Source: Pelagibius sp. CAU 1746
GTDB taxonomy: Bacteria; Pseudomonadota; Alphaproteobacteria; Kiloniellales; Kiloniellaceae
Reading direction: 5' to 3'
DNA length: 64,000 nucleotides
NCBI RefSeq assembly: GCF_039839785.1
Contig: NZ_JBDOQT010000002.1
Location: forward strand, 832,971-896,970
Shown here: in pieces, positions 1 to 64,000 of the stretch
How positions within the stretch are numbered: the stretch's first letter is position 1
Layout of the letters: each line of letters starts with the position of its first letter
Position numbers and translations under genes: made by a program
Notes under the pieces: model-generated
Told to the model about the DNA's origin: nothing
The model's database searches: none
The model's input: the letters and a program-made list of their open reading frames with translations, nothing else

Positions 1-661
1 CGGCCAGCAGGCGGGCGACGGCCAGGTCGTGGGTGACGATGATGGCAGAAAGCCGCAACTCACGCACCAGCCCGCGCAGCAGGTCGAGAAGTCGTGCCTG
101 GACGGAAACATCCAGGCCCCCGGTGGGCTCGTCCATGAACACCAGGCGCGGCTTGGTCACCAGGTTGCGGGCGATCTGCAGGCGCTGCTGCATGCCGCCG
201 GAGAAGTGCTTGGGCTTGTCGTCCATGCGGGAGAGGTCCATCTCCACCTTGGTCAGCCAGTCCTCCGCCTCCCGGCGGATGGCGCCGTAGTGGCGCGCGC
301 CCACGGCCATGAGCCGCTCGCCGACGTTGCCGCCGGCGCTGACGTCCATGCGCAGGCCGTCGCGCGGGTTCTGCATGACCACGCCCCAGTCGGTGCGCAG
401 CAACAGGCGGCGCTCCGGCTCGGAAAGGGCGTAGATGTCGCTGAGGCCGCGGCCGCGCAGGTCGTACTCGACGAGGCCATTGGTCGGCGCGAGACGCGCG
501 GAGAGGCAGTTCAGCAGCGTGGTCTTGCCGGAGCCGGACTCGCCGACGACGCCCAGCACCTCGCCGCTGTGCAGCTCGAAGGAAATGTCGGAGCAGGCCA
601 GCAGGCTGCCGAAGGCGTGGGTCAGGTTGCGCACGCGCAGCAGGGGCGAAGAGGTGTCCAT
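1..661 (-). CDS. phnK: Phosphonate C-P lyase ATP-binding protein PhnK (C-terminus beyond window)
   Basis: ABC-type ATPase of the carbon-phosphorus lyase complex, which it engages through PhnJ. The first 220 or so residues are present. They include a Walker A (GESGSGKTT), an ABC signature (SGGMQQR), a Walker B (VFMDEPTGGLD) and the switch His (VTHD). The start is the ATG at 659-661, two bases past the phnJ stop, so the genes are translationally linked. The window edge removes the end of the gene. PhnL is also an ABC protein of this system, but the position directly after phnJ fits PhnK. Confidence 0.93.
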   Translation of the reverse strand, partial: MDTSSPLLRVRNLTHAFGSLLACSDISFELHSGEVLGVVGESGSGKTTLLNCLSARLAPTNGLVEYDLRGRGLSDIYALSEPERRLLLRTDWGVVMQNPRDGLRMDVSAGGNVGERLMAVGARHYGAIRREAEDWLTKVEMDLSRMDDKPKHFSGGMQQRLQIARNLVTKPRLVFMDEPTGGLDVSVQARLLDLLRGLVRELRLSAIIVTHDLAVARLLA

Positions 662-663
662 GG

Positions 664-1602
664 TCACGCTTCCTCCCCTTCGGCAGCGCCCACGGCAGCC
701 GCATAGGCCTTGGCTGCCGCCTCCGACAGCTTGCCCTCGTGCCCCTCGGCGCGCCGCCGGGCGCAGTAGTGGGAGTCGGAGCAGACGTACATCTTGCCGC
801 CCCGGTCATCCAGGATCACCTCGTCCAGGAAGGTGTCCTCCGCCCCGCAGAGGGCGCAGTCCTCCTCCCACTGCTGGACCGCGAAGGGATGATCGTCGAA
901 GTCCAGGCTCTTCACCTTGGTGTAGGGCGGGATGGCGTAGATGCGCTTCTCGCGCCCGGCGCCGAAGAGCTGCAGGGCCGGGAAGCCGTCCATCTTGGGA
1001 TTGTCGAACTTGGGGATCGGCGTCGGCGACATGAGATAGCGGTCGTTCACCATCACCGGGTAGGAGTAGGAGGTGGCGATCTCGCCGAAGCGGGCGATGT
1101 CCTCGTAGAGCGAGACCTGCATCAGGCCGTATTCCTTGTAGGCGTGCATCTTGCGGCACTCGGTCTCGCGCGGCTCCAGGGGGCGCAGGGGCTCCGGCTG
1201 CGGCACCTGGTAGACGATGATCTGGTCCTCCGCCATGGGGTCTTCCGGTACCCGGTGGCGGGTCTGCACGATGCTTGCCTCCGCCGTCGCCTCGGTGGTC
1301 GGCACCTCGGCCACGCGGGCGAAGAAGCGGCGGATGTTCACGGCGTTGGTGGTGTCGTCGGCGCCCTGGTCGATGACCTTCAGGGTGTCGTCCCTGCCGA
1401 TGATGCTGGCCGTCACCTGCATGCCGCCGGTACCCCAGCCGTAGGGCAGCGGCATCTCGCGCCCGCCGAAGGGCACCTGGTAGCCGGGCAGCGCCACGGC
1501 CTTCAGGAGGCAACGCCGGATCATGCGCTTGGTCTGCTCGTCAAGGTAGGCGAAGTTGTAGCCGTCTTCGGCTTCTGTCGCTTTCTGCTGTGCGGCGCTC
1601 AT
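664..1602 (-). CDS. phnJ: Alpha-D-ribose 1-methylphosphonate 5-phosphate C-P-lyase PhnJ
   Basis: Radical-SAM enzyme that breaks the carbon-phosphorus bond of 5-phosphoribosyl 1-phosphonates; 312 residues, close to the usual family length. The C-terminal cluster-binding signature is intact: CALC, then 21 residues, then a Cys and a fifth-next Cys (C-x2-C-x21-C-x5-C), as in the E. coli enzyme. The start is the ATG at 1600-1602, which overlaps the phnI stop codon. A longer in-frame reading into phnI exists but has no PhnJ similarity. It belongs to the phnG-H-I-J-K operon. Confidence 0.96.
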   Translation of the reverse strand: MSAAQQKATEAEDGYNFAYLDEQTKRMIRRCLLKAVALPGYQVPFGGREMPLPYGWGTGGMQVTASIIGRDDTLKVIDQGADDTTNAVNIRRFFARVAEVPTTEATAEASIVQTRHRVPEDPMAEDQIIVYQVPQPEPLRPLEPRETECRKMHAYKEYGLMQVSLYEDIARFGEIATSYSYPVMVNDRYLMSPTPIPKFDNPKMDGFPALQLFGAGREKRIYAIPPYTKVKSLDFDDHPFAVQQWEEDCALCGAEDTFLDEVILDDRGGKMYVCSDSHYCARRRAEGHEGKLSEAAAKAYAAAVGAAEGEEA

Positions 1603-2702
1603 CACTCGGCGGCCTCCTGGTGCTCTTCGTCGTGGCGCTTGCGCAGCGAGCGGATGAGCTGCAGCTCCGACTGGAAGTCGACGTAGTGCGGCAGCTTCAG
1701 GTGCTGCACGAAGCCGGAGGCCTCCACGTTGTCGGAGTGGTAGAGCACGAATTCCTCGTCCTGGGCCGGGTAGTCCACGGTCTCGTCCAGCTCGCGCGCC
1801 CTGAGCGCCCGGTCGACCAGGGCCATGGCCATGGTCTTGCGCTCGCAGTGCCCGAAGGAAAGGCCGTAGCCGCGGGTGAACTGCGGCGGCCGCTCGGCGG
1901 AACCGGCGAACTGGTTGATCATCTGGCACTCGGTGACGGTGATCTCGCCCAGCTCGATGGGAAAGCCCAGTTCCTCGGGCACGAACTCCACCGCCACCTC
2001 GCCCAGGCGGATCTCGCCGGCGAAGGGGTGGTTGCGGCCGTAGCCGCGCTGGGTCGAGTAACCCAGCGCCAGCAGGAAGCCCTCGTCGCCGCGCGCCAGG
2101 TTCTGCAGGCGGACATCGCGCCCGGCGGGAAAGCGCAGGGGCTCGCGGGTCAGGTCCGCCACGCTGCCCTCGTCGCCGTCCGGGGCGACCTCTTCCTCGA
2201 TCAGGCCTTCGTGGTTCAGGATGTCGGTCACCCGCGGGATGTTCTCGTCGACGCCGGTCTCGGCGGCCTCGGCCTGCGGCGCCCCGGCGCCCTCCTCCGC
2301 CGCCAGGGCGAAGTCGAGCAGGCGGTGGGTGTAGTCGTAGCTCGGCCCCAGCACCTGGCCACCCGGCAGATCCTTGTAGGCGGCGGAGATGCGCCGGCGC
2401 ACCGCCATCTTGGAGGTGTCGATGGGTGCGCTCTCGCCGAAGCGGGTCAGCGTGGTGCGGTAGGCGCGCAGCAGAAAGATCGCCTCCACGAGGTCGCCCT
2501 GGGCCTGCTTGATGGCCAGCGCCGCCAGGTCGCGGTCGTAGAGCGAGCCTTCCGTCATCACCCGGTCGACGGCGAGCTGCATCTGCACTTTGATCTGCGC
2601 CAGGCTCAACTCCGGCACCGCGGTGTCGCCGCGGCGCTCCTCGGCGATCAGCTTGTGCGAGTTGAGAATCGCCTGCTCGCCGCCCTTGACTGCAACGTAC
2701 AT
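1602..2702 (-). CDS. phnI: C-P lyase core subunit PhnI
   Basis: Core subunit of the C-P lyase complex. Together with PhnG, H, J and L it makes the activated ribosyl phosphonate; PhnI also shows nucleosidase activity in E. coli. The 366-residue product begins MYVAVKGGEQAI, a typical PhnI N-terminus, and has the family segment ARGDEGFLLALGYSTQRGYG. Its stop overlaps the phnJ start, and phnH ends 4 bases upstream of its start, so it is in the middle of one operon. Confidence 0.95.
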   Translation of the reverse strand: MYVAVKGGEQAILNSHKLIAEERRGDTAVPELSLAQIKVQMQLAVDRVMTEGSLYDRDLAALAIKQAQGDLVEAIFLLRAYRTTLTRFGESAPIDTSKMAVRRRISAAYKDLPGGQVLGPSYDYTHRLLDFALAAEEGAGAPQAEAAETGVDENIPRVTDILNHEGLIEEEVAPDGDEGSVADLTREPLRFPAGRDVRLQNLARGDEGFLLALGYSTQRGYGRNHPFAGEIRLGEVAVEFVPEELGFPIELGEITVTECQMINQFAGSAERPPQFTRGYGLSFGHCERKTMAMALVDRALRARELDETVDYPAQDEEFVLYHSDNVEASGFVQHLKLPHYVDFQSELQLIRSLRKRHDEEHQEAAE

Positions 2703-2706
2703 GGTC

Positions 2707-3339
2707 TCAGCCCTCCGCCTGGATGCCGCGCGGCAGGCCGATGACGGTCCGCCCGCAGGTGAAGAAGATGTCGACGCCCAGCGGGAACTGCGCGGCGTTC
2801 AGGCGCCAGTCGTTCCAGAACCAGTCCGGCAACCCCGCCGGCCGGATGACCGCCGTGTCGCGGATGCCGGGGCCCTTCAAGGTCACCGCCGGGCCGTCCT
2901 CCAGGCTCGGCACCTGCAGCAGCAGGCTGGCCGAGCTGTCCGGGTACTGATCGACCCCCTGGGCGAAGACCGTCAGGCGCGGCATGTGCTCCGGATCGCT
3001 CACCAGGGCGAAGGCGGCGTCCCGGCTGCGCTCCACGAGGGGACAGCCGCAGTGGAACTTCAGATAGGCGCGCAGCGGCGGCGTGTCGGCGATCCAGTCG
3101 ATCCACAGCGGGGTGTCGTAGTCGAGCAGGGTCAGCGCCGCCGCCGCGGTCGCAGGGTCCAACGGCTCCGGCCCCGCGACGTCACCCGGCAACGTCACCG
3201 GCCGCCCCGGATGGGCCAGCGCCGTCAGCAGGCCGCGGAAAATGTGCTGGGAGTCATGGACCGGGTCGGCGAGACCGGGCCTCAGCTCCGCGGTATCGAT
3301 ACCGCCTGTTGCGGCGTTGGAACTGGACGCCAATGCCAT
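2707..3339 (-). CDS. phnH: C-P lyase subunit PhnH
   Basis: Structural subunit of the C-P lyase complex; 210 residues, the normal family size. Family-like segments include DPVHDSQHIFRGLLTALAHP near the N-terminus and FFTCGRTVIGLPR at the C-terminus. Its ATG overlaps the phnG stop as TAATG, indicating coupled translation. No catalytic motif is expected, because this fold resembles a PLP-dependent transferase without the cofactor site. Confidence 0.93.
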   Translation of the reverse strand: MALASSSNAATGGIDTAELRPGLADPVHDSQHIFRGLLTALAHPGRPVTLPGDVAGPEPLDPATAAAALTLLDYDTPLWIDWIADTPPLRAYLKFHCGCPLVERSRDAAFALVSDPEHMPRLTVFAQGVDQYPDSSASLLLQVPSLEDGPAVTLKGPGIRDTAVIRPAGLPDWFWNDWRLNAAQFPLGVDIFFTCGRTVIGLPRGIQAEG

Positions 3340-3881
3340 TATTCGTTCTCCCCGCGCACCATGGTGAAGAAGTTGACCTTGGTGGCGTTGGCCTTGCGGC
3401 TGCGCCTGCTGCGGCGTTCGGCATGGGCGGCCTCCAGCGGCGCGATCACGCCGTCCTCCAGCGCCCCGCGCCGGGCCTCGTCCTGCAGCAGGGCGTCGAA
3501 AAGCGCCGCCAGCTCGGCATGGCGCTTGGAACGCCCCTGGACATAGCCCAGGCCAATGGAAGCGGGGCCCGCCCCCCCGGAGGCCAGCCGCAGGGCGCAG
3601 CGGGTCACCGTCATCTGGCCCAGGTTGAAGCGGCCGCCGGTGCCGCCGGTACGGGCGCGCACCATGACCATGCCGACCTCCGGCCGGCGCAGCCAGTCGT
3701 AGGCCGGCTTGTCCGCCAGGTCCTCCCAGGCGCTTTCCAGTTCGTCGAGCTTGGCCTTGGCCAGAACCGAGATCCAGCGCTGGCGCGCCGCCTGCGCCGG
3801 ATCGTTCTGCTCTGAATCCAATTGCCCTGAAGCCGAGTGGCCGCCCCCTTGCGAGGGGGCCGCCTGAGGGACCCTATCCAT
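3339..3881 (-). CDS. phnG: C-P lyase subunit PhnG
   Basis: First gene of the operon and a small core subunit of the C-P lyase complex. The conserved part runs from RQRWISVLAKAKLDEL to the end, including VMVRARTGGTGGRFNLGQ. The preferred start is the ATG at 3879-3881, with an AGGA about nine bases upstream. It gives 180 residues, of which roughly the first 35 are unconserved. An ATG 60 bases further out is also in frame, but using it would place the operator-like repeats inside the coding region. Confidence 0.88.
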   Translation of the reverse strand: MDRVPQAAPSQGGGHSASGQLDSEQNDPAQAARQRWISVLAKAKLDELESAWEDLADKPAYDWLRRPEVGMVMVRARTGGTGGRFNLGQMTVTRCALRLASGGAGPASIGLGYVQGRSKRHAELAALFDALLQDEARRGALEDGVIAPLEAAHAERRSRRSRKANATKVNFFTMVRGENE

Positions 3882-3909
3882 TAGACAAGTCCTATATTTG
3901 TCTAGATGT
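3882..3909. promoter_or_regulatory. Probable PhnF operator in the phnG/phnF divergent promoter
   Basis: The 7-bp inverted repeat TAGACAA / TTGTCTA lies at 3882-3888 and 3898-3904. It overlaps an imperfect dyad centred on TCTAGA (TTGTCTAGATGT, 3898-3909). Symmetric TCTAGA-centred sites are typical of GntR/HutC-type regulators such as PhnF. The site sits immediately 5' of phnG in the 122-bp gap between the two divergent genes, where it could control both. Assignment to PhnF is inference from position and symmetry. Confidence 0.6.
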
Positions 3910-4003
3910 CTGTATGTTTTGATGTTAGAAGCGGCGCTCAAGCGATGTAAAGCAGAACTTCGTGAAACTTGGATGACGGAACCGCGAAAAGAGGATGGCG
4001 GCG

Positions 4004-4726
4004 ATGACTTTAGAAAGGCGTGACGGCGTGGCGCTGTGGCGCCAGATCGCCGAGACCTTGGAAAGCGACATCAAGGCGCAGGTCTTCGCCCCCGGCAAGC
4101 AACTGCCGACCGAGGCCGAACTGGCCGAGCGCTTCTCCGTCAACCGCCATACGGTGCGCCGCGGCATCGCCTTCCTGGAACAGGAGGGGCTGCTGCGCGT
4201 CGAGCAGGGCCGCGGCACCTTCGTGCAGGAGCGCATGGTCGACTACAAGCTGGGCAAGCGCACCCGCTTCACCGAGAACATCGAAAAGCAGTCGCGCATT
4301 CCCTCCGGTGAGCTGGTGCGCGCCATCGTGGTCAGCGCCGACGAGACCCTGGCCAGGAACCTGCACCTCCGCAAAGGCGCCCCGGTGGCGCTGATCGAAA
4401 GCGTCGGTAAGGTGGACGGCCGGCCGATCTCGGTCGCCGCGCACCACTTCCCGGCCAAGCGCTTTCCCGAAATGATCGATGTCTACAAGAAGACGCGCTC
4501 GGTCACCAAGGCGCTCGCCCACTACGGCGTCGCGGACTATACGCGCAAGGAAACCCGCATCACCGCGCGCCTGCCCACCGCCAGCGAGTGCCGCCTGCTG
4601 GAACTGCCGCGTAGCCAGCCGGTGCTGGTCACCGAATCGATCAACGTCGACGCCGAGGGGCGCGTCGTCGAATACGGCTGGGGCCGCATGGCCGCGGAGC
4701 GCGCCCAGCTCGTCGTGCAGCCCTGA
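4004..4726 (+). CDS. phnF: GntR/HutC-family phosphonate regulator PhnF
   Basis: Transcriptional regulator of 240 residues, close to E. coli PhnF in length. An N-terminal winged helix (about residues 8-72) includes PTEAELAERFSVNRHTVRRG and a VEQGRGTFV wing. A C-terminal UTRA ligand-binding domain follows. The ATG at 4004 is preferred because AGAGG lies nine bases upstream, whereas the ATG at 3995 abuts that same sequence. It is divergent from the phn operon. Its last 111 bases recur as a remnant at 6491-6601. Confidence 0.9.
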   Translation: MTLERRDGVALWRQIAETLESDIKAQVFAPGKQLPTEAELAERFSVNRHTVRRGIAFLEQEGLLRVEQGRGTFVQERMVDYKLGKRTRFTENIEKQSRIPSGELVRAIVVSADETLARNLHLRKGAPVALIESVGKVDGRPISVAAHHFPAKRFPEMIDVYKKTRSVTKALAHYGVADYTRKETRITARLPTASECRLLELPRSQPVLVTESINVDAEGRVVEYGWGRMAAERAQLVVQP

Positions 4727-5016
4727 TCACATCCCCTCTCGCGCCAACACCCCGGTCGCCTCTGGGCCCTCGGCACAAAGCCGAGGGTGACAAGAGGCGC
4801 GGTCGCTATGTCGCCGCCTAGACCGCCACAAGTTCGATGACCGAGCCGGAACTCGTCTCGGATCGGGTGGCAACGGACTCTCACATCAGCGCATTCCCGA
4901 GACCGGCCCTCTCATACAGGCAGACCACCGACCCCACAGACAGTGTCCGCCCATGTCAGGCAAGTACCGGGAAGCGGAGCAGTCCGTGGGGCGATGACGA
5001 CAGCCGCCGAGCACCA
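4616..5016 (+). repeat. Copy A of a segmental duplication (phnF 3' end and flank)
   Basis: Two blocks recur downstream in the same order. Block 4616-4726 aligns without gaps to 6491-6601 (offset 1875). Block 4870-5016 aligns to 6696-6842 with small gaps and visibly lower identity. The stretch between the blocks no longer matches well. Copy A holds the intact phnF end. Confidence 0.75.
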
Positions 5017-5135
5017 GGACGACCGATTGGCGATTGCCGGAGGATGTCCGCTGAACGGATGAAGCGGACGCTCCCCCGGGTGCGCCTGCTCAGGCAAATG
5101 AAACCCCGACGGGGAACGTCGTCAGCGGGGCCGCG
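4727..5135. other. 409-bp gap after phnF: hairpin plus one copy of a diverged duplication
   Basis: No credible gene is seen. A 7-bp stem, CCCTCGG/CCGAGGG, at 4767-4787 closes 41 bases past the phnF stop. It resembles half of the intergenic repeat found at 18.56, 20.1, 29.5 and 54.7 kb and may act as a terminator. The segment 4870-5016 is one member of a diverged pair with 6696-6842. Confidence 0.6.
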
Positions 5136-5549
5136 CTATGCCCAGCCAAGCTGGGCCAAGGAATGCCCGTCGTTCCAGATCTTCGTCATGTGCCGGATCT
5201 TGCCGCCGTCGAACTCCATCGAGTAGACATAGTCGGCCGCCAGGGACTTGCCAGTCGGCGAAACCGGTCCGCCGTCACCGGTATGCGTGCCGTGAAACAC
5301 ACCATAGGCAAGCACAACATTTCGGGCTTCGTCCGCGGCAAATCCCCTCAAGTCATAATCCCCGTCCGGGATCGGGGTCAGAAGCCCTCTCATCCAGTCG
5401 GTGTAGCCTTCGAGCGTCGTCGTCTCGGACAGCGCGCCCGACTGACAGGCAAAACTGGCCGTGTCGTGGCACCAGGCTTTGCAGACCTCCCAGCCCTTAC
5501 CGGTTTCGCAGGCTTCAAAGAAATTCTTTGCGGTATCGGTGATCGACAT
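5136..5549 (-). CDS. SnoaL-like / NTF2-fold protein
   Basis: A 137-residue protein with the size and pattern of SnoaL-like polyketide-cyclase or ester-cyclase folds: an N-terminal helix (ITDTAKNFFEACETGKGWE), then alternating strands ending in YSMEFDGGKIRHMTKIWND. The substrate cannot be read from sequence. The ATG at 5547-5549 is chosen for the GGGGAG upstream and because the 13 extra residues of a longer reading are unconserved. A putative operator shared with the neighbouring tetR gene lies 85 bases upstream, so the pair is probably co-regulated. Confidence 0.75.
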   Translation of the reverse strand: MSITDTAKNFFEACETGKGWEVCKAWCHDTASFACQSGALSETTTLEGYTDWMRGLLTPIPDGDYDLRGFAADEARNVVLAYGVFHGTHTGDGGPVSPTGKSLAADYVYSMEFDGGKIRHMTKIWNDGHSLAQLGWA

Positions 5550-5634
5550 GCTCGTGGTCTCCCCTGTCCTAAACTGCCTCGTCGCCACGTTTCCAAGTCG
5601 CGTCAGCAGCGACCGGAACCTGGTAGGATTATTT

Positions 5635-5650
5635 TAGAACGACCATTTTA
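5635..5650 (+). promoter_or_regulatory. Putative TetR-type operator upstream of the SnoaL-like gene
   Basis: The 16-mer TAGAACGACCATTTTA has TAGAA/TTTTA half-sites. It matches 12 of 16 positions of the reverse complement of the 6283-6298 site upstream of tetR. It lies in an AT-rich pocket between the two genes. Binding by the local TetR protein is inference. Confidence 0.5.
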
Positions 5651-5693
5651 AAATGTCAATTTTACAAATTTCCGATGTCCGCACCGGCGGGAA

Positions 5694-6272
5694 TCACGAG
5701 AGAATTGCATGACGAACAGTGTCATAAAGTCTTGGTATTTCGGCTTTTTTCTTCTGATGCCGTCCATAGAGCACAAGGCCGTGGACACAGCACATGACAT
5801 AGCTCGCAAGAGCTGCCGGATCCTTATCCTCGGACAATTCGCCGGCAGCCTGCGCGCCCCGGAAAGCCACCTCAAGATGTGATTCCATCGCGACGCAGAA
5901 GTCATCGATCATCTCTGCCGCCTCGGAGCTGATCGCATGTCGCTGGGCCAAATGATTCATCATCAGGCAGCCCTTGTACTCGTCCCTCGACGCCCCCGTC
6001 ACGACGCTCTGGAGAAATTTGAACACCCCGTTCAAATTCGGCTCCTTGGACAGCATCTCGAAGCGAGGTGAAATGACGTTGCCCCGGTAATGCTCCAGGG
6101 TATTGGCGAACAGTCCGTCCTTGTCGCCGAACTCCTTGTACATGCTTGCCGTATTCATTCCGGTCGCCTGAGCCACTTCACCTATCGAGGTGGCTTGGAA
6201 ACCGTTTCGCCAAAACAGATGCATTGCCTTTTCCAGCACGTCTTGACGCCCGTATTTTCTATTTCTTCCCAT
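5694..6272 (-). CDS. TetR/AcrR-family transcriptional regulator
   Basis: A 192-residue regulator. Residues 7-54 form the TetR helix-turn-helix, with LFWRNGFQATSIGEVAQATG followed by MNTASMYKEFGDKDGLF. The helical C-terminal ligand domain includes GCLMMNHLAQRHA and a Cys pair near VMCCVHGL. The gene and its flanks are clearly less GC-rich than the surroundings, which suggests later acquisition. It lies upstream of the SnoaL-like gene on the same strand, and similar operator-like sequences precede both genes. Confidence 0.88.
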   Translation of the reverse strand: MGRNRKYGRQDVLEKAMHLFWRNGFQATSIGEVAQATGMNTASMYKEFGDKDGLFANTLEHYRGNVISPRFEMLSKEPNLNGVFKFLQSVVTGASRDEYKGCLMMNHLAQRHAISSEAAEMIDDFCVAMESHLEVAFRGAQAAGELSEDKDPAALASYVMCCVHGLVLYGRHQKKKAEIPRLYDTVRHAILS

Positions 6273-6282
6273 AGCAATAAAA

Positions 6283-6298
6283 TAGAATACTCGTTTTA
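6283..6298 (-). promoter_or_regulatory. Putative autoregulatory TetR operator
   Basis: Read on the minus strand this is TAAAACGAGTATTCTA, 11 bases upstream of the tetR start codon, a position suited to repression of its own promoter. It shares the TARAACGANNATTYTA pattern with 5635-5650. Confidence 0.5.
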
Positions 6299-6490
6299 AT
6301 ATTTCAACGGCGCTGCAGAGATTGTGTCCGGGTTTCGAAAGGCAGTACGGTGTCGACCGGACAGAAGCCTTGCCAAGTCGGCATCGGGCTCGAAGCGGTC
6401 ACGAGAATAAAACCCCATATTGCCGCTCAAGATCAAAAGCCGCCGTTGCGTAAACCGACAGCAAATGTCTGCTGAGCAGCGGGGAGCAGC

Positions 6491-6601
6491 CAGCCGGTGC
6501 TGGTCACCGAATCAGTCAACGTCGGCGCCGAGGGACGCGTCGTCGAGTACGGCTGGGGCCGCATGGCCGCAGAGCGTGCTCAGCTTGTCGCGCAGCCATA
6601 G
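6491..6601 (+). pseudogene. phnF 3'-end remnant
   Basis: A colinear 111-base copy of the last part of phnF (4616-4726), reading to a stop at the same place (TAG instead of TGA). Most differences are silent or conservative: the copied frame still reads QPVLVTESVNVGAEG and then VVEYGWGRMAAERAQL. The other 85 percent of the gene is absent, so it is non-functional. The sequence decay suggests the duplication is not recent. Confidence 0.8.
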
Positions 6602-6695
6602 CGGGTTACCCATCTCCCTAGCGGGTCTTCGGATCATTTGACCACACGGCGCACCGCTGTCTTCCCGGAGCTTCTCAGGCGGTTCAGGCTGGGGA

Positions 6696-6842
6696 GTGCC
6701 GGACCCTCACATCAGCGCTTCCTGAGGCCGGTCGTGTCACACGGGCAGACTACCGGCCTCCACAGACAGCGTCCGCCCATGCCAGGTATGCACCAGGAAG
6801 CAGAGCTGTCCATGAGGCTATGAGGGCAGCCGCCGAGTGCCA
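6696..6842 (+). repeat. Copy B, second block of the segmental duplication
   Basis: Partner of 4870-5016. Shared landmarks include TCACATCAGCGC, CCACAGACAG followed by TGTCCGCCCATG or CGTCCGCCCATG, and CAGCCGCCGAG. Divergence is higher than in the phnF-tail block, as expected for non-coding DNA. Confidence 0.7.
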
Positions 6843-6924
6843 AGCATAAATATAAGCCCATCCGGCACCCTCTAGAGTTCCGAAACTGCTTGGCCCATAA
6901 TCCGCCCAAGATGGGAGAAAAGCC

Positions 6925-8655
6925 TTGGAACGCAGGCTCGCCGCCATTCTTGCCGCTGATGTGGTCGACTACACCCGGATCATGGGCACGGATGAGACGG
7001 AAACGCTTCGGCGTATGACCGAGCTGCGCCAGGAAACCCTGGAACCGCTTATCGTCAAGAACCATGGCCGCGTGGTCAAAGTGATCGGAGATGGCCTATT
7101 GGTCGAGTTCGTCAGCGTCGTCGATGCTCTCACCTGCGCGGTGGCTTGGCAAAGAACAGTGATGGCGCACGAAGCGGAGGTCGATGACGACAAGCGGCTT
7201 AGCTTCCGCATTGGGATCAACCTGGGGGACGTGATCGTCGAGGATGACGATATTCACGGCGATGGGGTTAATGTTGCGGCGCGCCTGGAAAGCCTGGCAG
7301 AGCCCGACGGGATCTGGGTCTCCGGCGATGTCTTTCGCTATGCGAAGGGCAAAGTAGAAGCCGATTTCGATGACATGGGCGAACACTATCTCAAGAATGT
7401 CGCTGAGCCTGTCCGGATTTTTCGCGTCGCGCGTGGCCGTTCCGGCAGCGGCGCAGGTTCGACAAGAAAGAGCCCCTTGCGCCGCGCCGAGCACCCCTCG
7501 ATCGCGGTACTGCCTTTCGACAATATGTCTGGCGACCCGGAACAGGACTACTTCTCGGACGGCATCACTGAAGACATAATTACTGAGCTATCCCGCTTCC
7601 GCTCTCTATTCGTGCTTGCACGAAACTCTTCCTTTGCTTTCCGCGGTCAGCAGATCGATATCGCCGAGATCGCGCGCAGATTGAGCGTGCAGTATGTCGT
7701 GGAGGGGAGTGTACGCAAAGCGGGCAACCGGGTCCGCATCACTGCACAGCTTATCGACTCAGCCAGCGGCGCTCATCTCTGGGCCGAGCGCTACGACCGG
7801 GAACTCGAAGATGTCTTCGCTGTCCAGGATGACGTCGTGCGGACCGTCGTGGCGGCCGTAGCCGGGCAAGTGGAGGCGGCAGGCACCCAGCTCGCGAAGC
7901 GCAAACCACCCCAGAACCTCGTCGCCTACGACTACGTCCTGCGCGGTCTGGAGCAACTGCGCCTGGTCGGCGAAGAACACAACGCCGATGCTCAGCGTCT
8001 CTTCAAGAAGGCCGTCAACCTTGACCCCCAGTACGCAGCCGGTCACGCCTACTTGGCCTTGGCGATATATGTTCAATGGAACCACAACCAAGACCCTGGC
8101 GAACTGGAGCGCGCCCTTGCCAGCGCCCGCCGGGCTTTGGAACTGGACGAGAACGACAGTCGCTGCCACCGCATCCTGGTTCCTATTTACACTCACATGC
8201 ATCAATATGACTTGGCGGAGCTGCACTCAGATAAGAGCATTGCCCTGAATCCCAACGACGCGCTCGGCGCCATCTATCGGGCTATCCTGTTTCGTTATGT
8301 GGGGCGGGCAGAGGAAGGCGTTGAGTGGGCCCGCAAAGCGATGCAGCTCAATCCCTATCACCCGAATTGGTACAAGACCGTACTTGCTCACGTGCTGCAT
8401 ACCGCAGGACGCTATGCCGAGGCTCTCGAAGCCTATAGTCAGATTACCGAACGCCCGTCGTTCTATCACGCCTATGTGGCCGCCTGTCATGCCGAACTCG
8501 GCAACATGGACGAGGCGCAAAAAAATGCTGCCTTGGCGCTTCAGGTGAGGCCCGACTTTTCGATCGCGGCCCAAGGCAAGAAGCTGCCCTTCAAGAACGA
8601 GGCAGACTTGCAAAGCTTCCTTGCCGGGCTACGCAATGCGCGCCTACCCGAGTGA
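6925..8655 (+). CDS. Class III adenylate/guanylate cyclase with TolB-like and TPR regions
   Basis: A 576-residue predicted cytosolic cyclase. Residues 1-170 form the catalytic domain: metal-binding Asp in ILAADVVDYTRIMG, second Asp in VVKVIGDGLLVEF, and transition-state Asn/Arg in NVAARLES. A TolB-like segment (IAVLPFDNMSGDPEQDYFSD) follows, then TPR helices from about residue 330. The start is TTG at 6925 with GGGAG eight bases upstream; the nearby ATG at 6911 is out of frame. The second TPR cyclase at 11.3 kb also starts with TTG and the same ERRLAAI beginning. ATP versus GTP use is not settled. Confidence 0.9.
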   Translation: MERRLAAILAADVVDYTRIMGTDETETLRRMTELRQETLEPLIVKNHGRVVKVIGDGLLVEFVSVVDALTCAVAWQRTVMAHEAEVDDDKRLSFRIGINLGDVIVEDDDIHGDGVNVAARLESLAEPDGIWVSGDVFRYAKGKVEADFDDMGEHYLKNVAEPVRIFRVARGRSGSGAGSTRKSPLRRAEHPSIAVLPFDNMSGDPEQDYFSDGITEDIITELSRFRSLFVLARNSSFAFRGQQIDIAEIARRLSVQYVVEGSVRKAGNRVRITAQLIDSASGAHLWAERYDRELEDVFAVQDDVVRTVVAAVAGQVEAAGTQLAKRKPPQNLVAYDYVLRGLEQLRLVGEEHNADAQRLFKKAVNLDPQYAAGHAYLALAIYVQWNHNQDPGELERALASARRALELDENDSRCHRILVPIYTHMHQYDLAELHSDKSIALNPNDALGAIYRAILFRYVGRAEEGVEWARKAMQLNPYHPNWYKTVLAHVLHTAGRYAEALEAYSQITERPSFYHAYVAACHAELGNMDEAQKNAALALQVRPDFSIAAQGKKLPFKNEADLQSFLAGLRNARLPE

Positions 8656-8664
8656 CCGATCCCG

Positions 8665-10284
8665 CTATTCGGCGGGCTTCTTGCGCTCTGCCAAGATAGC
8701 AGCGTCTTCAAAGCCTTCGCTCTCCGACAACAGCGTCTGCGCCTGCCGCAAGATCTCCAGCGCCTGATTTCGATCGTCAGCAGTCATGGCATCGAGATCG
8801 AACTCCAGCTTGACGGCGGGGTGCTCGGCGCAGAAGCGCCGCCGCTGCTTGTCCGGGGGTTCAAGGGTATCGATAACCCGGAATGTAGCGATGGGATAGG
8901 CAAGCCCCTTGACCTCGACCTGCCCGTATTCCTCGCAGCGAATGCGGTCGCAGACATGTGCATAAGTCTCGTACGAAATGAGTATTTCGCCCGGTGTTGC
9001 CAGCGACTCCAATCGCGAGGCGGTGTTCACTGAACTTCCAATGATCGTGTAATCCAGGCGATCCTCGCTGCCGAAGTTACCTACCGTGCAGTATCCGGTA
9101 TGAATCCCCATTCGGCACTGGAGCGGATTCTCAATTCCGGCCCCTCGCCAGATCTCGGAGAGCTCGGCCAGCCGTTGGCGCATGGTGAGCGCCATCTCTA
9201 CGCAGGCGACCGCATCTTCCTTGACTCCTTTGCTTTCGGGATCGCCGAAGAAAAGCAAAATGGCATCCCCCACGTATTTGTCGATCGTAGCACCGTGGCT
9301 CAGTGCGATGCGCGACATTTCGGTCAGATAGTGGTTCAGCAGCTGGGTCAGCTCCTCGGATTCCATCCGGTCGGCGGTCTGGGTGAAGTCGGCGATATCG
9401 GAGAAGAACACTGTCAGCTTTTTCCGGGTGGCGGCGACCTTCACCTCCTGGCGGCCAGAAAAGATGGACTCGTAGACCTGGGGAGAGAGGTATTTGGCGA
9501 GTTGGCTGGAGAGCTGCTCCATCTGCCGGCTCTTGCTTGCCAGTTCCTCCGTTCGCTCGGCCACTTTGTCCTCCAGCGTGTCCCGAGCCGCCCGTAATTC
9601 CGCCTCGTAACTCTGCTGCTGTGCCTGCATCTGGTTGTAGGCGTCAATGACTTGGCCAAGCTCGTCCGTGCTGTGCCAGGTCACCGGCTGACGTTCTTCT
9701 TCCGTGCGCGCCTGGTTGATCGATGCGAGCAGCCGTGCCAGCGGCCTGCCAATGATACTGCGCAGCGCATATAGCGCAGCAGCGACCTCGATCGACACCG
9801 CGACCAGCGCGATGACGGCGGCGATAAGAAGTCGATTGCGGGTCTGCTCCCACAAAAATCGCCGGGTGGCCGTAAACTCCAGTGTACCGATTACCCGGTC
9901 TCCGCTCCCGGCATTGAAGATGATGTTGCGGCTGAGCGGGATTAGGTCCTCACGCGAGACTTCCTCCGGCGCCGCACCCGCCGCGCTCATCACTTCGCCC
10001 TTCTCGCCCAGAACTTGCGCAAAAACGATCTCACGGTTGGTGACAACGGCTTCCAGGCTCAGACGAATCTGCTCGCGGTCGAGATTCCAGACCGGGTTGG
10101 CCAACGCCGCCGCCTGTGTCCGGATCATACCTTCAAGGTTCTCTTCCAGACGGGCGACCGCATTGCGATGGGCCAGAAGCTCAATCAGGGCGAAGACCCC
10201 GATGACCGAAAGAAAGATCAGCGGAATGGTTACGCGAAGGAACTTGCCGCGCAGGGTCTGGCGCCTTCCGTCCCTCGGACGCAT
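8665..10284 (-). CDS. Membrane-bound class III nucleotidyl cyclase with HAMP domain
   Basis: A 539-residue protein. A transmembrane helix (about 18-37) precedes a periplasmic sensor region of about 110 residues, then a second helix, HAMP, a coiled coil rich in Glu/Gln (AARDTLEDKVAERTEEL) and a cyclase domain. Catalytic residues are present: VFFSDIADFT, IDKYVGDAILLFF and VNTASRLES. The ATG at 10282-10284 is chosen because GGAGGA lies nine bases upstream. A TTG start 23 codons earlier lacks a ribosome site. It is convergent with the preceding cyclase and divergent from the binding protein at 10.4 kb, which may serve as its ligand-binding partner (inference). Confidence 0.88.
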   Translation of the reverse strand: MRPRDGRRQTLRGKFLRVTIPLIFLSVIGVFALIELLAHRNAVARLEENLEGMIRTQAAALANPVWNLDREQIRLSLEAVVTNREIVFAQVLGEKGEVMSAAGAAPEEVSREDLIPLSRNIIFNAGSGDRVIGTLEFTATRRFLWEQTRNRLLIAAVIALVAVSIEVAAALYALRSIIGRPLARLLASINQARTEEERQPVTWHSTDELGQVIDAYNQMQAQQQSYEAELRAARDTLEDKVAERTEELASKSRQMEQLSSQLAKYLSPQVYESIFSGRQEVKVAATRKKLTVFFSDIADFTQTADRMESEELTQLLNHYLTEMSRIALSHGATIDKYVGDAILLFFGDPESKGVKEDAVACVEMALTMRQRLAELSEIWRGAGIENPLQCRMGIHTGYCTVGNFGSEDRLDYTIIGSSVNTASRLESLATPGEILISYETYAHVCDRIRCEEYGQVEVKGLAYPIATFRVIDTLEPPDKQRRRFCAEHPAVKLEFDLDAMTADDRNQALEILRQAQTLLSESEGFEDAAILAERKKPAE

Positions 10285-10430
10285 CACCTGGGTCCTCCGG
10301 CGTCGTAGCGCGATCCGAAGGCCGCTTCGGATCGGCGCTGTGTCGGTAGCCAATCATATGGTAGATTGGTGCCGCGAGCCATGAAGCTTTTGCGTCGTGG
10401 CCGCGAGACTGGCATGAGAGGCCACCCAAG

Positions 10431-11204
10431 ATGCGCCACCTCTATGTCATGACCATTGCTGCCCTGCTTGGCCTCTCAGGGCCGGCTGCCGAGGCGCAGA
10501 ATGTGCTTCGGATCGGCTACTTCGACATCCCGCCCCATGTGACCGGGGCGGAGGGCGGGCGGCCGCAAGGCGCCGCAATCAGCTACTTCGAGGAGTATAT
10601 CGCGCCGCATTTCGGTGTACCTTTCGAATGGAACGCTGAAGTCACCGCGCCGACGCGGCTCATGAACCAGCTCGGCGACGGCGAGATCGACGCGATGATC
10701 TTTCTCGGCAGGACGGCCGAGCGAACCGAAATCTTCCACTACCCCAATCCGTATCTCGTGATCCCGGAAACCATCGCGCTGAAGGCGGACCATCCACTTT
10801 CATCGATAACAACGGTCAGCGATCTTTACGGCTTGAGGTTGGGGTTTCTGGTGGGAGGGCGCATTCCGGAACCGATGCAATCCAATCGGATTACCTACGA
10901 TCTGATTGCCGGGAAGCGGCTCATGGAGCGCAATGTGGAGAAGCTGCTGTTGGGGCGCATCGACGGCATCTATGCGCCACTATCCACTGCACTGCTCAGT
11001 ATCATCGAGGACATGGGCGTCCGCGACGAGATCAAACTCGTGCCTATCGAGTTCCTTGGACCAGTCGAAATCTACAGCGTCTTCTCGAAGAGAACAGTTA
11101 CGATAGAGATCGTAGATCGTTACAATATGGCATTGGAAAGGGCGCAAGCCGAAGTCGGCTACAAGGAGTTCCTGGAGAACTACCTGAAAGCGCGCCGCAA
11201 CTGA
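10431..11204 (+). CDS. Periplasmic solute-binding protein, family 3 type
   Basis: A 257-residue exported protein with a clear signal peptide (LYVMTIAALLGLSGPAAEAQ, cleavage after AEA). A bilobal binding domain follows, of the kind used for amino acids: VLRIGYFDIPP at the start, then MNQLGDGEIDAMIFLGRTAER, a typical SBP_bac_3 hinge region. No permease or ATPase lies next to it; both neighbours are nucleotidyl cyclases. A sensory role is therefore at least as likely as a transport role. Confidence 0.78.
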   Translation: MRHLYVMTIAALLGLSGPAAEAQNVLRIGYFDIPPHVTGAEGGRPQGAAISYFEEYIAPHFGVPFEWNAEVTAPTRLMNQLGDGEIDAMIFLGRTAERTEIFHYPNPYLVIPETIALKADHPLSSITTVSDLYGLRLGFLVGGRIPEPMQSNRITYDLIAGKRLMERNVEKLLLGRIDGIYAPLSTALLSIIEDMGVRDEIKLVPIEFLGPVEIYSVFSKRTVTIEIVDRYNMALERAQAEVGYKEFLENYLKARRN

Positions 11205-11283
11205 GATTCCCGGTTTGCGGCCTAGCGCTTTCATGGTGCCCGCCGCATTTCTACCGAGCATGCACGTTGGGCGGAGGAAGTGT

Positions 11284-13302
11284 TTGGAACGCAGGCTCGC
11301 AGCGATAATGTCCGTTGACGTAGTTGGCTACAGCCGCCTCATGGGTCAAGACGAGGCCGGCACCCTGGCCGCACTGAAGGCGCATCGCGCAGAACTGATT
11401 GATCCAACCATCGCCAAGCATAAAGGCCGCCTGGTGAAGCTCATGGGCGACGGCGCCCTGGTGGAGTTCCCCAGCGCTGTCGATGCCGTAGTCTGCGCAG
11501 CGGCGCTGCAGCGGGGCATGGCCCAGCGGACAGCAGAGCATCCTGAAGACCGCAGGATCGTCTTCCGTATCGGCATCAATATCGGCGATCTCATTGTCGA
11601 GGGCGACGACCTTTATGGCGACGGGGTGAACATCGCCGCCAGGCTGGAGGGCTTGGCCGAACCCGGTGGTATTTGCGTATCGCAGCACGTAGTGGGCCAG
11701 GTCAAAGGCAAGGTAGACTTCGGCTTCGAGGATTTGGGCAATCAACACGTCAAGAATATCGCCGAACCGATCCGGGTCTATCGCGTAAGTCTGTCGCCCA
11801 AGGCTGCCGGCAAAAATGTGAGGTTGAAGAAAGGTGCACGAGGGGCATGGAGAAAAGCGGCAGTGGCGGCGGCTGCGGCCGTGGCGATCGCAGCCTCCGG
11901 CGCGGTTGCTTGGCTGAAGCCTTGGCAACCGACTGTCGAGCCGGCTTCTGTCGATCGAATGGCGTTCCCGCTACCTGAAAAACCCTCCATCGCGGTTTTG
12001 CCATTCGTGAACATGTCAGGTGACCCTGAGCAGGAGTACTTCACCGACGGCCTGACCGAGGATTTGATCACCGACCTTTCGAGCATTTCGGGACTATTCG
12101 TCATCTCCCGAAACTCGACTTTTGTGTACAAGGGACGCTCGGTACCCGCCCGGCAAGTTTCGGAGGACTTAGGCGTGCGCTACGTGCTGGAGGGCAGCGT
12201 TCGCCGGTCAGGCAATGAGATCCGCGTCAATGCTCAGCTTATCGATGCAACCACCGGCGGCAACCTTTGGGCGGAGCGCTACGACGGCCCTGTTGCCAGT
12301 GTCTTCGAAGTGCAGGATCTCTTCATCAGGGAGATTGTCAGCGCCTTGGCGCTGAATCTTTCCGAAGGCGAGCGGAAGGCCTTTGCCAGCGGACAAACCA
12401 CCAACATTCAAGCGCGCGAGGCGTTTCAGAAAGGCTGGGAGCACTATCTGCGCTACACGGCAGAGGACAACGCCATTGCCGCAGAGCATCTTGGGAATGC
12501 GCTCGAAATTGATCCCGGTTATGGGCGCGCTTACGCCGCTCTGGGCTTGGTCTATGTAAGAGGCTGTCAGTGGCGATGGCACGAGGAGCTGGGCACAAGT
12601 CCGAGTGGCGCCTTTGACACCGCGGTCGCCTATGTGACGGAAGGTGAGGCGAACAGCTCGTCACTGACCAAAGTGGCGGCCTCGCAAATTTCGCTTTACG
12701 ACAATCAGCACGACGCAGCGCTTACCGAGGCTGCGCGTGCGGTAGCACTCGATCCGAATGACCCTGAGGCCCAGGTTGCCATGGGCCTGGCAATGATTAC
12801 GACCGGCAAGCCGGAGCCGGGCTTGGCGTTTATCGAGACGGCGTTGCGGCTCAACCCAAACCACCCAAGCCACTATGCCCTGGCCAAGGCTTTGGCCTAC
12901 TTTGCAATGAATGACCTGGACCAATCAGCTACCGTACTGACTCAGGCCCTAACACGAAACCCGGACTCCGACGACTTGACGCCCCTTCTGTCGGCAAGCC
13001 ATGCCCGTCTCGGCCGCAGGAAAGATGCCAGAGACGCGCTCCTGCAATGGCGGCCCGAGGCCAATCAGGCTGAGCTCGAGAGAAGCGTTCTGGAGTATCA
13101 CTTCCCTTACAAATGGAGCCCCGAGGCGCGCGATGTTGAGCAGCGACTGCAAGACGGCCTCAAGCTTTCTACGCTGCCGTTGGATGTCACCGTCGACACA
13201 CTGATCGAGCGGCTACACAGTGGTGACGCTACGGAGCGCAGATCCTCCGTTGAAGAACTGGGGCTTTTTGGCCCCTTGCGGCCAACGCGGTACCGGTCTT
13301 GA
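11284..13302 (+). CDS. Class III nucleotidyl cyclase with TolB-like/TPR regions, C-terminus truncated by frameshift
   Basis: Paralogue of the cyclase at 6.9 kb. The cyclase domain occupies residues 1-170 (IMSVDVVGYSRLMG, LVKLMGDGALVEF, NIAARLEG). A hydrophobic segment follows near residues 196-216 (AAVAAAAAVAIAASGAVAWL), then the TolB-like segment and TPRs. The TTG at 11284 is chosen because GGAGG precedes it and the first residues match the paralogue. The present frame ends early at 13302; the following DNA encodes HEAT-like repeats in another frame. Confidence 0.88.
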   Translation: MERRLAAIMSVDVVGYSRLMGQDEAGTLAALKAHRAELIDPTIAKHKGRLVKLMGDGALVEFPSAVDAVVCAAALQRGMAQRTAEHPEDRRIVFRIGINIGDLIVEGDDLYGDGVNIAARLEGLAEPGGICVSQHVVGQVKGKVDFGFEDLGNQHVKNIAEPIRVYRVSLSPKAAGKNVRLKKGARGAWRKAAVAAAAAVAIAASGAVAWLKPWQPTVEPASVDRMAFPLPEKPSIAVLPFVNMSGDPEQEYFTDGLTEDLITDLSSISGLFVISRNSTFVYKGRSVPARQVSEDLGVRYVLEGSVRRSGNEIRVNAQLIDATTGGNLWAERYDGPVASVFEVQDLFIREIVSALALNLSEGERKAFASGQTTNIQAREAFQKGWEHYLRYTAEDNAIAAEHLGNALEIDPGYGRAYAALGLVYVRGCQWRWHEELGTSPSGAFDTAVAYVTEGEANSSSLTKVAASQISLYDNQHDAALTEAARAVALDPNDPEAQVAMGLAMITTGKPEPGLAFIETALRLNPNHPSHYALAKALAYFAMNDLDQSATVLTQALTRNPDSDDLTPLLSASHARLGRRKDARDALLQWRPEANQAELERSVLEYHFPYKWSPEARDVEQRLQDGLKLSTLPLDVTVDTLIERLHSGDATERRSSVEELGLFGPLRPTRYRS

Positions 13303-13472
13303 TTGAAGCTCTGGGCGACCCGGAGTTTCGGGTTGTCGGCGCGGTGCTGAACACACTAGGAAAGATCGGGCCCGCCTCGAAGGCTGCAATTCCGGCCCTT
13401 GAGGACATGCTGGCCAAGGGGGTTGACGAGTTTCGTGTGAAGCGGGCGCTGAACTACATCAAAGAGCTATGA
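13260..13472 (+). pseudogene. Frameshifted HEAT-repeat tail of the upstream cyclase
   Basis: The upstream frame reads SSVEELGLFGP and then runs out after nine nonsense residues. One base out of register, the DNA continues as LAANAVPVLIEALGDPEFRVV, then VLNTLGKIGPASKAAIPALE and a stop at 13470-13472. This is a good HEAT-repeat pattern and also continues the last in-frame helix. The slip lies in GGGGC-TTTTTG-GCCCC (13260-13275), a perfect 5-bp hairpin around a T-run, where a one-base deletion is plausible. A sequencing error cannot be excluded. Confidence 0.8.
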
Positions 13473-14381
13473 GAGTGCCGCGTAGGCTCCTGCGATCTCG
13501 GCGGCCAGGCGGGCGTTGTTCAGAACCAGGGCGACGTTGGCCTCCAGGCTGGCGCCGCCGCTGAGATCTTCCAGGCGGGCCAGCAGGAAGGGCGTGACCG
13601 CCTTGCCCTGGACGCCCTGCGCTTCGGCTTCGGCCAGCGCGGTTTCGATATGGCCGGCGATCCGGGCGGCGGGAATCTCCGCCTCTGCCGGGATGGGATT
13701 GGCGACCATCAGGCCGCCGCCCAGGCCCAGCGTCCACTTGCACTGCATAACTTCGGCAATCTCTTGCGCGCTGTCGCGGCGCAGCGGCACCGCCAGGCCC
13801 GAGGCGCGGCTGTAGAAGGCCGGCAGTTGGTCGCAGCCGTAGCCGACGACCGGCACGCCCAGCGTCTCCAGCACCTCCAGGGTCTTGGGCAGGTCGAGGA
13901 TCGCCTTGGCCCCGGCGCAGACCACCGCGACCGGCGTGCGCGCCAGTTCCTGCAGGTCGGCGGAAACGTCGAAGCTCAACTCGGCGCCGCGGTGCACGCC
14001 TCCGATGCCGCCGGTGGCGAAAACCCGTATGCCGGCCAGGTCGGCGCAGATCATGGTCGCCGCTACGGTGGTGGAGCCCGTGCCGCCGGCCGCCAGCACG
14101 GCGGGCAGGTCGGCGCGGCTCACCTTGGCCACGTCCCGCTCCCCGGCCAGGCGCTCCAACTCCTGTGGCTCCAGGCCGATGCGGATCCGCCCGTCGAGGA
14201 GCGCGATGGTGGCCGGCACGGCGCCGCCGGCCCGCACCGCCGCGGCCACCGCCCGCGCCGTCTCCAGGTTGCGCGGCGCCGGCATGCCGTGGGTGATGAT
14301 GGTGGATTCCAGCGCCACCACCGGCCGGCCGGCCGCCAGGGCCTGTTGCACTTCCGGCAGGATTTCGACGAAGGGCTTCAT
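13467..14381 (-). CDS. psuG: Pseudouridine-5'-phosphate glycosidase
   Basis: Splits pseudouridine 5'-phosphate into uracil and ribose 5-phosphate. The 304-residue protein carries the family N-terminus PVVALESTIITHGMP, then FATGGIGGVHRGAE, and SAQEIAEVMQCKW toward the C-terminus. The ATG at 14379-14381 shares one base with the psuK stop (TGATG), so the two are coupled. Its end overlaps the degenerate cyclase tail by six bases on the opposite strand. Confidence 0.95.
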   Translation of the reverse strand: MKPFVEILPEVQQALAAGRPVVALESTIITHGMPAPRNLETARAVAAAVRAGGAVPATIALLDGRIRIGLEPQELERLAGERDVAKVSRADLPAVLAAGGTGSTTVAATMICADLAGIRVFATGGIGGVHRGAELSFDVSADLQELARTPVAVVCAGAKAILDLPKTLEVLETLGVPVVGYGCDQLPAFYSRASGLAVPLRRDSAQEIAEVMQCKWTLGLGGGLMVANPIPAEAEIPAARIAGHIETALAEAEAQGVQGKAVTPFLLARLEDLSGGASLEANVALVLNNARLAAEIAGAYAALS

Positions 14382-15304
14382 CACGCGGTGATCTGCTCCA
14401 GTTTCTCGGGCGTCAGTTCGGCACTGACGCTGTCGTTGCTCTCCACGGTCAGGCGGGCCGCTGCCAGGGCGCGCCGCCCGGCGCTTTCCAGGTCCCGCCC
14501 CTCCAGGCGCGCCGCAAGGAAGGCCGCCGCCAGGGCGTCGCCCGCCCCGGTGACGTCGGTCAGCGGGCCGGGCAACTTTGCCAGTTCCAGCACCGCGCCA
14601 CCCCCGGCAAGGCAGATGCCCGCCTCGCCCAGGGTGATGACGACCTCTCCGGCCCCGGCGGCCAGCAGCGCCCGGGCCAGGGCCGTCGGGGCCGTTTCCG
14701 GGTCCAGCCCGGCCAGCACCGCGGCCTCGCGGCGGTTCACCACCAGGAAGTCGCAGGCCGCCAACAGCGGGCGCAGGCGCTCGACCTTGGCCGGCGACAC
14801 GCCGATGGCCGCCATCCGCCGCCCCTTTTGCCGCAGCCCGGCCAGGAAGGCCAGGGTCTCCTGCGGCAGGTTGCAGTCCGCGACCAGCGCCTCCGCCTCC
14901 CAGAGCGCCGCCGGCAGGGCGCGCAGCAGCGCCGGGGTGATCTCGTCATAGATCCGCATGTCGGCGACGGCGACCAGCATCTCGCCGTCGGGCTGCAGGG
15001 CGATGAGGTGAAAGGCCGTCGGCGCCGCCGCCGAACGGCTGACGCCCGCCAGCCCCAGGGGCAGGGTCCGCAAACCCGCCAGCAGGGCGTCGCCCTCGGC
15101 GTCCGGACCCAGCCGCGTCACCAGCTCGACCCCGAGCCCCAGGCGCAGGAGGTTCTCCGCGAGATTGCGCGCCACGCCGCCTGGGCAGCCCCGCAGCTCC
15201 ACCGGGTTGGAGGCGCCCTCCACGTAAGGCGCCGGGGCCCGCGCCTTGCGGTCCAGATGGCAGGCCCCGATCACGGCAACCCTCGGCGGACTGTCGCTTC
15301 CCAA
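14381..15304 (-). CDS. psuK: PfkB-family pseudouridine kinase
   Basis: Phosphorylates pseudouridine for PsuG. It is a PfkB/ribokinase-fold kinase with the anion-hole signature LTDVTGAGDALAAAFLAARL near the C-terminus and the N-terminal VAVIGACHLDRKA strand. The TTG at 15302-15304 is chosen: AAGGAG lies eight bases upstream and the resulting 307 residues match the family. A reading that begins 62 codons earlier is unconserved and Pro/Ala-rich. It forms a two-gene operon with psuG; no pseudouridine transporter is seen beside it. Confidence 0.9.
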   Translation of the reverse strand: MGSDSPPRVAVIGACHLDRKARAPAPYVEGASNPVELRGCPGGVARNLAENLLRLGLGVELVTRLGPDAEGDALLAGLRTLPLGLAGVSRSAAAPTAFHLIALQPDGEMLVAVADMRIYDEITPALLRALPAALWEAEALVADCNLPQETLAFLAGLRQKGRRMAAIGVSPAKVERLRPLLAACDFLVVNRREAAVLAGLDPETAPTALARALLAAGAGEVVITLGEAGICLAGGGAVLELAKLPGPLTDVTGAGDALAAAFLAARLEGRDLESAGRRALAAARLTVESNDSVSAELTPEKLEQITA

Positions 15305-15518
15305 GCCTTCGACTCCTTCGACTGCGGTTGCCGGCGCAGCTTCGCCGAGCGGAGGCTCCCAGGCAACCAATGGGGCAACCGCCAAGACAGCGCCCGAAAA
15401 TCCGCCATAATCATCGGCATTCTGGACACCTGCCGGGGGTCCGGCGGTGGCCGGTGGCCGGGGGGCCGGCAACTTCGCCATGGATTGCAAGGACGCTGCG
15501 GGTTATATCGGACAGGGA

Positions 15519-16328
15519 ATGAACTCTGAGTTGAAGTCAGACGCGGGGCGGCACGTGCGGACGCGGCCGATCGCCGGTGACGGCGTGCGGGGCCTCCGGC
15601 CCCGCGGGCGCGTTGAGGCCGTCAAGAGCTGGGCCGGACGAGTGCTCGTGATCGCCGCCTTGGCCTGCGCCCTGCCGCTGCCGCTCCCCTCGGCGCCTGC
15701 CCTGGCCCAACAAAGCCCGCACGCGCCGGAGGACGTCGCCGCCAGCCGCGACCGGGTGCTCGACGATCGCCGCTACCAGACCGAAAAGCCGGAACCCGAG
15801 GTTGTGCCGGAGATCAATCGATGGAGGATCCCGCCCTGGCTGGCGAAGACCATCCTCTGGTCCCTGGGCGCGGTGGTCGCCGCCATCATCCTCTTCTTTC
15901 TCTTCAATCTGGCCCGCGAGCTGCTGGAAGGCCGCTTCGGCATCAAGCGCAGCCCCAAGGCGGCGCCGGCCGAGCCGGCCAAGGTGCAGGCGGTGCCGCC
16001 GGCCCAGCGCGAGGCGGAGCACCGTACCCTGGCCGAGGCCGACGCCCTGGCGGCCGAGGGACGCTTCAGCGAGGCCATTCACCTGCTGCTGCTGGTCGCC
16101 ATGGAGCGCCTGCGCCGCGAGCTGGGCCCGCGCATCGCCCCGGCCATGACCGGCCGCGAAGTGCTGCGCCTCAGCGCCATCCCCGGCGAGGCCGCGGCGC
16201 CGCTGACCCGCATGGTGGCGGCCTCGGAGATCAACCACTTCGGCGGACGCAGCGCCGGGGAGCCCGACTACCGCAACTGCCGCGACGACTTCCTGCGCTT
16301 CAACGGCATGGAAGGGGTGCCCGCATGA
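15519..16328 (+). CDS. DUF4129-type membrane protein
   Basis: A 269-residue protein with an N-terminal hydrophobic segment ending in ALA (about residues 43-65), a single strong transmembrane helix (TILWSLGAVVAAIILFFLF) and a cytoplasmic C-terminal domain. That domain contains LLLVAMERLRRELGP and ends NCRDDFLRFNG, a DUF4129-like pattern. It is the first gene of a cluster with DUF4350, MoxR, DUF58, SpoIIM-like and RDD genes. Similar clusters are widespread and poorly characterised; MoxR partners often act in assembly of surface or metal-dependent proteins. The start is the ATG at 15519, divergent from psuK. Confidence 0.75.
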   Translation: MNSELKSDAGRHVRTRPIAGDGVRGLRPRGRVEAVKSWAGRVLVIAALACALPLPLPSAPALAQQSPHAPEDVAASRDRVLDDRRYQTEKPEPEVVPEINRWRIPPWLAKTILWSLGAVVAAIILFFLFNLARELLEGRFGIKRSPKAAPAEPAKVQAVPPAQREAEHRTLAEADALAAEGRFSEAIHLLLLVAMERLRRELGPRIAPAMTGREVLRLSAIPGEAAAPLTRMVAASEINHFGGRSAGEPDYRNCRDDFLRFNGMEGVPA

Positions 16329-17557
16329 GGATGTGGGCATGAGCGGCCGGACGCCGGGCGGCGACGCCTTCTCCCCGCGCGCGGTGGCCCTGCTGGTCGC
16401 CGCCGGCCTGATGGCCTTCACCGCCGCGGCCCTGGTCGCGATTTACTCCGACCCGCAGACCGAGGGCACCTACGGGGCCAATGCCTTCTCCTATTCGGCC
16501 ATCGGCCACCGCGCCTGGACCGAGATCCTGCAGGATCTCGACGTCCCGGTCCTGCTCAGCCGCAACGACTCCGCCGCCAAGGCCTATGACGGCGATGGGC
16601 TGCTGGTTCTCGCCCAGCCCAACAGCAGCGCCGACGCCCTGGAATCCCTGGAGCTGATGTTCGACGCTGACCGCGTGCTGCTGGTGCTGCCGCGCTGGTC
16701 CGGCCATCCCGGCTACGAAAACCGCACCTGGATCAAGGTGCTGCGCGAGCTGGAGCCGGACTCCGTCGAGAGGATCCTGCACGTCGTCGACGAAGGGGCC
16801 TCGATCGTGCGCAGCGACGAGACCCCGGAGTGGCGCCGCACCGCCTGGGACAGCGCCCCCAGCCTGGGCGGCGCCCAGCTCATCAGGTCCGACACGATCA
16901 CGCCCATCGTCCACAGCGACGCCGGCGTGCTGCTGGGCGAGTACAAGATCGCGGACACCACCGTCTGGGTCCTCTCCGATCCCGACATCATCAACAACAG
17001 CGGCATCGACGAGGGTGACAACGCCGTCTTCGCCGTGGCCATGGTCGACGCCCTGCTGCGCGGCGGCGGCGCGGCGGTCTTCGACGAAACCGTGCACGGC
17101 TTCACCCTCTCGCCCGATCTCTGGAAGGCTCTGCTGAGCTTCCCGCTGAACCTGGCGGTGCTGCAGGGCCTCTTTGCCGCCGCCGTCCTGGTCTGGGCCG
17201 CCGCCGGGCGCTTCGGCGCACCGCTGCCGCCGCGCCCGCGCCTCAAGGCCGGCAAGCAGGTGCTCATCGCCAACACCGCCAGCCTCTTCGAATTCGCCGG
17301 CAATCTGGCCGACATCCTGCGGCGCTACCACGAAACCTGCCTGCGCGACCTGGGCCGCCAGATTCACATTCCCCGCGACATCCGCGGCGCGGCGCTGACC
17401 CATTGGCTGGACCAGGTGGGCGAGGCGCGCGGCACCAGCGAGAGCTATAACGAGGTCCAGGCCGCCGTCGCCGCCGCCCTCGACGGTCCCTCTATCGCGG
17501 TGCCCGCCCTGCTGCGCGCGGCGCTACGCCTACACCGATGGAAACAGGAGATGATTC

Positions 17558-18514
<957 letters not shown>

Positions 18515-18561
18515 GAGACCTTGCCGCCTCAGCGCGCGCCGGAGCGCCGCCAGCTCAGATC

Positions 18562-18660
18562 GTCACCCTTGGGCTTGACCCGAGGGTCCAGGGCGGCCGC
18601 TCCGTCACTTGCCCCTGGATTCTGGCTCGCGCTCGCCATCGCTCGCTTGACCGGGATGAC
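18562..18660. repeat. Palindromic intergenic repeat, copy 1
   Basis: Begins GTCACCCTTGGGCTTGACCC and ends CTTGACCGGGATGAC. The ends are near-inverted copies, with internal stems around TGGATTCTGGCTCGC. It lies between moxR and the DUF58 gene. Related copies occur at 20.1, 29.5 and 54.7 kb, and a fragment at 4.77 kb. Confidence 0.7.
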
Positions 18661-18732
18661 AGCCAGAGTGAACGGCACAGTCGAGAGCGCGCGTTAGGAT
18701 GAGGACGCCGAAGGCATGAAAGGAAGCTCCGC

Positions 18733-20043
18733 ATGATCCGGCCGACGCCGCGCGCCGTGGCGGCCTTCGCCGCCGGCATCCCGCTGGCCTTCGCGCTGCT
18801 GCTCGCGGACCCGGATCTCTGGCCCTATGTTCCCGCCTACCTCTTCCTGGCCTGCTTCGCGCTGCTGGCCGACGCCGGCCTGGCCCTCTCGCCGCAGCGC
18901 CTGAACGTCCAGGTCAACCTGCCGCCGGCGCTCTACATCGGCGCGCCGGAGGGCTTCCAGGTGCGCCTGGAGCCCACTTCCTACCGCCGTCCGGTTATCG
19001 AACTGCTCTGCGACGTGGACGACAACCTGGAGCAGCCGCCGCGGGTGCTGGCGCCGCTGGACGCGGAAGAAGACACCCTGGTGTACTTCCCGCTGCGCGC
19101 CAGGCGCCGCGGCAAGGCGCGGGTCGAACGCCTGTGGCTACGTTGGAAGGGGCCGCTGGGCCTGGTCTACCGTCTGCGGGTTATCGAGCTGGGCAAGGAC
19201 ATCGCGGTCACGCCCAACACCAAGGCGGTCAAGCACACCGCTTTGCAGTACGCCGATCCCATGGCGATCTTCGGCATCAAGCCGCAGCGCCAGCAAGGCG
19301 AAGGCTCGGAGTTCGAGGCGCTGCGCGAGTACGTACCGGGCCTCGACCCCCGCTCCATCGACTGGAAACACTCGGCGCGCCACATGAACCTGCTGTGCAA
19401 GGAGTTCCGCAGCGAGCGCAACCACCAGGTCGTCCTGGCCTTCGACTGCGGCCACCTGATGAGCGAGCCGCTGGAGGGCCTGACCAAGCTGGACCACGCC
19501 GTCAACGCCGGACTGCAGCTTGGCTACATTTCACTGCGCGCCGGCGACCGCATCGGCGTCTACGGCTTCGACTCCCGGGTTCGCCTCTTCAGCCAGCCGA
19601 CCGGCGGCGTCGGCACCTTCTGGCGTTTGCAGCGCGCCGCCGCGGAGCTGGACTACAGCGTCGACGAGACCAACTTCACCCTCGGGCTCTCCTCCCTCGC
19701 AGCGCGCCTCGACCGCCGATCCCTGGTGATCCTGCAGACCGAGTTCGTCGACACCATCACCGCCGAGCTCATGCTGGAGAACGTCGAGCGCCTGGCCGGG
19801 CGCCACCTGGTGGTCTTCGTCTGCCTGCAGGACCCGCAGCTCGAAGCCACGGTCGACGGGGAACCGGGCAGCCTCGACAGCCTCGCCCGCTCGGTCATCG
19901 CCGAGGAGTTTCTGCGCGAACGGCGGGTGGTCTTGGAACGGCTGCGCCGGCTTGGGGTACACTGCCTGGACGTGCGGGCCGACCAGATCGGTCCGGCGCT
20001 GATCAACCGCTACCTCGACATCAAACGCCGCGAGCTGATCTGA
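18733..20043 (+). CDS. DUF58 domain-containing protein
   Basis: A 436-residue protein with two short N-terminal transmembrane helices (about 8-45) and a large soluble part. The DUF58 core is clear: EGSEFEALREYVPGLDPRSI, then DWKHSARHMNLLCKEF, followed by a VWA-like domain beginning VVLAFDCGHLM. It is the usual partner of a MoxR ATPase, and the pair is thought to remodel or deliver client proteins. AGGAAG precedes the ATG. Confidence 0.9.
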   Translation: MIRPTPRAVAAFAAGIPLAFALLLADPDLWPYVPAYLFLACFALLADAGLALSPQRLNVQVNLPPALYIGAPEGFQVRLEPTSYRRPVIELLCDVDDNLEQPPRVLAPLDAEEDTLVYFPLRARRRGKARVERLWLRWKGPLGLVYRLRVIELGKDIAVTPNTKAVKHTALQYADPMAIFGIKPQRQQGEGSEFEALREYVPGLDPRSIDWKHSARHMNLLCKEFRSERNHQVVLAFDCGHLMSEPLEGLTKLDHAVNAGLQLGYISLRAGDRIGVYGFDSRVRLFSQPTGGVGTFWRLQRAAAELDYSVDETNFTLGLSSLAARLDRRSLVILQTEFVDTITAELMLENVERLAGRHLVVFVCLQDPQLEATVDGEPGSLDSLARSVIAEEFLRERRVVLERLRRLGVHCLDVRADQIGPALINRYLDIKRRELI

Positions 20044-20106
20044 TGGAGGCTGGGAGGAACAATTGATTTCCAATCCTGACGCACCCCGGCGCCATCCTCT
20101 CCGGCC

Positions 20107-20189
20107 GTCACCCTCGGGCTTGACCCGAGGGTCCAGGGCAACCGCCGAGAAGGCCGCCCTGGCTGCTCGGGAAAAGTCCGAGCATGACG
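20107..20189. repeat. Palindromic intergenic repeat, copy 2 (partial)
   Basis: Begins GTCACCCTCGGGCTTGACCC like the other copies and ends GAGCATGACG. It lies in the 184-bp gap between the DUF58 and SpoIIM-like genes. Confidence 0.65.
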
Positions 20190-20227
20190 ATATAAGACGG
20201 ACCGGCTAGCATGGACTTCACCCCGGC

Positions 20228-21259
20228 ATGAGCACCTCCAACAGCAGCCTGAAGAGCTATGAGTTCCGCCGCGAGCGGGAGAAGAGCTGGCGCGCGCTCG
20301 AGGACATGGTCCGCCGCGCCGAGAAGCGCGGCCTGAAGTCGCTGCCGGCCGAGGACCTGCTGCGCCTGCCGACACTCTACCGCGCCACGCTGTCCTCGCT
20401 GTCGGTGGCGCGCGCCATCTCCCTGGACCAGAACGTCCTGAACTACCTGGAAAGCCTCTGCGCGCGCGCCTACTTCCAGGTCTACGGCCCGCGCGCCAGC
20501 CTCATGGAACGGATCGCCAGCTTCCTGCGCCACGGCTTCCCCGCCGCGGTGCGCGAGACCAGGGGGCCGATCCTGCTGGCCACGCTCTGGATGGTGCTGG
20601 GCATCGTCATCGGCTTCCTGCTGGTCCAGAGCAACGCCGACTGGTACTACACCTTCGTCGGCTGGGACATGGCTGGCGGCCGCACGCCCGCCGCCTCCAC
20701 CGAAAGCCTGCGCAACGGGCTCTACGACGGCGCCGACAGCGCGGCCGAGGGCCTCTACATCTTCGCGACCTACCTCTTCTCGCACAATGCGGGGATCGGC
20801 ATGTTCGCCTTCGCCCTGGGCTTCGCGCTGGGCATCCCCACGGTGCTGCTGATGTTCTACAACGGCCTCACCCTGGGCGCCTTCCTGGCGCTCTACGACT
20901 CCCGCGGCCTGACGTGGGACCTGGTCGGCTGGCTCGCCGTGCACGGCACCACGGAACTGACGGCCATCGTGCTGTGCGGTGGCGGCGGGCTGGTGCTGGC
21001 CAGCGCGATCATCTTCCCGGACCGTCAATCCCGGATGGAAAGCCTCGCCCGCCGCGGGCGCGCCGCCGGCACCCTCATCATGGGCGCAGTGCTGATGCTC
21101 TTCGTCGCCGGCCTGCTGGAAGGCTTCGCCCGCCAACTGGTGACCGACATCACGGCGCGCTACGTCATCGGCGGCGCCATGCTGGTTTTCTGGCTGAGCT
21201 ACTTCGCCCTCAGCGGCCGGGGATCGGGCGGGAGGAAGCAGCACCTTGACGATGACTGA
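20228..21259 (+). CDS. SpoIIM-like (stage II sporulation protein M / DUF95) membrane protein
   Basis: A 343-residue protein. A soluble helical N-terminus (about 1-100) precedes five or so transmembrane helices. Characteristic segments are LFSHNAGIGMFAFALGF and LAVHGTTELTAIVLCGGGGL, the latter with the family HGxxE motif. The organism is not a sporeformer by context; SpoIIM-like proteins are common next to RDD and DUF58 genes. The end overlaps the RDD gene. Confidence 0.88.
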   Translation: MSTSNSSLKSYEFRREREKSWRALEDMVRRAEKRGLKSLPAEDLLRLPTLYRATLSSLSVARAISLDQNVLNYLESLCARAYFQVYGPRASLMERIASFLRHGFPAAVRETRGPILLATLWMVLGIVIGFLLVQSNADWYYTFVGWDMAGGRTPAASTESLRNGLYDGADSAAEGLYIFATYLFSHNAGIGMFAFALGFALGIPTVLLMFYNGLTLGAFLALYDSRGLTWDLVGWLAVHGTTELTAIVLCGGGGLVLASAIIFPDRQSRMESLARRGRAAGTLIMGAVLMLFVAGLLEGFARQLVTDITARYVIGGAMLVFWLSYFALSGRGSGGRKQHLDDD

Positions 21260-22343
21260 CGCCGCACCCCCGCCCCAAGGCGCCAAGTCCCCCGGCGCCG
21301 TCCCGACGGTCCAGGCCCGCGCCCGCAGCGAGCGCCGCATTCTGACGCCGGAGGGCGTGCCGCTGATCTTTCAGCTCGCCGAGCGCGGCGAACGCGCCGC
21401 CGCCGTCATGATCGACCTGGTGATCATGGTCATCGCCCTGGTCGTCTTCGTGATGGCCATCGCCTTCACCCTTTCCGAACTCGGCATCTCGGGCGCGGCG
21501 ATCGGCCTGGCGATCCTGGTGTCCTTCCTGATCCGCAACTTCTACTTCATCTTCTTCGAGCTGCGCTGGCAGGGGCAGACGCCGGGCAAGCGCGCGCTGG
21601 GCATCCGCGTCATCGACCGCAAGGGCGGCTACCTGCGCCCCGGGGCCGTGTTCTCCCGCAACCTGCTGCGCGAGGTCGAGCTGTTTCTGCCGCTGACGCT
21701 GTTCTTCGGCGTCGACCTGAGCGGCAGCAGCGGCTGGGTCAACTTCCTGACCCTGGGCTGGGTCGCGCTCTGCCTGCTGCTGCCTTTCTTCAACAAGGAC
21801 CGCCTGCGCGCCGGCGACCTGGTGGCGGGCACCTGGGTCGTGTCCTCGCCCAAGGCTCTGCTGCTGGACGACGTGGCCGCGGGGAGTCAGCGCGACCCAG
21901 GAAGTATCAAGGGGGGAAGTATCAAGGGGGGAAGTATCAAGGGGGGAAGCGCCAAAGGGAAAAGCGCCAAGAGGGGCGGCGCTGTGGTACTGGACCCCGA
22001 GTTCCCCTTCACCCGAGACCAGCTCGAAATCTACGGCATCTACGAGCTGCAGACTCTGGAGGAGGTGCTGCGCCAGCGCGGCCCGCAGAGCGGAGAGACC
22101 CGGCGCGAGGTGGCCAAGCGCATCCAGCGCAAGATCGACTGGGCGCACGGCGACGCCGCCGCGCGGAACGACATCGAGGCCGAGCTCTTCTTGAAGGCCT
22201 TCTACGCCGCCCTGCGCGCCCACCTGGAGGCGCGCATGCTGTTCGGCGAGCGCCGCGAGAACAAGTACGCCGGAAAGACAGGGGGTAAGCTGGGGGGCAA
22301 GACGGGACCGAACGGCAACGGCACCCCTCCGGGCAAGAGCTAG
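21246..22343 (+). CDS. RDD-family membrane protein with low-complexity tandem repeat
   Basis: A 365-residue protein. Residues 30-200 form the RDD domain, with several transmembrane helices, the RAA..IDL segment (RAAAVMIDLVIM), WQGQTPGKRALGIRVI and DRLRAGDLVAGTWVV. The C-terminal half is cytoplasmic and carries a Gly/Ser/Lys repeat (about 219-245). A TTG at 21246 has GAGGAA eight bases upstream; an ATG two codons later is the alternative. Either start overlaps the SpoIIM-like gene. Confidence 0.85.
   Translation: MTMTDAAPPPQGAKSPGAVPTVQARARSERRILTPEGVPLIFQLAERGERAAAVMIDLVIMVIALVVFVMAIAFTLSELGISGAAIGLAILVSFLIRNFYFIFFELRWQGQTPGKRALGIRVIDRKGGYLRPGAVFSRNLLREVELFLPLTLFFGVDLSGSSGWVNFLTLGWVALCLLLPFFNKDRLRAGDLVAGTWVVSSPKALLLDDVAAGSQRDPGSIKGGSIKGGSIKGGSAKGKSAKRGGAVVLDPEFPFTRDQLEIYGIYELQTLEEVLRQRGPQSGETRREVAKRIQRKIDWAHGDAAARNDIEAELFLKAFYAALRAHLEARMLFGERRENKYAGKTGGKLGGKTGPNGNGTPPGKS
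21901..21975 (+). repeat. In-frame 15-bp tandem repeat
   Basis: Five units of 15 bases. Three are identical (GAAGTATCAAGGGGG) and two are degenerate (GAAGCGCCAAAGGGA and the next). They encode GSIKG repeated in the linker of the RDD protein. Because the unit is a multiple of three, copy-number change would keep the frame. Confidence 0.9.
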
Positions 22344-22510
22344 TCGAAGACCGCGGCAATACAAGGAGCGGTGCCGGGTTGCTGGCCAGCGCTTGGAGCG
22401 AGTCGCCGCACACCTGCCCGGCGCGGAGCTTTGGATTGACCTCCACGCCGGCCATGGTCATCACCGGAGTACGGGGCGCGGCTGTCTAACCGCACCCCGT
22501 CCCCTGCCTA

Positions 22511-23284
22511 TCAGTCGAACACCGCCGCGATCTGCGCCGAGCTGACGCCTTCCTTGGCGACGCGCAGGTCGTGGTAGAGGACCGCGATCATGACCGAGGC
22601 GAAGGCGCCCGAGATGGCCGAGATCACGTAGTTGACCACGACCAGAAGCTCCAGGCTGTCCAGGAAGAAGATAGCGAAGCCTGCTGCGGCGCCGACGATG
22701 AAGCTGAAGACCACCAGGATGACGAAGAGGATCAGCAGCAAGCCCAGAACCGGCCAGCGGTAGCCTTTGGTCAGCTCCCAGCTGCGCTTGAAGCTGCCGA
22801 TGATGCCCGGACGCTCGACCACGGCAGCCGGAATGACCACCGAATAGACGACGACGAGAAAAATTCCAGGGACGACCAGCAGGACGAAGCCGACGGTCAC
22901 CGCGATCGACAGCAGAATCGCAATCACGATGACCGGAACGACACGCGACAATCCCCGCCCGATGATGTCGCCGAGACTGGCACTGCGGCCGGTTAGGTGC
23001 TGCACGGTGCCATAGACCAGGGCGCCGATCAGGATGTAGCTGAGAACCACGGAAAGAGCCATGACGGCAAAATCCGCAGGAGTGTATTGCGGCGCCACCG
23101 TTCCTGCATCCAGATCGCCCATCGAGCCAAAGCCGAGCAGCAGCGACGGCAGGTAGAGGATCAGCGCCAGAACAAGGAAAGGAACGAAATTCGCAAAGAA
23201 TGTGCTGAAGCTGCGCTTGAGCACCCCGCCGACGGAAAAGTCTCCCCTGCCGAGTGACGGCTGTGTCGCCATGGAATCAGTCAT
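22511..23284 (-). CDS. Multi-pass membrane protein with C-terminal AAVFD tail (YciC/GDPD-membrane-domain-like)
   Basis: A 257-residue protein with about six hydrophobic helices. It has the segments VYSVVIPAAVVERPGIIGSF and KRSWELTKGYRWPV, typical of glycerophosphodiester-phosphodiesterase membrane domains and YciC-like proteins. The C-terminus is SSAQIAAVFD. Four further proteins at 24.6-27.9 kb end in a similar VFD tail. The ATG at 23282-23284 has GGGGAG nine bases upstream. Function unknown. Confidence 0.75.
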   Translation of the reverse strand: MTDSMATQPSLGRGDFSVGGVLKRSFSTFFANFVPFLVLALILYLPSLLLGFGSMGDLDAGTVAPQYTPADFAVMALSVVLSYILIGALVYGTVQHLTGRSASLGDIIGRGLSRVVPVIVIAILLSIAVTVGFVLLVVPGIFLVVVYSVVIPAAVVERPGIIGSFKRSWELTKGYRWPVLGLLLILFVILVVFSFIVGAAAGFAIFFLDSLELLVVVNYVISAISGAFASVMIAVLYHDLRVAKEGVSSAQIAAVFD

Positions 23285-23443
23285 GAAAAGATACTCCCCA
23301 CTGTGTCGTTCACCCCGAACGCGGCACGCCAAAGGGAGCTTCGGCCGGACCCTCCGCGAACCCGTCCTTTTCCTCCCCCCTTTCGCAACTATACCGGCAA
23401 TGCAATCTGCGGTCGATCCTTTAGAGACGACCCAACCTTCCGG

Positions 23444-24520
23444 CTAGCTTCCTGCCGCCACTGCCGCAGCGATGCGCTCGGCGAAGGCGCGGGTGCCCAG
23501 GGCCCCGCCCAGGTCGGGCGTGCGGGTCTCGGGGCTGGCCAGCGCCGCGTCCACGGCGCCGTCGATGGCCCGCGCCGCCGCGCCGTAGGCCGCGAGGCCG
23601 CGCCTGGCGGCGATCCAGTCCAGCAGCATGGCCGCCGAGAGGATGAGGGAGGAGGGATTAGCCTTGTCCTGCCCGGCGATATCCGGGGCCGAGCCGTGCT
23701 GGGCCTGGGCGCAGCAGAGGTCGTCGCCGGCGTTGACCGAGCCGGCGAGGCCCAGGCTGCCGGACAGCTCCGAGGCCAGGTCGGAGAGGATATCGGCGTG
23801 GAAGTTGGTGGCGCAGATCACGTCGTACTTTTCCGGGTGGCGCACCAGCAGCGCGGCCATGGCGTCGACGATGGCCTCGTCGGTCTCCACCTCGGGGAAG
23901 TCCTTCGCCACGTGGTAGCAGGCTTCCAGGAACAGGCCGTCGCTCATGCGAAAAGTGTTGGCCTTGTGGATCAGCGTCACCTTCTTGCGCCGCTTCATGG
24001 CCAGTTCGTAGGCGCGGCGCGCGATGCGCTCGGAGGCCCCGCGCGAGATCTTGCGGATGGTCAGCGCCGTGTCGGCATCCGGCATAAACTCGGCGCGGCC
24101 CATGTACATGTTGCGGTCGGGATAGAAGCCTTCCGTCGCCTCGCGCATGATCACCAGGTCGAACTCGCCGCCCTTGGCCGGCAGGCCGGGGCGCGTGCGC
24201 GCCGGGCGCACGTTGGCGTAGAGGTCCAGTTTCGTGCGCACCACGCCCGAGATGTTCACTCCGCCGGCCTCCGGGGCCGGATAGTCCAGGTGGGAGATCG
24301 GGCCGAGAATGATACCGTCGCTGGCCCGGGCGCGCTCCAGCACGCCCTCGGGCATCGTGGTGCCGTGTTTGGCCAGCGCCTTGAGGCCGATCTCCGCATC
24401 CTCGAACTCGAGACCCAAACCGAAGCGCTTATCCGCTGCCTGCAGCACCTTGAGCGTCGCCGCGGTGATTTCCTCCCCGATGCCGTCGCCCGCCATGACC
24501 AGAAACTTCACTGACCCCAT
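23444..24520 (-). CDS. Isocitrate/isopropylmalate dehydrogenase-family oxidoreductase
   Basis: A 358-residue NAD-dependent beta-decarboxylating dehydrogenase family member: VMAGDGIGEEITAATL at the N-terminus, LDLYANVRPARTRPG, a catalytic-Lys region (VTLIHKANTFRMSDGLF) and a metal site (DVICATNFHADILSDLASEL). The loop TNFHADILSD differs from the TSNLFGDILSD of LeuB, and QHGSAPDIAGQDKANP replaces the LeuB HGSAPDIAGKGIANP. The substrate could be isopropylmalate, tartrate or a related hydroxy acid. No leuCD is beside it; it sits inside the VFD-tail membrane protein run. Confidence 0.85.
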   Translation of the reverse strand: MGSVKFLVMAGDGIGEEITAATLKVLQAADKRFGLGLEFEDAEIGLKALAKHGTTMPEGVLERARASDGIILGPISHLDYPAPEAGGVNISGVVRTKLDLYANVRPARTRPGLPAKGGEFDLVIMREATEGFYPDRNMYMGRAEFMPDADTALTIRKISRGASERIARRAYELAMKRRKKVTLIHKANTFRMSDGLFLEACYHVAKDFPEVETDEAIVDAMAALLVRHPEKYDVICATNFHADILSDLASELSGSLGLAGSVNAGDDLCCAQAQHGSAPDIAGQDKANPSSLILSAAMLLDWIAARRGLAAYGAAARAIDGAVDAALASPETRTPDLGGALGTRAFAERIAAAVAAGS

Positions 24521-24576
24521 GCCCCTCTATCCTGCTGCGTTCCGTGCGGCACTATAGAGGGCCGGCGGCCGGGGCT

Positions 24577-25311
24577 CTAATCGAAAACGGCAGCTGTTTC
24601 GCCGAACAAGACACTGCCGTCCGATCCGGCCAAGCTGGAATGAATGACCGCCGGCAGAGCAAGCAAGAAAACGCTGAACGCAGGAACTACAAGAAAGGTC
24701 CAAACCTCCCACAAGACATCCACCTGTAGTTCAGGTCCATACAACACCAGTGCAGTCCAGGCGATCCCGCCCGGTATCATTGCCAGCAGGAATGCCGCCA
24801 CGATGCGCAGCCGCGAGCCGCTCGAAAGGGCCAGGCTCCGCTTGAAGCAGTCGGTTGCTCCGCCATTTTCTCTGATCGCGCAGGGAATCGCCATGCAGAA
24901 CAATACCACGAGGATGAAGTAGGCTATCTGCAGCGCAATCGGCGCCCGAGGATGCAGCTTGAACAGAGGGTTATCCAGGGCCACGATACCCATGACGACG
25001 GCGGTCGTGACAATGCTGACGCTGAGGACCGTCGCCGACCGCTCGATGGTGTCGCTGAGGCTTGGCAGAACGGTTCGAACCTCTCCTCGCCTGTCACGGT
25101 CCAAGGCAGCCGACATGACGGCGATGATCAAGCAGTCGATCAGGATTTCACTTGTCTTGACGGCGAAGCTCATCTGCCATTCCGGCCACTGCAGGAAGCC
25201 GTACGCAAGGTACGGTAGGCTGGACAGGATGCATAGCAGATAGAACGCCGGGAAATGACGCGCACCGAACACCCAGGTCGTCTTAAGCGCAGCTGCGACA
25301 CTGAGCCTCAT
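24577..25311 (-). CDS. Multi-pass membrane protein, VFD-tail family member 2
   Basis: A 244-residue protein with about six transmembrane helices and no signal peptide. Landmarks shared with its neighbours are FGARHFPAFYLLCILSSLP near residue 15, RDRRGEVRTVLPSLSD, SLALSSGSRLRIVAAFLL and the C-terminus GETAAVFD. The ATG at 25309-25311 is preferred, since the longer upstream reading runs through the end of the next paralogue. Function unknown; it is part of a tandem of four. Confidence 0.72.
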   Translation of the reverse strand: MRLSVAAALKTTWVFGARHFPAFYLLCILSSLPYLAYGFLQWPEWQMSFAVKTSEILIDCLIIAVMSAALDRDRRGEVRTVLPSLSDTIERSATVLSVSIVTTAVVMGIVALDNPLFKLHPRAPIALQIAYFILVVLFCMAIPCAIRENGGATDCFKRSLALSSGSRLRIVAAFLLAMIPGGIAWTALVLYGPELQVDVLWEVWTFLVVPAFSVFLLALPAVIHSSLAGSDGSVLFGETAAVFD

Positions 25312-25330
25312 CGCAACGGCTCCTTTGTGC

Positions 25331-26080
25331 CTAATCGAAAACGGCGGCTGTTTTGCCAAGCGGCAGGCGATCATCCAACTCAGCGAGCTGCTCGTGGATC
25401 GCAACTGGCACCGGATAGAGGAAGGCGCTGCCGATGGAGCCTCCCAAGAGGATCCACAGCATAGGTAGGTTGCCGGCCTGCAAATCGGCTCTTGCGTCGG
25501 CCGGCAGCAACGCCACGGCAATAACGGCGATGATACCAAAAGGCAGAAGCGTCAGAGCGTAAACGGCAAGGATGCGCAGCCGGGAGCCGGCACTGAGGCG
25601 CGCGCTCTGCCACAGGGTGTCGAACACCCCGCCCTTCGAGACCGCCGCGCAGGGAATTGCCACGCAGAAAATGATCTTCAGCACGAACATGACCACAGAC
25701 GGCGCGGCCGCTGCGAAGGGATGCAACGTTCCGAGATAGTAGCCCAGGCCGCCAAAGCCGAGCGATACGCCGGCGATGACAAATGCGACACCAAGGATCA
25801 TCGGTGCCCGGCCGAAGGCATCGCCGATGCTCGGCACGACCGTCCAGCTTTCGCCACGGCGGTCCCGAATCATCGTCCACACCATGATGCCCGTGACCAT
25901 GGCGGCGAGCAGGATCTCGAAGAACGACACGACCACGCTAACCTGCCACGTCGGCTTTGCCGTTTCGCTGAGGAGATAGCGCGGTGCGCCGACCAGCAGG
26001 CACAGCAGATAGAACACCGGCAGGTGTCGCAGGCCAAAACCGTAGCAGCGGCCGACCGCCTTTATCACACCCAGTTTCAT
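25331..26080 (-). CDS. Multi-pass membrane protein, VFD-tail family member 3
   Basis: A 249-residue paralogue of its neighbours: FGLRHLPVFYLLCLLVGAP, RDRRGESWTVVPSIGDAFGR, SARLSAGSRLRILAVYAL and the C-terminus GKTAAVFD. The start is the ATG at 26078-26080. It lies 19 bases before the next paralogue on the minus strand, consistent with co-transcription. Function unknown. Confidence 0.72.
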   Translation of the reverse strand: MKLGVIKAVGRCYGFGLRHLPVFYLLCLLVGAPRYLLSETAKPTWQVSVVVSFFEILLAAMVTGIMVWTMIRDRRGESWTVVPSIGDAFGRAPMILGVAFVIAGVSLGFGGLGYYLGTLHPFAAAAPSVVMFVLKIIFCVAIPCAAVSKGGVFDTLWQSARLSAGSRLRILAVYALTLLPFGIIAVIAVALLPADARADLQAGNLPMLWILLGGSIGSAFLYPVPVAIHEQLAELDDRLPLGKTAAVFD

Positions 26081-26127
26081 TGCATCGACTCCTTCTCGGA
26101 CGCACGACAGGGGCTTCTGCATAAGCC

Positions 26128-26892
26128 CTAATCGAAAACGGCGGCCGTTTCGCTCAGCTCGACGCCGTCATCGAGACCGGCGAGCTGTTCGTGCATGATC
26201 ACCGGCAGGGCAAAGAAGAACACGTTGCCGAAGGGCAGGAGGTAAAGGTATGCGCTGGCCGGCAGCTCCGCCCGCTCCATGCCGGGGGCGTAGACTCCGA
26301 TCAGCACGGCCCCGGCGATGCCCACGGGAATCAGGAACAGCACGTAGATCGCGACGATGCGCAGGCGCGAACCCTGGGCCAGCGACGCGCTCTGCCCGAA
26401 GCAGTCGACAACGCCGCCATCGTGCAGCGCCGCGCAAGGCATCACCACGGCGAAGATCAAGGTCAGGACCGCCATGATCAGCAAAGGGGCGAAGGCCAGG
26501 ATCGGGGCAATTTCCGCAAGAACGGCCACCAACACGGAAATCAGCGTCACGCCGACGGAAATGCAGAACGATACGCCGAGGACCGCCGGCAGGTACTCGA
26601 CGGTATCGCCGATCGCCGGCAGAACCGTCCAGCTTTCTCCCTGTTGGTCGCGCAGGCGCGTGTGAACCATGATCGCGGTGACGAGACCCAGCAGCATGAC
26701 CTCCAGCCCCGTCACCAGGTCGGTTTCCCAGCTCTCGCCCTCCAACATGGCGGCCTGAAAGTCCTCGGGCCGCAGCAGGCCGTAGAGGCTGGTGGGCAGA
26801 TTGGCCAACAGGCACAGCAGGAGGAAGGCCGGAAAGTGGCGGAGACCGAAGACGACGGTCCGGCCCAGGGTCGCGAAGACTCTCAACGTCAT
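26128..26892 (-). CDS. Multi-pass membrane protein, VFD-tail family member 4
   Basis: A 254-residue paralogue: FGLRHFPAFLLLCLLANLP, RDQQGESWTVLPAIGDTVEY, SASLAQGSRLRIVAIYVL and the C-terminus SETAAVFD. About six hydrophobic helices. Function unknown. The spacing to the next gene in the run is 47 bases. Confidence 0.72.
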   Translation of the reverse strand: MTLRVFATLGRTVVFGLRHFPAFLLLCLLANLPTSLYGLLRPEDFQAAMLEGESWETDLVTGLEVMLLGLVTAIMVHTRLRDQQGESWTVLPAIGDTVEYLPAVLGVSFCISVGVTLISVLVAVLAEIAPILAFAPLLIMAVLTLIFAVVMPCAALHDGGVVDCFGQSASLAQGSRLRIVAIYVLFLIPVGIAGAVLIGVYAPGMERAELPASAYLYLLPFGNVFFFALPVIMHEQLAGLDDGVELSETAAVFD

Positions 26893-27088
26893 GGCATCAG
26901 CTCCTTCCTTGCCGGGCCGGGCAAGCAGAAGGATAAGCCGTGACAGGCGGTCCCCTCTGCTCCCCGCACCGAGGCAGGAGCCTGCCGCTAAAAACTTAAG
27001 AAATCACAACCGCAAGTCGTTCTAATTTCGGTCAAATTCGCTGGTTTGGAGCTGCCCGACACAGGCGGCGCGGCTGCCGTGAAGGGCT

Positions 27089-27868
27089 CTAGTCGAAAAC
27101 CATGGCCATCTTCTGCGCGGCAGGCCCTTCCTGCAGCGTGACCAGAGCTTCGTGCACCACGGCGGGAAGGGCGAAGAAGAAAGCGTTGGCGATCGCCCCG
27201 GCCAAGAGGCTCCAAAGCGGCGGGAAGTCTTCGATAACGAAGTCGGCGCCGACCGCGAGGACAAAGGCCGCCGCGGCGCCGATGAGGGGCAGCCCGGGCA
27301 GCACGAAGATCGCGGCGATGCGCCAGCGCGATCCCTTGGTCAGCTCGCCGCTGCGCTCCAGGGAATGGAAGATGGCTCCCTGGAAATCACCGTCATCCAA
27401 CGCCGCGACCGGCACGGCCACGCTGAGAATGACGGCCCACCAGACGACCACACCCATTCCTGCCAAGGCGGCGATAGCGGAAAACAACCCCAGGAACTCA
27501 GCCAGCAGCAAGCCGCCCTCGACGATAATTGAGAAAACCAGCGCCGCGCCGCAGACGCGCGGCAAGCGGGTGAAGGATTCGGCGAGGCCGGCGAGCATCG
27601 ACCAATCCTCGCCGAGGCGGTCATGCAGCAGGGTTCGCGTCATCACCGCTATCACGAAGCCGCCGAGCAGCGATTCGATGACCGCCAGGGCGATATTTTC
27701 CTCCCACCAAGGACGCGCACCGGCCAGGTCGAAAGAGCCGTCCAGGACCAGCAGGCTGTAAAGATAGCTCGGCAGATTGACGAGCAGGCCCAGGAGATAG
27801 AACCCGACGGCGTGGCGCAGGCAGAAGCTGAGGGTTCCGGTGATCGACTTGGCGACACTGAGCTTCAT
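27089..27868 (-). CDS. Multi-pass membrane protein, VFD-tail family member 5
   Basis: A 259-residue protein, the most upstream of the tandem run: FCLRHAVGFYLLGLLVNLP, HDRLGEDWSMLAGLAESF, ERSGELTKGSRWRIAAIFVL and the divergent C-terminus QKMAMVFD. Its ELTKGSRW segment links the tandem paralogues to the protein at 22.5 kb (ELTKGYRW). Separated by 196 bases from member 4, so it may have its own promoter arrangement. Function unknown. Confidence 0.72.
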   Translation of the reverse strand: MKLSVAKSITGTLSFCLRHAVGFYLLGLLVNLPSYLYSLLVLDGSFDLAGARPWWEENIALAVIESLLGGFVIAVMTRTLLHDRLGEDWSMLAGLAESFTRLPRVCGAALVFSIIVEGGLLLAEFLGLFSAIAALAGMGVVVWWAVILSVAVPVAALDDGDFQGAIFHSLERSGELTKGSRWRIAAIFVLPGLPLIGAAAAFVLAVGADFVIEDFPPLWSLLAGAIANAFFFALPAVVHEALVTLQEGPAAQKMAMVFD

Positions 27869-28031
27869 CGCCGTCGTGACCTCCCGTCGGCGCAGCGGTT
27901 CTCCTCGCCAGTGCGGAGGCCCCGGCGAAGGGCGCCCTCATCTCGGCAGCGAAGGCGCCATCCTATCACCGGGGGGCGGAAGATACAATCTTAAGTAGAT
28001 TACACTTTGGCGTAATCGCGATAACGAGCGA

Positions 28032-29402
28032 TCACACCGCCTTGCTGTAGCGGGTATTGGCTCCCTTGGCGCTGCCGAGATAGGCGTCGAAACAGGAGGC
28101 GATGAGCCGCACCGCGCGCTTGCCCTCGCCGGTGACCCGGACCTTGGAACCCGCCACCGTCACCAGCCCCTCGCCGGCCAGCGGGGTCAGCCGCTCCAGG
28201 GACTCCGAAAAGTCGAAGCCGGGCTGTCCGTGGACCTCGGCCTCGGCGCGCAGGTCGACGGCGAAGCTGCACATGAGGGAATTGATGACGTCGCGGCGCA
28301 GCCGGTCCTCCGGCGTCAGGGCGATGCCGCGCACCACCGGCAGTTGGCCGGCCCGAAGCGCCCGGGCATAGGCGACCAGGTCCTTGTCGTTCTGAACGTA
28401 GCCCTGCGGCAGCGTGCCGATGGAGGAGACGCCCAGCCCCAGCAGCACCTCGGCCTGGTCGGTGGTGTAGCCCTGGAAGTTGCGGCGCAGGCGTCCTTCG
28501 CCGGCGTAGCGGAACAGCGGATCGTCGGGCAGGGCGAAGTGATCCATGCCGACGGCGCGGTAGCCGCGCTGCAGCAACACGCTTTCCGCCATCCCGGCCT
28601 GGGCCAGGCGCTCTTCGGCTCCCGCCAGCGCCGCCGTGTCGATCATCTTCTGATGCTTCTTCATCCAGGGCACATGGGCATAGCCGAAAACCGAGACGCG
28701 GTCGGGATGCAGCTCGGCGGCCAGGGAGGCGGTTTGCTTCACGTCCTCCAGGCTCTGGTGCGGCAGGCCGTACATGAGGTCGAAGTTCAGCGCTTCGATG
28801 CCGCAGGCGCGCAGGGCTTGCGCCGCCGCCGCGGTCACTTCGAAAGGCTGCACCCGGTTGATGGCTTCCTGGACATGGGAGTTGACGTCCTGCACCCCTA
28901 AGCTGGCGCGGTTGATGCCGGCGGCGGCCAGGGCCTCGGCCTTCTCCACCGTCAGGTGGCGCGGGTCGATCTCGATGGCCAGTTCGGCCTGCGGCTGGAA
29001 ATCGAAGACCCCGCGCAGTTGCCCCATGACCGCCGTGAAATCCTCGGCGGAGAGGATCGAGGGAGTGCCGCCGCCCCAATGCAGCCCGGTCACCGGCCGC
29101 CGCCCGGCGCCCTCGGCCGCCAGCACGCGGCCCAGCAGGTCGATTTCCTGGCGCAGCAGCCCGACATAGGCGGCGATGCGCTCGTAGTCCTTGGCCACCG
29201 CCGTATGGCAGCCGCAGTACCAGCAGAGCTGGTGGCAGAAGGGCACATGGAGATAGAGCGACAGCGGCGTGTCGGAGCGCAGCTCCCCAAGCCATTGCCG
29301 GTAAAGGCTGCCGCCGACCGCCACGCTGAAGTGGGGAGCCGTCGGATAGCTGGTGTAGCGCGGCGCCTGGGCCTCGGCGAGCCGGATCGGGATGCTGGTC
29401 AT
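28032..29402 (-). CDS. hemN: Oxygen-independent coproporphyrinogen III oxidase
   Basis: Radical-SAM enzyme that decarboxylates coproporphyrinogen III to protoporphyrinogen IX without oxygen, in heme or tetrapyrrole synthesis. The 456-residue length fits HemN proper rather than the shorter HemW. The cluster motif is PFCHQLCWYCGC (C-x3-C-x2-C). Further HemN landmarks are APRYTSYPTAPHF, LHWGGGTPSIL and SLGVQDVNSHVQEAINRVQP. The start is the ATG at 29400-29402, 35 bases downstream of an FNR/FixK-type box. Confidence 0.95.
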   Translation of the reverse strand: MTSIPIRLAEAQAPRYTSYPTAPHFSVAVGGSLYRQWLGELRSDTPLSLYLHVPFCHQLCWYCGCHTAVAKDYERIAAYVGLLRQEIDLLGRVLAAEGAGRRPVTGLHWGGGTPSILSAEDFTAVMGQLRGVFDFQPQAELAIEIDPRHLTVEKAEALAAAGINRASLGVQDVNSHVQEAINRVQPFEVTAAAAQALRACGIEALNFDLMYGLPHQSLEDVKQTASLAAELHPDRVSVFGYAHVPWMKKHQKMIDTAALAGAEERLAQAGMAESVLLQRGYRAVGMDHFALPDDPLFRYAGEGRLRRNFQGYTTDQAEVLLGLGVSSIGTLPQGYVQNDKDLVAYARALRAGQLPVVRGIALTPEDRLRRDVINSLMCSFAVDLRAEAEVHGQPGFDFSESLERLTPLAGEGLVTVAGSKVRVTGEGKRAVRLIASCFDAYLGSAKGANTRYSKAV

Positions 29403-29437
29403 GGCGCAAAATCTAGCCGCACCGCCGCACCGCCACA

Positions 29438-29451
29438 TTGACCGATGTCAA
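29438..29451. promoter_or_regulatory. FNR/FixK-type box upstream of hemN
   Basis: TTGACCGATGTCAA is a perfect TTGAC-N4-GTCAA dyad, matching the FNR/FixK/Anr consensus TTGAT-N4-ATCAA except for the paired inner T/A to C/G change common in alphaproteobacteria. hemN is a classic member of this regulon, so expression under low oxygen is likely. Confidence 0.82.
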
Positions 29452-29545
29452 TCGGGCGGAATGCCGGAAAGTGGCGAAATTTTGCGGTTTTCCACCTGTT
29501 CGGCGGCGCGGCGCGGCGGCGCACCTCCGGCGCCTCAAGACAGCT

Positions 29546-29647
29546 GTCACCCTCGGGCTTGACCCGGGGGTCCATATCGAGGCCAGGCGTCTGACCCTCC
29601 CATGGATCCCGGCTCGCGTTCGCTGGCGCTCACTTGGCCGGGATGAC
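29546..29647. repeat. Palindromic intergenic repeat, copy 3
   Basis: Begins GTCACCCTCGGGCTTGACCC and ends CTTGGCCGGGATGAC. The inner part has CATGGATCCCGGCTCGCG followed by an inverted partner. Same family as 18562-18660. It lies between hemN and the GMC oxidoreductase gene. Confidence 0.7.
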
Positions 29648-29690
29648 GGCCTGAGATGCGGGATGAGAGTGCGAGCGAACCTCGGGCCGG

Positions 29691-31319
29691 CTACCTTGCC
29701 CGCCGGTCCTCGCGGATCATGTCGGCGGCCTTCTCGGCGATCATGATGGTCGGGGAGTTGGTGTTGCCGGAGGTGATGGTGGGCATGACCGAGGCATCGG
29801 CGATCCGGAGCCCCTGGAGCCCGAGCACCTTGAGGCGCCCGTCCACCACCGCCCGGTCGTCGTCTCCCATCTTGCAGGTGCCGACGGGATGGAAAATGGT
29901 GGTGCCGATGTCGCCGGCGGCCTTGGCCAGGGCCTCGTCGCCGTCGATCTGGGCGCCGGGCTTGTATTCTTCCGGCTTGTAGCGGGCCAGCGCGGGCGCG
30001 GCGCAGATGCGCCGGGTCAGGCGGATCGCCTGGGCCGCCACCTGGCGGTCGCCCGGCGCCGAGAGGTAGGCCGGCTTGATGACGGGCGCGTCGCGGAAAT
30101 CGGCGCTGCGGATGTGGATGCTGCCGCGGCTTTCCGGGCGCAGGTTGCAAACCGAGGCGGTGAAGGCCGGGAAGTCGTGCAGCGGGTCGCCGAACTTGTC
30201 GAGGCTCAAGGGCTGCACGTGGTACTGCAGGTCCGGCGTCTCGCGCGCCGGGTCGGACTTCACGAAGGCGCCGAGCTGGCTGGGCGCCATGGAGAGGGGT
30301 CCGCTGCGGTTCAGCAGGTATTCCAGGCCCATCATCGCCTTGCCGAACAGGCTGCCCGCGCGCTGGTTCAGGGTCACGGTGTTCTCGACCTTGAAGATCA
30401 TCCGCATCTGCAGGTGGTCCTGCAGGTTCTCGCCCACGCCGGGAAGGTCGTGGGCCACGTCGATACCGTGCTCTTTCAGTACAGCCGGGTTGCCGAGGCC
30501 GGAAAGCTCCAGCAACTGCACCGAGCCGACGGAGCCGGCGGCGAGGATCACCTCGCCGCGCGCGGTGATGCGGCGGGGCGAACCGCCCTGCAGGAAGTCG
30601 ACGCCGGTGACGCGCCTGCCGTCGAGGACCAGGCTTTGCGCCTGGGCGTGGGTGATGACGCTGAGGTTCGGGCGGTCCATGACCGGCTTCAGGAAGGCTT
30701 TGGCGGTGGACCAGCGCACGCCGCGCTTCTGGTTCACCTGGAAGTAACCGCAGCCTTCGTTGTCGCCGCGATTGAAATCGTCGGTCGGGGGAATGCCCGT
30801 CTCCGCCGCCGCTTCGCGGAAGGCGTCGAGAATCTCCCAGGACAGCCGCTGCTCCTCGACGCGCCACTCGCCCTCGCCGCCGTGGAAGTCGTCGCCGCCC
30901 TGAAAGTGATCCTCGGAGCGCTTGAAGTAGGGCAGCACCTCGTCCCAGCTCCAGCCCGCGTTGCCGAGCTGGCGCCAATGGTCGTAGTCACGCGCCTGAC
31001 CGCGCATGTAGATCATGCCGTTGATCGAGGAGCAGCCGCCCAGCACCCGCCCGCGCGGGTAGTTCAGCGCCCGGCCGTTGAGCCCCGGCTCCGCCTCGGT
31101 CTTGTAGCACCAGTCGGTGCGCGGGGTGTTCTGGGTGTAGAGGTAGCCGACCGGGACGTGGATCCAGAACCAGGAGTCCTTGCCGCCGGCCTCCAGCAGC
31201 GCGACCTTCACCTCGGGGTCGGCCGACAGCCGGTTGGCGAGGCAGCAGCCGGCGGTCCCGGCGCCGACGATCACGTAATCGTACTCTCCGGCGTCCTGCC
31301 GGGCTTGCCCTGAAGCCAT
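29691..31319 (-). CDS. GMC-family (choline dehydrogenase-like) oxidoreductase
   Basis: A 542-residue FAD-dependent alcohol dehydrogenase of the glucose-methanol-choline family. The N-terminal FAD site is DYVIVGAGTAGCCLANRLS, GMC signature 1 is RGRVLGGCSSINGMIYMRG, signature 2 lies in GEVILAAGSVGSVQLLELSG, and the C-terminal catalytic His region is FHPVGTCKMG with a final NTNSPTIMIAEKAAD. The substrate is not determined; choline dehydrogenase itself is one option, but no betB or betI is adjacent. Confidence 0.9.
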   Translation of the reverse strand: MASGQARQDAGEYDYVIVGAGTAGCCLANRLSADPEVKVALLEAGGKDSWFWIHVPVGYLYTQNTPRTDWCYKTEAEPGLNGRALNYPRGRVLGGCSSINGMIYMRGQARDYDHWRQLGNAGWSWDEVLPYFKRSEDHFQGGDDFHGGEGEWRVEEQRLSWEILDAFREAAAETGIPPTDDFNRGDNEGCGYFQVNQKRGVRWSTAKAFLKPVMDRPNLSVITHAQAQSLVLDGRRVTGVDFLQGGSPRRITARGEVILAAGSVGSVQLLELSGLGNPAVLKEHGIDVAHDLPGVGENLQDHLQMRMIFKVENTVTLNQRAGSLFGKAMMGLEYLLNRSGPLSMAPSQLGAFVKSDPARETPDLQYHVQPLSLDKFGDPLHDFPAFTASVCNLRPESRGSIHIRSADFRDAPVIKPAYLSAPGDRQVAAQAIRLTRRICAAPALARYKPEEYKPGAQIDGDEALAKAAGDIGTTIFHPVGTCKMGDDDRAVVDGRLKVLGLQGLRIADASVMPTITSGNTNSPTIMIAEKAADMIREDRRAR

Positions 31320-31399
31320 TTCCTCGCCTCTCGCCCGCTTGTCCTCAGCGACTTTTCGGTCGGGGAACTATAGCCCGCCGTTTCCAGCGGCGAAAAGCT

Positions 31400-31717
31400 T
31401 CAGTCCAGCGCGGCCTCTTCCAGCAGCACCGCCCAGCCGGCGCCGTGCATGTCGCGGTCCTCGCGGCTGCCCTGCACCACCGGGCGCGGCAGGCTGAACT
31501 TCACCACGTTGAGCTCGGGAATGTCGAAGCGCTTGAGGGTCTCCAAGGGCACGTCGTAGAGCTGCGCGACGCGCTCGGTCTTCAGCGTCGTGGAGACCTC
31601 GCCGAAGGCCTCGCTGGAACCACAGAAGACGTCGATGGTGACCCAGAAGGGGCCGGCGTTCTTGGAGCGGACCTTCAGGACCTTCTCAGACAAGCGCCCC
31701 TCAGACGAATTCGGCAT
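31400..31717 (-). CDS. DUF4387 protein (AtuA-associated)
   Basis: A 105-residue protein in the pattern of DUF4387: VLKVRSKNAGPFWVTIDVF at the N-terminus and NVVKFSLPRPVVQGS followed by DRDMHGAG near the C-terminus. It overlaps the end of the atuA-like gene by 17 bases, and the two families often occur together. Probably a small subunit or partner of the AtuA-like protein; the reaction is unknown. Confidence 0.8.
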   Translation of the reverse strand: MPNSSEGRLSEKVLKVRSKNAGPFWVTIDVFCGSSEAFGEVSTTLKTERVAQLYDVPLETLKRFDIPELNVVKFSLPRPVVQGSREDRDMHGAGWAVLLEEAALD

Positions 31718-33071
31718 GGCCGATCTCCTCCAGCTCCAGGCGGAAGGCCGCCATGGGATCGTCCAGCGCCAGCACGTGGTTCAACGCGAACTCGAACAGT
31801 TCGCCGCGGTCCGTCGTGGCGGGCGAATAGGGAAAGGCGAAGGTCGGCAGTTCTTCGTCTTCCGTCAGCGGATAGTGCAGCACGAAGGGGTTGATGAGCT
31901 TGCCGATCTCCGCGGCGGTTTCCTGGGTCTGCGCAGTGACGATGCCCAGCACGCCGACTTCCACCGGATCACCGTTGCGGTTCTCCACCGCGCCCAGCGC
32001 CGAGTCGACACCGATGAGACGGAAGTCCATGTGGTAGTCGCCCGGCTTCAGGCCCATGCGCGTGTCGATCTCGCCCTCGAGGAAGGCCGTAAGCTTCGCC
32101 ACCCACTCGCGCGCGTGCTTGACGTAGTGGGCGTTGCGCAGCACCGCCAGGATGGTGGTCTGATAGCCGGCGACGCGCGCGCCTTCCAGCTTCACCGTGT
32201 AGGGGCCGGGAATCCAGCGGGAGCCCTCGACCCGCACGCGGCGCTCGTCCAGCGCCCGGTATTGGGCACCGCGCACGTCGAGGCAGCCGCCCGGCTCGTA
32301 GAGCAGGAAGGGGTCGGCGTTCTCGTAGAGCATATGCGCGGAGACCGAGTGCGGCGTGCAGCACGCGCTCCCGGCCAACGGCTCCACCGTGAAACCGGTC
32401 TCGTCGAAGTCCACCATGATGACGCCGGAGGTCGGGTTGGTGGAGCACAGCGCGCCGCACTCGGCGATCTTGGCGCCGTGCCAGGCGCCGCCCGCGTGGT
32501 CACCGCGCGCCAGCGGCAGCGCGGCGATGGTCGCCGTGTCGGTGGTGCGCCCGCAGAGCACGATGTCGGCGCCGGTGGCGAGCGCGGCCTGCACCTGCTC
32601 GGCCCCGGCCAGCGCCACGATGTTGGTCATCTCCAGCACCCGGCCCGCGTCCACCTCCGGCGCCGGCGTCAGCGGCGTCACGCGGCCCGCGCGCAGCGCC
32701 TCCGCAATGCGCTCCTTCGGCTGGCTGGAATAGAGCTTCGCGACCTTCACGCTCTGGCCCAGTTCCGCCGCCAGCTCACGGGTGATCTCGGCCATCCATT
32801 CGACCGTCGCGTCGGTGCCGCAGGTGCCGGCCGTGCCGAGGACAAGGGGCACGCCCGCCTGCGCGCGCGCCTGCATGAGTTGACGCCACTCCGACTTGGT
32901 GGCCGCGCGCGAATACTTGGAAACGCCCCCGCCCAGGCTGAAAGGGCCGCTGTCGGTCGAGCCGCCGTCGATGGCGATGATATCGGGCTTGGCGGCGACG
33001 CCGCGCGCCAAGGCTTCGCGGTCGAAGCCGAGGCCGAGCACGCCGGAAGGAACAAGCACGCGGGTCGGCAC
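31701..33071 (-). CDS. AtuA-like (DUF1446) protein
   Basis: A 456-residue member of the family that includes Pseudomonas AtuA (acyclic terpene utilisation). Landmarks are IIAIDGGSTDSGPFSLGGG, LVLGTAGTCGTDATVEWM and DIVLCGRTTDTATIAALPL. The GTG at 33069-33071 is used, with AGGAGG seven bases upstream. Its position between a tricarboxylate-type importer and DUF4387 suggests it processes the imported acid; the chemistry is not known from sequence. Confidence 0.82.
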   Translation of the reverse strand: MPTRVLVPSGVLGLGFDREALARGVAAKPDIIAIDGGSTDSGPFSLGGGVSKYSRAATKSEWRQLMQARAQAGVPLVLGTAGTCGTDATVEWMAEITRELAAELGQSVKVAKLYSSQPKERIAEALRAGRVTPLTPAPEVDAGRVLEMTNIVALAGAEQVQAALATGADIVLCGRTTDTATIAALPLARGDHAGGAWHGAKIAECGALCSTNPTSGVIMVDFDETGFTVEPLAGSACCTPHSVSAHMLYENADPFLLYEPGGCLDVRGAQYRALDERRVRVEGSRWIPGPYTVKLEGARVAGYQTTILAVLRNAHYVKHAREWVAKLTAFLEGEIDTRMGLKPGDYHMDFRLIGVDSALGAVENRNGDPVEVGVLGIVTAQTQETAAEIGKLINPFVLHYPLTEDEELPTFAFPYSPATTDRGELFEFALNHVLALDDPMAAFRLELEEIGHAEFV

Positions 33072-33113
33072 CGCAAAACCTCCTGTAGTTCCGCTGCGGC
33101 CGGCTTTCGGCCG

Positions 33114-34640
33114 TCAGTCGGGGTCGTTGGGCAGCGCCGTCGCCGGCTGAGGCGGCCGCTTCAACAGAGTCCGCAGGAACATCGGCGCGACGAAGCCGGC
33201 AATCGCGAAGATCCACAGCCCGATGGCGATGGGCGAGGAGAACAGGTAGACCCAATCGCCGTCCGAGATCACCATCGCCCGGCGCAGGTTGTCCTCCATC
33301 GCATTGCCGAGCAGGATTCCGAGGATCACCGGCACCGTCGGCACATCGAGCTTGCGCAGAAAATAACCCAGCACGCCGAAGCCCACCATCATTAGCAGGT
33401 CGAAGTAGGAACCGCTCAGGGAATAAATACCTACAAACGACACCATGGTGACGCCCGGCAGCAGGACCCAGCTCGGCACGGTCAGCACCCGCACGAAGAT
33501 CTTCACCAGGGGCACGTTCATCACCAGCAGGACGATGTTGGCGATGAACAGCGAGGCGATGAGGCCCCAGACCACCTCCGGCCGGTCGGTAAACAGGGTC
33601 GGCCCCGGCGTGATGTTGAGGGTCATCAGCAGGGCGAGCAGCACCGCCGTGGTGCCGGAGCCGGGCACGCCCAGCGTCAACATGGGCACCAGGGCGCCGC
33701 CGGCGGCGGCGTTGTTGCCGGCTTCCGGCGCGGCGACGCCGCGCGGATTGCCCTGCCCGAAGGTTTCCTTGTCGCGTGCGAGGCTCTTTTCCGAGACGTA
33801 GGCAAGGAAAGAGCCGAGCGAGGCGCCGGCGCCGGGCAGAACGCCGGCGATGAAGCCGATCGCCGAGGAGCGCAGCATGGTCCAGCCCGAATCCAGGATA
33901 TCGCGGACCGGGATGGTCACCTTTTCGAGCTTCACGCCGATGGCGCTCTCTTTGCCGTGACTCTCGATGAAGAAGAACACCTCGGCGATGGCGAAAAGGC
34001 CGACGATGGCGACCAGGAAGTCGACGCCGTCCAAGAGGTGCAGGTTACCGTAGGTGAAGCGCGGCATACCCGTGGTGTTGTCCAGCCCGATCATCGCGAA
34101 GCCAAGGCCGATGCAGGAGGCGAGCGCCGCCTTGGCCTGATTCTTCGAGGCGATGCCGCCCAGGGTGCAGAAGGCCAGCAGGTAGAGCGCGAAATACTCG
34201 GCGGGGCCGAAGAGATAGGCGACACGCGCCAGAATCGGCGCCAGCAGCATCAGACCGATGGTGGCCAGGAACGCGCCGACGAAGGAGGCGACGCCGGAGA
34301 TGACCAGCGCATCGCCCGCCCTGCCCTGCCGGGCCATGGGATAGCCGTCGAGGGTGGTCATCATCGCCGGCTCGTCACCGGGGATGTTTAGCAGGATGGA
34401 AGAGATTCGCCCGCCGTACATGGCGCCGTAGTAGACACTGGTCAACAGGACCAGGGCCGCGGTCGCGTCCAGGCCGAAAGTGAAGGCCAGGGGAATCAGT
34501 ATGGCGACGCCGTTGGAGGGGCCGAGCCCCGGCAAGGCGCCGATGATCGTGCCAATAAAAGCGCCGCCGACGGCCAGCGCCAGCGTCCAGGGCGTCAGCG
34601 CGACGGAGAACCCGAGCGCGAGGTTGGACAACAGCTCCAT
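33114..34640 (-). CDS. tctA: Tripartite tricarboxylate transporter, large permease TctA
   Basis: A 508-residue integral membrane protein with the TctA hallmarks: IGALPGLGPSNGVAILIPL near the N-terminus, YYGAMYGGRISSILLNIPG, and VLPGAGASLGSFLAYVSEK in the second half. About 11-12 helices. It forms the channel of a TTT system with TctB and the binding protein TctC, encoded immediately upstream. Confidence 0.95.
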   Translation of the reverse strand: MELLSNLALGFSVALTPWTLALAVGGAFIGTIIGALPGLGPSNGVAILIPLAFTFGLDATAALVLLTSVYYGAMYGGRISSILLNIPGDEPAMMTTLDGYPMARQGRAGDALVISGVASFVGAFLATIGLMLLAPILARVAYLFGPAEYFALYLLAFCTLGGIASKNQAKAALASCIGLGFAMIGLDNTTGMPRFTYGNLHLLDGVDFLVAIVGLFAIAEVFFFIESHGKESAIGVKLEKVTIPVRDILDSGWTMLRSSAIGFIAGVLPGAGASLGSFLAYVSEKSLARDKETFGQGNPRGVAAPEAGNNAAAGGALVPMLTLGVPGSGTTAVLLALLMTLNITPGPTLFTDRPEVVWGLIASLFIANIVLLVMNVPLVKIFVRVLTVPSWVLLPGVTMVSFVGIYSLSGSYFDLLMMVGFGVLGYFLRKLDVPTVPVILGILLGNAMEDNLRRAMVISDGDWVYLFSSPIAIGLWIFAIAGFVAPMFLRTLLKRPPQPATALPNDPD

Positions 34641-34658
34641 TTCAGCGTCCAGTCAGCG

Positions 34659-35105
34659 TCAGAACCAGCCCAGCCAGCGCGGAAAGGCGAAGAGGCTGAG
34701 GCCGAGAAGGAATTTGAAAACAGCGAAGAGGCCGACCGAGAGGCTTGCGCCGGCGATCAGCGCCGGGACCGCGCGCGGGCTGATCTGGTAGCTGAGAACC
34801 GCCCCCGTCACCGCGGTCGGCACCAGAAAGCCGAGCGGCTTCAGCGCGTAGGCGTAGAGGACCAGGACAACCACCGCCGCGGCCAGCGAAAACCAGCTCT
34901 TCAGGGCCGGCCACTCGGGGTCCGGGTCCGGGCGGAAGAGGAACACCAGGCCGCAGATCAGGGCCACCGCCCCGATCAGGTAGGGAAAGGTTCTCGGTCC
35001 TACCGGGTCGGAGAGAAAGCTCGTCTCCAGTTGCGCGGCGCTTGCGAGGTACGCAAGCGCCGCGACAACCGTGACCAGACCCAGGATCCGGTCGGAACGG
35101 GTCAC
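34659..35105 (-). CDS. tctB: Tripartite tricarboxylate transporter, small permease TctB
   Basis: A 148-residue protein with four predicted helices, typical of TctB. The GTG start follows the tctC stop directly (TAA-GTG), so the genes are translationally linked. The signature is weak, as usual for the family; position between tctC and tctA carries the assignment. Confidence 0.9.
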   Translation of the reverse strand: MTRSDRILGLVTVVAALAYLASAAQLETSFLSDPVGPRTFPYLIGAVALICGLVFLFRPDPDPEWPALKSWFSLAAAVVVLVLYAYALKPLGFLVPTAVTGAVLSYQISPRAVPALIAGASLSVGLFAVFKFLLGLSLFAFPRWLGWF

Positions 35106-36071
35106 TTACTTAATGACTCCGATTTCGCGCGACAGCTCTTCGGTGTCCGCCACGACCTTGTCGATCCAGGATTGGAAATCGCCGCCGACCTTGGTGAAGG
35201 GGGCGAGGCCGTTGGCGGCCATGGCTTCCTTCCATTCCGCGCTGTCGGCCACCGCCTTCAGGCGGCCGGCCCACTTCTCGAAATCGCTATCGGAGATGCC
35301 CTTCGGCACGTAGAGGCCACGCCAGTTCACGGCGACGACGTCATAGCCCTGCTCGCGGGCTGTGGGGATGTCCTCGAAGCCGGGCACCCGCTCTTCGGTC
35401 AACACCGCCAGGGCGCGCACCTCGCCGGACTTCAGGAAGCCGACGATCTCGGACATGTCGCCGGTCATCGCCTGCGTGTGGCCGCCGACGGTCTGGGTGA
35501 TGGCGTCCGCACCGCCGTCGACACCGATGTACTTGACCTTGCGGATGTCGGTGAAGCCGGCCTCGCGCAGGACCATCAGGGGCTTCAGGTGGTCGAAGCC
35601 GCCGGCCGCCGAGCCGCCGGCGAAGGTGACGGAGCTGGGGTTGGCCTTAATGGCCTCGACCAGGTCCTTCAGGCTCTTGTAGGGGCTGTCCGCCGCGACG
35701 ACGATGACGCCCGGATCGGCGCCGATGGCGCCGACGAAACGCACCTGGTCCGCCGTCGCGTCGCCGTAGGCCTTCTGCGCCAGCCGCGTCGTGGTGGCCG
35801 AGGAGGCCGCGACGATCAGGTCGGAGTCGTTGCTGCGCTCGTTCACCACGTTGGAGAAGGCGAGACCGCCGCCGCCGCCGGCCATGTTGGTGACCTGCAC
35901 GGGCTGGTCGACCTGCTTCAGGTCAAAGAGGATCTTGCCGATCTGCCGGCAGGTGAAGTCCCAACCGCCGCCGGGGTTGGCCGGGGCGATACACTCGGTC
36001 GCCGAGGCAGGCAGGGCGACGGTAGCGGACAGAAGGGCTCCCGCCGCGAGGCGGGTCAGGTAATTCTTCAT
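35106..36071 (-). CDS. tctC: Tripartite tricarboxylate transporter substrate-binding protein TctC
   Basis: A 321-residue periplasmic protein with a signal peptide (LAAGALLSATVALPASA). TctC-like segments include CIAPANPGGGWDFTCRQ and VTNMAGGGGGLAFSNVV, followed by a bilobal domain. The ligand is likely a di- or tricarboxylate-like acid. A good ribosome site (GGGAGGAA) precedes the ATG. First gene of the tctCBA-atuA-DUF4387 operon, divergent from tctDE. Confidence 0.93.
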   Translation of the reverse strand: MKNYLTRLAAGALLSATVALPASATECIAPANPGGGWDFTCRQIGKILFDLKQVDQPVQVTNMAGGGGGLAFSNVVNERSNDSDLIVAASSATTTRLAQKAYGDATADQVRFVGAIGADPGVIVVAADSPYKSLKDLVEAIKANPSSVTFAGGSAAGGFDHLKPLMVLREAGFTDIRKVKYIGVDGGADAITQTVGGHTQAMTGDMSEIVGFLKSGEVRALAVLTEERVPGFEDIPTAREQGYDVVAVNWRGLYVPKGISDSDFEKWAGRLKAVADSAEWKEAMAANGLAPFTKVGGDFQSWIDKVVADTEELSREIGVIK

Positions 36072-36455
36072 CGGGTTCCTCCCAAAGTGGTCTTAGTCGG
36101 CCGGGGCCATTTTTATCTGTGGATCGGCCTCTTACGCGAAAGTACGAAGCGGCCGACGAGAATTGTCAATCGGTTGTTCGGTTCGAAGAAAGCGGTGCAA
36201 CGGCACCGGCCCGGCCAAGCCGGGGCACTCAGGATGAATTGTGCGGAGTCTCCCCGCTGTGGCGCGCCCGGCACCAAACAGCACGGGAAAGGGTCGCATT
36301 TGTTCCTCCCTGTACTTTATTATCGGGCTTTCGCCCTTGTTTACCGGCACGGAGCATAACTTAGAAAGCTGTCGCCAACCTGTCGCCGGCCCGCCATGGG
36401 CGCGCGGCTCGAGAAGTCGCTGGCGGATCAAGAACATGAGGTAGACTAGGCGCCC
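36072..36455. promoter_or_regulatory. Divergent promoter region between tctC and tctD
   Basis: 384 bases separate the start codons of the transporter operon and of the two-component genes. Promoters for both directions and the response-regulator binding site must lie here. I see no repeat pair convincing enough to name as the operator. Confidence 0.5.
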
Positions 36456-37157
36456 ATGCGGCTGCTCTTGGTAGAAGACAACGAAGACCTGGGCGACGCG
36501 CTGGAGCGCCACTTTCGCGCCGACGGCCATGCGGTGGACTGGGCGCGCGCGGCCCCGGAGGCCGAGGACTATCTTCATGCCGGCGGCGGCGGGTACGACC
36601 TGGTGGTGCTGGACATCATGCTGCCCGGCGGCGACGGCCGCCAGATTCTGCAGCAGATCCGTGCCGGCGAGAACGATCTGCCGGTGCTGGTGCTGACCGC
36701 CCGCTCCCAGGTCACCGACCGGGTGCACCTGCTCGACCTGGGCGCCGACGACTATATGACCAAGCCCTTCGACGTGGCCGAGTTGGACGCGCGCTGCCGC
36801 GCCGTGGTGCGCCGCCGCCACGGCATGGCCCAGAGTCTGGTGCAGGTCGGCGCGCTGGAACTCGACGCCGCCGCCTCCACCGTTACGGCCGCCGGCCAGC
36901 CTCTCGACCTGCGCAGCCGCGAGCTGCGCCTCCTGGAAGTGCTGCTCTCCTCCCCCGGCCAGGTCTTCAGCAAGGCGCAGCTCATGGACAAGCTGTTCGG
37001 CCTGGCCGAGGATCCGAGCGAGAACGCCATCGAGGTCTACATCGGCCGCCTGCGCCGCAAGATCCACAACGGCGGCGTGGTCATCGAGACGGTGCGCGGC
37101 CTCGGGTACCGCCTGCGCGAGGCCACGCCGGAAGACGACCGCGGGAACGGCGAATGA
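36456..37157 (+). CDS. tctD: OmpR/PhoB-type response regulator, TctD-like
   Basis: A 233-residue regulator. The receiver domain has the acidic pair VEDNEDLG, phospho-acceptor Asp53 in LVVLDIMLPGGDGR and Lys in YMTKPFDVAEL. The C-terminal winged helix ends with NAIEVYIGRLRRKI and ETVRGLGYRL. Divergent from tctCBA, as in known tctD-tctE arrangements, so it likely induces the transporter. It overlaps the kinase gene as ATGA. Confidence 0.9.
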   Translation: MRLLLVEDNEDLGDALERHFRADGHAVDWARAAPEAEDYLHAGGGGYDLVVLDIMLPGGDGRQILQQIRAGENDLPVLVLTARSQVTDRVHLLDLGADDYMTKPFDVAELDARCRAVVRRRHGMAQSLVQVGALELDAAASTVTAAGQPLDLRSRELRLLEVLLSSPGQVFSKAQLMDKLFGLAEDPSENAIEVYIGRLRRKIHNGGVVIETVRGLGYRLREATPEDDRGNGE

Positions 37158-38560
37158 GCGCTGCCCCTCTGAGAGAGACCTGGTCCCTGCGCCGCCGCCT
37201 CCTGGGCCAGTTGCTGCTGGTCTTCTCCGGCCTGGCCGTGCTGCTCTACCTCTCCGTCCAAGCGGTCGCCGGACGCGCGGCGGACAGCACCCAGGACACC
37301 ATCCTCGGCGCCTCCGCCATCGCCATCGCCGAACAGGTGCGCGTCACCGAGGGCGAAGTGACCGTCGACCTGCCCTATGCCGCCCTGGAGATGCTCGGGC
37401 TCGCCGGCGAGGACCGGGTCTTCTACCGTATCGCCACCAGCGGCGGCCAGCTCATCACCGGCTACCAGGACCTGCCGCCCGGCGCCCAGCCGGAACAGGA
37501 GGACACGCCGCGCTTCTTCACCACCCGCTACCGCGGCGACACCGTGCGCGTGGCGACCGCCCGGCGCTCCATCCTGACCAGCGACCAGCGTGCGACCGTC
37601 TTGATCACCGTGGCCCAGACCCGCGAGGCCTTCGGCACGCTGACCACCAACATCGCGCTGTCCGCCGCGGGTGTCGGACTCGGCTTCCTGGCCCTGGCCG
37701 GCCTTCTGACCTGGGTCGCCATCAACCGGGCCCTGAAGCCGGTGCACGAGATCGAGCGCGCCATCGCCGAGCGCGCCAGCGACGACTTCTCGCCCCTCGA
37801 AACGGCCGCGCCGCGCGAGATCGAGCCGCTGGTCGACGCCATCAACGACTTCATCGAGCGCCTGCGCAATACCCTGGACACCAGCCAGCAGTTCATTGCC
37901 GAGGCGGCGCACCGCATCCGCACGCCGCTGGCCGCCTTGAAGGCCCAGGCTGAGGTGGCGCTGAAATCCGGGGCCGGCCCTTCAGGAGAAGCCGGGGCCA
38001 GCGAGGAGAGTCTGCGCCGCATGCTGCGCGCCGCCGACGAAACCTCGCAGCTCACAACCCAGATGCTGACCCAGGCGATGATCGCCTACCGGGCCGAGCG
38101 GGCCGAGCGCCAGCCGCTGTCTCTCGCCGCCCTGGCGCGCACGGCGGCGCGCGACCTGGAAGTCACCGCGGAGATGCGCGGCATCGACTTCCGTCTCGAC
38201 CTGGACGAGACCGCCGAGACGCTGGGCGACGAGATCGCCCTTCTGGAGGCCATTCGCAACGGCCTCGACAACGCCATCAAGTACGGTCCGGCCGACGACT
38301 ACGTGGAGATCATCGTGACGGGCGGCAAAGCGCCGGAGATCATCATCGCCGACCACGGCCCCGGCATTCCGCGCCAGGACCGGGACCTGGTCTTCGAGCG
38401 GTTTCGCCGCGGCGGCGGCGAGAAGGCGATGGGCTCCGGCCTCGGCCTCTCCATCGTCCGCCAGGTCATGCTGTCTCACCGCGGCCGGGTGCGCCTGGAG
38501 GACAACGAGCCCCAGGGCCTGCGCCTGCGCCTGACCTTTTCCGCCCCGAGAAAACGCTGA
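37154..38560 (+). CDS. tctE: Sensor histidine kinase, TctE-like
   Basis: A 468-residue membrane kinase. Helix 1 (about 17-40), a periplasmic sensor of about 125 residues, helix 2 (about 165-192), HAMP, the H-box EAAHRIRTPLAALKAQ (His253) and an ATPase domain with NGLDNAIKYGP and the G-boxes ADHGPGIPRQD and GSGLGLSIVRQV. TctE family by context. Its stop overlaps the next start, so the binding protein at 38.6 kb is probably in the same transcript. Confidence 0.9.
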   Translation: MSAAPLRETWSLRRRLLGQLLLVFSGLAVLLYLSVQAVAGRAADSTQDTILGASAIAIAEQVRVTEGEVTVDLPYAALEMLGLAGEDRVFYRIATSGGQLITGYQDLPPGAQPEQEDTPRFFTTRYRGDTVRVATARRSILTSDQRATVLITVAQTREAFGTLTTNIALSAAGVGLGFLALAGLLTWVAINRALKPVHEIERAIAERASDDFSPLETAAPREIEPLVDAINDFIERLRNTLDTSQQFIAEAAHRIRTPLAALKAQAEVALKSGAGPSGEAGASEESLRRMLRAADETSQLTTQMLTQAMIAYRAERAERQPLSLAALARTAARDLEVTAEMRGIDFRLDLDETAETLGDEIALLEAIRNGLDNAIKYGPADDYVEIIVTGGKAPEIIIADHGPGIPRQDRDLVFERFRRGGGEKAMGSGLGLSIVRQVMLSHRGRVRLEDNEPQGLRLRLTFSAPRKR

Positions 38561-39624
38561 TGACCCGGAAAGCGAACGTAGTTTCCCTAGCCGCCATCCC
38601 CTTGGCCCTGCTGATCGCCTGTCCGGCCGGCGCCATGGAGATCGAGGACCGCCGCAGCTATCCGGCGCGCCACGACGAGGGTGCCGCCAGCACCCTGCAC
38701 ATCATCGGCACCACCGAAGCCGAAGTCATGGACGACCTGATCCGCGGCTACCAGGTGTTCTCCCCGAAAGTGGCGGTGGTCTACGACCAGGCGACCAGCC
38801 GCGTCGTTTACGATGCGGTGGAACAGGACGCGACGGTCGACGAGAGTCCCTACGATCTCGCCATCTCCTCGGCCATGGACCTGCAGATCAAGCTGGTGAA
38901 CGACGGCCGCGCACGGCGGCACATCTCCACCGCCACCTCGCGCCTGCCGCGCTGGGCGACCTGGCGTGACCGCATTTTCGGCTTCACGCAGGAACCGGCG
39001 GTCATGATCTACAACCGGCAGGCCTTCGCCGGGACCGCGGTGCCGCAATCGCGTTTCGAGCTGCTGAACCTGCTGCGCCGCGCGCCCGAGCTCTTCAAGG
39101 GCCGCATCGCCACCTACGACCCCAACGTCTCGGGCCTCGGCTTCCTTTTCGCCACCCAAGACAGCCTGCAATCGGATACCTACTGGCGGCTGATGGAGAT
39201 CTTCGGCAACCTCTCGGCACAGCTTTCCTGTTGCTCCTCGGAGATGCTGGACCGCGTCGCCGAGGGCGAGATCGCACTGGCCTACAACGTGCTGGGATCC
39301 TATGCCCAGGCCCGCCGCGACGCCGGCGCGCCCATCGGCATCGTGCTGCCGCGCGACTACACCCTGCTGATGGTGCGCACCGCGCTGATCCCCGCGCCCA
39401 GCGACAATGCCGGCGCCGCCGGGGACTTCATCGATTTTCTGGTCTCGGAAGATGGCCAGCGGCTGATCGCCAACGAGGCCATACTAAGCCCCGCCCTGCC
39501 GGAGGGGGACGACGGCAACCTGATCCCCATCCGCCTGGGGCCCGGCCTGCTGGTCTATCTGGACGCCTTGAAGCGGAAGGCCTTCCTCTCGGAATGGGCC
39601 AGCGCCGTCGAGGAACGCCGTTAG
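38560..39624 (+). CDS. Periplasmic extracellular solute-binding protein, co-transcribed with tctDE
   Basis: A 354-residue exported protein with a signal peptide (AAIPLALLIACPAGA) and a bilobal ABC-type binding fold (STLHIIGTTEAEVMDDLIRG, then YDLAISSAMDLQIKL). No ABC permease or ATPase is adjacent. The start overlaps the kinase stop as TGATG, pointing to a role as auxiliary ligand sensor for the kinase (inference). Similar genes follow tctE-like kinases in other proteobacteria, to my recollection. Confidence 0.78.
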   Translation: MTRKANVVSLAAIPLALLIACPAGAMEIEDRRSYPARHDEGAASTLHIIGTTEAEVMDDLIRGYQVFSPKVAVVYDQATSRVVYDAVEQDATVDESPYDLAISSAMDLQIKLVNDGRARRHISTATSRLPRWATWRDRIFGFTQEPAVMIYNRQAFAGTAVPQSRFELLNLLRRAPELFKGRIATYDPNVSGLGFLFATQDSLQSDTYWRLMEIFGNLSAQLSCCSSEMLDRVAEGEIALAYNVLGSYAQARRDAGAPIGIVLPRDYTLLMVRTALIPAPSDNAGAAGDFIDFLVSEDGQRLIANEAILSPALPEGDDGNLIPIRLGPGLLVYLDALKRKAFLSEWASAVEERR

Positions 39625-39710
39625 AGCAAGTGCGAAGAGTCCTTGGCAGCGGGCTTCCAGGCCCTAGATAATCAGCAGCAAGACTTTACTACGGTCGTCA
39701 GGAGAGAGAT

Positions 39711-41138
39711 TTGCCCCTATTGACCCGCCGCCGCCTGCTGCAGGGCGGCCTGGCGCTTTCCGCCCTCGCGCTCGGCCTGCCGCTGGCGCGCGCCAGGGCC
39801 GCCGAACCGCGGCTCCTGACCGCCGGGCCGGGCGAGGCGCTGCTGCTGGAAGCCGGCCAGCCAGAAACTCGCACCTGGCTTTACGACGGCGTCTCGCCCG
39901 GCCCCATCATCCGCGCGCGCCAGGGCGAGGAAGTCTTCGTACGGCTGAAGAACGAACTGCCGCAGCCGACCACCATCCACTGGCACGGCATCCGCATCGA
40001 CAACGCTATGGACGGCGTCGCCCACCTGACCCAGGAGGCAGTGCCGCCGGGCGGGACCTTCGACTACCGCTTCACCGTCCCCGACGCCGGCACCTTCTGG
40101 TACCACCCGCACGACCGATCCTGGGAGCAGGTGGCGCGCGGCCTCTATGGCCTGCTGATCGTCGAGGAGGCGGGACCGATTGCGCAAGCCTTCGACCAGG
40201 ACATCGCCATCGTCGCCGACGACTGGCGGCTGGGCGAGGACGGCCAGATCGAGGAGGCTTCCTTCGCCCATATGATGGACTGGAGCCACGCCGGGCGCCT
40301 CGGCAACACCCTGACCCTGAACGGCCAGGATCAGCTCGACATTCCCGTCACCAAGGGCGAACGTATCCGCCTGCGCCTGTGCAACACCTGCAACGCGCGC
40401 ATCCTGGAGCTGCGCATCGAGCATCCGGACATCTGGGTCGTCGCCGAGGACGGTCAGCCGGTGCCGCCACGTGAGCTAGACGACGGCTACATCGTGCTCT
40501 CACCGGGCGAACGCGCCGACCTGATCGTCGATATGACTCTGGCCCGCGGCAGCACCGCGGCCATCACCGAGGTCAGCGCCGGTCAGAGCCTGCTGGCCGG
40601 ACAACTGACCTATCACCCGGCCAACGAAGTTCAGCATGTCGCGCCCTGGCCGCTACCGCCGCGCGCTTTGCCCGACAACCCGCTCTCGACGGACCTCGAC
40701 CTCGCAGGCGCGCAGGCCGTCGAACTGCTGCTGGAAGGCGGCGCCATGGGCAACATGGCCCAGGCGACCTACCAGGGCGAGACCCTGGCGATCCGCGAGC
40801 TGGTCGGCAAGGGTCAGGTCTGGGCGCTGAACGGCACCGCCGGGATGACCGATAGGCCGCTGTTCACCGCGCCGCGCGGGCAGACCGTCACCGTGGACCT
40901 GCGCAACGACACCGCCTGGCCCCACGCCATGCATTTCCACGGCCATCACTTCAAGGTGGTGGAGAGGAACGGCAAGCCGACCAACAGCGAAGCCTGGAAG
41001 GACACCGTCCTCCTGGAGCGGCTGGAGAGCGCCAAGATCGCCTTCGTCGCCGACAATCCGGGCAAGTGGATGATCCACTGCCACATGCTGGAACACCAGG
41101 CCGCCGGCATGACCACCTGGTTCAAGGTCGAGGCCTGA
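39711..41138 (+). CDS. Multicopper oxidase, Tat-exported
   Basis: A 475-residue periplasmic copper oxidase. The Tat-type signal has RRRLLQGG then a hydrophobic stretch ending RARA. Copper ligands are all visible: HWHGIRID, FWYHPHDR, HAMHFHGHHF and the type-1/trinuclear motif HCHMLEHQAAGM. The start is TTG at 39711 with GGAGAG just upstream. Likely roles are copper tolerance or metal oxidation; the Met-rich insert typical of CueO is not evident. Confidence 0.9.
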   Translation: MPLLTRRRLLQGGLALSALALGLPLARARAAEPRLLTAGPGEALLLEAGQPETRTWLYDGVSPGPIIRARQGEEVFVRLKNELPQPTTIHWHGIRIDNAMDGVAHLTQEAVPPGGTFDYRFTVPDAGTFWYHPHDRSWEQVARGLYGLLIVEEAGPIAQAFDQDIAIVADDWRLGEDGQIEEASFAHMMDWSHAGRLGNTLTLNGQDQLDIPVTKGERIRLRLCNTCNARILELRIEHPDIWVVAEDGQPVPPRELDDGYIVLSPGERADLIVDMTLARGSTAAITEVSAGQSLLAGQLTYHPANEVQHVAPWPLPPRALPDNPLSTDLDLAGAQAVELLLEGGAMGNMAQATYQGETLAIRELVGKGQVWALNGTAGMTDRPLFTAPRGQTVTVDLRNDTAWPHAMHFHGHHFKVVERNGKPTNSEAWKDTVLLERLESAKIAFVADNPGKWMIHCHMLEHQAAGMTTWFKVEA

Positions 41139-41144
41139 CAAAAG

Positions 41145-41252
41145 CCCACCCCCCTCCTAACCTCCCCCATCAAGGGGGGAGGAAAAATTTCTACGTAGCT
41201 TGAAAAATAGAGTTCCCTCCCCCTTCGATGGGGGAGGGTTAGGGTGGGGGTG
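41145..41252. repeat. Long inverted repeat, MITE-like or terminator
   Basis: The left arm (41145-41182, CCCACCCCCCTCCTAACC then TCCCCCATCAAGGGGGG) is the near-complement of the right arm (41214-41252, GATGGGGGAGGGTTAGGG). They are separated by a 31-base AT-rich loop. Each arm has a further small hairpin (CCCCCATCAAGGGGG). It lies just after the multicopper oxidase stop and could terminate transcription; similar G/C-tract palindromes are common intergenic repeats in alphaproteobacteria. Confidence 0.8.
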
Positions 41253-41396
41253 ACACCTTACCCAACGCAAAGCCGTCAGGTAGGCGGAAAAGCCTGCACC
41301 GCGGACCAGGGCCATCTAAGTCCGCGGTGCAGTGAAGCACGGGGTCAATGAGTGGGGGATTTCGCCCGCGCCTCGTCAGAAAAACCGGCGCGGCGG

Positions 41397-41981
41397 TCAG
41401 CCGTTGTCGCCACCGTCCGGCTGCGGGGCGTTCGTGGGGCCACGCATCTGGCCGGGCCCCATACCGTGACGGCGGAAGTCGTTGCGGTCGATAACGCCAT
41501 CGCCGTTGCGGTCCTTGCGCTGCACCATCTTGGCAAAGGGCCGCTTGAACTCTTCGGCGGTCACCTGGGCGTCTCCGTCCCTATCCAGCCGCTGGAAGGC
41601 GCGCACCATGCGCTCGCGCATGGCGTCGAGCCAGAGCTGCTCATACTCCTGCAAGGTCAGGCTCTGGTCGCTGTCGCCGTCGAACCTGCCGAAGCGCTCG
41701 GCGCGGGAGGTATCGATCTCCTCCTGGCTCAGCTTGCCGTCGCCGTTGGCGTCGAAGGACTCCATCATGCGGAGCATGCGGCCGCCGCCGTGGCGCTTGC
41801 CGTAGTGGCCGCCGTGGAAACCCTCGCCGCGCATGTGGTGGCCGCCGTAGGCCTGTTGCATCATCTGGGGCGAAGCGCCTTCACGGCCCTGCCAGCGGCT
41901 GTCGGCCTGGGCGGAGATCGCCGCCGCACCGACACCGGCCAGGGCCACCAGGGCCACGGCGACTTTCGTGGTTGTCTTCAT
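41397..41981 (-). CDS. Exported EF-hand calcium-binding protein
   Basis: A 194-residue protein with a signal peptide (VAVALVALAGVGAAAISAQA), a His/Gly-rich segment (HHMRGEGFHGGHYGKRHGGG) and four EF-hand-like loops: DANGDGKLSQEE, DGDSDQSLTLQE, DRDGDAQVTAEE and DRNGDGVIDRND. Loops 1, 3 and 4 look competent. The His-rich part could bind copper or zinc, which would fit the neighbouring multicopper oxidase (inference). The start is the ATG at 41979-41981. Confidence 0.85.
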   Translation of the reverse strand: MKTTTKVAVALVALAGVGAAAISAQADSRWQGREGASPQMMQQAYGGHHMRGEGFHGGHYGKRHGGGRMLRMMESFDANGDGKLSQEEIDTSRAERFGRFDGDSDQSLTLQEYEQLWLDAMRERMVRAFQRLDRDGDAQVTAEEFKRPFAKMVQRKDRNGDGVIDRNDFRRHGMGPGQMRGPTNAPQPDGGDNG

Positions 41982-42199
41982 CGGGGGATACCTCTTCGTC
42001 TGTTTAGTGCGGCCGGGGGGAAGGACCGCAGCCTGTCTTGAGCTTCTGATTACGCTACGCAGCAGACCCCGGCGGCATCCCCTCCGGCGGCTATTTTTCC
42101 CCGCAGCGGCCGGGCGGCAGCGCCTGCCGCCGGGCCCCGGAGCCGGCCAAACGCCGTGGCCCGTTGCACGGCGCAGCCTCAAAGCGCAGACTTGGGGTC

Positions 42200-44257
42200 A
42201 TGGACCCGTCAGCCTCGCCTCCGGCCTCCAGGGATCCCCTGCTGCAGCCCTACCGGCTGAAGCATCTGACCCTGCGCAACCGCATCCTCTCCACCGCGCA
42301 CGAACCGGCCTACTCCGAGGGCGGCCTGCCCAAGGAGCGCTACCGCCTCTATCACGCGGAAAAAGCCAAGGGCGGCATCGCCCTGACCATGACCGCCGGC
42401 TCCGCCGTGGTTTCCCGCGACAGTCCGGAGGCCTTCGGCAACCTGCACGCCTACAAGGACGAGATCGTCCCCTGGCTGCGGGAGCTGAGCGAGACCTGCC
42501 ACGAGCACGGCGCCGCGGTGATGATGCAGATCACCCACCTGGGCCGGCGCACGAACTGGAACAAGGCGGACTGGCTGCCGGTGCTGGCGCCCTCGCCGAT
42601 CCGCGAACCGGCCCACCGCGCCTTCCCCAAGGCGGCCGAGGACTGGGATATCGCGCGCATCGTCGCCGACTACGCCGACGCCGCCGAGCGCATGCAGGCC
42701 GGCGGCCTGGACGGCATCGAGCTGGAGGCCTACGGCCACCTGCTGGACCAGTTCTGGTCGCCCGCCACCAACGCCCGGGACGACGACTGGAACGGCGCCC
42801 TCGACAACCGCCTGAGGTTCACGTCGGCGGTGCTGGAGGCCATCCGCGGGCGCGTCGGCCCGGACTTCATCGTCGGCCTCCGCATGGTGGCCGACGAGGA
42901 CTGGGAGCAGGGCCTGAGCCGCGCCGAGGGCGTCGAGATCGCCCGCCGCCTGGCGGCCTCCGGCCATATCGACTTCCTCAATCTCATCCGCGGCCACATC
43001 GAGACCGACGCCGCGCTCTCCAAGGTGATCCCGACCCAGGGCACCCCCGCCGGCCCGCACCTGGACTTCTGCGGCGAGGTGCGGGCGCAGACCAGGTTCC
43101 CGGTGTTCCACGCCGCGCGCATTCCCGACGTGGCCACGGCCCGCCACGCGGTGGCCGAAGGCAAGCTCGACATGGTCGGCATGACCCGCGCCCACATCGC
43201 CGACCCGCACATCGTCACCAAGATCGCCGCCGGCCGCGAGCAGGAGATCCGCCCCTGCGTCGGCGCCACCTATTGCCTGGACCGCATCTACGAGGGCCAC
43301 GAGGCGCTCTGCATCCACAATCCGGCGACCGGCCGCGAGGCGACCATGCCGCACGTCCTCCGCCCGGCGGGAAAGCCGAAGCGCGCGGTGGTGGTGGGCG
43401 CCGGCCCGGCCGGGCTGGAAGCCGCCCGCGTGCTCTCGGCGCGCGGCCACAGGGTGACGGTCTTCGAGGCGGCCAGCGAGGCCGGCGGCCAGCTCCGCCT
43501 CGCGGCCCGGGTGCCGCGGCGGCGCGAGCTGATCGGCATCGTCGACTGGCGTCTTGCGCGCTGCGCCGACAAGGGCGTCGCCTTCCACTTCAACAGCTAC
43601 GCCGGCGCCGCGGAGGTTCTGGCCGAGGACCCGGAGGTCGTGGTGATCGCCACCGGCGGGCTGCCCAACACGGAGATCCTGGCCGGCGCCGAGCTGGCCG
43701 TCAGCTCCTGGGACATCCTCTCCGGCGACGCCCCCCTGGGGGAGAACGTGCTGCTCTACGACGACAACGCCAGCCATCCGGGCCTGGCCGCCGCCGAGAT
43801 GATCGCCGAGAGCGGCGCGGCCCTGGAGATCGTCACGCCGGAACGCTTCTTCGCCGTCGACGTCGGCGGTCTGAACCACGTGGCCTACGCCCGCTGCTTG
43901 GATGAGCACGGCGCGCGCATCACCATCAACAAGCGGGTGCGGGCGGCCGAACTCGCCGGCAACCGGGTCAAAGTCACCCTGGGTTCGGACTATTCGGAGC
44001 GCACCGAGACCCGCGAGGTGGACCAGCTCGTGGTCGAGCACGGCACCCTGCCCCTGGACGATATCTACTTCGAGCTGAAGCCGCTCAGCGCCAACCTTGG
44101 CGCCGTCGACTACGAGGCGCTGCTTTCCGGGCGCCCGCAGGAGTCGGTGGGCAACCCGGAGGGGCGCTTCCGCCTCTACCGCATCGGCGATGCCGTCGCC
44201 AGCCGCAACGTCCACGCCGCCATCTACGACGCCCTGCGTCTCTGCAAGGATGTCTAG
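42200..44257 (+). CDS. OYE/TMADH-type NADH:flavin oxidoreductase (N-methylproline demethylase-like)
   Basis: A 685-residue enzyme. An N-terminal FMN-binding old-yellow-enzyme barrel (about 10-345) leads to an iron-sulfur region and a C-terminal FAD/NAD domain starting RAVVVGAGPAGLEAARVLSA. Relatives include 2,4-dienoyl-CoA reductase, trimethylamine dehydrogenase and the N-methylproline demethylases of betaine catabolism, which I judge nearest by overall look. The cluster region reads CVGATYC then C 12 residues on; the second Cys of the usual C-x2-C-x2-C is Ala (residue 356). The start is the ATG at 42200. Confidence 0.85.
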   Translation: MDPSASPPASRDPLLQPYRLKHLTLRNRILSTAHEPAYSEGGLPKERYRLYHAEKAKGGIALTMTAGSAVVSRDSPEAFGNLHAYKDEIVPWLRELSETCHEHGAAVMMQITHLGRRTNWNKADWLPVLAPSPIREPAHRAFPKAAEDWDIARIVADYADAAERMQAGGLDGIELEAYGHLLDQFWSPATNARDDDWNGALDNRLRFTSAVLEAIRGRVGPDFIVGLRMVADEDWEQGLSRAEGVEIARRLAASGHIDFLNLIRGHIETDAALSKVIPTQGTPAGPHLDFCGEVRAQTRFPVFHAARIPDVATARHAVAEGKLDMVGMTRAHIADPHIVTKIAAGREQEIRPCVGATYCLDRIYEGHEALCIHNPATGREATMPHVLRPAGKPKRAVVVGAGPAGLEAARVLSARGHRVTVFEAASEAGGQLRLAARVPRRRELIGIVDWRLARCADKGVAFHFNSYAGAAEVLAEDPEVVVIATGGLPNTEILAGAELAVSSWDILSGDAPLGENVLLYDDNASHPGLAAAEMIAESGAALEIVTPERFFAVDVGGLNHVAYARCLDEHGARITINKRVRAAELAGNRVKVTLGSDYSERTETREVDQLVVEHGTLPLDDIYFELKPLSANLGAVDYEALLSGRPQESVGNPEGRFRLYRIGDAVASRNVHAAIYDALRLCKDV

Positions 44258-44993
44258 GGCAAGTCCTCAACGGCTACGATTCGCGACCTGGAACATCCAT
44301 TCCGGCATCGGCGGCGACCGCCATTTCGACATGGGGCGCATCGTCGAAGTACTGGACGAGATGGACGCCGATGTCGTCGGCCTGCAGGAGGTCGGCTGGC
44401 ACCGCCGCAGCCATCACCGCCTCGACCAGTTCGCCTACCTGCGCGAGCACACCGGCTACCGGGTGATCGAGGGACTGGTGCGCGACCCCTTGCGCGCCCA
44501 GTTCGGCAATGCCCTGCTGACCCGCCTGCCGGCCGGCAAGACCCGCTGGATCGACCTCAAGGTGCGCGGCCACGTGCCGCGCGCCGCCCTGGTCGCGGAG
44601 CTGCAGGCCGAAACCACGCCGCTGCAGGTCGCGGTGCTGCACCTCGGCCTGACGGTATGGGAGCGCGAACGCCAGACGCAGCGCCTCATGGCGGCGATGC
44701 GGGAGGAGGAGAAGCCGGCGGAGCGCGGGCCGCCCGCGGTGCTGCTGGGCGACTTCAACATGCTGCGGCGGCGCACCCGGGCCTCGGAGATCCTGGCCGG
44801 CCGCTTCCCGGCCTGCGTGCGCCTGCCGACCTATCCGGCGCGCGGGCCGCGCCTCAGCCTGGACCGAATCTACCTCTCCGCGGAGTGGGACGTGACGGAT
44901 GCCCGGGTCTGGGACAGCGATCTGGCGCTCCATGCCTCCGACCACCTGCCGCTGGTCGCCGAGGCGCTGTGCGGGCCGGATCGATCCCGGTAA
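44250..44993 (+). CDS. Endonuclease/exonuclease/phosphatase-family protein
   Basis: A 247-residue EEP-fold hydrolase: LRFATWNIHSGIGG (Asn), VVGLQEVGW (metal-binding Glu), VLLGDFNMLRRR (Asp/Asn) and SDHLPLVAEAL (catalytic Asp-His). Substrate could be a phosphodiester in nucleic acid, lipid or a small molecule. The start ATG lies inside the end of the preceding gene and overlaps its stop, so the two are probably co-transcribed. Confidence 0.9.
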   Translation: MSRASPQRLRFATWNIHSGIGGDRHFDMGRIVEVLDEMDADVVGLQEVGWHRRSHHRLDQFAYLREHTGYRVIEGLVRDPLRAQFGNALLTRLPAGKTRWIDLKVRGHVPRAALVAELQAETTPLQVAVLHLGLTVWERERQTQRLMAAMREEEKPAERGPPAVLLGDFNMLRRRTRASEILAGRFPACVRLPTYPARGPRLSLDRIYLSAEWDVTDARVWDSDLALHASDHLPLVAEALCGPDRSR

Positions 44994-45039
44994 AGTTGCG
45001 ATCGCACGATCTGGCTGCACGCGAAGGGTTCGGGCTACC

Positions 45040-46221
45040 ATGCCGCCAGGTTTCGATCCCGCGCAGACAGCGGCGAGAGGCTCGCCACCGGTTCGAGACA
45101 TGGCAGAACAGTCGCAGCTCTACGAGGTGTCCGGCCTGGCGCCGGACTGTCTGGAGGCCCTGGTCAGCAGCGGCCTGGTGGATGACGTCGCCGACCCTTC
45201 GAGCCTCGACCCGCGACCCTACCGCTACGCCGAGGGCGAATACATCTGCCGGCGCGGAGACCCGGCCCGCTGCCTCTGGGTCATCGTCACCGGTTCGGTC
45301 GCCATCAAGGAGCATGACCGCACGCTCTTCGTCCGCCGGCGCAGCGAGGTCATCGGCGAGCAGCACCTGGTCGGCAACGGCTATCAGCGGATCTACGACA
45401 TCGTCGCCAACGAAAGCTGCGTCGAGGTTCTGGTCATCGACCGGGAAAAGATCGAGAGTCATCCCGAAGTCGGCGTTCTGTGGAAGAACATCGCCAAGAT
45501 CATCTCCCTGAAGCTGCGTAACGCCAGCCACAAGACCTCTTCGCTCAGCCGGCAGCTGGCCGACGACACCCGCATCCTGCATGCCTACACCAACGAGTAC
45601 GCGCTGAGCCGGCGTCTGCGTGCGGGCGGCGAGCACCAGACCGCCTACGCCGTCGAGCGCGCTATCATCTGGTTCTCCGACATCGTCGACTTCAGCCGCC
45701 ATACCCTGAACAGTACCCCGGACCGCATCGCCGATATCGTCCAACGCTTCTTCAACGCCCAGACGCTCCCGATCCTCCGGCGCGGCGGCCATATCGACAA
45801 GTTCATCGGCGACGGCCTCATGGCCTTCTGGATGCTGCCGGGCAACGGCGGCAACGCCCGCAGCGAATGCGTGGAAGCCCTGCGCGCCGCCGAAGAAGCC
45901 GTCAAGGCGGTCGCCGCCATCAAGATCGGCACCGCGCCGCTGTCACTGCGCGTGGGCCTCCATATCGGCCTGGTGCTGAGCGGCGACTTCGGCTCCACCA
46001 CCCGGCACCAGTTCACCCTCATCGGCCGGGAGGTCAACAAGGCGGCCAGGCTGGAGCAGCTCCATGCCGAGGATATCCTGGAAAGCCCGGAGGACCTGGG
46101 CGCGATCCGCATCAGCCGCGAATTCCAGGAGGAACTGGGCAGCCTCGACCGCAAGAAGTACGCCAGGCGCCTCGTCGCCCGCGCCAAGAACATCGGCGAG
46201 ATGGACGTCTTCACCGCTTAG
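45040..46221 (+). CDS. Cyclic-nucleotide-binding domain fused to class III nucleotidyl cyclase
   Basis: A 393-residue soluble protein. The N-terminal cNMP-binding fold (about 50-160) has YAEGEYICRRGDPARCLWVI then TGSVAIKEHDR. The C-terminal cyclase (about 200-370) has IIWFSDIVDFSRHTL, HIDKFIGDGLMAFW and NKAARLEQLHAEDI, so both metal Asp, the Lys and the Asn/Arg pair are present. Feedback by its own product is possible (inference). The start is the ATG at 45040 after AAGGG; the ATG at 45100 is the alternative. The stop overlaps the convergent permease gene by four bases. Confidence 0.88.
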   Translation: MPPGFDPAQTAARGSPPVRDMAEQSQLYEVSGLAPDCLEALVSSGLVDDVADPSSLDPRPYRYAEGEYICRRGDPARCLWVIVTGSVAIKEHDRTLFVRRRSEVIGEQHLVGNGYQRIYDIVANESCVEVLVIDREKIESHPEVGVLWKNIAKIISLKLRNASHKTSSLSRQLADDTRILHAYTNEYALSRRLRAGGEHQTAYAVERAIIWFSDIVDFSRHTLNSTPDRIADIVQRFFNAQTLPILRRGGHIDKFIGDGLMAFWMLPGNGGNARSECVEALRAAEEAVKAVAAIKIGTAPLSLRVGLHIGLVLSGDFGSTTRHQFTLIGREVNKAARLEQLHAEDILESPEDLGAIRISREFQEELGSLDRKKYARRLVARAKNIGEMDVFTA

Positions 46222-47462
46222 AGGCCGGCCGCCAGCCGCCCGACCTCCAGCACCAAGACCGCGGCGCAGACCAAGCAGCCGCAGAGGCTGATCCAGCGCG
46301 GAAAGGTCACGGCCCCGGCCGGCGCTGGGGCGCGGGCCTTGAGGCGCCATAGCGCGAGGTTCACCGTGGCGAAGATCACCAACGTCACCAGGGAGGTGCC
46401 CCGCGCCAGAGTCTCCAGGGGCAGCAGCAGGGCGAAACCGGCGGTCACCGCCGCGACCGCCAGCGTCGCCACGACGGGGGTGCGCCGGCGCGCATGGATC
46501 TCGGCGAAGAGAGAGGGCAGCCAGCCCTGGGCGCTGAGGCCGTAAAGCACTCGCGCGGCCATGATGATCTGGATGAGGGCGCCGTTCAGCACGGCGACGA
46601 TGGCGACGAGACTGATCCAGGCGCCGGAGCCGCCGGAGGTGCGCTGGATGAAAAGGGCCAGCGGCGCCGGACTGGCCGCCAGTTCGTCGGCCGGCACCGC
46701 CAGCACCGCCGCCAGGCCGACCAGGAAGTAGAGCACCGAGGTCAGGCCGAGGGTCAGCAGGATCGCTCTCGGCAGGGTGCGCTGGACGTCCTGCACCTCC
46801 TCGGCCACGTTGACCATGTCCTCGAAACCGATGAAGGCATAGAAGGCGACGATCCCGGCGGAAAGCAGGCCGAACCACACGCCGCCTTCCAGGGAGGGAA
46901 CGATCTCCGTCCAACGCTGGGGCAGAGTCGCCAGGGCATCGTGGCCGCTCCAGACGACGAAGACCAGCCCGCCGGTCTCCAGCAGCGTGACCGCCGCCGC
47001 CAGCAACGCCGATTCGGTAATGCCCCAGGCCGCCACCGCACCCAGCAGCAGGACCACCGCGACGATGCCGAGCCAAGCGGGAATGTCGACCAGTTCCTGG
47101 AAGTATCCGACGAAACCCCGCGCCAGGGTGGCGCAGGACACCACGCCGGCCAGAATCACCAGCAGGCCGACCCCGAGCGCCAGCCAGCGCAGGCCGAAAC
47201 CTTCGTGGACGTAGACCGCTTCGCCGGCGCTGCGCGGCAGGCGCGAGGACAGCTCTGCGAAGGAGAAGGCGGAAAACGCGACCAGAGCCGCCGCCATCAG
47301 GAAGGCAAAGGGCGCGTGCAGTCCGGCGTTGCCGGCCACCTTGCCGACCAGGGCGTAGATCCCGGCGCCGATGGTGGTGCCCAGGCCGTAGAGCACCATC
47401 AGCGGCAGGTTGAGGCCCCTTTTCAGGGATGGGCCGGGTTTCAGCGATGGTTCACCGGCCAT
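46218..47462 (-). CDS. APC-superfamily amino acid permease
   Basis: A 414-residue membrane protein with 11-12 helices. The APC signature is GLGTTIGAGIYALVG in helix 1 and FYAFIGFEDMVNVAEEVQD in helix 6. Length and motifs fit amino acid or polyamine/cation-coupled transporters. Downstream of the carbonic anhydrase gene with an 18-base gap, so possibly one transcript. Substrate not assigned. Confidence 0.87.
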   Translation of the reverse strand: MAGEPSLKPGPSLKRGLNLPLMVLYGLGTTIGAGIYALVGKVAGNAGLHAPFAFLMAAALVAFSAFSFAELSSRLPRSAGEAVYVHEGFGLRWLALGVGLLVILAGVVSCATLARGFVGYFQELVDIPAWLGIVAVVLLLGAVAAWGITESALLAAAVTLLETGGLVFVVWSGHDALATLPQRWTEIVPSLEGGVWFGLLSAGIVAFYAFIGFEDMVNVAEEVQDVQRTLPRAILLTLGLTSVLYFLVGLAAVLAVPADELAASPAPLALFIQRTSGGSGAWISLVAIVAVLNGALIQIIMAARVLYGLSAQGWLPSLFAEIHARRRTPVVATLAVAAVTAGFALLLPLETLARGTSLVTLVIFATVNLALWRLKARAPAPAGAVTFPRWISLCGCLVCAAVLVLEVGRLAAGL

Positions 47463-47480
47463 GCGCTGCGCGGCCCCCGG

Positions 47481-48077
47481 TTACTTTGCCGGTCTGGGCA
47501 GGGTGCAGCCGAGGTTGCGCAGGCGCCCGTCGCTGAGGCCGTAGACCAAACCGTGCACCAGCAGGGGCTGGCCGCGCTTCCAGGCGTCCTGGACGATGGG
47601 GGTTTCCGCCACCCGCTGCACCTGGGCCATGACGTTCAGCTCGCACAGCCGGTCGAGGCGGGCGCGCTGGTCGGTCAGCTTGTCCAGTTCCGTGGAGCAG
47701 TGCGCGGCGGTGTCGCGGATCGGCTGCAGCCAATGGTCGATGATGCCGTGGCGCTCTCCGTCCACGGCGGCGGCGATGCCGCCGCAGCCGTAGTGGCCGG
47801 TGACGATGATCTCCTGCACCTTCAGCGCCTCTACGGCGAACTGTAGCACCGAGAGGCAGTTGAGGTCGCCCGGGTTCACCAGGTTGGCGACATTGCGGTG
47901 GACGAAGACCTCGCCCGGCTCCAGGCCGGCGATGACGTTGGCCGGCACGCGGCTGTCGGAACAGCCGATCCAGAAGTAGTGCGGCCTCTGAATCTCGGAC
48001 AAGCGCTTGAAATAATTAGGATCATCAGCAACGTGCCTGGCCGCCCACTCGGCGTTGCGCTGTAACAGTTCTTTCAA
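47481..48077 (-). CDS. can: Beta-class carbonic anhydrase
   Basis: A 198-residue zinc enzyme that interconverts CO2 and bicarbonate. Zinc ligands and active-site residues are in IGCSDSRVPANVIAGLEPGE (Cys, Asp-Arg dyad) and VTGHYGCGGI (His, Cys). The C-terminal NVMAQVQRV segment is typical of the Can type. No signal peptide. The start is the ATG at 48075-48077. Confidence 0.95.
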   Translation of the reverse strand: MKELLQRNAEWAARHVADDPNYFKRLSEIQRPHYFWIGCSDSRVPANVIAGLEPGEVFVHRNVANLVNPGDLNCLSVLQFAVEALKVQEIIVTGHYGCGGIAAAVDGERHGIIDHWLQPIRDTAAHCSTELDKLTDQRARLDRLCELNVMAQVQRVAETPIVQDAWKRGQPLLVHGLVYGLSDGRLRNLGCTLPRPAK

Positions 48078-48214
48078 GGCAGAGCCTCCCGTTGCCGTCC
48101 TCTCCGTGCTTGGAGGGCTTCATAGCGGAGAAGCGCCGCCGGGGCCAGCCCCGAGGTCGCCGGAGAAGAAGAGAAAACGGACCCGCCGCCGGCCAACGCG
48201 GGCGGTGGCGAGAT

Positions 48215-48694
48215 CTATCCCTTCCGCCCCAGGCGGTCGAGCAGGCGCAGCAGGTCGCGCTGCTCCTTGTCGGTGAGACCGGCCAGGGTGTCGCGGGAGA
48301 TTTCCGGACCGACCTCGACCAGATCGCGGGCCAGTTCGTGGCCGTCGTGGGTGAGTTGCACCAGGCGGCGGCGGCCGTCGGCGGGGTCGGTGCGCACGGC
48401 GACCAGGCCGCGCTGGGCGAGGCGCTGCACCACGCCCAGCACCGTGGCCGGGTCCATGGCCACCAGATCGCCCAGCCTGGTCTGGGCGATCTCGCGCCGC
48501 TCCAGCAGGGTCACGAGGACAGAGAACTGCTGCGGCGTCAGGTTGCGCGCGCCGATCTTCGACTGGAAGACCTCGCTGGCGTACTGATGGGCGCGGCGCA
48601 GCAGGAAGCCGATCTGCCGCTCCAACCGGTAGTCGGAGGGCGCCTCTGCCTCCGGCGACTCGACCGCCGGCGCGTCTGTGGGAGGCCGGCTCAC
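48215..48694 (-). CDS. MarR-family transcriptional regulator
   Basis: A 159-residue regulator with the MarR winged helix: LTPQQFSVLVTLLERREIAQ, LGDLVAMDPATVLGVVQRLA and the wing RTDPADGRRRLVQLT. It starts with GTG at 48692-48694, overlapping the enamidase-like stop (GTGA), so it is the last gene of the catabolic cluster and the obvious candidate regulator of it. MarR proteins often bind aromatic acids. Confidence 0.88.
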   Translation of the reverse strand: MSRPPTDAPAVESPEAEAPSDYRLERQIGFLLRRAHQYASEVFQSKIGARNLTPQQFSVLVTLLERREIAQTRLGDLVAMDPATVLGVVQRLAQRGLVAVRTDPADGRRRLVQLTHDGHELARDLVEVGPEISRDTLAGLTDKEQRDLLRLLDRLGRKG

Positions 48695-49869
48695 GCGACC
48701 GCCGCCCCAACGACTTCGGCCAGGGTTTCGGCCGGCGGCGTGTTGCGCGAGCGCCCGCAGCGCACCACCCCGTCGATGATGACCATGGAGATGCCCGGCA
48801 GGTCGCCGAGGCGCACCGAGTCCAGCAGCGTCTTGCCGGCGGTGTGCTGGGCCTTGTCCATGATGACGAAGTCCGCCGCCCGGCCGACCTCGACGAGGCC
48901 GCAGTCCAACTCGCGCATCCGCGCGGTGTTGCCGGTGGCAAAGCAGAATACCGTCTCCGCCGGCACCTCGCCGATGGCGGACAAGAGAGAAATCACCCGC
49001 AGGATGCCCAGCGGCTGCACGCCGGAGCCCGCCGGCGAGTCGGTGCCGAGGATGATGCGCTCGGGCTGGCCCAACTCCATGGCCGTGCGCATGGCATAGA
49101 GCGCGGCCAGTTCGTTGCCGTTGTGGACGATCTCCACCGCGCGGCTGCAGCTCTCGCAGAGGCAGCGAATCTGGGTCAGCGGCAGGGCGGTGTGGCCGCC
49201 GTTGATGTGGCCGATGACATCTGCATCCGCTTCCAGCACCACGTCGGCGTCGATCAGGCCGGAACCGGGGATCGAGGGGCCGCCGGTGTGGATGGTGCTC
49301 TGGATGCCGTACTTGCGCGCCCAGGCGACCATCTTCTTGGCCTCCTCGCCCTGCTTCACGCCGCCCAGGCCGACCTCCCCCAACAGCTTCACGCCGGACT
49401 CGGCAAGCTGCTTGAAGTCCTCCTCCTCCATGCCCTTTTCGATCACCGGGGCGCCGGCGTGCACCTTCACCCCGCCGAAGCGCATGTTGGAGAAGGCGCG
49501 CTGGGCGGTGATCGCCAGGGCTTTCAGGCCGACGATGTCCTTGGGCCGGCCCGGCAGGTGCACCTCGCCGGCGGAGATCATGGTGGTGACGCCGCCGTTC
49601 AGGAAGGAGTCGATCCAGTTGATCTGGCTCTGGCGCGGCGTCCAGTCGCCGAAGACCGGGTGCACATGGCTGTCGATCAGGCCCGGCGCCAGGGTGGTGC
49701 CCTTGGCGTCGATGGTCTTGTCGGCACCGCTCGTGTCGACCTCTGCGGCCTTGCCGACCTCGGCGATGCGCCCGTCCACGGCGACGATGGTGTCGGCGTC
49801 GAGAATCGGCTGCCCCAGGTCGCCGGAGAGCAGCAGGCCGATGTTCTTGATGACTAGCTTTTCGCTCAT
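48691..49869 (-). CDS. ena: Enamidase-like amidohydrolase (6-oxo-tetrahydronicotinate opening)
   Basis: A 392-residue amidohydrolase-superfamily metalloenzyme. The metal site GLIDSHVHPVFGD (His68, His70) is followed by TTMISAGEVHLPGRPKDIVG, VKVHAGAPVIEKG, TIHTGGPSIPGS, IGHINGGHTA and IILGTDSPAGSG. These segments closely recall the enamidase of Eubacterium barkeri, which hydrolyses 1,4,5,6-tetrahydro-6-oxonicotinate to 2-formylglutarate and ammonia. Upstream genes for a Mo hydroxylase and a 6-hydroxynicotinate-reductase-like protein support this. The match is from memory of the family, not a search. Confidence 0.75.
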   Translation of the reverse strand: MSEKLVIKNIGLLLSGDLGQPILDADTIVAVDGRIAEVGKAAEVDTSGADKTIDAKGTTLAPGLIDSHVHPVFGDWTPRQSQINWIDSFLNGGVTTMISAGEVHLPGRPKDIVGLKALAITAQRAFSNMRFGGVKVHAGAPVIEKGMEEEDFKQLAESGVKLLGEVGLGGVKQGEEAKKMVAWARKYGIQSTIHTGGPSIPGSGLIDADVVLEADADVIGHINGGHTALPLTQIRCLCESCSRAVEIVHNGNELAALYAMRTAMELGQPERIILGTDSPAGSGVQPLGILRVISLLSAIGEVPAETVFCFATGNTARMRELDCGLVEVGRAADFVIMDKAQHTAGKTLLDSVRLGDLPGISMVIIDGVVRCGRSRNTPPAETLAEVVGAAVA

Positions 49870-49881
49870 GGCAGGTCTCCC

Positions 49882-50583
49882 TTACACCGCCAGATACTGC
49901 TGGCGGACCTCGTCGTTCTCTTCCAGCTCGCGCATGGAGCCTTCGTAGCGGATGTGACCGGTCTCGATGACGTAGGCGCGGTCGCTGACCAGGCCGGCGA
50001 AGTAGAGGTTCTGCTCCGACAGCAGGACCGGGATGCCCTGGGCCTTGATCTCCTTCACCACCTTGATGATCTGCTCCACCACCACCGGTGCGAGGCCTTC
50101 CGAGGGCTCGTCCAGCAGGATGCAGCCCGGGTTGCCCATCAGGGTGCGGGCGATGGTCAGCATCTGTTGCTCGCCGCCGCTGAGCGTGCCGCCGGGCCGC
50201 CGCCGGGCTTCCGCCAAGTTGGGGAAGAGGTCGAACATGTCGTGCACGGTCCAGTTTCGCGTGCCCGCCCGGCCCGGCTGCCGGCCGCAGTCCAGGTTCT
50301 CCTGCACGGTGAGACGGGTGAAGATGCGCCGCTCCTCCGGCACGTAGCCGAGGCCGCGCCGGGCGATGCGGTGCGCCGGCTCGCCCAGGATCTCCTCGCC
50401 GTCGTAGGCGATGGAGCCCTGCGTGACGCGCACCATGCCCATGATCGACTTGATGGTGGTCGACTTGCCGGCGCCGTTGCGTCCCACCAGCACCACGATC
50501 TCGCCCTTGGACAGGGTCAATGAAACGTCGGTCAGGATGTGCGCCTGTCCGTAGTAGCTGTGAATACCCCTGATCTCGAGCAT
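49882..50583 (-). CDS. livF: Branched-chain-type ABC transporter ATPase LivF
   Basis: A 233-residue ATPase with Walker A VGRNGAGKSTTIKSI, signature LSGGEQQML and Walker B GCILLDEPSEGLAP; short, as LivF is. One of two ATPases of the HAAT importer encoded here, which probably takes up the aromatic substrate of the cluster. Twelve bases separate it from the enamidase-like gene. Confidence 0.93.
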   Translation of the reverse strand: MLEIRGIHSYYGQAHILTDVSLTLSKGEIVVLVGRNGAGKSTTIKSIMGMVRVTQGSIAYDGEEILGEPAHRIARRGLGYVPEERRIFTRLTVQENLDCGRQPGRAGTRNWTVHDMFDLFPNLAEARRRPGGTLSGGEQQMLTIARTLMGNPGCILLDEPSEGLAPVVVEQIIKVVKEIKAQGIPVLLSEQNLYFAGLVSDRAYVIETGHIRYEGSMRELEENDEVRQQYLAV

Positions 50584-50588
50584 GGCCC

Positions 50589-51407
50589 TCAGTCCTTGGG
50601 CTTCTTGTCTTGGCCGTAGACCTGACCCTCGCCGAGGTAGGTCTTGAGCACCAGCGGATCGCTGCGGATCTGCCCTGCGTCACCCTCGGCGATCAGCTCT
50701 CCGCGGCTCAGCACGATGATGCGGTCGGCGTGGCTGAAGACGATGTCCATGTCGTGCTCGGTGAACAGCACGGCGACGTCCAGCTCGTGCGCCAGGCGCG
50801 CGGCGAGCCCCATGAGTTCCACACGCTCGCGCGGCGCCATGCCCGCCGTCGGCTCGTCCATCAGCAGGACGCGCGGCTCGTTGCCCAGCGCCACCGCCAG
50901 CTCGACCCGCTTCAGATCGCCGTAGGCCAGCACGCCGCAGGGCCGGTCCGCCTGCCCCGCCATGCCGACCAGGTCGAGCAGTTCCAGCGCCTTGGCGCGG
51001 TGACGGTTTACCGCGCTGCGCGTGAAGGAGAACAGCTCGCGGTCTTGGCTCATCAGCACCATGGCGACGTTCTCGGCCACGGTCATGGAGGGGAAGGTGG
51101 CGGTGATCTGGAAGGTGCGCCCGACGCCGCGCCGCCAGATCTGCGCCGGCGAGCGGCCGACCAGCTCCTCCCCGGCCAGCTTCACGCTGCCCCGGTCGGG
51201 CCTGATCTGGCCGTTCAGCATGTTGAAGCAGGTGCTCTTGCCGGCGCCGTTGGGACCGATGAGGGCCAGCAATTCGCCCTCCGCCACCTTGAAGTTCACG
51301 TCCTTCACCGCCTGCACGCCGCCGAAGGCCTTGCTGAGGCCGCTGACTTCCAGAGCGGGGACGGCCAGTGCCGGCATCCCGGCGGTTTTCGCTTCGGTGA
51401 GGCTCAT
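50589..51407 (-). CDS. livG: Branched-chain-type ABC transporter ATPase LivG
   Basis: A 272-residue ATPase with Walker A IGPNGAGKSTCFNML, Walker B VLLMDEPTAGMAP and switch FTEHDMDIVF. The C-terminal extension is typical of LivG. The ABC signature, normally LSYG-like, reads LAYGDLKR. The start is the ATG at 51405-51407, which overlaps the stop of the fused permease gene (ATGA). Confidence 0.93.
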   Translation of the reverse strand: MSLTEAKTAGMPALAVPALEVSGLSKAFGGVQAVKDVNFKVAEGELLALIGPNGAGKSTCFNMLNGQIRPDRGSVKLAGEELVGRSPAQIWRRGVGRTFQITATFPSMTVAENVAMVLMSQDRELFSFTRSAVNRHRAKALELLDLVGMAGQADRPCGVLAYGDLKRVELAVALGNEPRVLLMDEPTAGMAPRERVELMGLAARLAHELDVAVLFTEHDMDIVFSHADRIIVLSRGELIAEGDAGQIRSDPLVLKTYLGEGQVYGQDKKPKD

Positions 51408-53311
51408 GCGCGCTGCTCCTTCCGGGGGGCGGCCGAGCGCAGCTCGCCGGGCGAGACTTCCAGCTTCAGATACCGCCCGGCGTAGTGCCGCGCCGCACCG
51501 CCCAGCCCTTGCGGGAAGAGCAGCACCAGGGCGACGATGACCACGCCCAGCAGCAGGCGCCAATACTCGAAGGTGATCAGCTCGTCGTGCAGCCAGGTGA
51601 AGGCGGCGGCGCCCACCACCGGACCGGAAAGCGATTCGATGCCGCCCAGCAGCACCATGAGCAGGGCGTCGAAGGAGCGTGGGATCGACATTTCGTCGGG
51701 AAAGACCGAGCCCTTGGAAAAGGCGAAGAGCCCGCCGGCCAGCCCGGCCATGACACCGGCGAAGACAAAGGCGGCGAGTTGCTGGCGCTTGATGTCGATG
51801 CCGATGGCCGCCGCCCGCAGGGCAGAGTCGCGGGTCGCGCGCAGGCCGTAGCCGAAGGGGGCGAAGACCACCCGCCGGATGAGGAAGATGCCGGCCAGCG
51901 CGACCACGAAGGCGATGTAGTAGTAGGCGACGGAGCCCGAGGCCCAGGCCGCCGGCCAGATGCCGAGCAGACCGTCGTCGCCGTTGGTGACGTCCGACCA
52001 CTGGAAGACCACCGACCAGGCGACCTGTGCGAAGGCCAGGGTCAGCATGGCGAAGTAGACGCCGGTGAGGCGCACGCAGAACCAGCCGATCACGAGGGCC
52101 AGCAGCCCCGCGCCCAAGGGCGCCAGCAGCAGCGCCAGCTCGAAGGGCGTGGCGGCGTAGGTGACCAGCAGGGCCGCCGCGTAGGCGCCGCCGCCGTAGA
52201 AGGCGGCATGGCCGAAGGAGACCAGCCCGCCGGTCGACATGAGGAAATGCAGGGAGGTGGCGAAGAGCGCCAGCACCAGGATGTCTGTGGCCAGGACCAG
52301 GACGAAATCGTCAGCCAGCAGCGGCAGCGCCGCCAGCAGCGCCACCAGCGCGGCGACGAAGATCTTGTAGTGCGGGCCCGCCGGCAGCACCACCTGGACG
52401 GCCCCGGTTTCGGCCTTCTGGCCGATGGTCTCCGGCCGGCCCAGCAGGCCGGTGGGGCGGACGATGAGGATCACCGCCATGAGGATGAACATCAGCACCA
52501 GGGTGCCGTTCGGCCAGACCAGAATGCCGAAGGTGTTGAGCTCCGAGATCAGGACTGCGGCCAGAAAGGCGCCGAAGATGGAGCCCATGCCGCCGACCAC
52601 GGTGACCACGAAAACCTCCGCCAGGATGCCGAAGTCCATCAGCAGGTTGGCGTCGCCCTTGGGCAGCTGGATGGCGCCGCCCAGGCCGGCCAGCGCCGAG
52701 CCCAGCACGAAGACGCCGGTGAAGAGCAGCGACTGGTTGACGCCCAGGGCGCCCACCATCTCGCGGTCCTCGGTGGCCGCGCGCACCAGCACGCCCCAGC
52801 GGGTGCGGTTGAACAGCATCCAGAGTGCGAAGAGGACAAGGGGTCCGATGGCGATCAGCGCCAGGTCGTAGGTCGGCATGGGAACGTCGAAGATCCGCAC
52901 GATGCCGGTCAGCCCCGGCGCGCGGGGGCCCAGCAGGTTCTCCGCCCCCCAGAACCAGAAGACCACGTCCTGCACGATAAGGATCACGCCGAAGGTGGCG
53001 ATGAGCTGGAACAGCTCCGGCGCCTTGTAGAGGCGCCGGAGAACAATCGTCTCGACCAGCAGGCCGACGAGGCCGACCGCGAGCGCGGCAACGAGTAGCG
53101 AAAGCCAGAACCCCAGGGCGCCCCCGCCCAGGGCAGCGCCCAGATTGTGCACCAGGGAATAACCGAAATAGGCGCCCAGCATGTAGAAGGAGCCGTGGGC
53201 GAAATTCACCACGCGGGTCACGCCGAAAATGATCGACAGGCCCGAGGCGGCGAGGAAGAGCGCCGAGGCGCTCGCCAGCCCGGAAAGGAACTGAACCAGA
53301 TAGACACCCAT
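51404..53311 (-). CDS. Fused branched-chain-type ABC permease LivH-LivM
   Basis: A 635-residue membrane protein made of two permeases usually encoded separately. Residues 1-295 are LivH-like (LFLAASGLSIIFGVTRVVNF at the start, TVVGGMGSIFGAFLAA). Residues 310-620 are LivM-like (SFGHAAFYGGGAYAAALL, GLRATRDSALRAAAIGID, GSVFPDEMSIPRSFD). The junction is a polar linker around GQKAETGAVQVV. One chain thus supplies both halves of the transport channel. Confidence 0.92.
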   Translation of the reverse strand: MGVYLVQFLSGLASASALFLAASGLSIIFGVTRVVNFAHGSFYMLGAYFGYSLVHNLGAALGGGALGFWLSLLVAALAVGLVGLLVETIVLRRLYKAPELFQLIATFGVILIVQDVVFWFWGAENLLGPRAPGLTGIVRIFDVPMPTYDLALIAIGPLVLFALWMLFNRTRWGVLVRAATEDREMVGALGVNQSLLFTGVFVLGSALAGLGGAIQLPKGDANLLMDFGILAEVFVVTVVGGMGSIFGAFLAAVLISELNTFGILVWPNGTLVLMFILMAVILIVRPTGLLGRPETIGQKAETGAVQVVLPAGPHYKIFVAALVALLAALPLLADDFVLVLATDILVLALFATSLHFLMSTGGLVSFGHAAFYGGGAYAAALLVTYAATPFELALLLAPLGAGLLALVIGWFCVRLTGVYFAMLTLAFAQVAWSVVFQWSDVTNGDDGLLGIWPAAWASGSVAYYYIAFVVALAGIFLIRRVVFAPFGYGLRATRDSALRAAAIGIDIKRQQLAAFVFAGVMAGLAGGLFAFSKGSVFPDEMSIPRSFDALLMVLLGGIESLSGPVVGAAAFTWLHDELITFEYWRLLLGVVIVALVLLFPQGLGGAARHYAGRYLKLEVSPGELRSAAPRKEQRA

Positions 53312-53411
53312 CAGGCGGTCTCGATCATCGATGGTGAGTTCATGAAACGTAAGAAGCCCGCGGCGGAGCAGGCGCCCTCCTGGCGCCCGCTCCCCAAGCG
53401 GCGGCGTGGCC

Positions 53412-54620
53412 TCAACCGCCGCTTGCCGGCCGCAGAGTCTTCACCACATCGTCGGGCGGCAGGTAGTCGCCGCCTTCCTTGTAGCTCCAATCGATCATGA
53501 CGCCCTTGCCGTCCTGCAGCGCCGTGGTGCCGACCCAGGCCCCCATGGTGGACTGATGGTCGATGGCGCGGAACGCCACCGCGCCCGAGGGGGTGTCGAG
53601 TTCCAGACCCTCGAAAGCTGCGACCAGCGCCTCGGTCTCGGTTCCGCCGGCCTTCTCGATCGCCGCGGCGATCGACAGCATGGCGTTGTAGCCGACCAGG
53701 GAGCCGACGCGCGGATAGTCGTCGAACTTCGCCTGATAGGCCTTCACGAAGGCGTTGTGCTCTGGCGTATCGATGGCGTACCAGGGGTATCCGGTGACGA
53801 TCCAGCCTTCCGGCGCCTCGGCGCCGAGCGGATCCAGGTATTCCGGCTCACCGGTCAGGAGGCCCAGCACCGTGCGGTCCTTGAACAGCTCGCGCAGCGT
53901 GCCCTCACGCACGAACTTGGCGAGGTCGCTGCCGAAGGTGACGTTGTAGATGCCGTCGGGCTTCATCGCCTCCAGGGCCTGCGCCTCGGCGGCGGCATCG
54001 ATCTTGAAGAGCGCCGGCCACTGCTCGCCGACGAACTCAACGTCCGGCATCTTGGCCTTCAGCACCTCCTTGAAAGCGGCCACGGCGTCCTTGCCGTAGG
54101 CGTAGTTGGGCGCGATGGTCGCCCAGCGCTTGGCGCCGCTCTTGGCCGCGGCCTCGGCCAGCATGGCGGCCTGCATGTAGGTGCTGGGGCGCAGGCGGAA
54201 GGTGTAGCGGTTGCCTTCCGCCCAGACCAGGGAGTCGGCCAGCGGCTCGGCCGCCAGGTAGAGGCGCTTCTTCTGCCCGGCGTAGGAGCCCAGCGCCAAG
54301 CCGACGTGGGAGAACAGCGAGCCGGAGATCAGCACCACTTTTTCCTTGGTGAAGAGCTCCTCGGCGTAGCGCACCGCCTCGCCCGGCTTGCCCTGGTCGT
54401 CGCGGGAGACGATCTCCAGCGGCTTGCCCAGGACGCCGCCCTTGGCGTTGATCTGCTCGACCGCCAACTCGGCCCCCTGCCTGTAGGGAATGGTAAACGC
54501 CGGCAGGTTCTTGTAGCTGTTGATGTCGCCGATGCGGATGGTTTCCTGTGCGGCGGCGGCACCCGGCAAGACGAGAGAGGCGGCAAGCGCCGCCGCCCCT
54601 AAAATCCTTGTGATCCCCAT
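53412..54620 (-). CDS. Branched-chain-type ABC transporter substrate-binding protein
   Basis: A 402-residue periplasmic binding protein (Peripla_BP_6/LivK type) with a signal peptide ending GAAAA. It has IRIGDINSYKNLPAFTIPYR, QINAKGGVLGKPLEIVSRDD, then KRWATIAPNYAYGKDAVAAF. Relatives bind amino acids, amides or aromatic acids; context favours an aromatic or heterocyclic acid. A strong AGGAGG precedes the ATG at 54618-54620. Confidence 0.9.
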   Translation of the reverse strand: MGITRILGAAALAASLVLPGAAAAQETIRIGDINSYKNLPAFTIPYRQGAELAVEQINAKGGVLGKPLEIVSRDDQGKPGEAVRYAEELFTKEKVVLISGSLFSHVGLALGSYAGQKKRLYLAAEPLADSLVWAEGNRYTFRLRPSTYMQAAMLAEAAAKSGAKRWATIAPNYAYGKDAVAAFKEVLKAKMPDVEFVGEQWPALFKIDAAAEAQALEAMKPDGIYNVTFGSDLAKFVREGTLRELFKDRTVLGLLTGEPEYLDPLGAEAPEGWIVTGYPWYAIDTPEHNAFVKAYQAKFDDYPRVGSLVGYNAMLSIAAAIEKAGGTETEALVAAFEGLELDTPSGAVAFRAIDHQSTMGAWVGTTALQDGKGVMIDWSYKEGGDYLPPDDVVKTLRPASGG

Positions 54621-54689
54621 AAACTGCCTCCTGTTGGTCCGTTTGCTGTTCGCTTGCCGGTTCTTTCTGTGCCCCCGGCCTTCATGAAT

Positions 54690-54772
54690 GTCATGCCCGA
54701 GCTCGTCTCAAGCATCCAGGGCGACCGCACTCGTCGTTTGCCCCGGACCCCCGGCACAAGGCCAAGGGTGAC
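54690..54772. repeat. Palindromic intergenic repeat, copy 4 (diverged)
   Basis: Starts GTCATGCCCGAGCTCG and ends CACAAGGCCAAGGGTGAC. The right end is the inverted form of the GTCACCCTTGGGCTTG start seen in copy 1. It lies in the 179-bp gap between the Rieske oxygenase and binding-protein genes and may separate two transcripts. Confidence 0.6.
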
Positions 54773-54799
54773 GATTGGCGGTGTTGCCCCTTCATAACG

Positions 54800-55858
54800 T
54801 CATGACACCGCCTGCATGGCTTCCTCGTCTTCCGAAAGCGCGCGCTCCTGCGCCGCCATCTCGGCGATGATACGGCGCAGGTGATTTGGTCCGCGGTCGA
54901 TGGCGATGCGCAGCGGCCGGCGCGCCGGCGGCTTAGCCTCGCGCGCCTGGATCGCCTCCAGAATCGCCTTGTCCTCGGCGAAGGCGATGCGGAACTGCTC
55001 GTTCATGCGCTCGCCCATCTCTTCGTCGTCCAGCGCGATGTTGCGCAGGTGCATCCAGTGGTCGACCGTCCGGGTCTCGGAAACCGGCGTCAGAAAATGC
55101 AGCGCGAAGAGCCGCAGGCCGCGGTCGCGCTCGGCCTCGCCGATGGCCTCCTCGGTGGCGGCGCTGCCGAAGTCGATGACCGCCACGTTGGGCGCGTGCA
55201 GATAGTAGTAATGCCAGCGGTCGACGTTGCCGGCGAAGTTGCCGAAGGCCTTGAAGAAGCCGACCGGTGGCGCGTCGCGGATCCAACGCCAGGTCGTCAC
55301 CATGCGGCCCTCGCGCGCGCAGTCGATGGGGACGTCCTCGCAGGCTGCGTTGCCCAGGGTCGTCGGGTGCACGAAGCTGACATGGGCGGGATCGCAGAGA
55401 TTGTCGGCGACCGGCAGGTAGTTGCATTCCAATTCCAAGGCGTCGCCGTGGTGCGGCATCCACTTCGGGTCGGTGAATTCCGGCATGTCGAAGACCCGTG
55501 AGACGTCGGCCTTCTCCGCATCTCCCATCCAGATCCACAGGATGCCGTGGCGTTCGTGCAGCGGATAGGCGCGCACCCAGGCCGAGGACGGCAGGTTGCT
55601 CTGACCGGGAATCCTCACACATTTTCCGTCGCAGCCGAAGGTCATGCCGTGATATCCGCATTCCACCGCGTCGCCCTTGAGCCGCCCCCTGGAGAGCGGC
55701 AAACGCTTGTGCGGGCATTCGTCGGTCAGCGCCACGGCTTGGCCCGTTTCCGTGCGGTAGACGACGATGTCCTCGTCCATGATGGTGAGGGGCGTGAGCT
55801 GCCGGCCGAAGTTCTTCGACCAGCCGGCGACGTACCAGGCGTTGCGGACGAACGTCAT
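54800..55858 (-). CDS. Rieske non-heme iron oxygenase (VanA-like)
   Basis: A 352-residue oxygenase alpha subunit. The Rieske centre is C48-x-H50 with C67-x2-H70 (DECPHKRLP and VECGYHG), and the mononuclear iron site is N153/D156/H159/H164 (NLCDPAHVSFVH). The N-terminus FVRNAWYVAGW and the size resemble O- and N-demethylases such as VanA more than ring dioxygenases. No beta subunit is present. The ferredoxin gene 20 bases upstream and the reductase gene next to it would supply electrons. Substrate unknown. The start is the ATG at 55856-55858. Confidence 0.88.
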   Translation of the reverse strand: MTFVRNAWYVAGWSKNFGRQLTPLTIMDEDIVVYRTETGQAVALTDECPHKRLPLSRGRLKGDAVECGYHGMTFGCDGKCVRIPGQSNLPSSAWVRAYPLHERHGILWIWMGDAEKADVSRVFDMPEFTDPKWMPHHGDALELECNYLPVADNLCDPAHVSFVHPTTLGNAACEDVPIDCAREGRMVTTWRWIRDAPPVGFFKAFGNFAGNVDRWHYYYLHAPNVAVIDFGSAATEEAIGEAERDRGLRLFALHFLTPVSETRTVDHWMHLRNIALDDEEMGERMNEQFRIAFAEDKAILEAIQAREAKPPARRPLRIAIDRGPNHLRRIIAEMAAQERALSEDEEAMQAVS

Positions 55859-55878
55859 GATCTCTCCCCTCCTCGCCG

Positions 55879-57834
<1,956 letters not shown>

Positions 57835-57844
57835 CTTCTCATCC

Positions 57845-58426
57845 TCATCTCAGGCCATCCTCCCCCTTGATGTCTTCCGCGCGCAAGCCGCCCATGCGGT
57901 CGTGGATGCGCCCGCCGCTGGTCATCGCCAGGATGAACACCAGCTCGTCGGCCTCCGGCGCGCCGGGCACGCCGACCTCGACGGCATTGAAGTGCCCGCG
58001 CACGTAAGAGGCGTTGATATGGGTGATCGGCACGTCGATGCGCGCACCGGCGGGGCCGACCTTCTTGGCCGAGGGCACGATGGCCCTGGCGTCGCCCAGC
58101 AGTTCGCGCATAGCGTAACCGCCGGGCACGTGCCACAGCGCACCGTGCTCCAGCTCGCCGGCGCCGCCGACGATGGAGGCCTTGCCGAAACCGGAGATGC
58201 GCGCCTTGTTGCCCCCCATGGCGCCGACCAGCCGTTCGGCCATCTCCAGACCCAGCGGCTTCAGTTCCTCCATGTAGGGCTGCAGCTCCTCGACGTAGCG
58301 CCCGGAGAAAGGATTGGCGATGACCACGGCGGCGGAGCCGACCAGCAAAGGCTCGGCAGCAACCGGCCCGCCCTCGTGGTGGATCTCCTCGACGTTGGTC
58401 ACGACTTTGCGAACTTCGACAGTCAC
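57845..58426 (-). CDS. DUF1185 (amino acid synthesis) family protein, copy 1
   Basis: A 193-residue paralogue of the following gene: RKVVTNVEEIHHEGG, AVVIANPFSGRYVEEL, FGKASIVGGAGELEHGA and the C-terminus DIKGEDGLR. It starts with GTG at 58424-58426 behind AAGGAGGAG. Only ten bases separate the two paralogues. They may form a hetero-oligomer or act on successive intermediates; neither can be told from sequence. Confidence 0.82.
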   Translation of the reverse strand: MTVEVRKVVTNVEEIHHEGGPVAAEPLLVGSAAVVIANPFSGRYVEELQPYMEELKPLGLEMAERLVGAMGGNKARISGFGKASIVGGAGELEHGALWHVPGGYAMRELLGDARAIVPSAKKVGPAGARIDVPITHINASYVRGHFNAVEVGVPGAPEADELVFILAMTSGGRIHDRMGGLRAEDIKGEDGLR

Positions 58427-58439
58427 CCCGACTCCTCCT

Positions 58440-59339
58440 TTACGCCGCGCTCGGCAGGCTGGACAGCAGGGGCAAAGCCCCGATTGCCTCGGCCCGCCCG
58501 CGCAGGAACAGCGCCGCCGCTTCGATGAGGCCTTCGGCCTGCATCTCGGCGCTCAGCGCCTGCCCGTGCCGCAGCGCCGTGGCGACTTCCGCCTCGGTGA
58601 GCTTGCCGACCGCGACGGTCGCCAGGCGCTCCCCGAGATCGCTCTCCGGATCGATCTCCACGGCCCGGCGGCGCATCACCAGCGGGTGCCCGGGCAGGTC
58701 TACCGCATTGGCGATCAGCGTCGCGGCAACGTCGGCCTGCGCGGCGCTGCGTGCGAAGACCGTTACCGCGTCGGCGATGCCCAGCGAAAAACTGCGCCCG
58801 CCTTGTCCTTTGGTGGCGCGCCCCGAGGTGGCGATACCGCGGACCGGCAATTCCGATGTCACCACTGCGCGACCCCCAAGGGACAATGGCTGATGCGGGG
58901 CGGCGACCTGGGCGACCAGGCCGCAGGCGAGGCTTTCGCCGGGCGTCAGGTACAAAGCGATGTCGCCGCCGTTGTTCACATAGGCGCGGGTGAGATCCGC
59001 GGCTTCGCTCATCGCTGCCAGCACATGATCGGCCACGGCGCCGGCGACGGCGGCCATGGGCGTGACGAACACCGCGCGGTGGGGATGACAGGCCGCCGCC
59101 ATGCGCTGCGCCACCGGGCCGGAAAACGACGGCGTGTCCCTGCGCAGCGGCCGGCGCAGCGCCGTCAGCTCCGCCACCAGGTCGGGCAGCACCTCCCGGA
59201 AGCATTCCGCCGCCGCGTCATAGGCATGCCGCACCTCGGCGCGCGCGCCGAAAGCCTCGATCATCAGGTCGATGGGCCCCTCCTGCAGATGCAGGCGGCC
59301 GTCCGGCAGGTCGCGGCGGAAAAAGCTGGGTCGAGTCAT
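58440..59339 (-). CDS. UPF0280-family protein (ApbE-like fold)
   Basis: A 299-residue protein with the UPF0280 pattern: ITPMAAVAG-like FVTPMAAVAGAVADHVL, AYVNNGGDIALYL, GIATSGRATKGQGGRSF and GIADAVTVFARSAAQADVAA. The family shares a fold with ApbE, which attaches FMN to proteins. The ATG follows the stop of the reductase-like gene with no gap (TGA-ATG), so its job is probably tied to that protein, possibly flavin attachment (inference). Confidence 0.82.
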   Translation of the reverse strand: MTRPSFFRRDLPDGRLHLQEGPIDLMIEAFGARAEVRHAYDAAAECFREVLPDLVAELTALRRPLRRDTPSFSGPVAQRMAAACHPHRAVFVTPMAAVAGAVADHVLAAMSEAADLTRAYVNNGGDIALYLTPGESLACGLVAQVAAPHQPLSLGGRAVVTSELPVRGIATSGRATKGQGGRSFSLGIADAVTVFARSAAQADVAATLIANAVDLPGHPLVMRRRAVEIDPESDLGERLATVAVGKLTEAEVATALRHGQALSAEMQAEGLIEAAALFLRGRAEAIGALPLLSSLPSAA

Positions 59340-60905
59340 TCAGAGCCCCGCCTTCTTGCCGGGAAGCTTGTTTAGGGGCGACAGCGGCCAGGGGTTCTCC
59401 GCCTTCAGGTCGGTCACGCGGATGCGCTCCCCGGCGCCGCGGGTCTTGACGACGTCGGCCAGCGACTGCACCGACTTCATGTGGCCGCCCAGTTCGGCGT
59501 AGACCTCGTGCGGCATGGTGAATTCGATGGGTCCGACGATGGCCGGCGTCGGCACGTAGCCGAAGGCGTTGTCGGGCATGTCCAGCACGTCGACCATGAT
59601 GGTGATGCCGCCGCCCGGCCAGACATAGGCCTTGGCGCCGCCGGCGGTGACGCGGGTCAGCGCGTCCTTCACCGAGCGCGTCAGGCGCACCGGGTTCTCC
59701 GTCGCCCCGGCGCGCAGGCTGCCGCCCGCCCCGGCCATGAACAGCACCGAGGACAGGGCCGGTTCGCAGTTCTCGCCGATACGGTCGACCACCACCTTGA
59801 CCGCCGCCGGCATCTCGGCCTCTTGGGGTTTCAGGTCGTCGTCCAGCTCGAACCAGGCGGCGTGCTCGCCGGTGGTGCTGACCATCAGCAGGCGCAGGCC
59901 CGGCCAGGCGGTCTTGGGGTCGATCTTGTCGATGATCGACAGGGGATCGCTGATGTTGGTGCCGCCCCAGCCGGTGCCGGGCTCGGCCACCTGGAAGTAG
60001 CGCCCGGGCGTCGAGCGCCGCCCGCGCACGCGGATGCCGCTGGGCTTCATGTCCAGGAACTTGCCGGCCTGGTGCTCGGTCAGTACGCCGGTGATGTGGT
60101 CGTCGACCACGATGACCTCGTCGACGTGGCCGATCCATTGCTGGGCGAAGATGCCGATGGTCGCCGAGCCGCAGCCGACGCGCATGCGCTCTTCCTTCAC
60201 GCCGTTGATGATCGGCGCCCGGCCCGCCTGGATGGTCAGCTCGGCGCCGCCGTCGATGGTGAGGTCCACCGCCTGCTTGTTGCAGAGGTCGAGCATCATC
60301 TGGCAGGTGACGTTGCCTTCCTTCTTGCTGCCGCCGGTCAGGTGGCGCACGCCGCCCAGGGCCAGCATCTGCGAGCCGTATTCCGCCGTGGTGACGTGGC
60401 CGACCTGCTCGCCCTGGCAGCGCACGGCGGCCTGCTCCGGGCCCAGGTGGCGGTCGGTGTCGATCTTCACCTTCACGCCGCAGTAGCTGAAGATGCCCTC
60501 GGTCACCACGGTCACCATGTCGACGCCTTCCACCTTGGACGACACGATGAAGGGCGCGGGCTTGTAGTCCGGATAGGTAGTGCCGGCGCCGATGCCGGTG
60601 ACGAAGGCTTCCGCCCCCTGGACCAGGCTGCCGTCCCACTCCGCCCCCGCGCCTTCGGTGGCCAGGAAGGGCACCATCTCGGCCTCGCGCTCGGCCGCCT
60701 GGCGCGCCAGCAGGAAGGGGTCCATGCGCACCAGGGCGTTGTCGACGTTGCCGTAGCGGTCGCAGGCTCCGGTCTTGCCCGGGCGGATGCGGCACAGCAC
60801 CGGACAGGCGTCGCAGACGACGATGCCTCCGTCCTTGTTGTCGGCGTTCTTGCCCCCCGCGTCCTTGCCGCGCGCTTCGGTCTTTTCGGCTTGCGTCGTG
60901 CTCAT
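59340..60905 (-). CDS. 6-hydroxynicotinate reductase-like iron-sulfur protein
   Basis: A 521-residue protein. A Cys cluster near the N-terminus (C31, C34, C38, C48; CDACPVLCRIRPGKTGACD) suits a [4Fe-4S] centre. The long remainder has EGIFSYCGVKVKIDTDRHLG, IGIFAQQWIGHVDEVIVVDD and GTGWGGTNISDPLSIIDKI. It resembles proteins named 6-hydroxynicotinate reductase, which in E. barkeri reduce 6-hydroxynicotinate to the 6-oxo-tetrahydro form with ferredoxin. GSLRAGATENP (Thr402) is loosely like a flavinylation motif. Naming rests on recall plus the Mo hydroxylase and enamidase-like neighbours. Confidence 0.72.
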   Translation of the reverse strand: MSTTQAEKTEARGKDAGGKNADNKDGGIVVCDACPVLCRIRPGKTGACDRYGNVDNALVRMDPFLLARQAAEREAEMVPFLATEGAGAEWDGSLVQGAEAFVTGIGAGTTYPDYKPAPFIVSSKVEGVDMVTVVTEGIFSYCGVKVKIDTDRHLGPEQAAVRCQGEQVGHVTTAEYGSQMLALGGVRHLTGGSKKEGNVTCQMMLDLCNKQAVDLTIDGGAELTIQAGRAPIINGVKEERMRVGCGSATIGIFAQQWIGHVDEVIVVDDHITGVLTEHQAGKFLDMKPSGIRVRGRRSTPGRYFQVAEPGTGWGGTNISDPLSIIDKIDPKTAWPGLRLLMVSTTGEHAAWFELDDDLKPQEAEMPAAVKVVVDRIGENCEPALSSVLFMAGAGGSLRAGATENPVRLTRSVKDALTRVTAGGAKAYVWPGGGITIMVDVLDMPDNAFGYVPTPAIVGPIEFTMPHEVYAELGGHMKSVQSLADVVKTRGAGERIRVTDLKAENPWPLSPLNKLPGKKAGL

Positions 60906-60915
60906 CTCGTCATCC

Positions 60916-63702
60916 TCACACTGCGCCCGCTTCGCGCAGGGCCGCGCGCACCCGGTCCGGCGTCGCCGGCGTCCGCGTCAGACGCAGGCCGGTCGCCTGG
61001 TAGACGCCGCCGAAGATCGCCGGCGCGGTCGCGATCAGCGAATGCTCGCCCACGCCCTTGGCGCCGTAGGGGCCCAGCGGCTCCGGGTCTTCCACCAGAA
61101 TGCTGGTGATCTCCGGCATGTCGCCGAAGGTGGGGATCAGGTAGTCGTGCAGGTTCTCCGTGCGCCCCGGCAGGTATTCCTCCATCAGCGCCAGGCCGAG
61201 GCCCTGGGCGATGCCGCCGTGGATCTGGCCTTCCACCAGGGTCGGGTTGACCGCACGGCCGACATCGTGGGCGGCGGCCATGCGCAGCACCTTGATCGTG
61301 CCCAGCTCCAGGTCGACCTCGACCTCGGCGATCTGGGCGGCGAAGCCGTAGGTCGCGTAGGGGTCGCCCTGGCCGTTCCCGTCCAGCGGCGAGGTCGGCG
61401 GATCGAAGGTGCCGCTGCCGCAGAGCACGTCGCCGCGCGCGTCCTCCGGCAATTCCGCCAGGTCGATGCGTCGCACCTCCCCGCCGTCCTGCACCGACAG
61501 CTTGCCGTCGCTCAACTCCAGGCGCGCATCCTCGCCGGCATTGGCGAGGCGCAGGATCTGGGCACGCAGGTCGCACCCGGCCAGTTCCGCCGCCTTGCCG
61601 GAGATGAAGGTCTGGCGCGAGGCCGAGGTCTTGCCGGCGTCGGCCGTCAGCGCCGTGTCGCCCATGACGACGCGCATCTGCTGCACCGGCAGGCCCAGCG
61701 CATCGGCGGCGATCTGCGCCATGACGGTGTTGGAGCCCTGGCCGATGTCGACGGCGCCGTTGTAGAGCGTGAGCTTGCCGTGCCTGTCGAGCGCCACCGA
61801 CAGGGTGGAGGGATTGGACATGGAGGTGTTGCCGCAGCCGTACCAGACGCAGCCGATACCGACGCCGCGGCGCCGCCGTCCCCCGTCTTCGTTGAACAGG
61901 TCCGCCGCCGCACGCCAGTCCTTCCACGTGGGCCGCAGGGCGTCCAGGCAGTCGGCGAGACCGGCGGAAGCCGTCAGCACCTGCCCCGTCGCCGTGGCGT
62001 CGCCGACGCGGATCGCGTTGCGATAGCGGAACTCCAGCGGGTCGAGACCGAGCTGCTCGGCCAGGTCGTCCATCAGGGCCTCGTGCGCCAGGGCGGACTG
62101 CGGCACGCCGAAGCCGCGGAAGGCGCCGGCCGGCGGCGCGTTGGTGAAGCGCCCGGCCGAACGGGCCAGCACGTTGGGGATCTTGTAGGGGCCGCTGCAG
62201 TGCACCGGCACCCGGTCGGCCACCGTCGGCCCCCAGGAGGCATAGGCCCCGGTGTCGAAGTCGCCGTCGAAGACCAGCGCCGTCAGCCTACCGTCCGCAT
62301 CGCAGCCGGCCCGCGCCGTCACCCGCGAGGCGTGGCGCTTGGTGGAAGATGCCATGGACTCCGGCCGGGTGTACTCACAGCGCACCGGCCGCTCCGTGAG
62401 CCAGGCAGCCAGCCCGACGAGAGGATGCAGCGAGAGGTCCAACTTGCCGCCGAAGCCGCCGCCGCAGGCCGAGGGGATGATGCGCACCTTGTCCTTGTCG
62501 AGGCCCAGGATCGCCGCCGTCTCGTCGCGGTCCATGTAGGGCGCCTGGGTGGTCACCCAAACCTCAAGCTTGCCGCCCTTGCGCTCGGCGTAGCCGGCTT
62601 CGGGCTCGATGTAGGCATGCTCGATGAAAGGCGTGGCGGTGCTGATCTCGGACGTCAGCGGTGAGGCCGCCAGCGCCGCCTCGGCGGCGCCCTTGTTGAC
62701 GAAGCCGCGCGCCAGCACGTTGTCGGCGCGGCCTTCCTGCACCAGCGGCGTATCGTCGGCGCAGAAGTCGGTGACGGCGTCTTCCGCCTGCCAGGCGATC
62801 GGCAGGTCTTCTTCCGCCAGCGACCAGATCGCGCGGCGCTCGCCGACCAGCGCCAGCACCGCCTCGCCGCGGTAGCGCACCCGCCCCTGGGCCAGCACCG
62901 GCTGGTCCTTGATGTGCGGATAAACGCCGAAGCACATGTTGCCGGGCCCCGAGTTGCCTGGAAGGTCGGCGGCAGTGAGGATACGCTCCAGGCCGGGCGT
63001 CCGCGCCACCACCGCCTCGAGGTCGCCCAGGGTGAAAGTGGCGCGGGCATGGGGCGCGCGGACCACGCGCAGCCACAGCGCGCCTTCCGGCGCGGTGTCG
63101 GCGCCGTAGAGCTCGGCGCCGGTCACCTTGGCGAGGCCGTCGGTCTTGGCGAAGCGCGCGCCCACGGCGCAGCCGACCTCGGGGTCGGTGAGCGGCGCGT
63201 CGGTCGACCGCATCTCCGCCGCGGCGCAAACCGCCTCGACGATCTTCTGGTAGCCGGTGCAGCGGCACAGCACGCCGCCCAGCGCGTCCTGCACTTCCTG
63301 CTTCGCCGGGGCGGCGGTCTGCTTCAGCAGCGAGGCCGCGGCCATCAGCATGCCCGGCGTGCAGATGCCGCACTGGGCCGCGCCGTGATCGAGGAAGGCC
63401 CGCTGCAGGCGCTGCCCATCCGGGTCGCCCATCAAGCCTTCCACCGTCGTCACCTGCCGCCCCTCGACCTGGCCGCAGGCCATGAGGCAACTGCACATTT
63501 GCTCGCCGTCGACCAGCACCGTGCAGGCACCGCAGTCGCCGGCGTTGCAGCCCACCTTGGTGCCGGTGCGGCCCAGCGCATAGCGCAGCGCGTCACTCAG
63601 CCGGTCCAGGGGATCGACGCTCACCGTGACCGCCTGGCCGTTGAGGGTGAAGCGGATCTGCTGCCCACCCTCGGCGAGGCTCTGCTGCAGCGCGGCGTCC
63701 AT
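60916..63702 (-). CDS. Molybdenum hydroxylase: fused 2Fe-2S and molybdopterin subunit
   Basis: A 928-residue xanthine-dehydrogenase-family enzyme. Residues 1-160 are the small subunit with two [2Fe-2S] sites (C52/C57/C60/C72 and C111/C114/C146/C148). Residues 175-928 are the molybdopterin part (SACGGGFGGKLDLSLHPLVG, GAFRGFGVPQSALAHEALMD, and catalytic Glu about 886 in GAKGVGEHSLIA). FAD is on a separate subunit encoded just upstream. Likely reaction is hydroxylation of an N-heteroaromatic ring, such as nicotinate to 6-hydroxynicotinate; purine or aldehyde oxidation is not excluded. The ATG at 63700-63702 overlaps the FAD-subunit stop. Confidence 0.88.
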   Translation of the reverse strand: MDAALQQSLAEGGQQIRFTLNGQAVTVSVDPLDRLSDALRYALGRTGTKVGCNAGDCGACTVLVDGEQMCSCLMACGQVEGRQVTTVEGLMGDPDGQRLQRAFLDHGAAQCGICTPGMLMAAASLLKQTAAPAKQEVQDALGGVLCRCTGYQKIVEAVCAAAEMRSTDAPLTDPEVGCAVGARFAKTDGLAKVTGAELYGADTAPEGALWLRVVRAPHARATFTLGDLEAVVARTPGLERILTAADLPGNSGPGNMCFGVYPHIKDQPVLAQGRVRYRGEAVLALVGERRAIWSLAEEDLPIAWQAEDAVTDFCADDTPLVQEGRADNVLARGFVNKGAAEAALAASPLTSEISTATPFIEHAYIEPEAGYAERKGGKLEVWVTTQAPYMDRDETAAILGLDKDKVRIIPSACGGGFGGKLDLSLHPLVGLAAWLTERPVRCEYTRPESMASSTKRHASRVTARAGCDADGRLTALVFDGDFDTGAYASWGPTVADRVPVHCSGPYKIPNVLARSAGRFTNAPPAGAFRGFGVPQSALAHEALMDDLAEQLGLDPLEFRYRNAIRVGDATATGQVLTASAGLADCLDALRPTWKDWRAAADLFNEDGGRRRRGVGIGCVWYGCGNTSMSNPSTLSVALDRHGKLTLYNGAVDIGQGSNTVMAQIAADALGLPVQQMRVVMGDTALTADAGKTSASRQTFISGKAAELAGCDLRAQILRLANAGEDARLELSDGKLSVQDGGEVRRIDLAELPEDARGDVLCGSGTFDPPTSPLDGNGQGDPYATYGFAAQIAEVEVDLELGTIKVLRMAAAHDVGRAVNPTLVEGQIHGGIAQGLGLALMEEYLPGRTENLHDYLIPTFGDMPEITSILVEDPEPLGPYGAKGVGEHSLIATAPAIFGGVYQATGLRLTRTPATPDRVRAALREAGAV

Positions 63703-64000
63703 CACGCGGCCTCCTGCGACAGCAGGGCCTCGACCCCGCGGCGCAGCAGCGCCACCGCGGCCTCGCGGCGATAGTCGGCGGTGCCGCGGATATCGTCGAT
63801 GGGCGTCAGGGGCCCAAGTGGCTCTACCAACTGTTCCTCGCCGATGCGCGGCAGCAAATCCTCATCGAAGGGCCGGCCCTCGAAGGCCGCCTCGACGGCC
63901 GGCAGGCGCAGGGCGCGCGCGGCGCAGGAGCCGACGGCGACCCGGGCCTTGGCAACGTTGCCCTTGTCGTCGATGTCGACCAGCAGCGCCGCCATGACGA
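63702..64000 (-). CDS. Molybdenum hydroxylase FAD-binding subunit (C-terminal part only)
   Basis: The last 98 or so residues are in the window: VDIDDKGNVAKARVAVGSCA followed by LRLPAVEAAFEGRPF and IDDIRGTADYRREAAVALLR. This is the C-terminal domain of the FAD subunit of CO dehydrogenase/xanthine dehydrogenase-type enzymes. The frame stays open to the edge. Its TGA overlaps the start of the Mo subunit, so the two are coupled. Confidence 0.88.
   Translation of the reverse strand, partial: VMAALLVDIDDKGNVAKARVAVGSCAARALRLPAVEAAFEGRPFDEDLLPRIGEEQLVEPLGPLTPIDDIRGTADYRREAAVALLRRGVEALLSQEAA

Follow-up and report, generated by a model that had tools for sequence, protein, structure and literature searches.

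According to work attributed to Alhapel in 2006, Eubacterium barkeri reportedly ferments nicotinate with a Mo hydroxylase, a 6-hydroxynicotinate reductase (Hnr) and an enamidase. An aerobic route through tetrahydro-6-oxonicotinate (THON) was known earlier from Azorhizobium and Bradyrhizobiaceae; a homologue from the latter shares 42% of its residues with the Hnr of E. barkeri and comes with a conserved cluster (PMC3511419). Because the THON route is known in aerobic relatives, fermentative steps in an aerobe are not new. Here we analyze a 64-kb stretch of DNA from Pelagibius sp. CAU 1746 (the window), for which the original prediction had proposed a catabolic island combining these steps with a Rieske oxygenase and a dedicated importer. 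With a probability of roughly 55%, we read the whole as an importer-fed, oxygen-tolerant pyridine-carboxylate pathway of two layers, in which a THON core is joined by a front end of a Rieske oxygenase and a periplasmic binding protein (SBP), together with UPF0280-dependent maturation. The core is already known; the Rieske/SBP module and the partnership of UPF0280 with Hnr look new.

Organization of the cluster

The gene calls proved correct, and all genes named by the original prediction lie on the minus strand in a single tight run. From the FAD subunit of the Mo hydroxylase to the MarR regulator (48215-48694, MarR domain), the intergenic gaps range from -4 to 28 bases, the exceptions being 179 bases between the Rieske and SBP genes and 100 bases between the SBP and permease genes. 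The cluster extends beyond the window end: the FAD subunit (63702-64574, of which 63702-64000 is in the window and the gene start, 64574, outside it; FAD_binding_5 and CO_deh_flav_C domains, L003:4673-5545) is followed in the same locus by an IclR gene (64800-65492). Rfam and tRNA scans of the 64-kb window gave no matches. The locus set used for comparison comprised 141 loci, 136 of them distinct; of the 588 stretches confirmed in the scan of genome contigs, the best 80 were kept.

The proposed core nicotinate route

Homology supports the proposed match of the first three steps (hydroxylation, reduction and enamide hydrolysis) to nicotinate fermentation, and, as the original prediction also noted, none of the later E. 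barkeri steps is evident among the annotated cluster genes. The Mo hydroxylase (60916-63705, minus strand) is a 929-aa protein with fused 2Fe-2S and Mo domains (Pfam MoCoBD_1/2, Fer2 and Fer2_2). Its comparison with characterized nicotinate dehydrogenase (Ndh) was divided: a PDB search matched 3hrd A, B and D (E 4.5e-71, 4.3e-67 and 7.4e-36, respectively), with a higher score for aldehyde oxidoreductase (1dgj, E 6.2e-118). The enzyme would convert nicotinate to 6-hydroxynicotinate, as homology and published work on relatives suggest.

Hnr (59340-60905, minus strand, 521 aa) is named through annotated relatives, 17 of 26 homologues in plasmid records carrying the name 6-hydroxynicotinate reductase. 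It matched no Pfam or NCBIfam profile, its best E value in the PDB sequence search was only 0.66, and its model gave 0 matches at E <=0.001 in a fold search of the PDB. The alignment used for folding, which combined the window protein with 43 of 71 usable locus proteins (44 sequences), contains eight invariant cysteines and an invariant A-G-x-T stretch (x = V, A or I) at residues 399-402. By homology and by analogy with published relatives, Hnr would reduce 6-hydroxynicotinate to THON with electrons from ferredoxin. The enamidase (48691-49869, minus strand) fits a characterized Ena over its full length: in a PDB sequence comparison, 383 of its residues (4-386 of 392) align with 2vun, the enamidase of E. 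barkeri, at E 9.2e-110; on the same grounds it would convert THON to 2-formylglutarate, which would then probably become glutarate. As judged by homology, the core genes (Mo hydroxylase, Hnr, enamidase and the LivK-type importer) would be those of the aerobic THON route.

Hydrolase type varies among Hnr loci. In the 95 of 136 distinct loci that have 8.5 kb on each side of Hnr, 25 carry an enamidase, 38 carry Hyu genes, none carries both and 32 carry neither. No Rieske gene occurs in the 38 Hyu-type loci of this first set; in family f19, seven loci pair a Rieske gene with HyuAB-type genes and lack the enamidase. These seven loci rule out a strict rule confining the Rieske gene to enamidase-type clusters, and they indicate that the Rieske oxygenase is not tied to the THON-hydrolyzing enzyme.

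The Rieske oxygenase and the importer

The Rieske oxygenase alpha subunit (54800-55858, minus strand; its true start lies near 55858 rather than 56083) is of the VanA/DdmC type, with Rieske (PF00355, 73 bits) and VanA_C (PF19112, 163.5 bits) domains and the C-x-H ... C-x-x-H motif. It belongs to an orthologue group of its own: 24 f19 genomes carry a protein at least 56% identical to that of the window, other f19 Rieske matches reach at most 46%, and the L029/L033 pair stands at 42-46%. Hnr is present in 23 of these 24 genomes (G669 has the Rieske gene without Hnr) and in 5 of 17 genomes checked out of the 60 whose Rieske proteins are all more distant.

Upstream of it lie a 2Fe-2S ferredoxin (55879-56193, minus strand; Fer2, with fdx_isc at 61.6 bits, below the cut-off of 132) and a thioredoxin-reductase-like ferredoxin reductase (56190-57221, minus strand; Pyr_redox_2, 78 bits; TIGR01292, 105 bits, below the cut-off of 343). 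Both are ruled out as partners of the Rieske oxygenase exclusively, because within the same genus two genomes carry the Rieske gene in a cluster lacking ferredoxin and reductase, and two Bosea Hnr loci have both (the reductase cut off or in pieces) without the Rieske gene.

The predicted LivK-type importer is present, with its LivH and LivM parts fused into one 635-aa protein. Its genes, all on the minus strand, encode the SBP (53412-54620; PDB 3i45, E 7.5e-158), the LivH-LivM permease (51404-53311; two BPD_transp_2 domains, with UrtB/LivH and UrtC/LivM profiles on separate halves), the LivG ATPase (50589-51407; ABC_tran and BCA_ABC_TP_C) and the LivF ATPase (49882-50583; ABC_tran, with UrtE/LivF profiles below cut-off). 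The Rieske gene immediately precedes that of the SBP in five genomes from the same genus, in three from a second genus in this family, in Sulfitobacter and two MAG loci, and in 22 of the 24 f19 genomes with a Rieske protein of at least 56% identity.

A tree of 92 SBPs separates two clans. One unites 34 Rieske-linked SBPs, 22 of which entered through the Rieske search of f19, with two Rieske-free ones; the remaining 55 Rieske-free SBPs group with PDB 3i45 in the opposite clan. The tree was built with 88 rows plus 3i45 and then with 91 plus 3i45, leaving out matches that did not exceed 200 bits, were shorter than 330 aa or contained a stop. The three later additions, Rieske-free loci of one f19 genus, have SBPs placed in the Rieske-free clan. 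The Hnr proteins of Rieske-linked loci do not form a single clade (AU p 5.08e-5; the tested group also took in the two Rieske-free loci whose SBPs fall in the Rieske-linked clan, an addition made after the SBP tree had been inspected); this tree covers 72 of the 88 loci, the others having been dropped where Hnr was missing from the stretch, short or interrupted by a stop.

The Rieske gene and the importer SBP thus look like one new module, as far as gene order and phylogeny can indicate. The clan split, together with the dispersal of Hnr over several clades, suggests that the module imports and oxidizes a different, probably methylated, nicotinate-type compound, for which trigonelline fits as a candidate. 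The private SBP subfamily would import this compound, most likely trigonelline, and the adjacent oxygenase, whose best PDB match is dicamba O-demethylase, would remove the methyl group in an O2-dependent step, supplying nicotinate to the core. The earlier proposal placed the Rieske enzyme upstream, with a methylated precursor as its substrate; the pairing of the enzyme with an SBP subfamily of its own lends support to this idea. Trigonelline itself stands as an unproven candidate.

It is quite unlikely that this is an ordinary nicotinate cluster whose importer takes nicotinate and whose Rieske oxygenase is loosely attached or serves a side reaction. Such an arrangement would agree with the 62% identity of the window SBP to 3i45, whose bound ligand we take to be nicotinic acid, and with P. 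litoralis, in which this cluster persists but the genes for the Rieske oxygenase, ferredoxin and reductase are absent. Against it, the Rieske-SBP pairing spans separate Hnr lineages, and the three later-added Rieske-free loci have SBPs in the Rieske-free clan. Among the open-access literature we found no paper naming 3i45, and the matches listed contained no description of a link between Rieske oxygenases and trigonelline; the accessible part of a transporter paper makes no mention of trigonelline, homarine, nicotin-, SPO082 or branched-chain (PMC10130141). Against the proposed front end, P. litoralis has an SBP of the Rieske clan but no Rieske orthologue. In another genome, very probably that of Ruegeria pomeroyi DSS-3, the cluster lacks the Rieske gene, yet this strain is reported to grow more effectively on trigonelline than on homarine (PMC8269262), so trigonelline use there does not depend on the Rieske oxygenase.

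We also consider it unlikely, if less so, that the substrate of the Rieske oxygenase is some other pyridine, methylated or substituted, and that the core opens a non-THON ring in some lineages. The closest PDB relative of the oxygenase is dicamba O-demethylase (DdmC 3gb4, E 3.7e-41), and many Hnr loci replace the enamidase with HyuAB, the Rieske gene occurring with both types; against this, the enamidase relative encoded in the window is full-length, which speaks for a 3-carboxylated ring. Compounds of this wider kind include an O-methylated nicotinate, an N-methylpyridone carboxylate or carboxamide, and a different ring acid.

UPF0280 and the proposed maturation of Hnr

UPF0280 (58440-59339, minus strand; NF003322, 366.8 bits against a cut-off of 290) directly adjoins Hnr and is followed by two DUF1185 (AA_synth) proteins (57845-58426 and 57250-57834, minus strand; PF06684, 225 and 242.5 bits). 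Of the 128 distinct Hnr loci that extend at least 1 kb downstream, 127 have UPF0280 no more than 3.5 kb from Hnr, so the arrangement is not due to chance. Hnr occurs in 16 of 213 genera, and the distributions of Hnr and of UPF0280 above cut-off are identical (32 of 398 genomes). Among the open-access matches listed, neither UPF0280 nor DUF1185 was described in this connection.

The UPF0280 model (pLDDT 93) retrieves 2o34 first in Foldseek and then ApbE, Ftp and FmnB proteins, all 39 matches at ranks 3-41 being flavin transferases; E reaches 7.5e-6 for 7esb, with low TM-scores of 0.28-0.45 against ApbE-type structures. ApbE proteins carry a catalytic histidine motif, H-x-x-D-P-x-x-G, and attach flavin to a target Thr or Ser, with SGAT as the target motif. 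The histidine motif is present in both canonical ApbE proteins of the genome and in none of the 51 aligned UPF0280 sequences (the window protein and 50 of 73). Given this absence, the lack of a Pfam match and an hhalign probability of 5.8%, with no profile match, against one ApbE of the genome, membership of UPF0280 in the ApbE family was rejected. The stretches D-x3-T (51/51) and ATSG (50/51) are conserved in UPF0280 and, by eye, have similar counterparts in the two ApbE proteins of the genome.

UPF0280 is probably the flavin maturation factor of Hnr, which presumably carries a covalent flavin: a dedicated protein of ApbE-like fold that would load or attach it. It is quite possible, at somewhat under even odds, that UPF0280 is instead an assembly chaperone or structural subunit of Hnr. 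The missing histidine motif, the absent profile match and the low TM-scores favor such a role, as do the two canonical ApbE genes elsewhere in the genome, which could flavinylate Hnr; the uniform run of ApbE, Ftp and FmnB matches and the shared D-x3-T and ATSG stretches argue for flavin maturation. More tentatively, UPF0280 may represent a new flavin-attaching class that lacks the ApbE histidine motif and serves Hnr only, possibly at Thr402, within clusters whose hydrolase and front end are swapped by lineage. T402 of the A-G-x-T stretch is conserved in 44 of 44 sequences, its likeness to SGAT being loose. The exchangeable parts would be enamidase or HyuAB, and a plain importer or an importer with a Rieske demethylase, according to the pyridine carboxylate.

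These proposals give a testable job to two uncharacterized elements: UPF0280 would be the partner of Hnr, and the Rieske/SBP pair would form a front end for methylated pyridines. The importer subfamilies told apart here could allow substrates to be read from sequence. Trigonelline and homarine, both methylated pyridine carboxylates, have been measured in seawater samples (PMC8269262). Genes for the oxygenase-first, reductive breakdown of such compounds would fill a gap.

Comparison with known systems

The window has the first three steps, as predicted from homology, in common with the THON clusters of Azorhizobium caulinodans, Bradyrhizobium japonicum, Rhodopseudomonas palustris HaA2 and SG-6C, which likewise include an ABC transporter and conserved unknown proteins; a Rieske front end such as that of the window is not mentioned for them in the accessible part of the source (PMC3511419). 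Its SBP belongs to a different clan from 3i45 and nearly all sampled Rieske-free SBPs. With E. barkeri the window shares a Mo hydroxylase, a putative Hnr and an enamidase, the Hnr likeness being drawn through relatives rather than from the E. barkeri sequence, and it adds an O2-dependent enzyme. The nic pathway of Pseudomonas putida also passes through 6-hydroxynicotinate, which is decarboxylated there to 2,5-dihydroxypyridine (PMC3511419), whereas the window route would reduce it. UPF0280 resembles the flavin transferases ApbE, Ftp and FmnB in its Foldseek matches and its D-x3-T and ATSG stretches, and differs from them in lacking H-x-x-D-P-x-x-G, in its low TM-scores and in a profile match that is not significant. 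The window Rieske oxygenase, finally, is like the VanA and DdmC demethylases in its domains and stands apart from them as an orthologue group of its own.

Organization of the catabolic gene cluster

The window (G000:C2:832971-896970, from a 4.66 Mb assembly) carries a single minus-strand gene series running from 64574 down to 48215, with gene ends that mostly overlap or nearly touch. In transcriptional order, it comprises an FAD subunit (cut by the window end), the Mo/FeS hydroxylase, a 6-hydroxynicotinate reductase-like protein (Hnr), UPF0280, two DUF1185 proteins, ferredoxin reductase, ferredoxin, the Rieske oxygenase, the periplasmic binding protein of the LivK-type importer (SBP), a fused LivHM, LivG, LivF, enamidase and MarR. 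These gene calls (48215-64574, minus strand) bear out the tightly spaced, one-strand catabolic cluster of the original prediction, and the cluster is real, coherent and catabolic. Its Hnr shares 96% identity with the protein of a same-genus genome and 95% with the Pelagibius marinus protein, the latter among the best 80 of 588 matches. On the plus strand, an Old yellow enzyme-type oxidoreductase lies at 42164-44257, near mycofactocin FadH/OYE type 2 and under that model's cut-off, and a protein combining a cyclic-nucleotide-binding domain with an adenylate/guanylate cyclase domain lies at 44899-46221.

Core pathway and hydrolase exchange

The enamidase gives a full-length match (E 9.2e-110) to the Eubacterium barkeri enamidase, PDB 2vun. 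Hnr matched no Pfam or NCBIfam family and found no PDB relative by sequence search (best E 0.66), while its predicted fold (model mcefb574090b8, pLDDT 77) gave no PDB match at E 0.001 or better; this may reflect a new fold or a model of insufficient quality. Homologues at 60-80% identity occur in 26 of 72,556 plasmid records, 17 of them annotated as 6-hydroxynicotinate reductase. In its accessible portion, an earlier study gives a Bradyrhizobiaceae homologue as 42% identical to E. barkeri Hnr and mentions conserved unknown proteins in the nicotinate cluster, there without names (PMC3511419). For its core steps, the proposed hybrid, in which an aerobe uses fermentative-type reactions, is supported by the enamidase and Hnr homology; judging from the same portion of that study (PMC3511419), the idea is not new, and the core of the cluster is already known. 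Neither the importer-oxygenase front end (Rieske gene plus SBP) nor the Hnr-UPF0280 pairing is described among the open-access literature matches listed.

Hydrolase type was counted in the 95 Hnr loci flanked by 8.5 kb of sequence in either direction, yielding enamidase in 25, HyuA or HyuB in 38, both in none and neither in 32, where "neither" at the locus does not mean absence from the genome, as four genomes of one genus carry the enamidase elsewhere. In these (G010, G013, G015 and G017, of the window's family), it lies tens of kb from the Hnr cluster or on another contig. HyuA/HyuB stand in place of the enamidase at, for example, L021:19659-23452 and L023:19005-22840, and are annotated at such Hnr loci as N-methylhydantoinase or acetophenone carboxylase. 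At least one DUF1185 gene is present in all 25 enamidase-type loci and in 30 of the 38 Hyu-type loci; structures of this family are solved and its function is not established, according to the accessible part of PMC2954203.

A NicB-like Mo enzyme, with no match to the fused Mo hydroxylase type, is found at the Hnr loci L019-L021, L130-L134, L136-L138 and L140-L143. At G025:C1:2969799-2971258 the match to Hnr is split into two parts that overlap, as a disrupted reading frame would give, and among the best 80 of 588 matches, locus L056, from a record titled Mesoflavibacter sp. and perhaps a mislabelled MAG, encodes an Hnr 71% identical to that of the window.

Pairing of the Rieske oxygenase with its binding protein

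Eight genomes of the genus were compared, and in five of them (the window, P. marinus, G003, G004 and G006) a Rieske orthologue directly precedes the SBP gene. The same order is seen in a second genus of the family, in the three genomes whose gene order was read (G010, G013 and G017; a fourth, G015, also has the Rieske gene), and in Sulfitobacter and two MAG loci (L029 and L033, Rieske proteins at 42-46% identity). P. litoralis carries the same cluster without it, showing no genome-wide Rieske match at E 1e-40. Rieske proteins at 63% identity or more occur in 9 of 58 relatives, all nine having both Hnr and enamidase, against base rates of 27/58 and 20/58, respectively. Sampling of a further bacterial family (f19; 394 genomes from 393 genera) revealed orthologues at 56% identity or more in 24 genomes, the next matches dropping to 46%. 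The SBP gene adjoins the orthologue in 22 of these 24; Hnr lies within the fetched stretch in 17 and anywhere in the genome in 23, leaving G669 as the lone genome without it. Among f19 genomes with only a distant Rieske protein, 5 of the 17 tested (out of 60) have Hnr, and five loci around distant Rieske genes showed no cluster genes except for weak ATPase matches and more Rieske matches. Seven Hyu-type loci carry a Rieske gene, a warning against treating the front end as peculiar to enamidase clusters.

The SBP tree (89 rows, then 92 after three f19 rows were put in) splits with support 100/99 into a clan of 36 SBPs, 34 of them from stretches that also carry a Rieske gene (all except P. litoralis and L142), and a clan of 55 SBPs without Rieske plus the homologous PDB structure 3i45, requiring 3 Rieske-label changes versus a shuffled mean near 27.7. 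The added f19 clusters L231, L235 and L237, which lack the Rieske gene (frames of at least 220 aa contained no Rieske motif), were placed in the Rieske-free clan, apart from their own family, so the split is not explained by taxonomy alone; being of one genus, they count as one independent case. In the Hnr tree (72 of the SBP-tree loci), the label changes 5 times, and grouping the Rieske-linked Hnr proteins as one was rejected (p-AU 5.08e-5; 28 vs 44 rows). Together, the two trees indicate that the Rieske enzyme and its SBP stay paired across different Hnr backgrounds. Ten SBP positions, including A128, F205 and E212 of the window protein, have a residue common to at least 85% of one clan and at most 10% of the other.

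In the window, P. marinus and G004, ferredoxin and its reductase lie next to the Rieske gene; G003 and G006 have the Rieske gene without either adjoining, and the other genus of the family has ferredoxin without this reductase. Two Bosea loci, L071 and L096, combine ferredoxin, reductase and Hnr with no Rieske gene; the reductase is truncated at the contig end in L071 and fragmented in L096. Ferredoxin and reductase may supply electrons to Hnr, to the Rieske enzyme or to the two alike.

Candidate substrate of the front end

The window SBP is 62% identical to 3i45, which we take to be a Rhodospirillum rubrum protein with nicotinic acid as ligand. Since 3i45 falls in the Rieske-free clan, SBPs of the Rieske clan should bind another compound feeding the same core. 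A methylated nicotinate-type acid would be the simplest candidate, with trigonelline, the best-known natural example, as a possible ligand. Locus L235, very probably from Ruegeria pomeroyi DSS-3, counts against this reading. The two published SPO0826 primers have matches in L235 and also in G827, a second genome of that genus. Like two other genomes of its genus examined, L235 has an enamidase-type cluster without Rieske. The accessible part of PMC8269262 reports growth of DSS-3 as more effective on trigonelline than on homarine; DSS-3 may use another route, but growth on trigonelline can thus proceed without the Rieske enzyme.

UPF0280 as a probable partner of Hnr

Among 398 genomes drawn from the phylum, Hnr is present in 32 (16 of 213 genera), and UPF0280 exceeds its cut-off in an identical list of 32. 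G349 and G428 also give UPF0280 matches, far under the cut-off, as do two methanogen control genomes below it, the latter suggesting that the wider family may have other roles too. Of 136 distinct loci, 132 have UPF0280 within 3.5 kb of Hnr; where the sequence extends 1 kb or more downstream, the figure is 127 of 128, and the one exception (L100) has it about 5 kb away.

An AlphaFold model of UPF0280 (51 sequences, pLDDT 93) matches 2o34, a DUF375 protein, with TM-scores of 0.55 to 0.69. Ranks 3 to 41 are ApbE, Ftp and FmnB flavin transferases (best E 7.5e-6), and the matches shown thereafter are unrelated (E 0.28 or more); TM-scores of 0.28 to 0.45 to the ApbE-type structures mean that overall superposition is poor. 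In work by Alhapel from 2006, E. barkeri Hnr was reportedly found with a covalently bound flavin. We infer that UPF0280 has a dedicated, flavin-related role in Hnr maturation, with a probability of roughly 0.6.

True flavin transfer by UPF0280 is judged less likely than not, and comparison with ApbE points both ways. Two canonical ApbE genes elsewhere in the genome count against it; both of their products contain the motif H-x-x-D-P-x-x-G, found in 0 of 51 UPF0280 sequences, and profile comparison with one of them gave a probability of only 5.8%. By eye, the D-x3-T (51/51) and ATSG (50/51) stretches of UPF0280 are similar to those of the genomic ApbE proteins, and Hnr residues 399-402, an A-G-x-T stretch whose A, G and T are the same in 44/44 sequences, loosely resemble the ApbE target, S-G-A-T.
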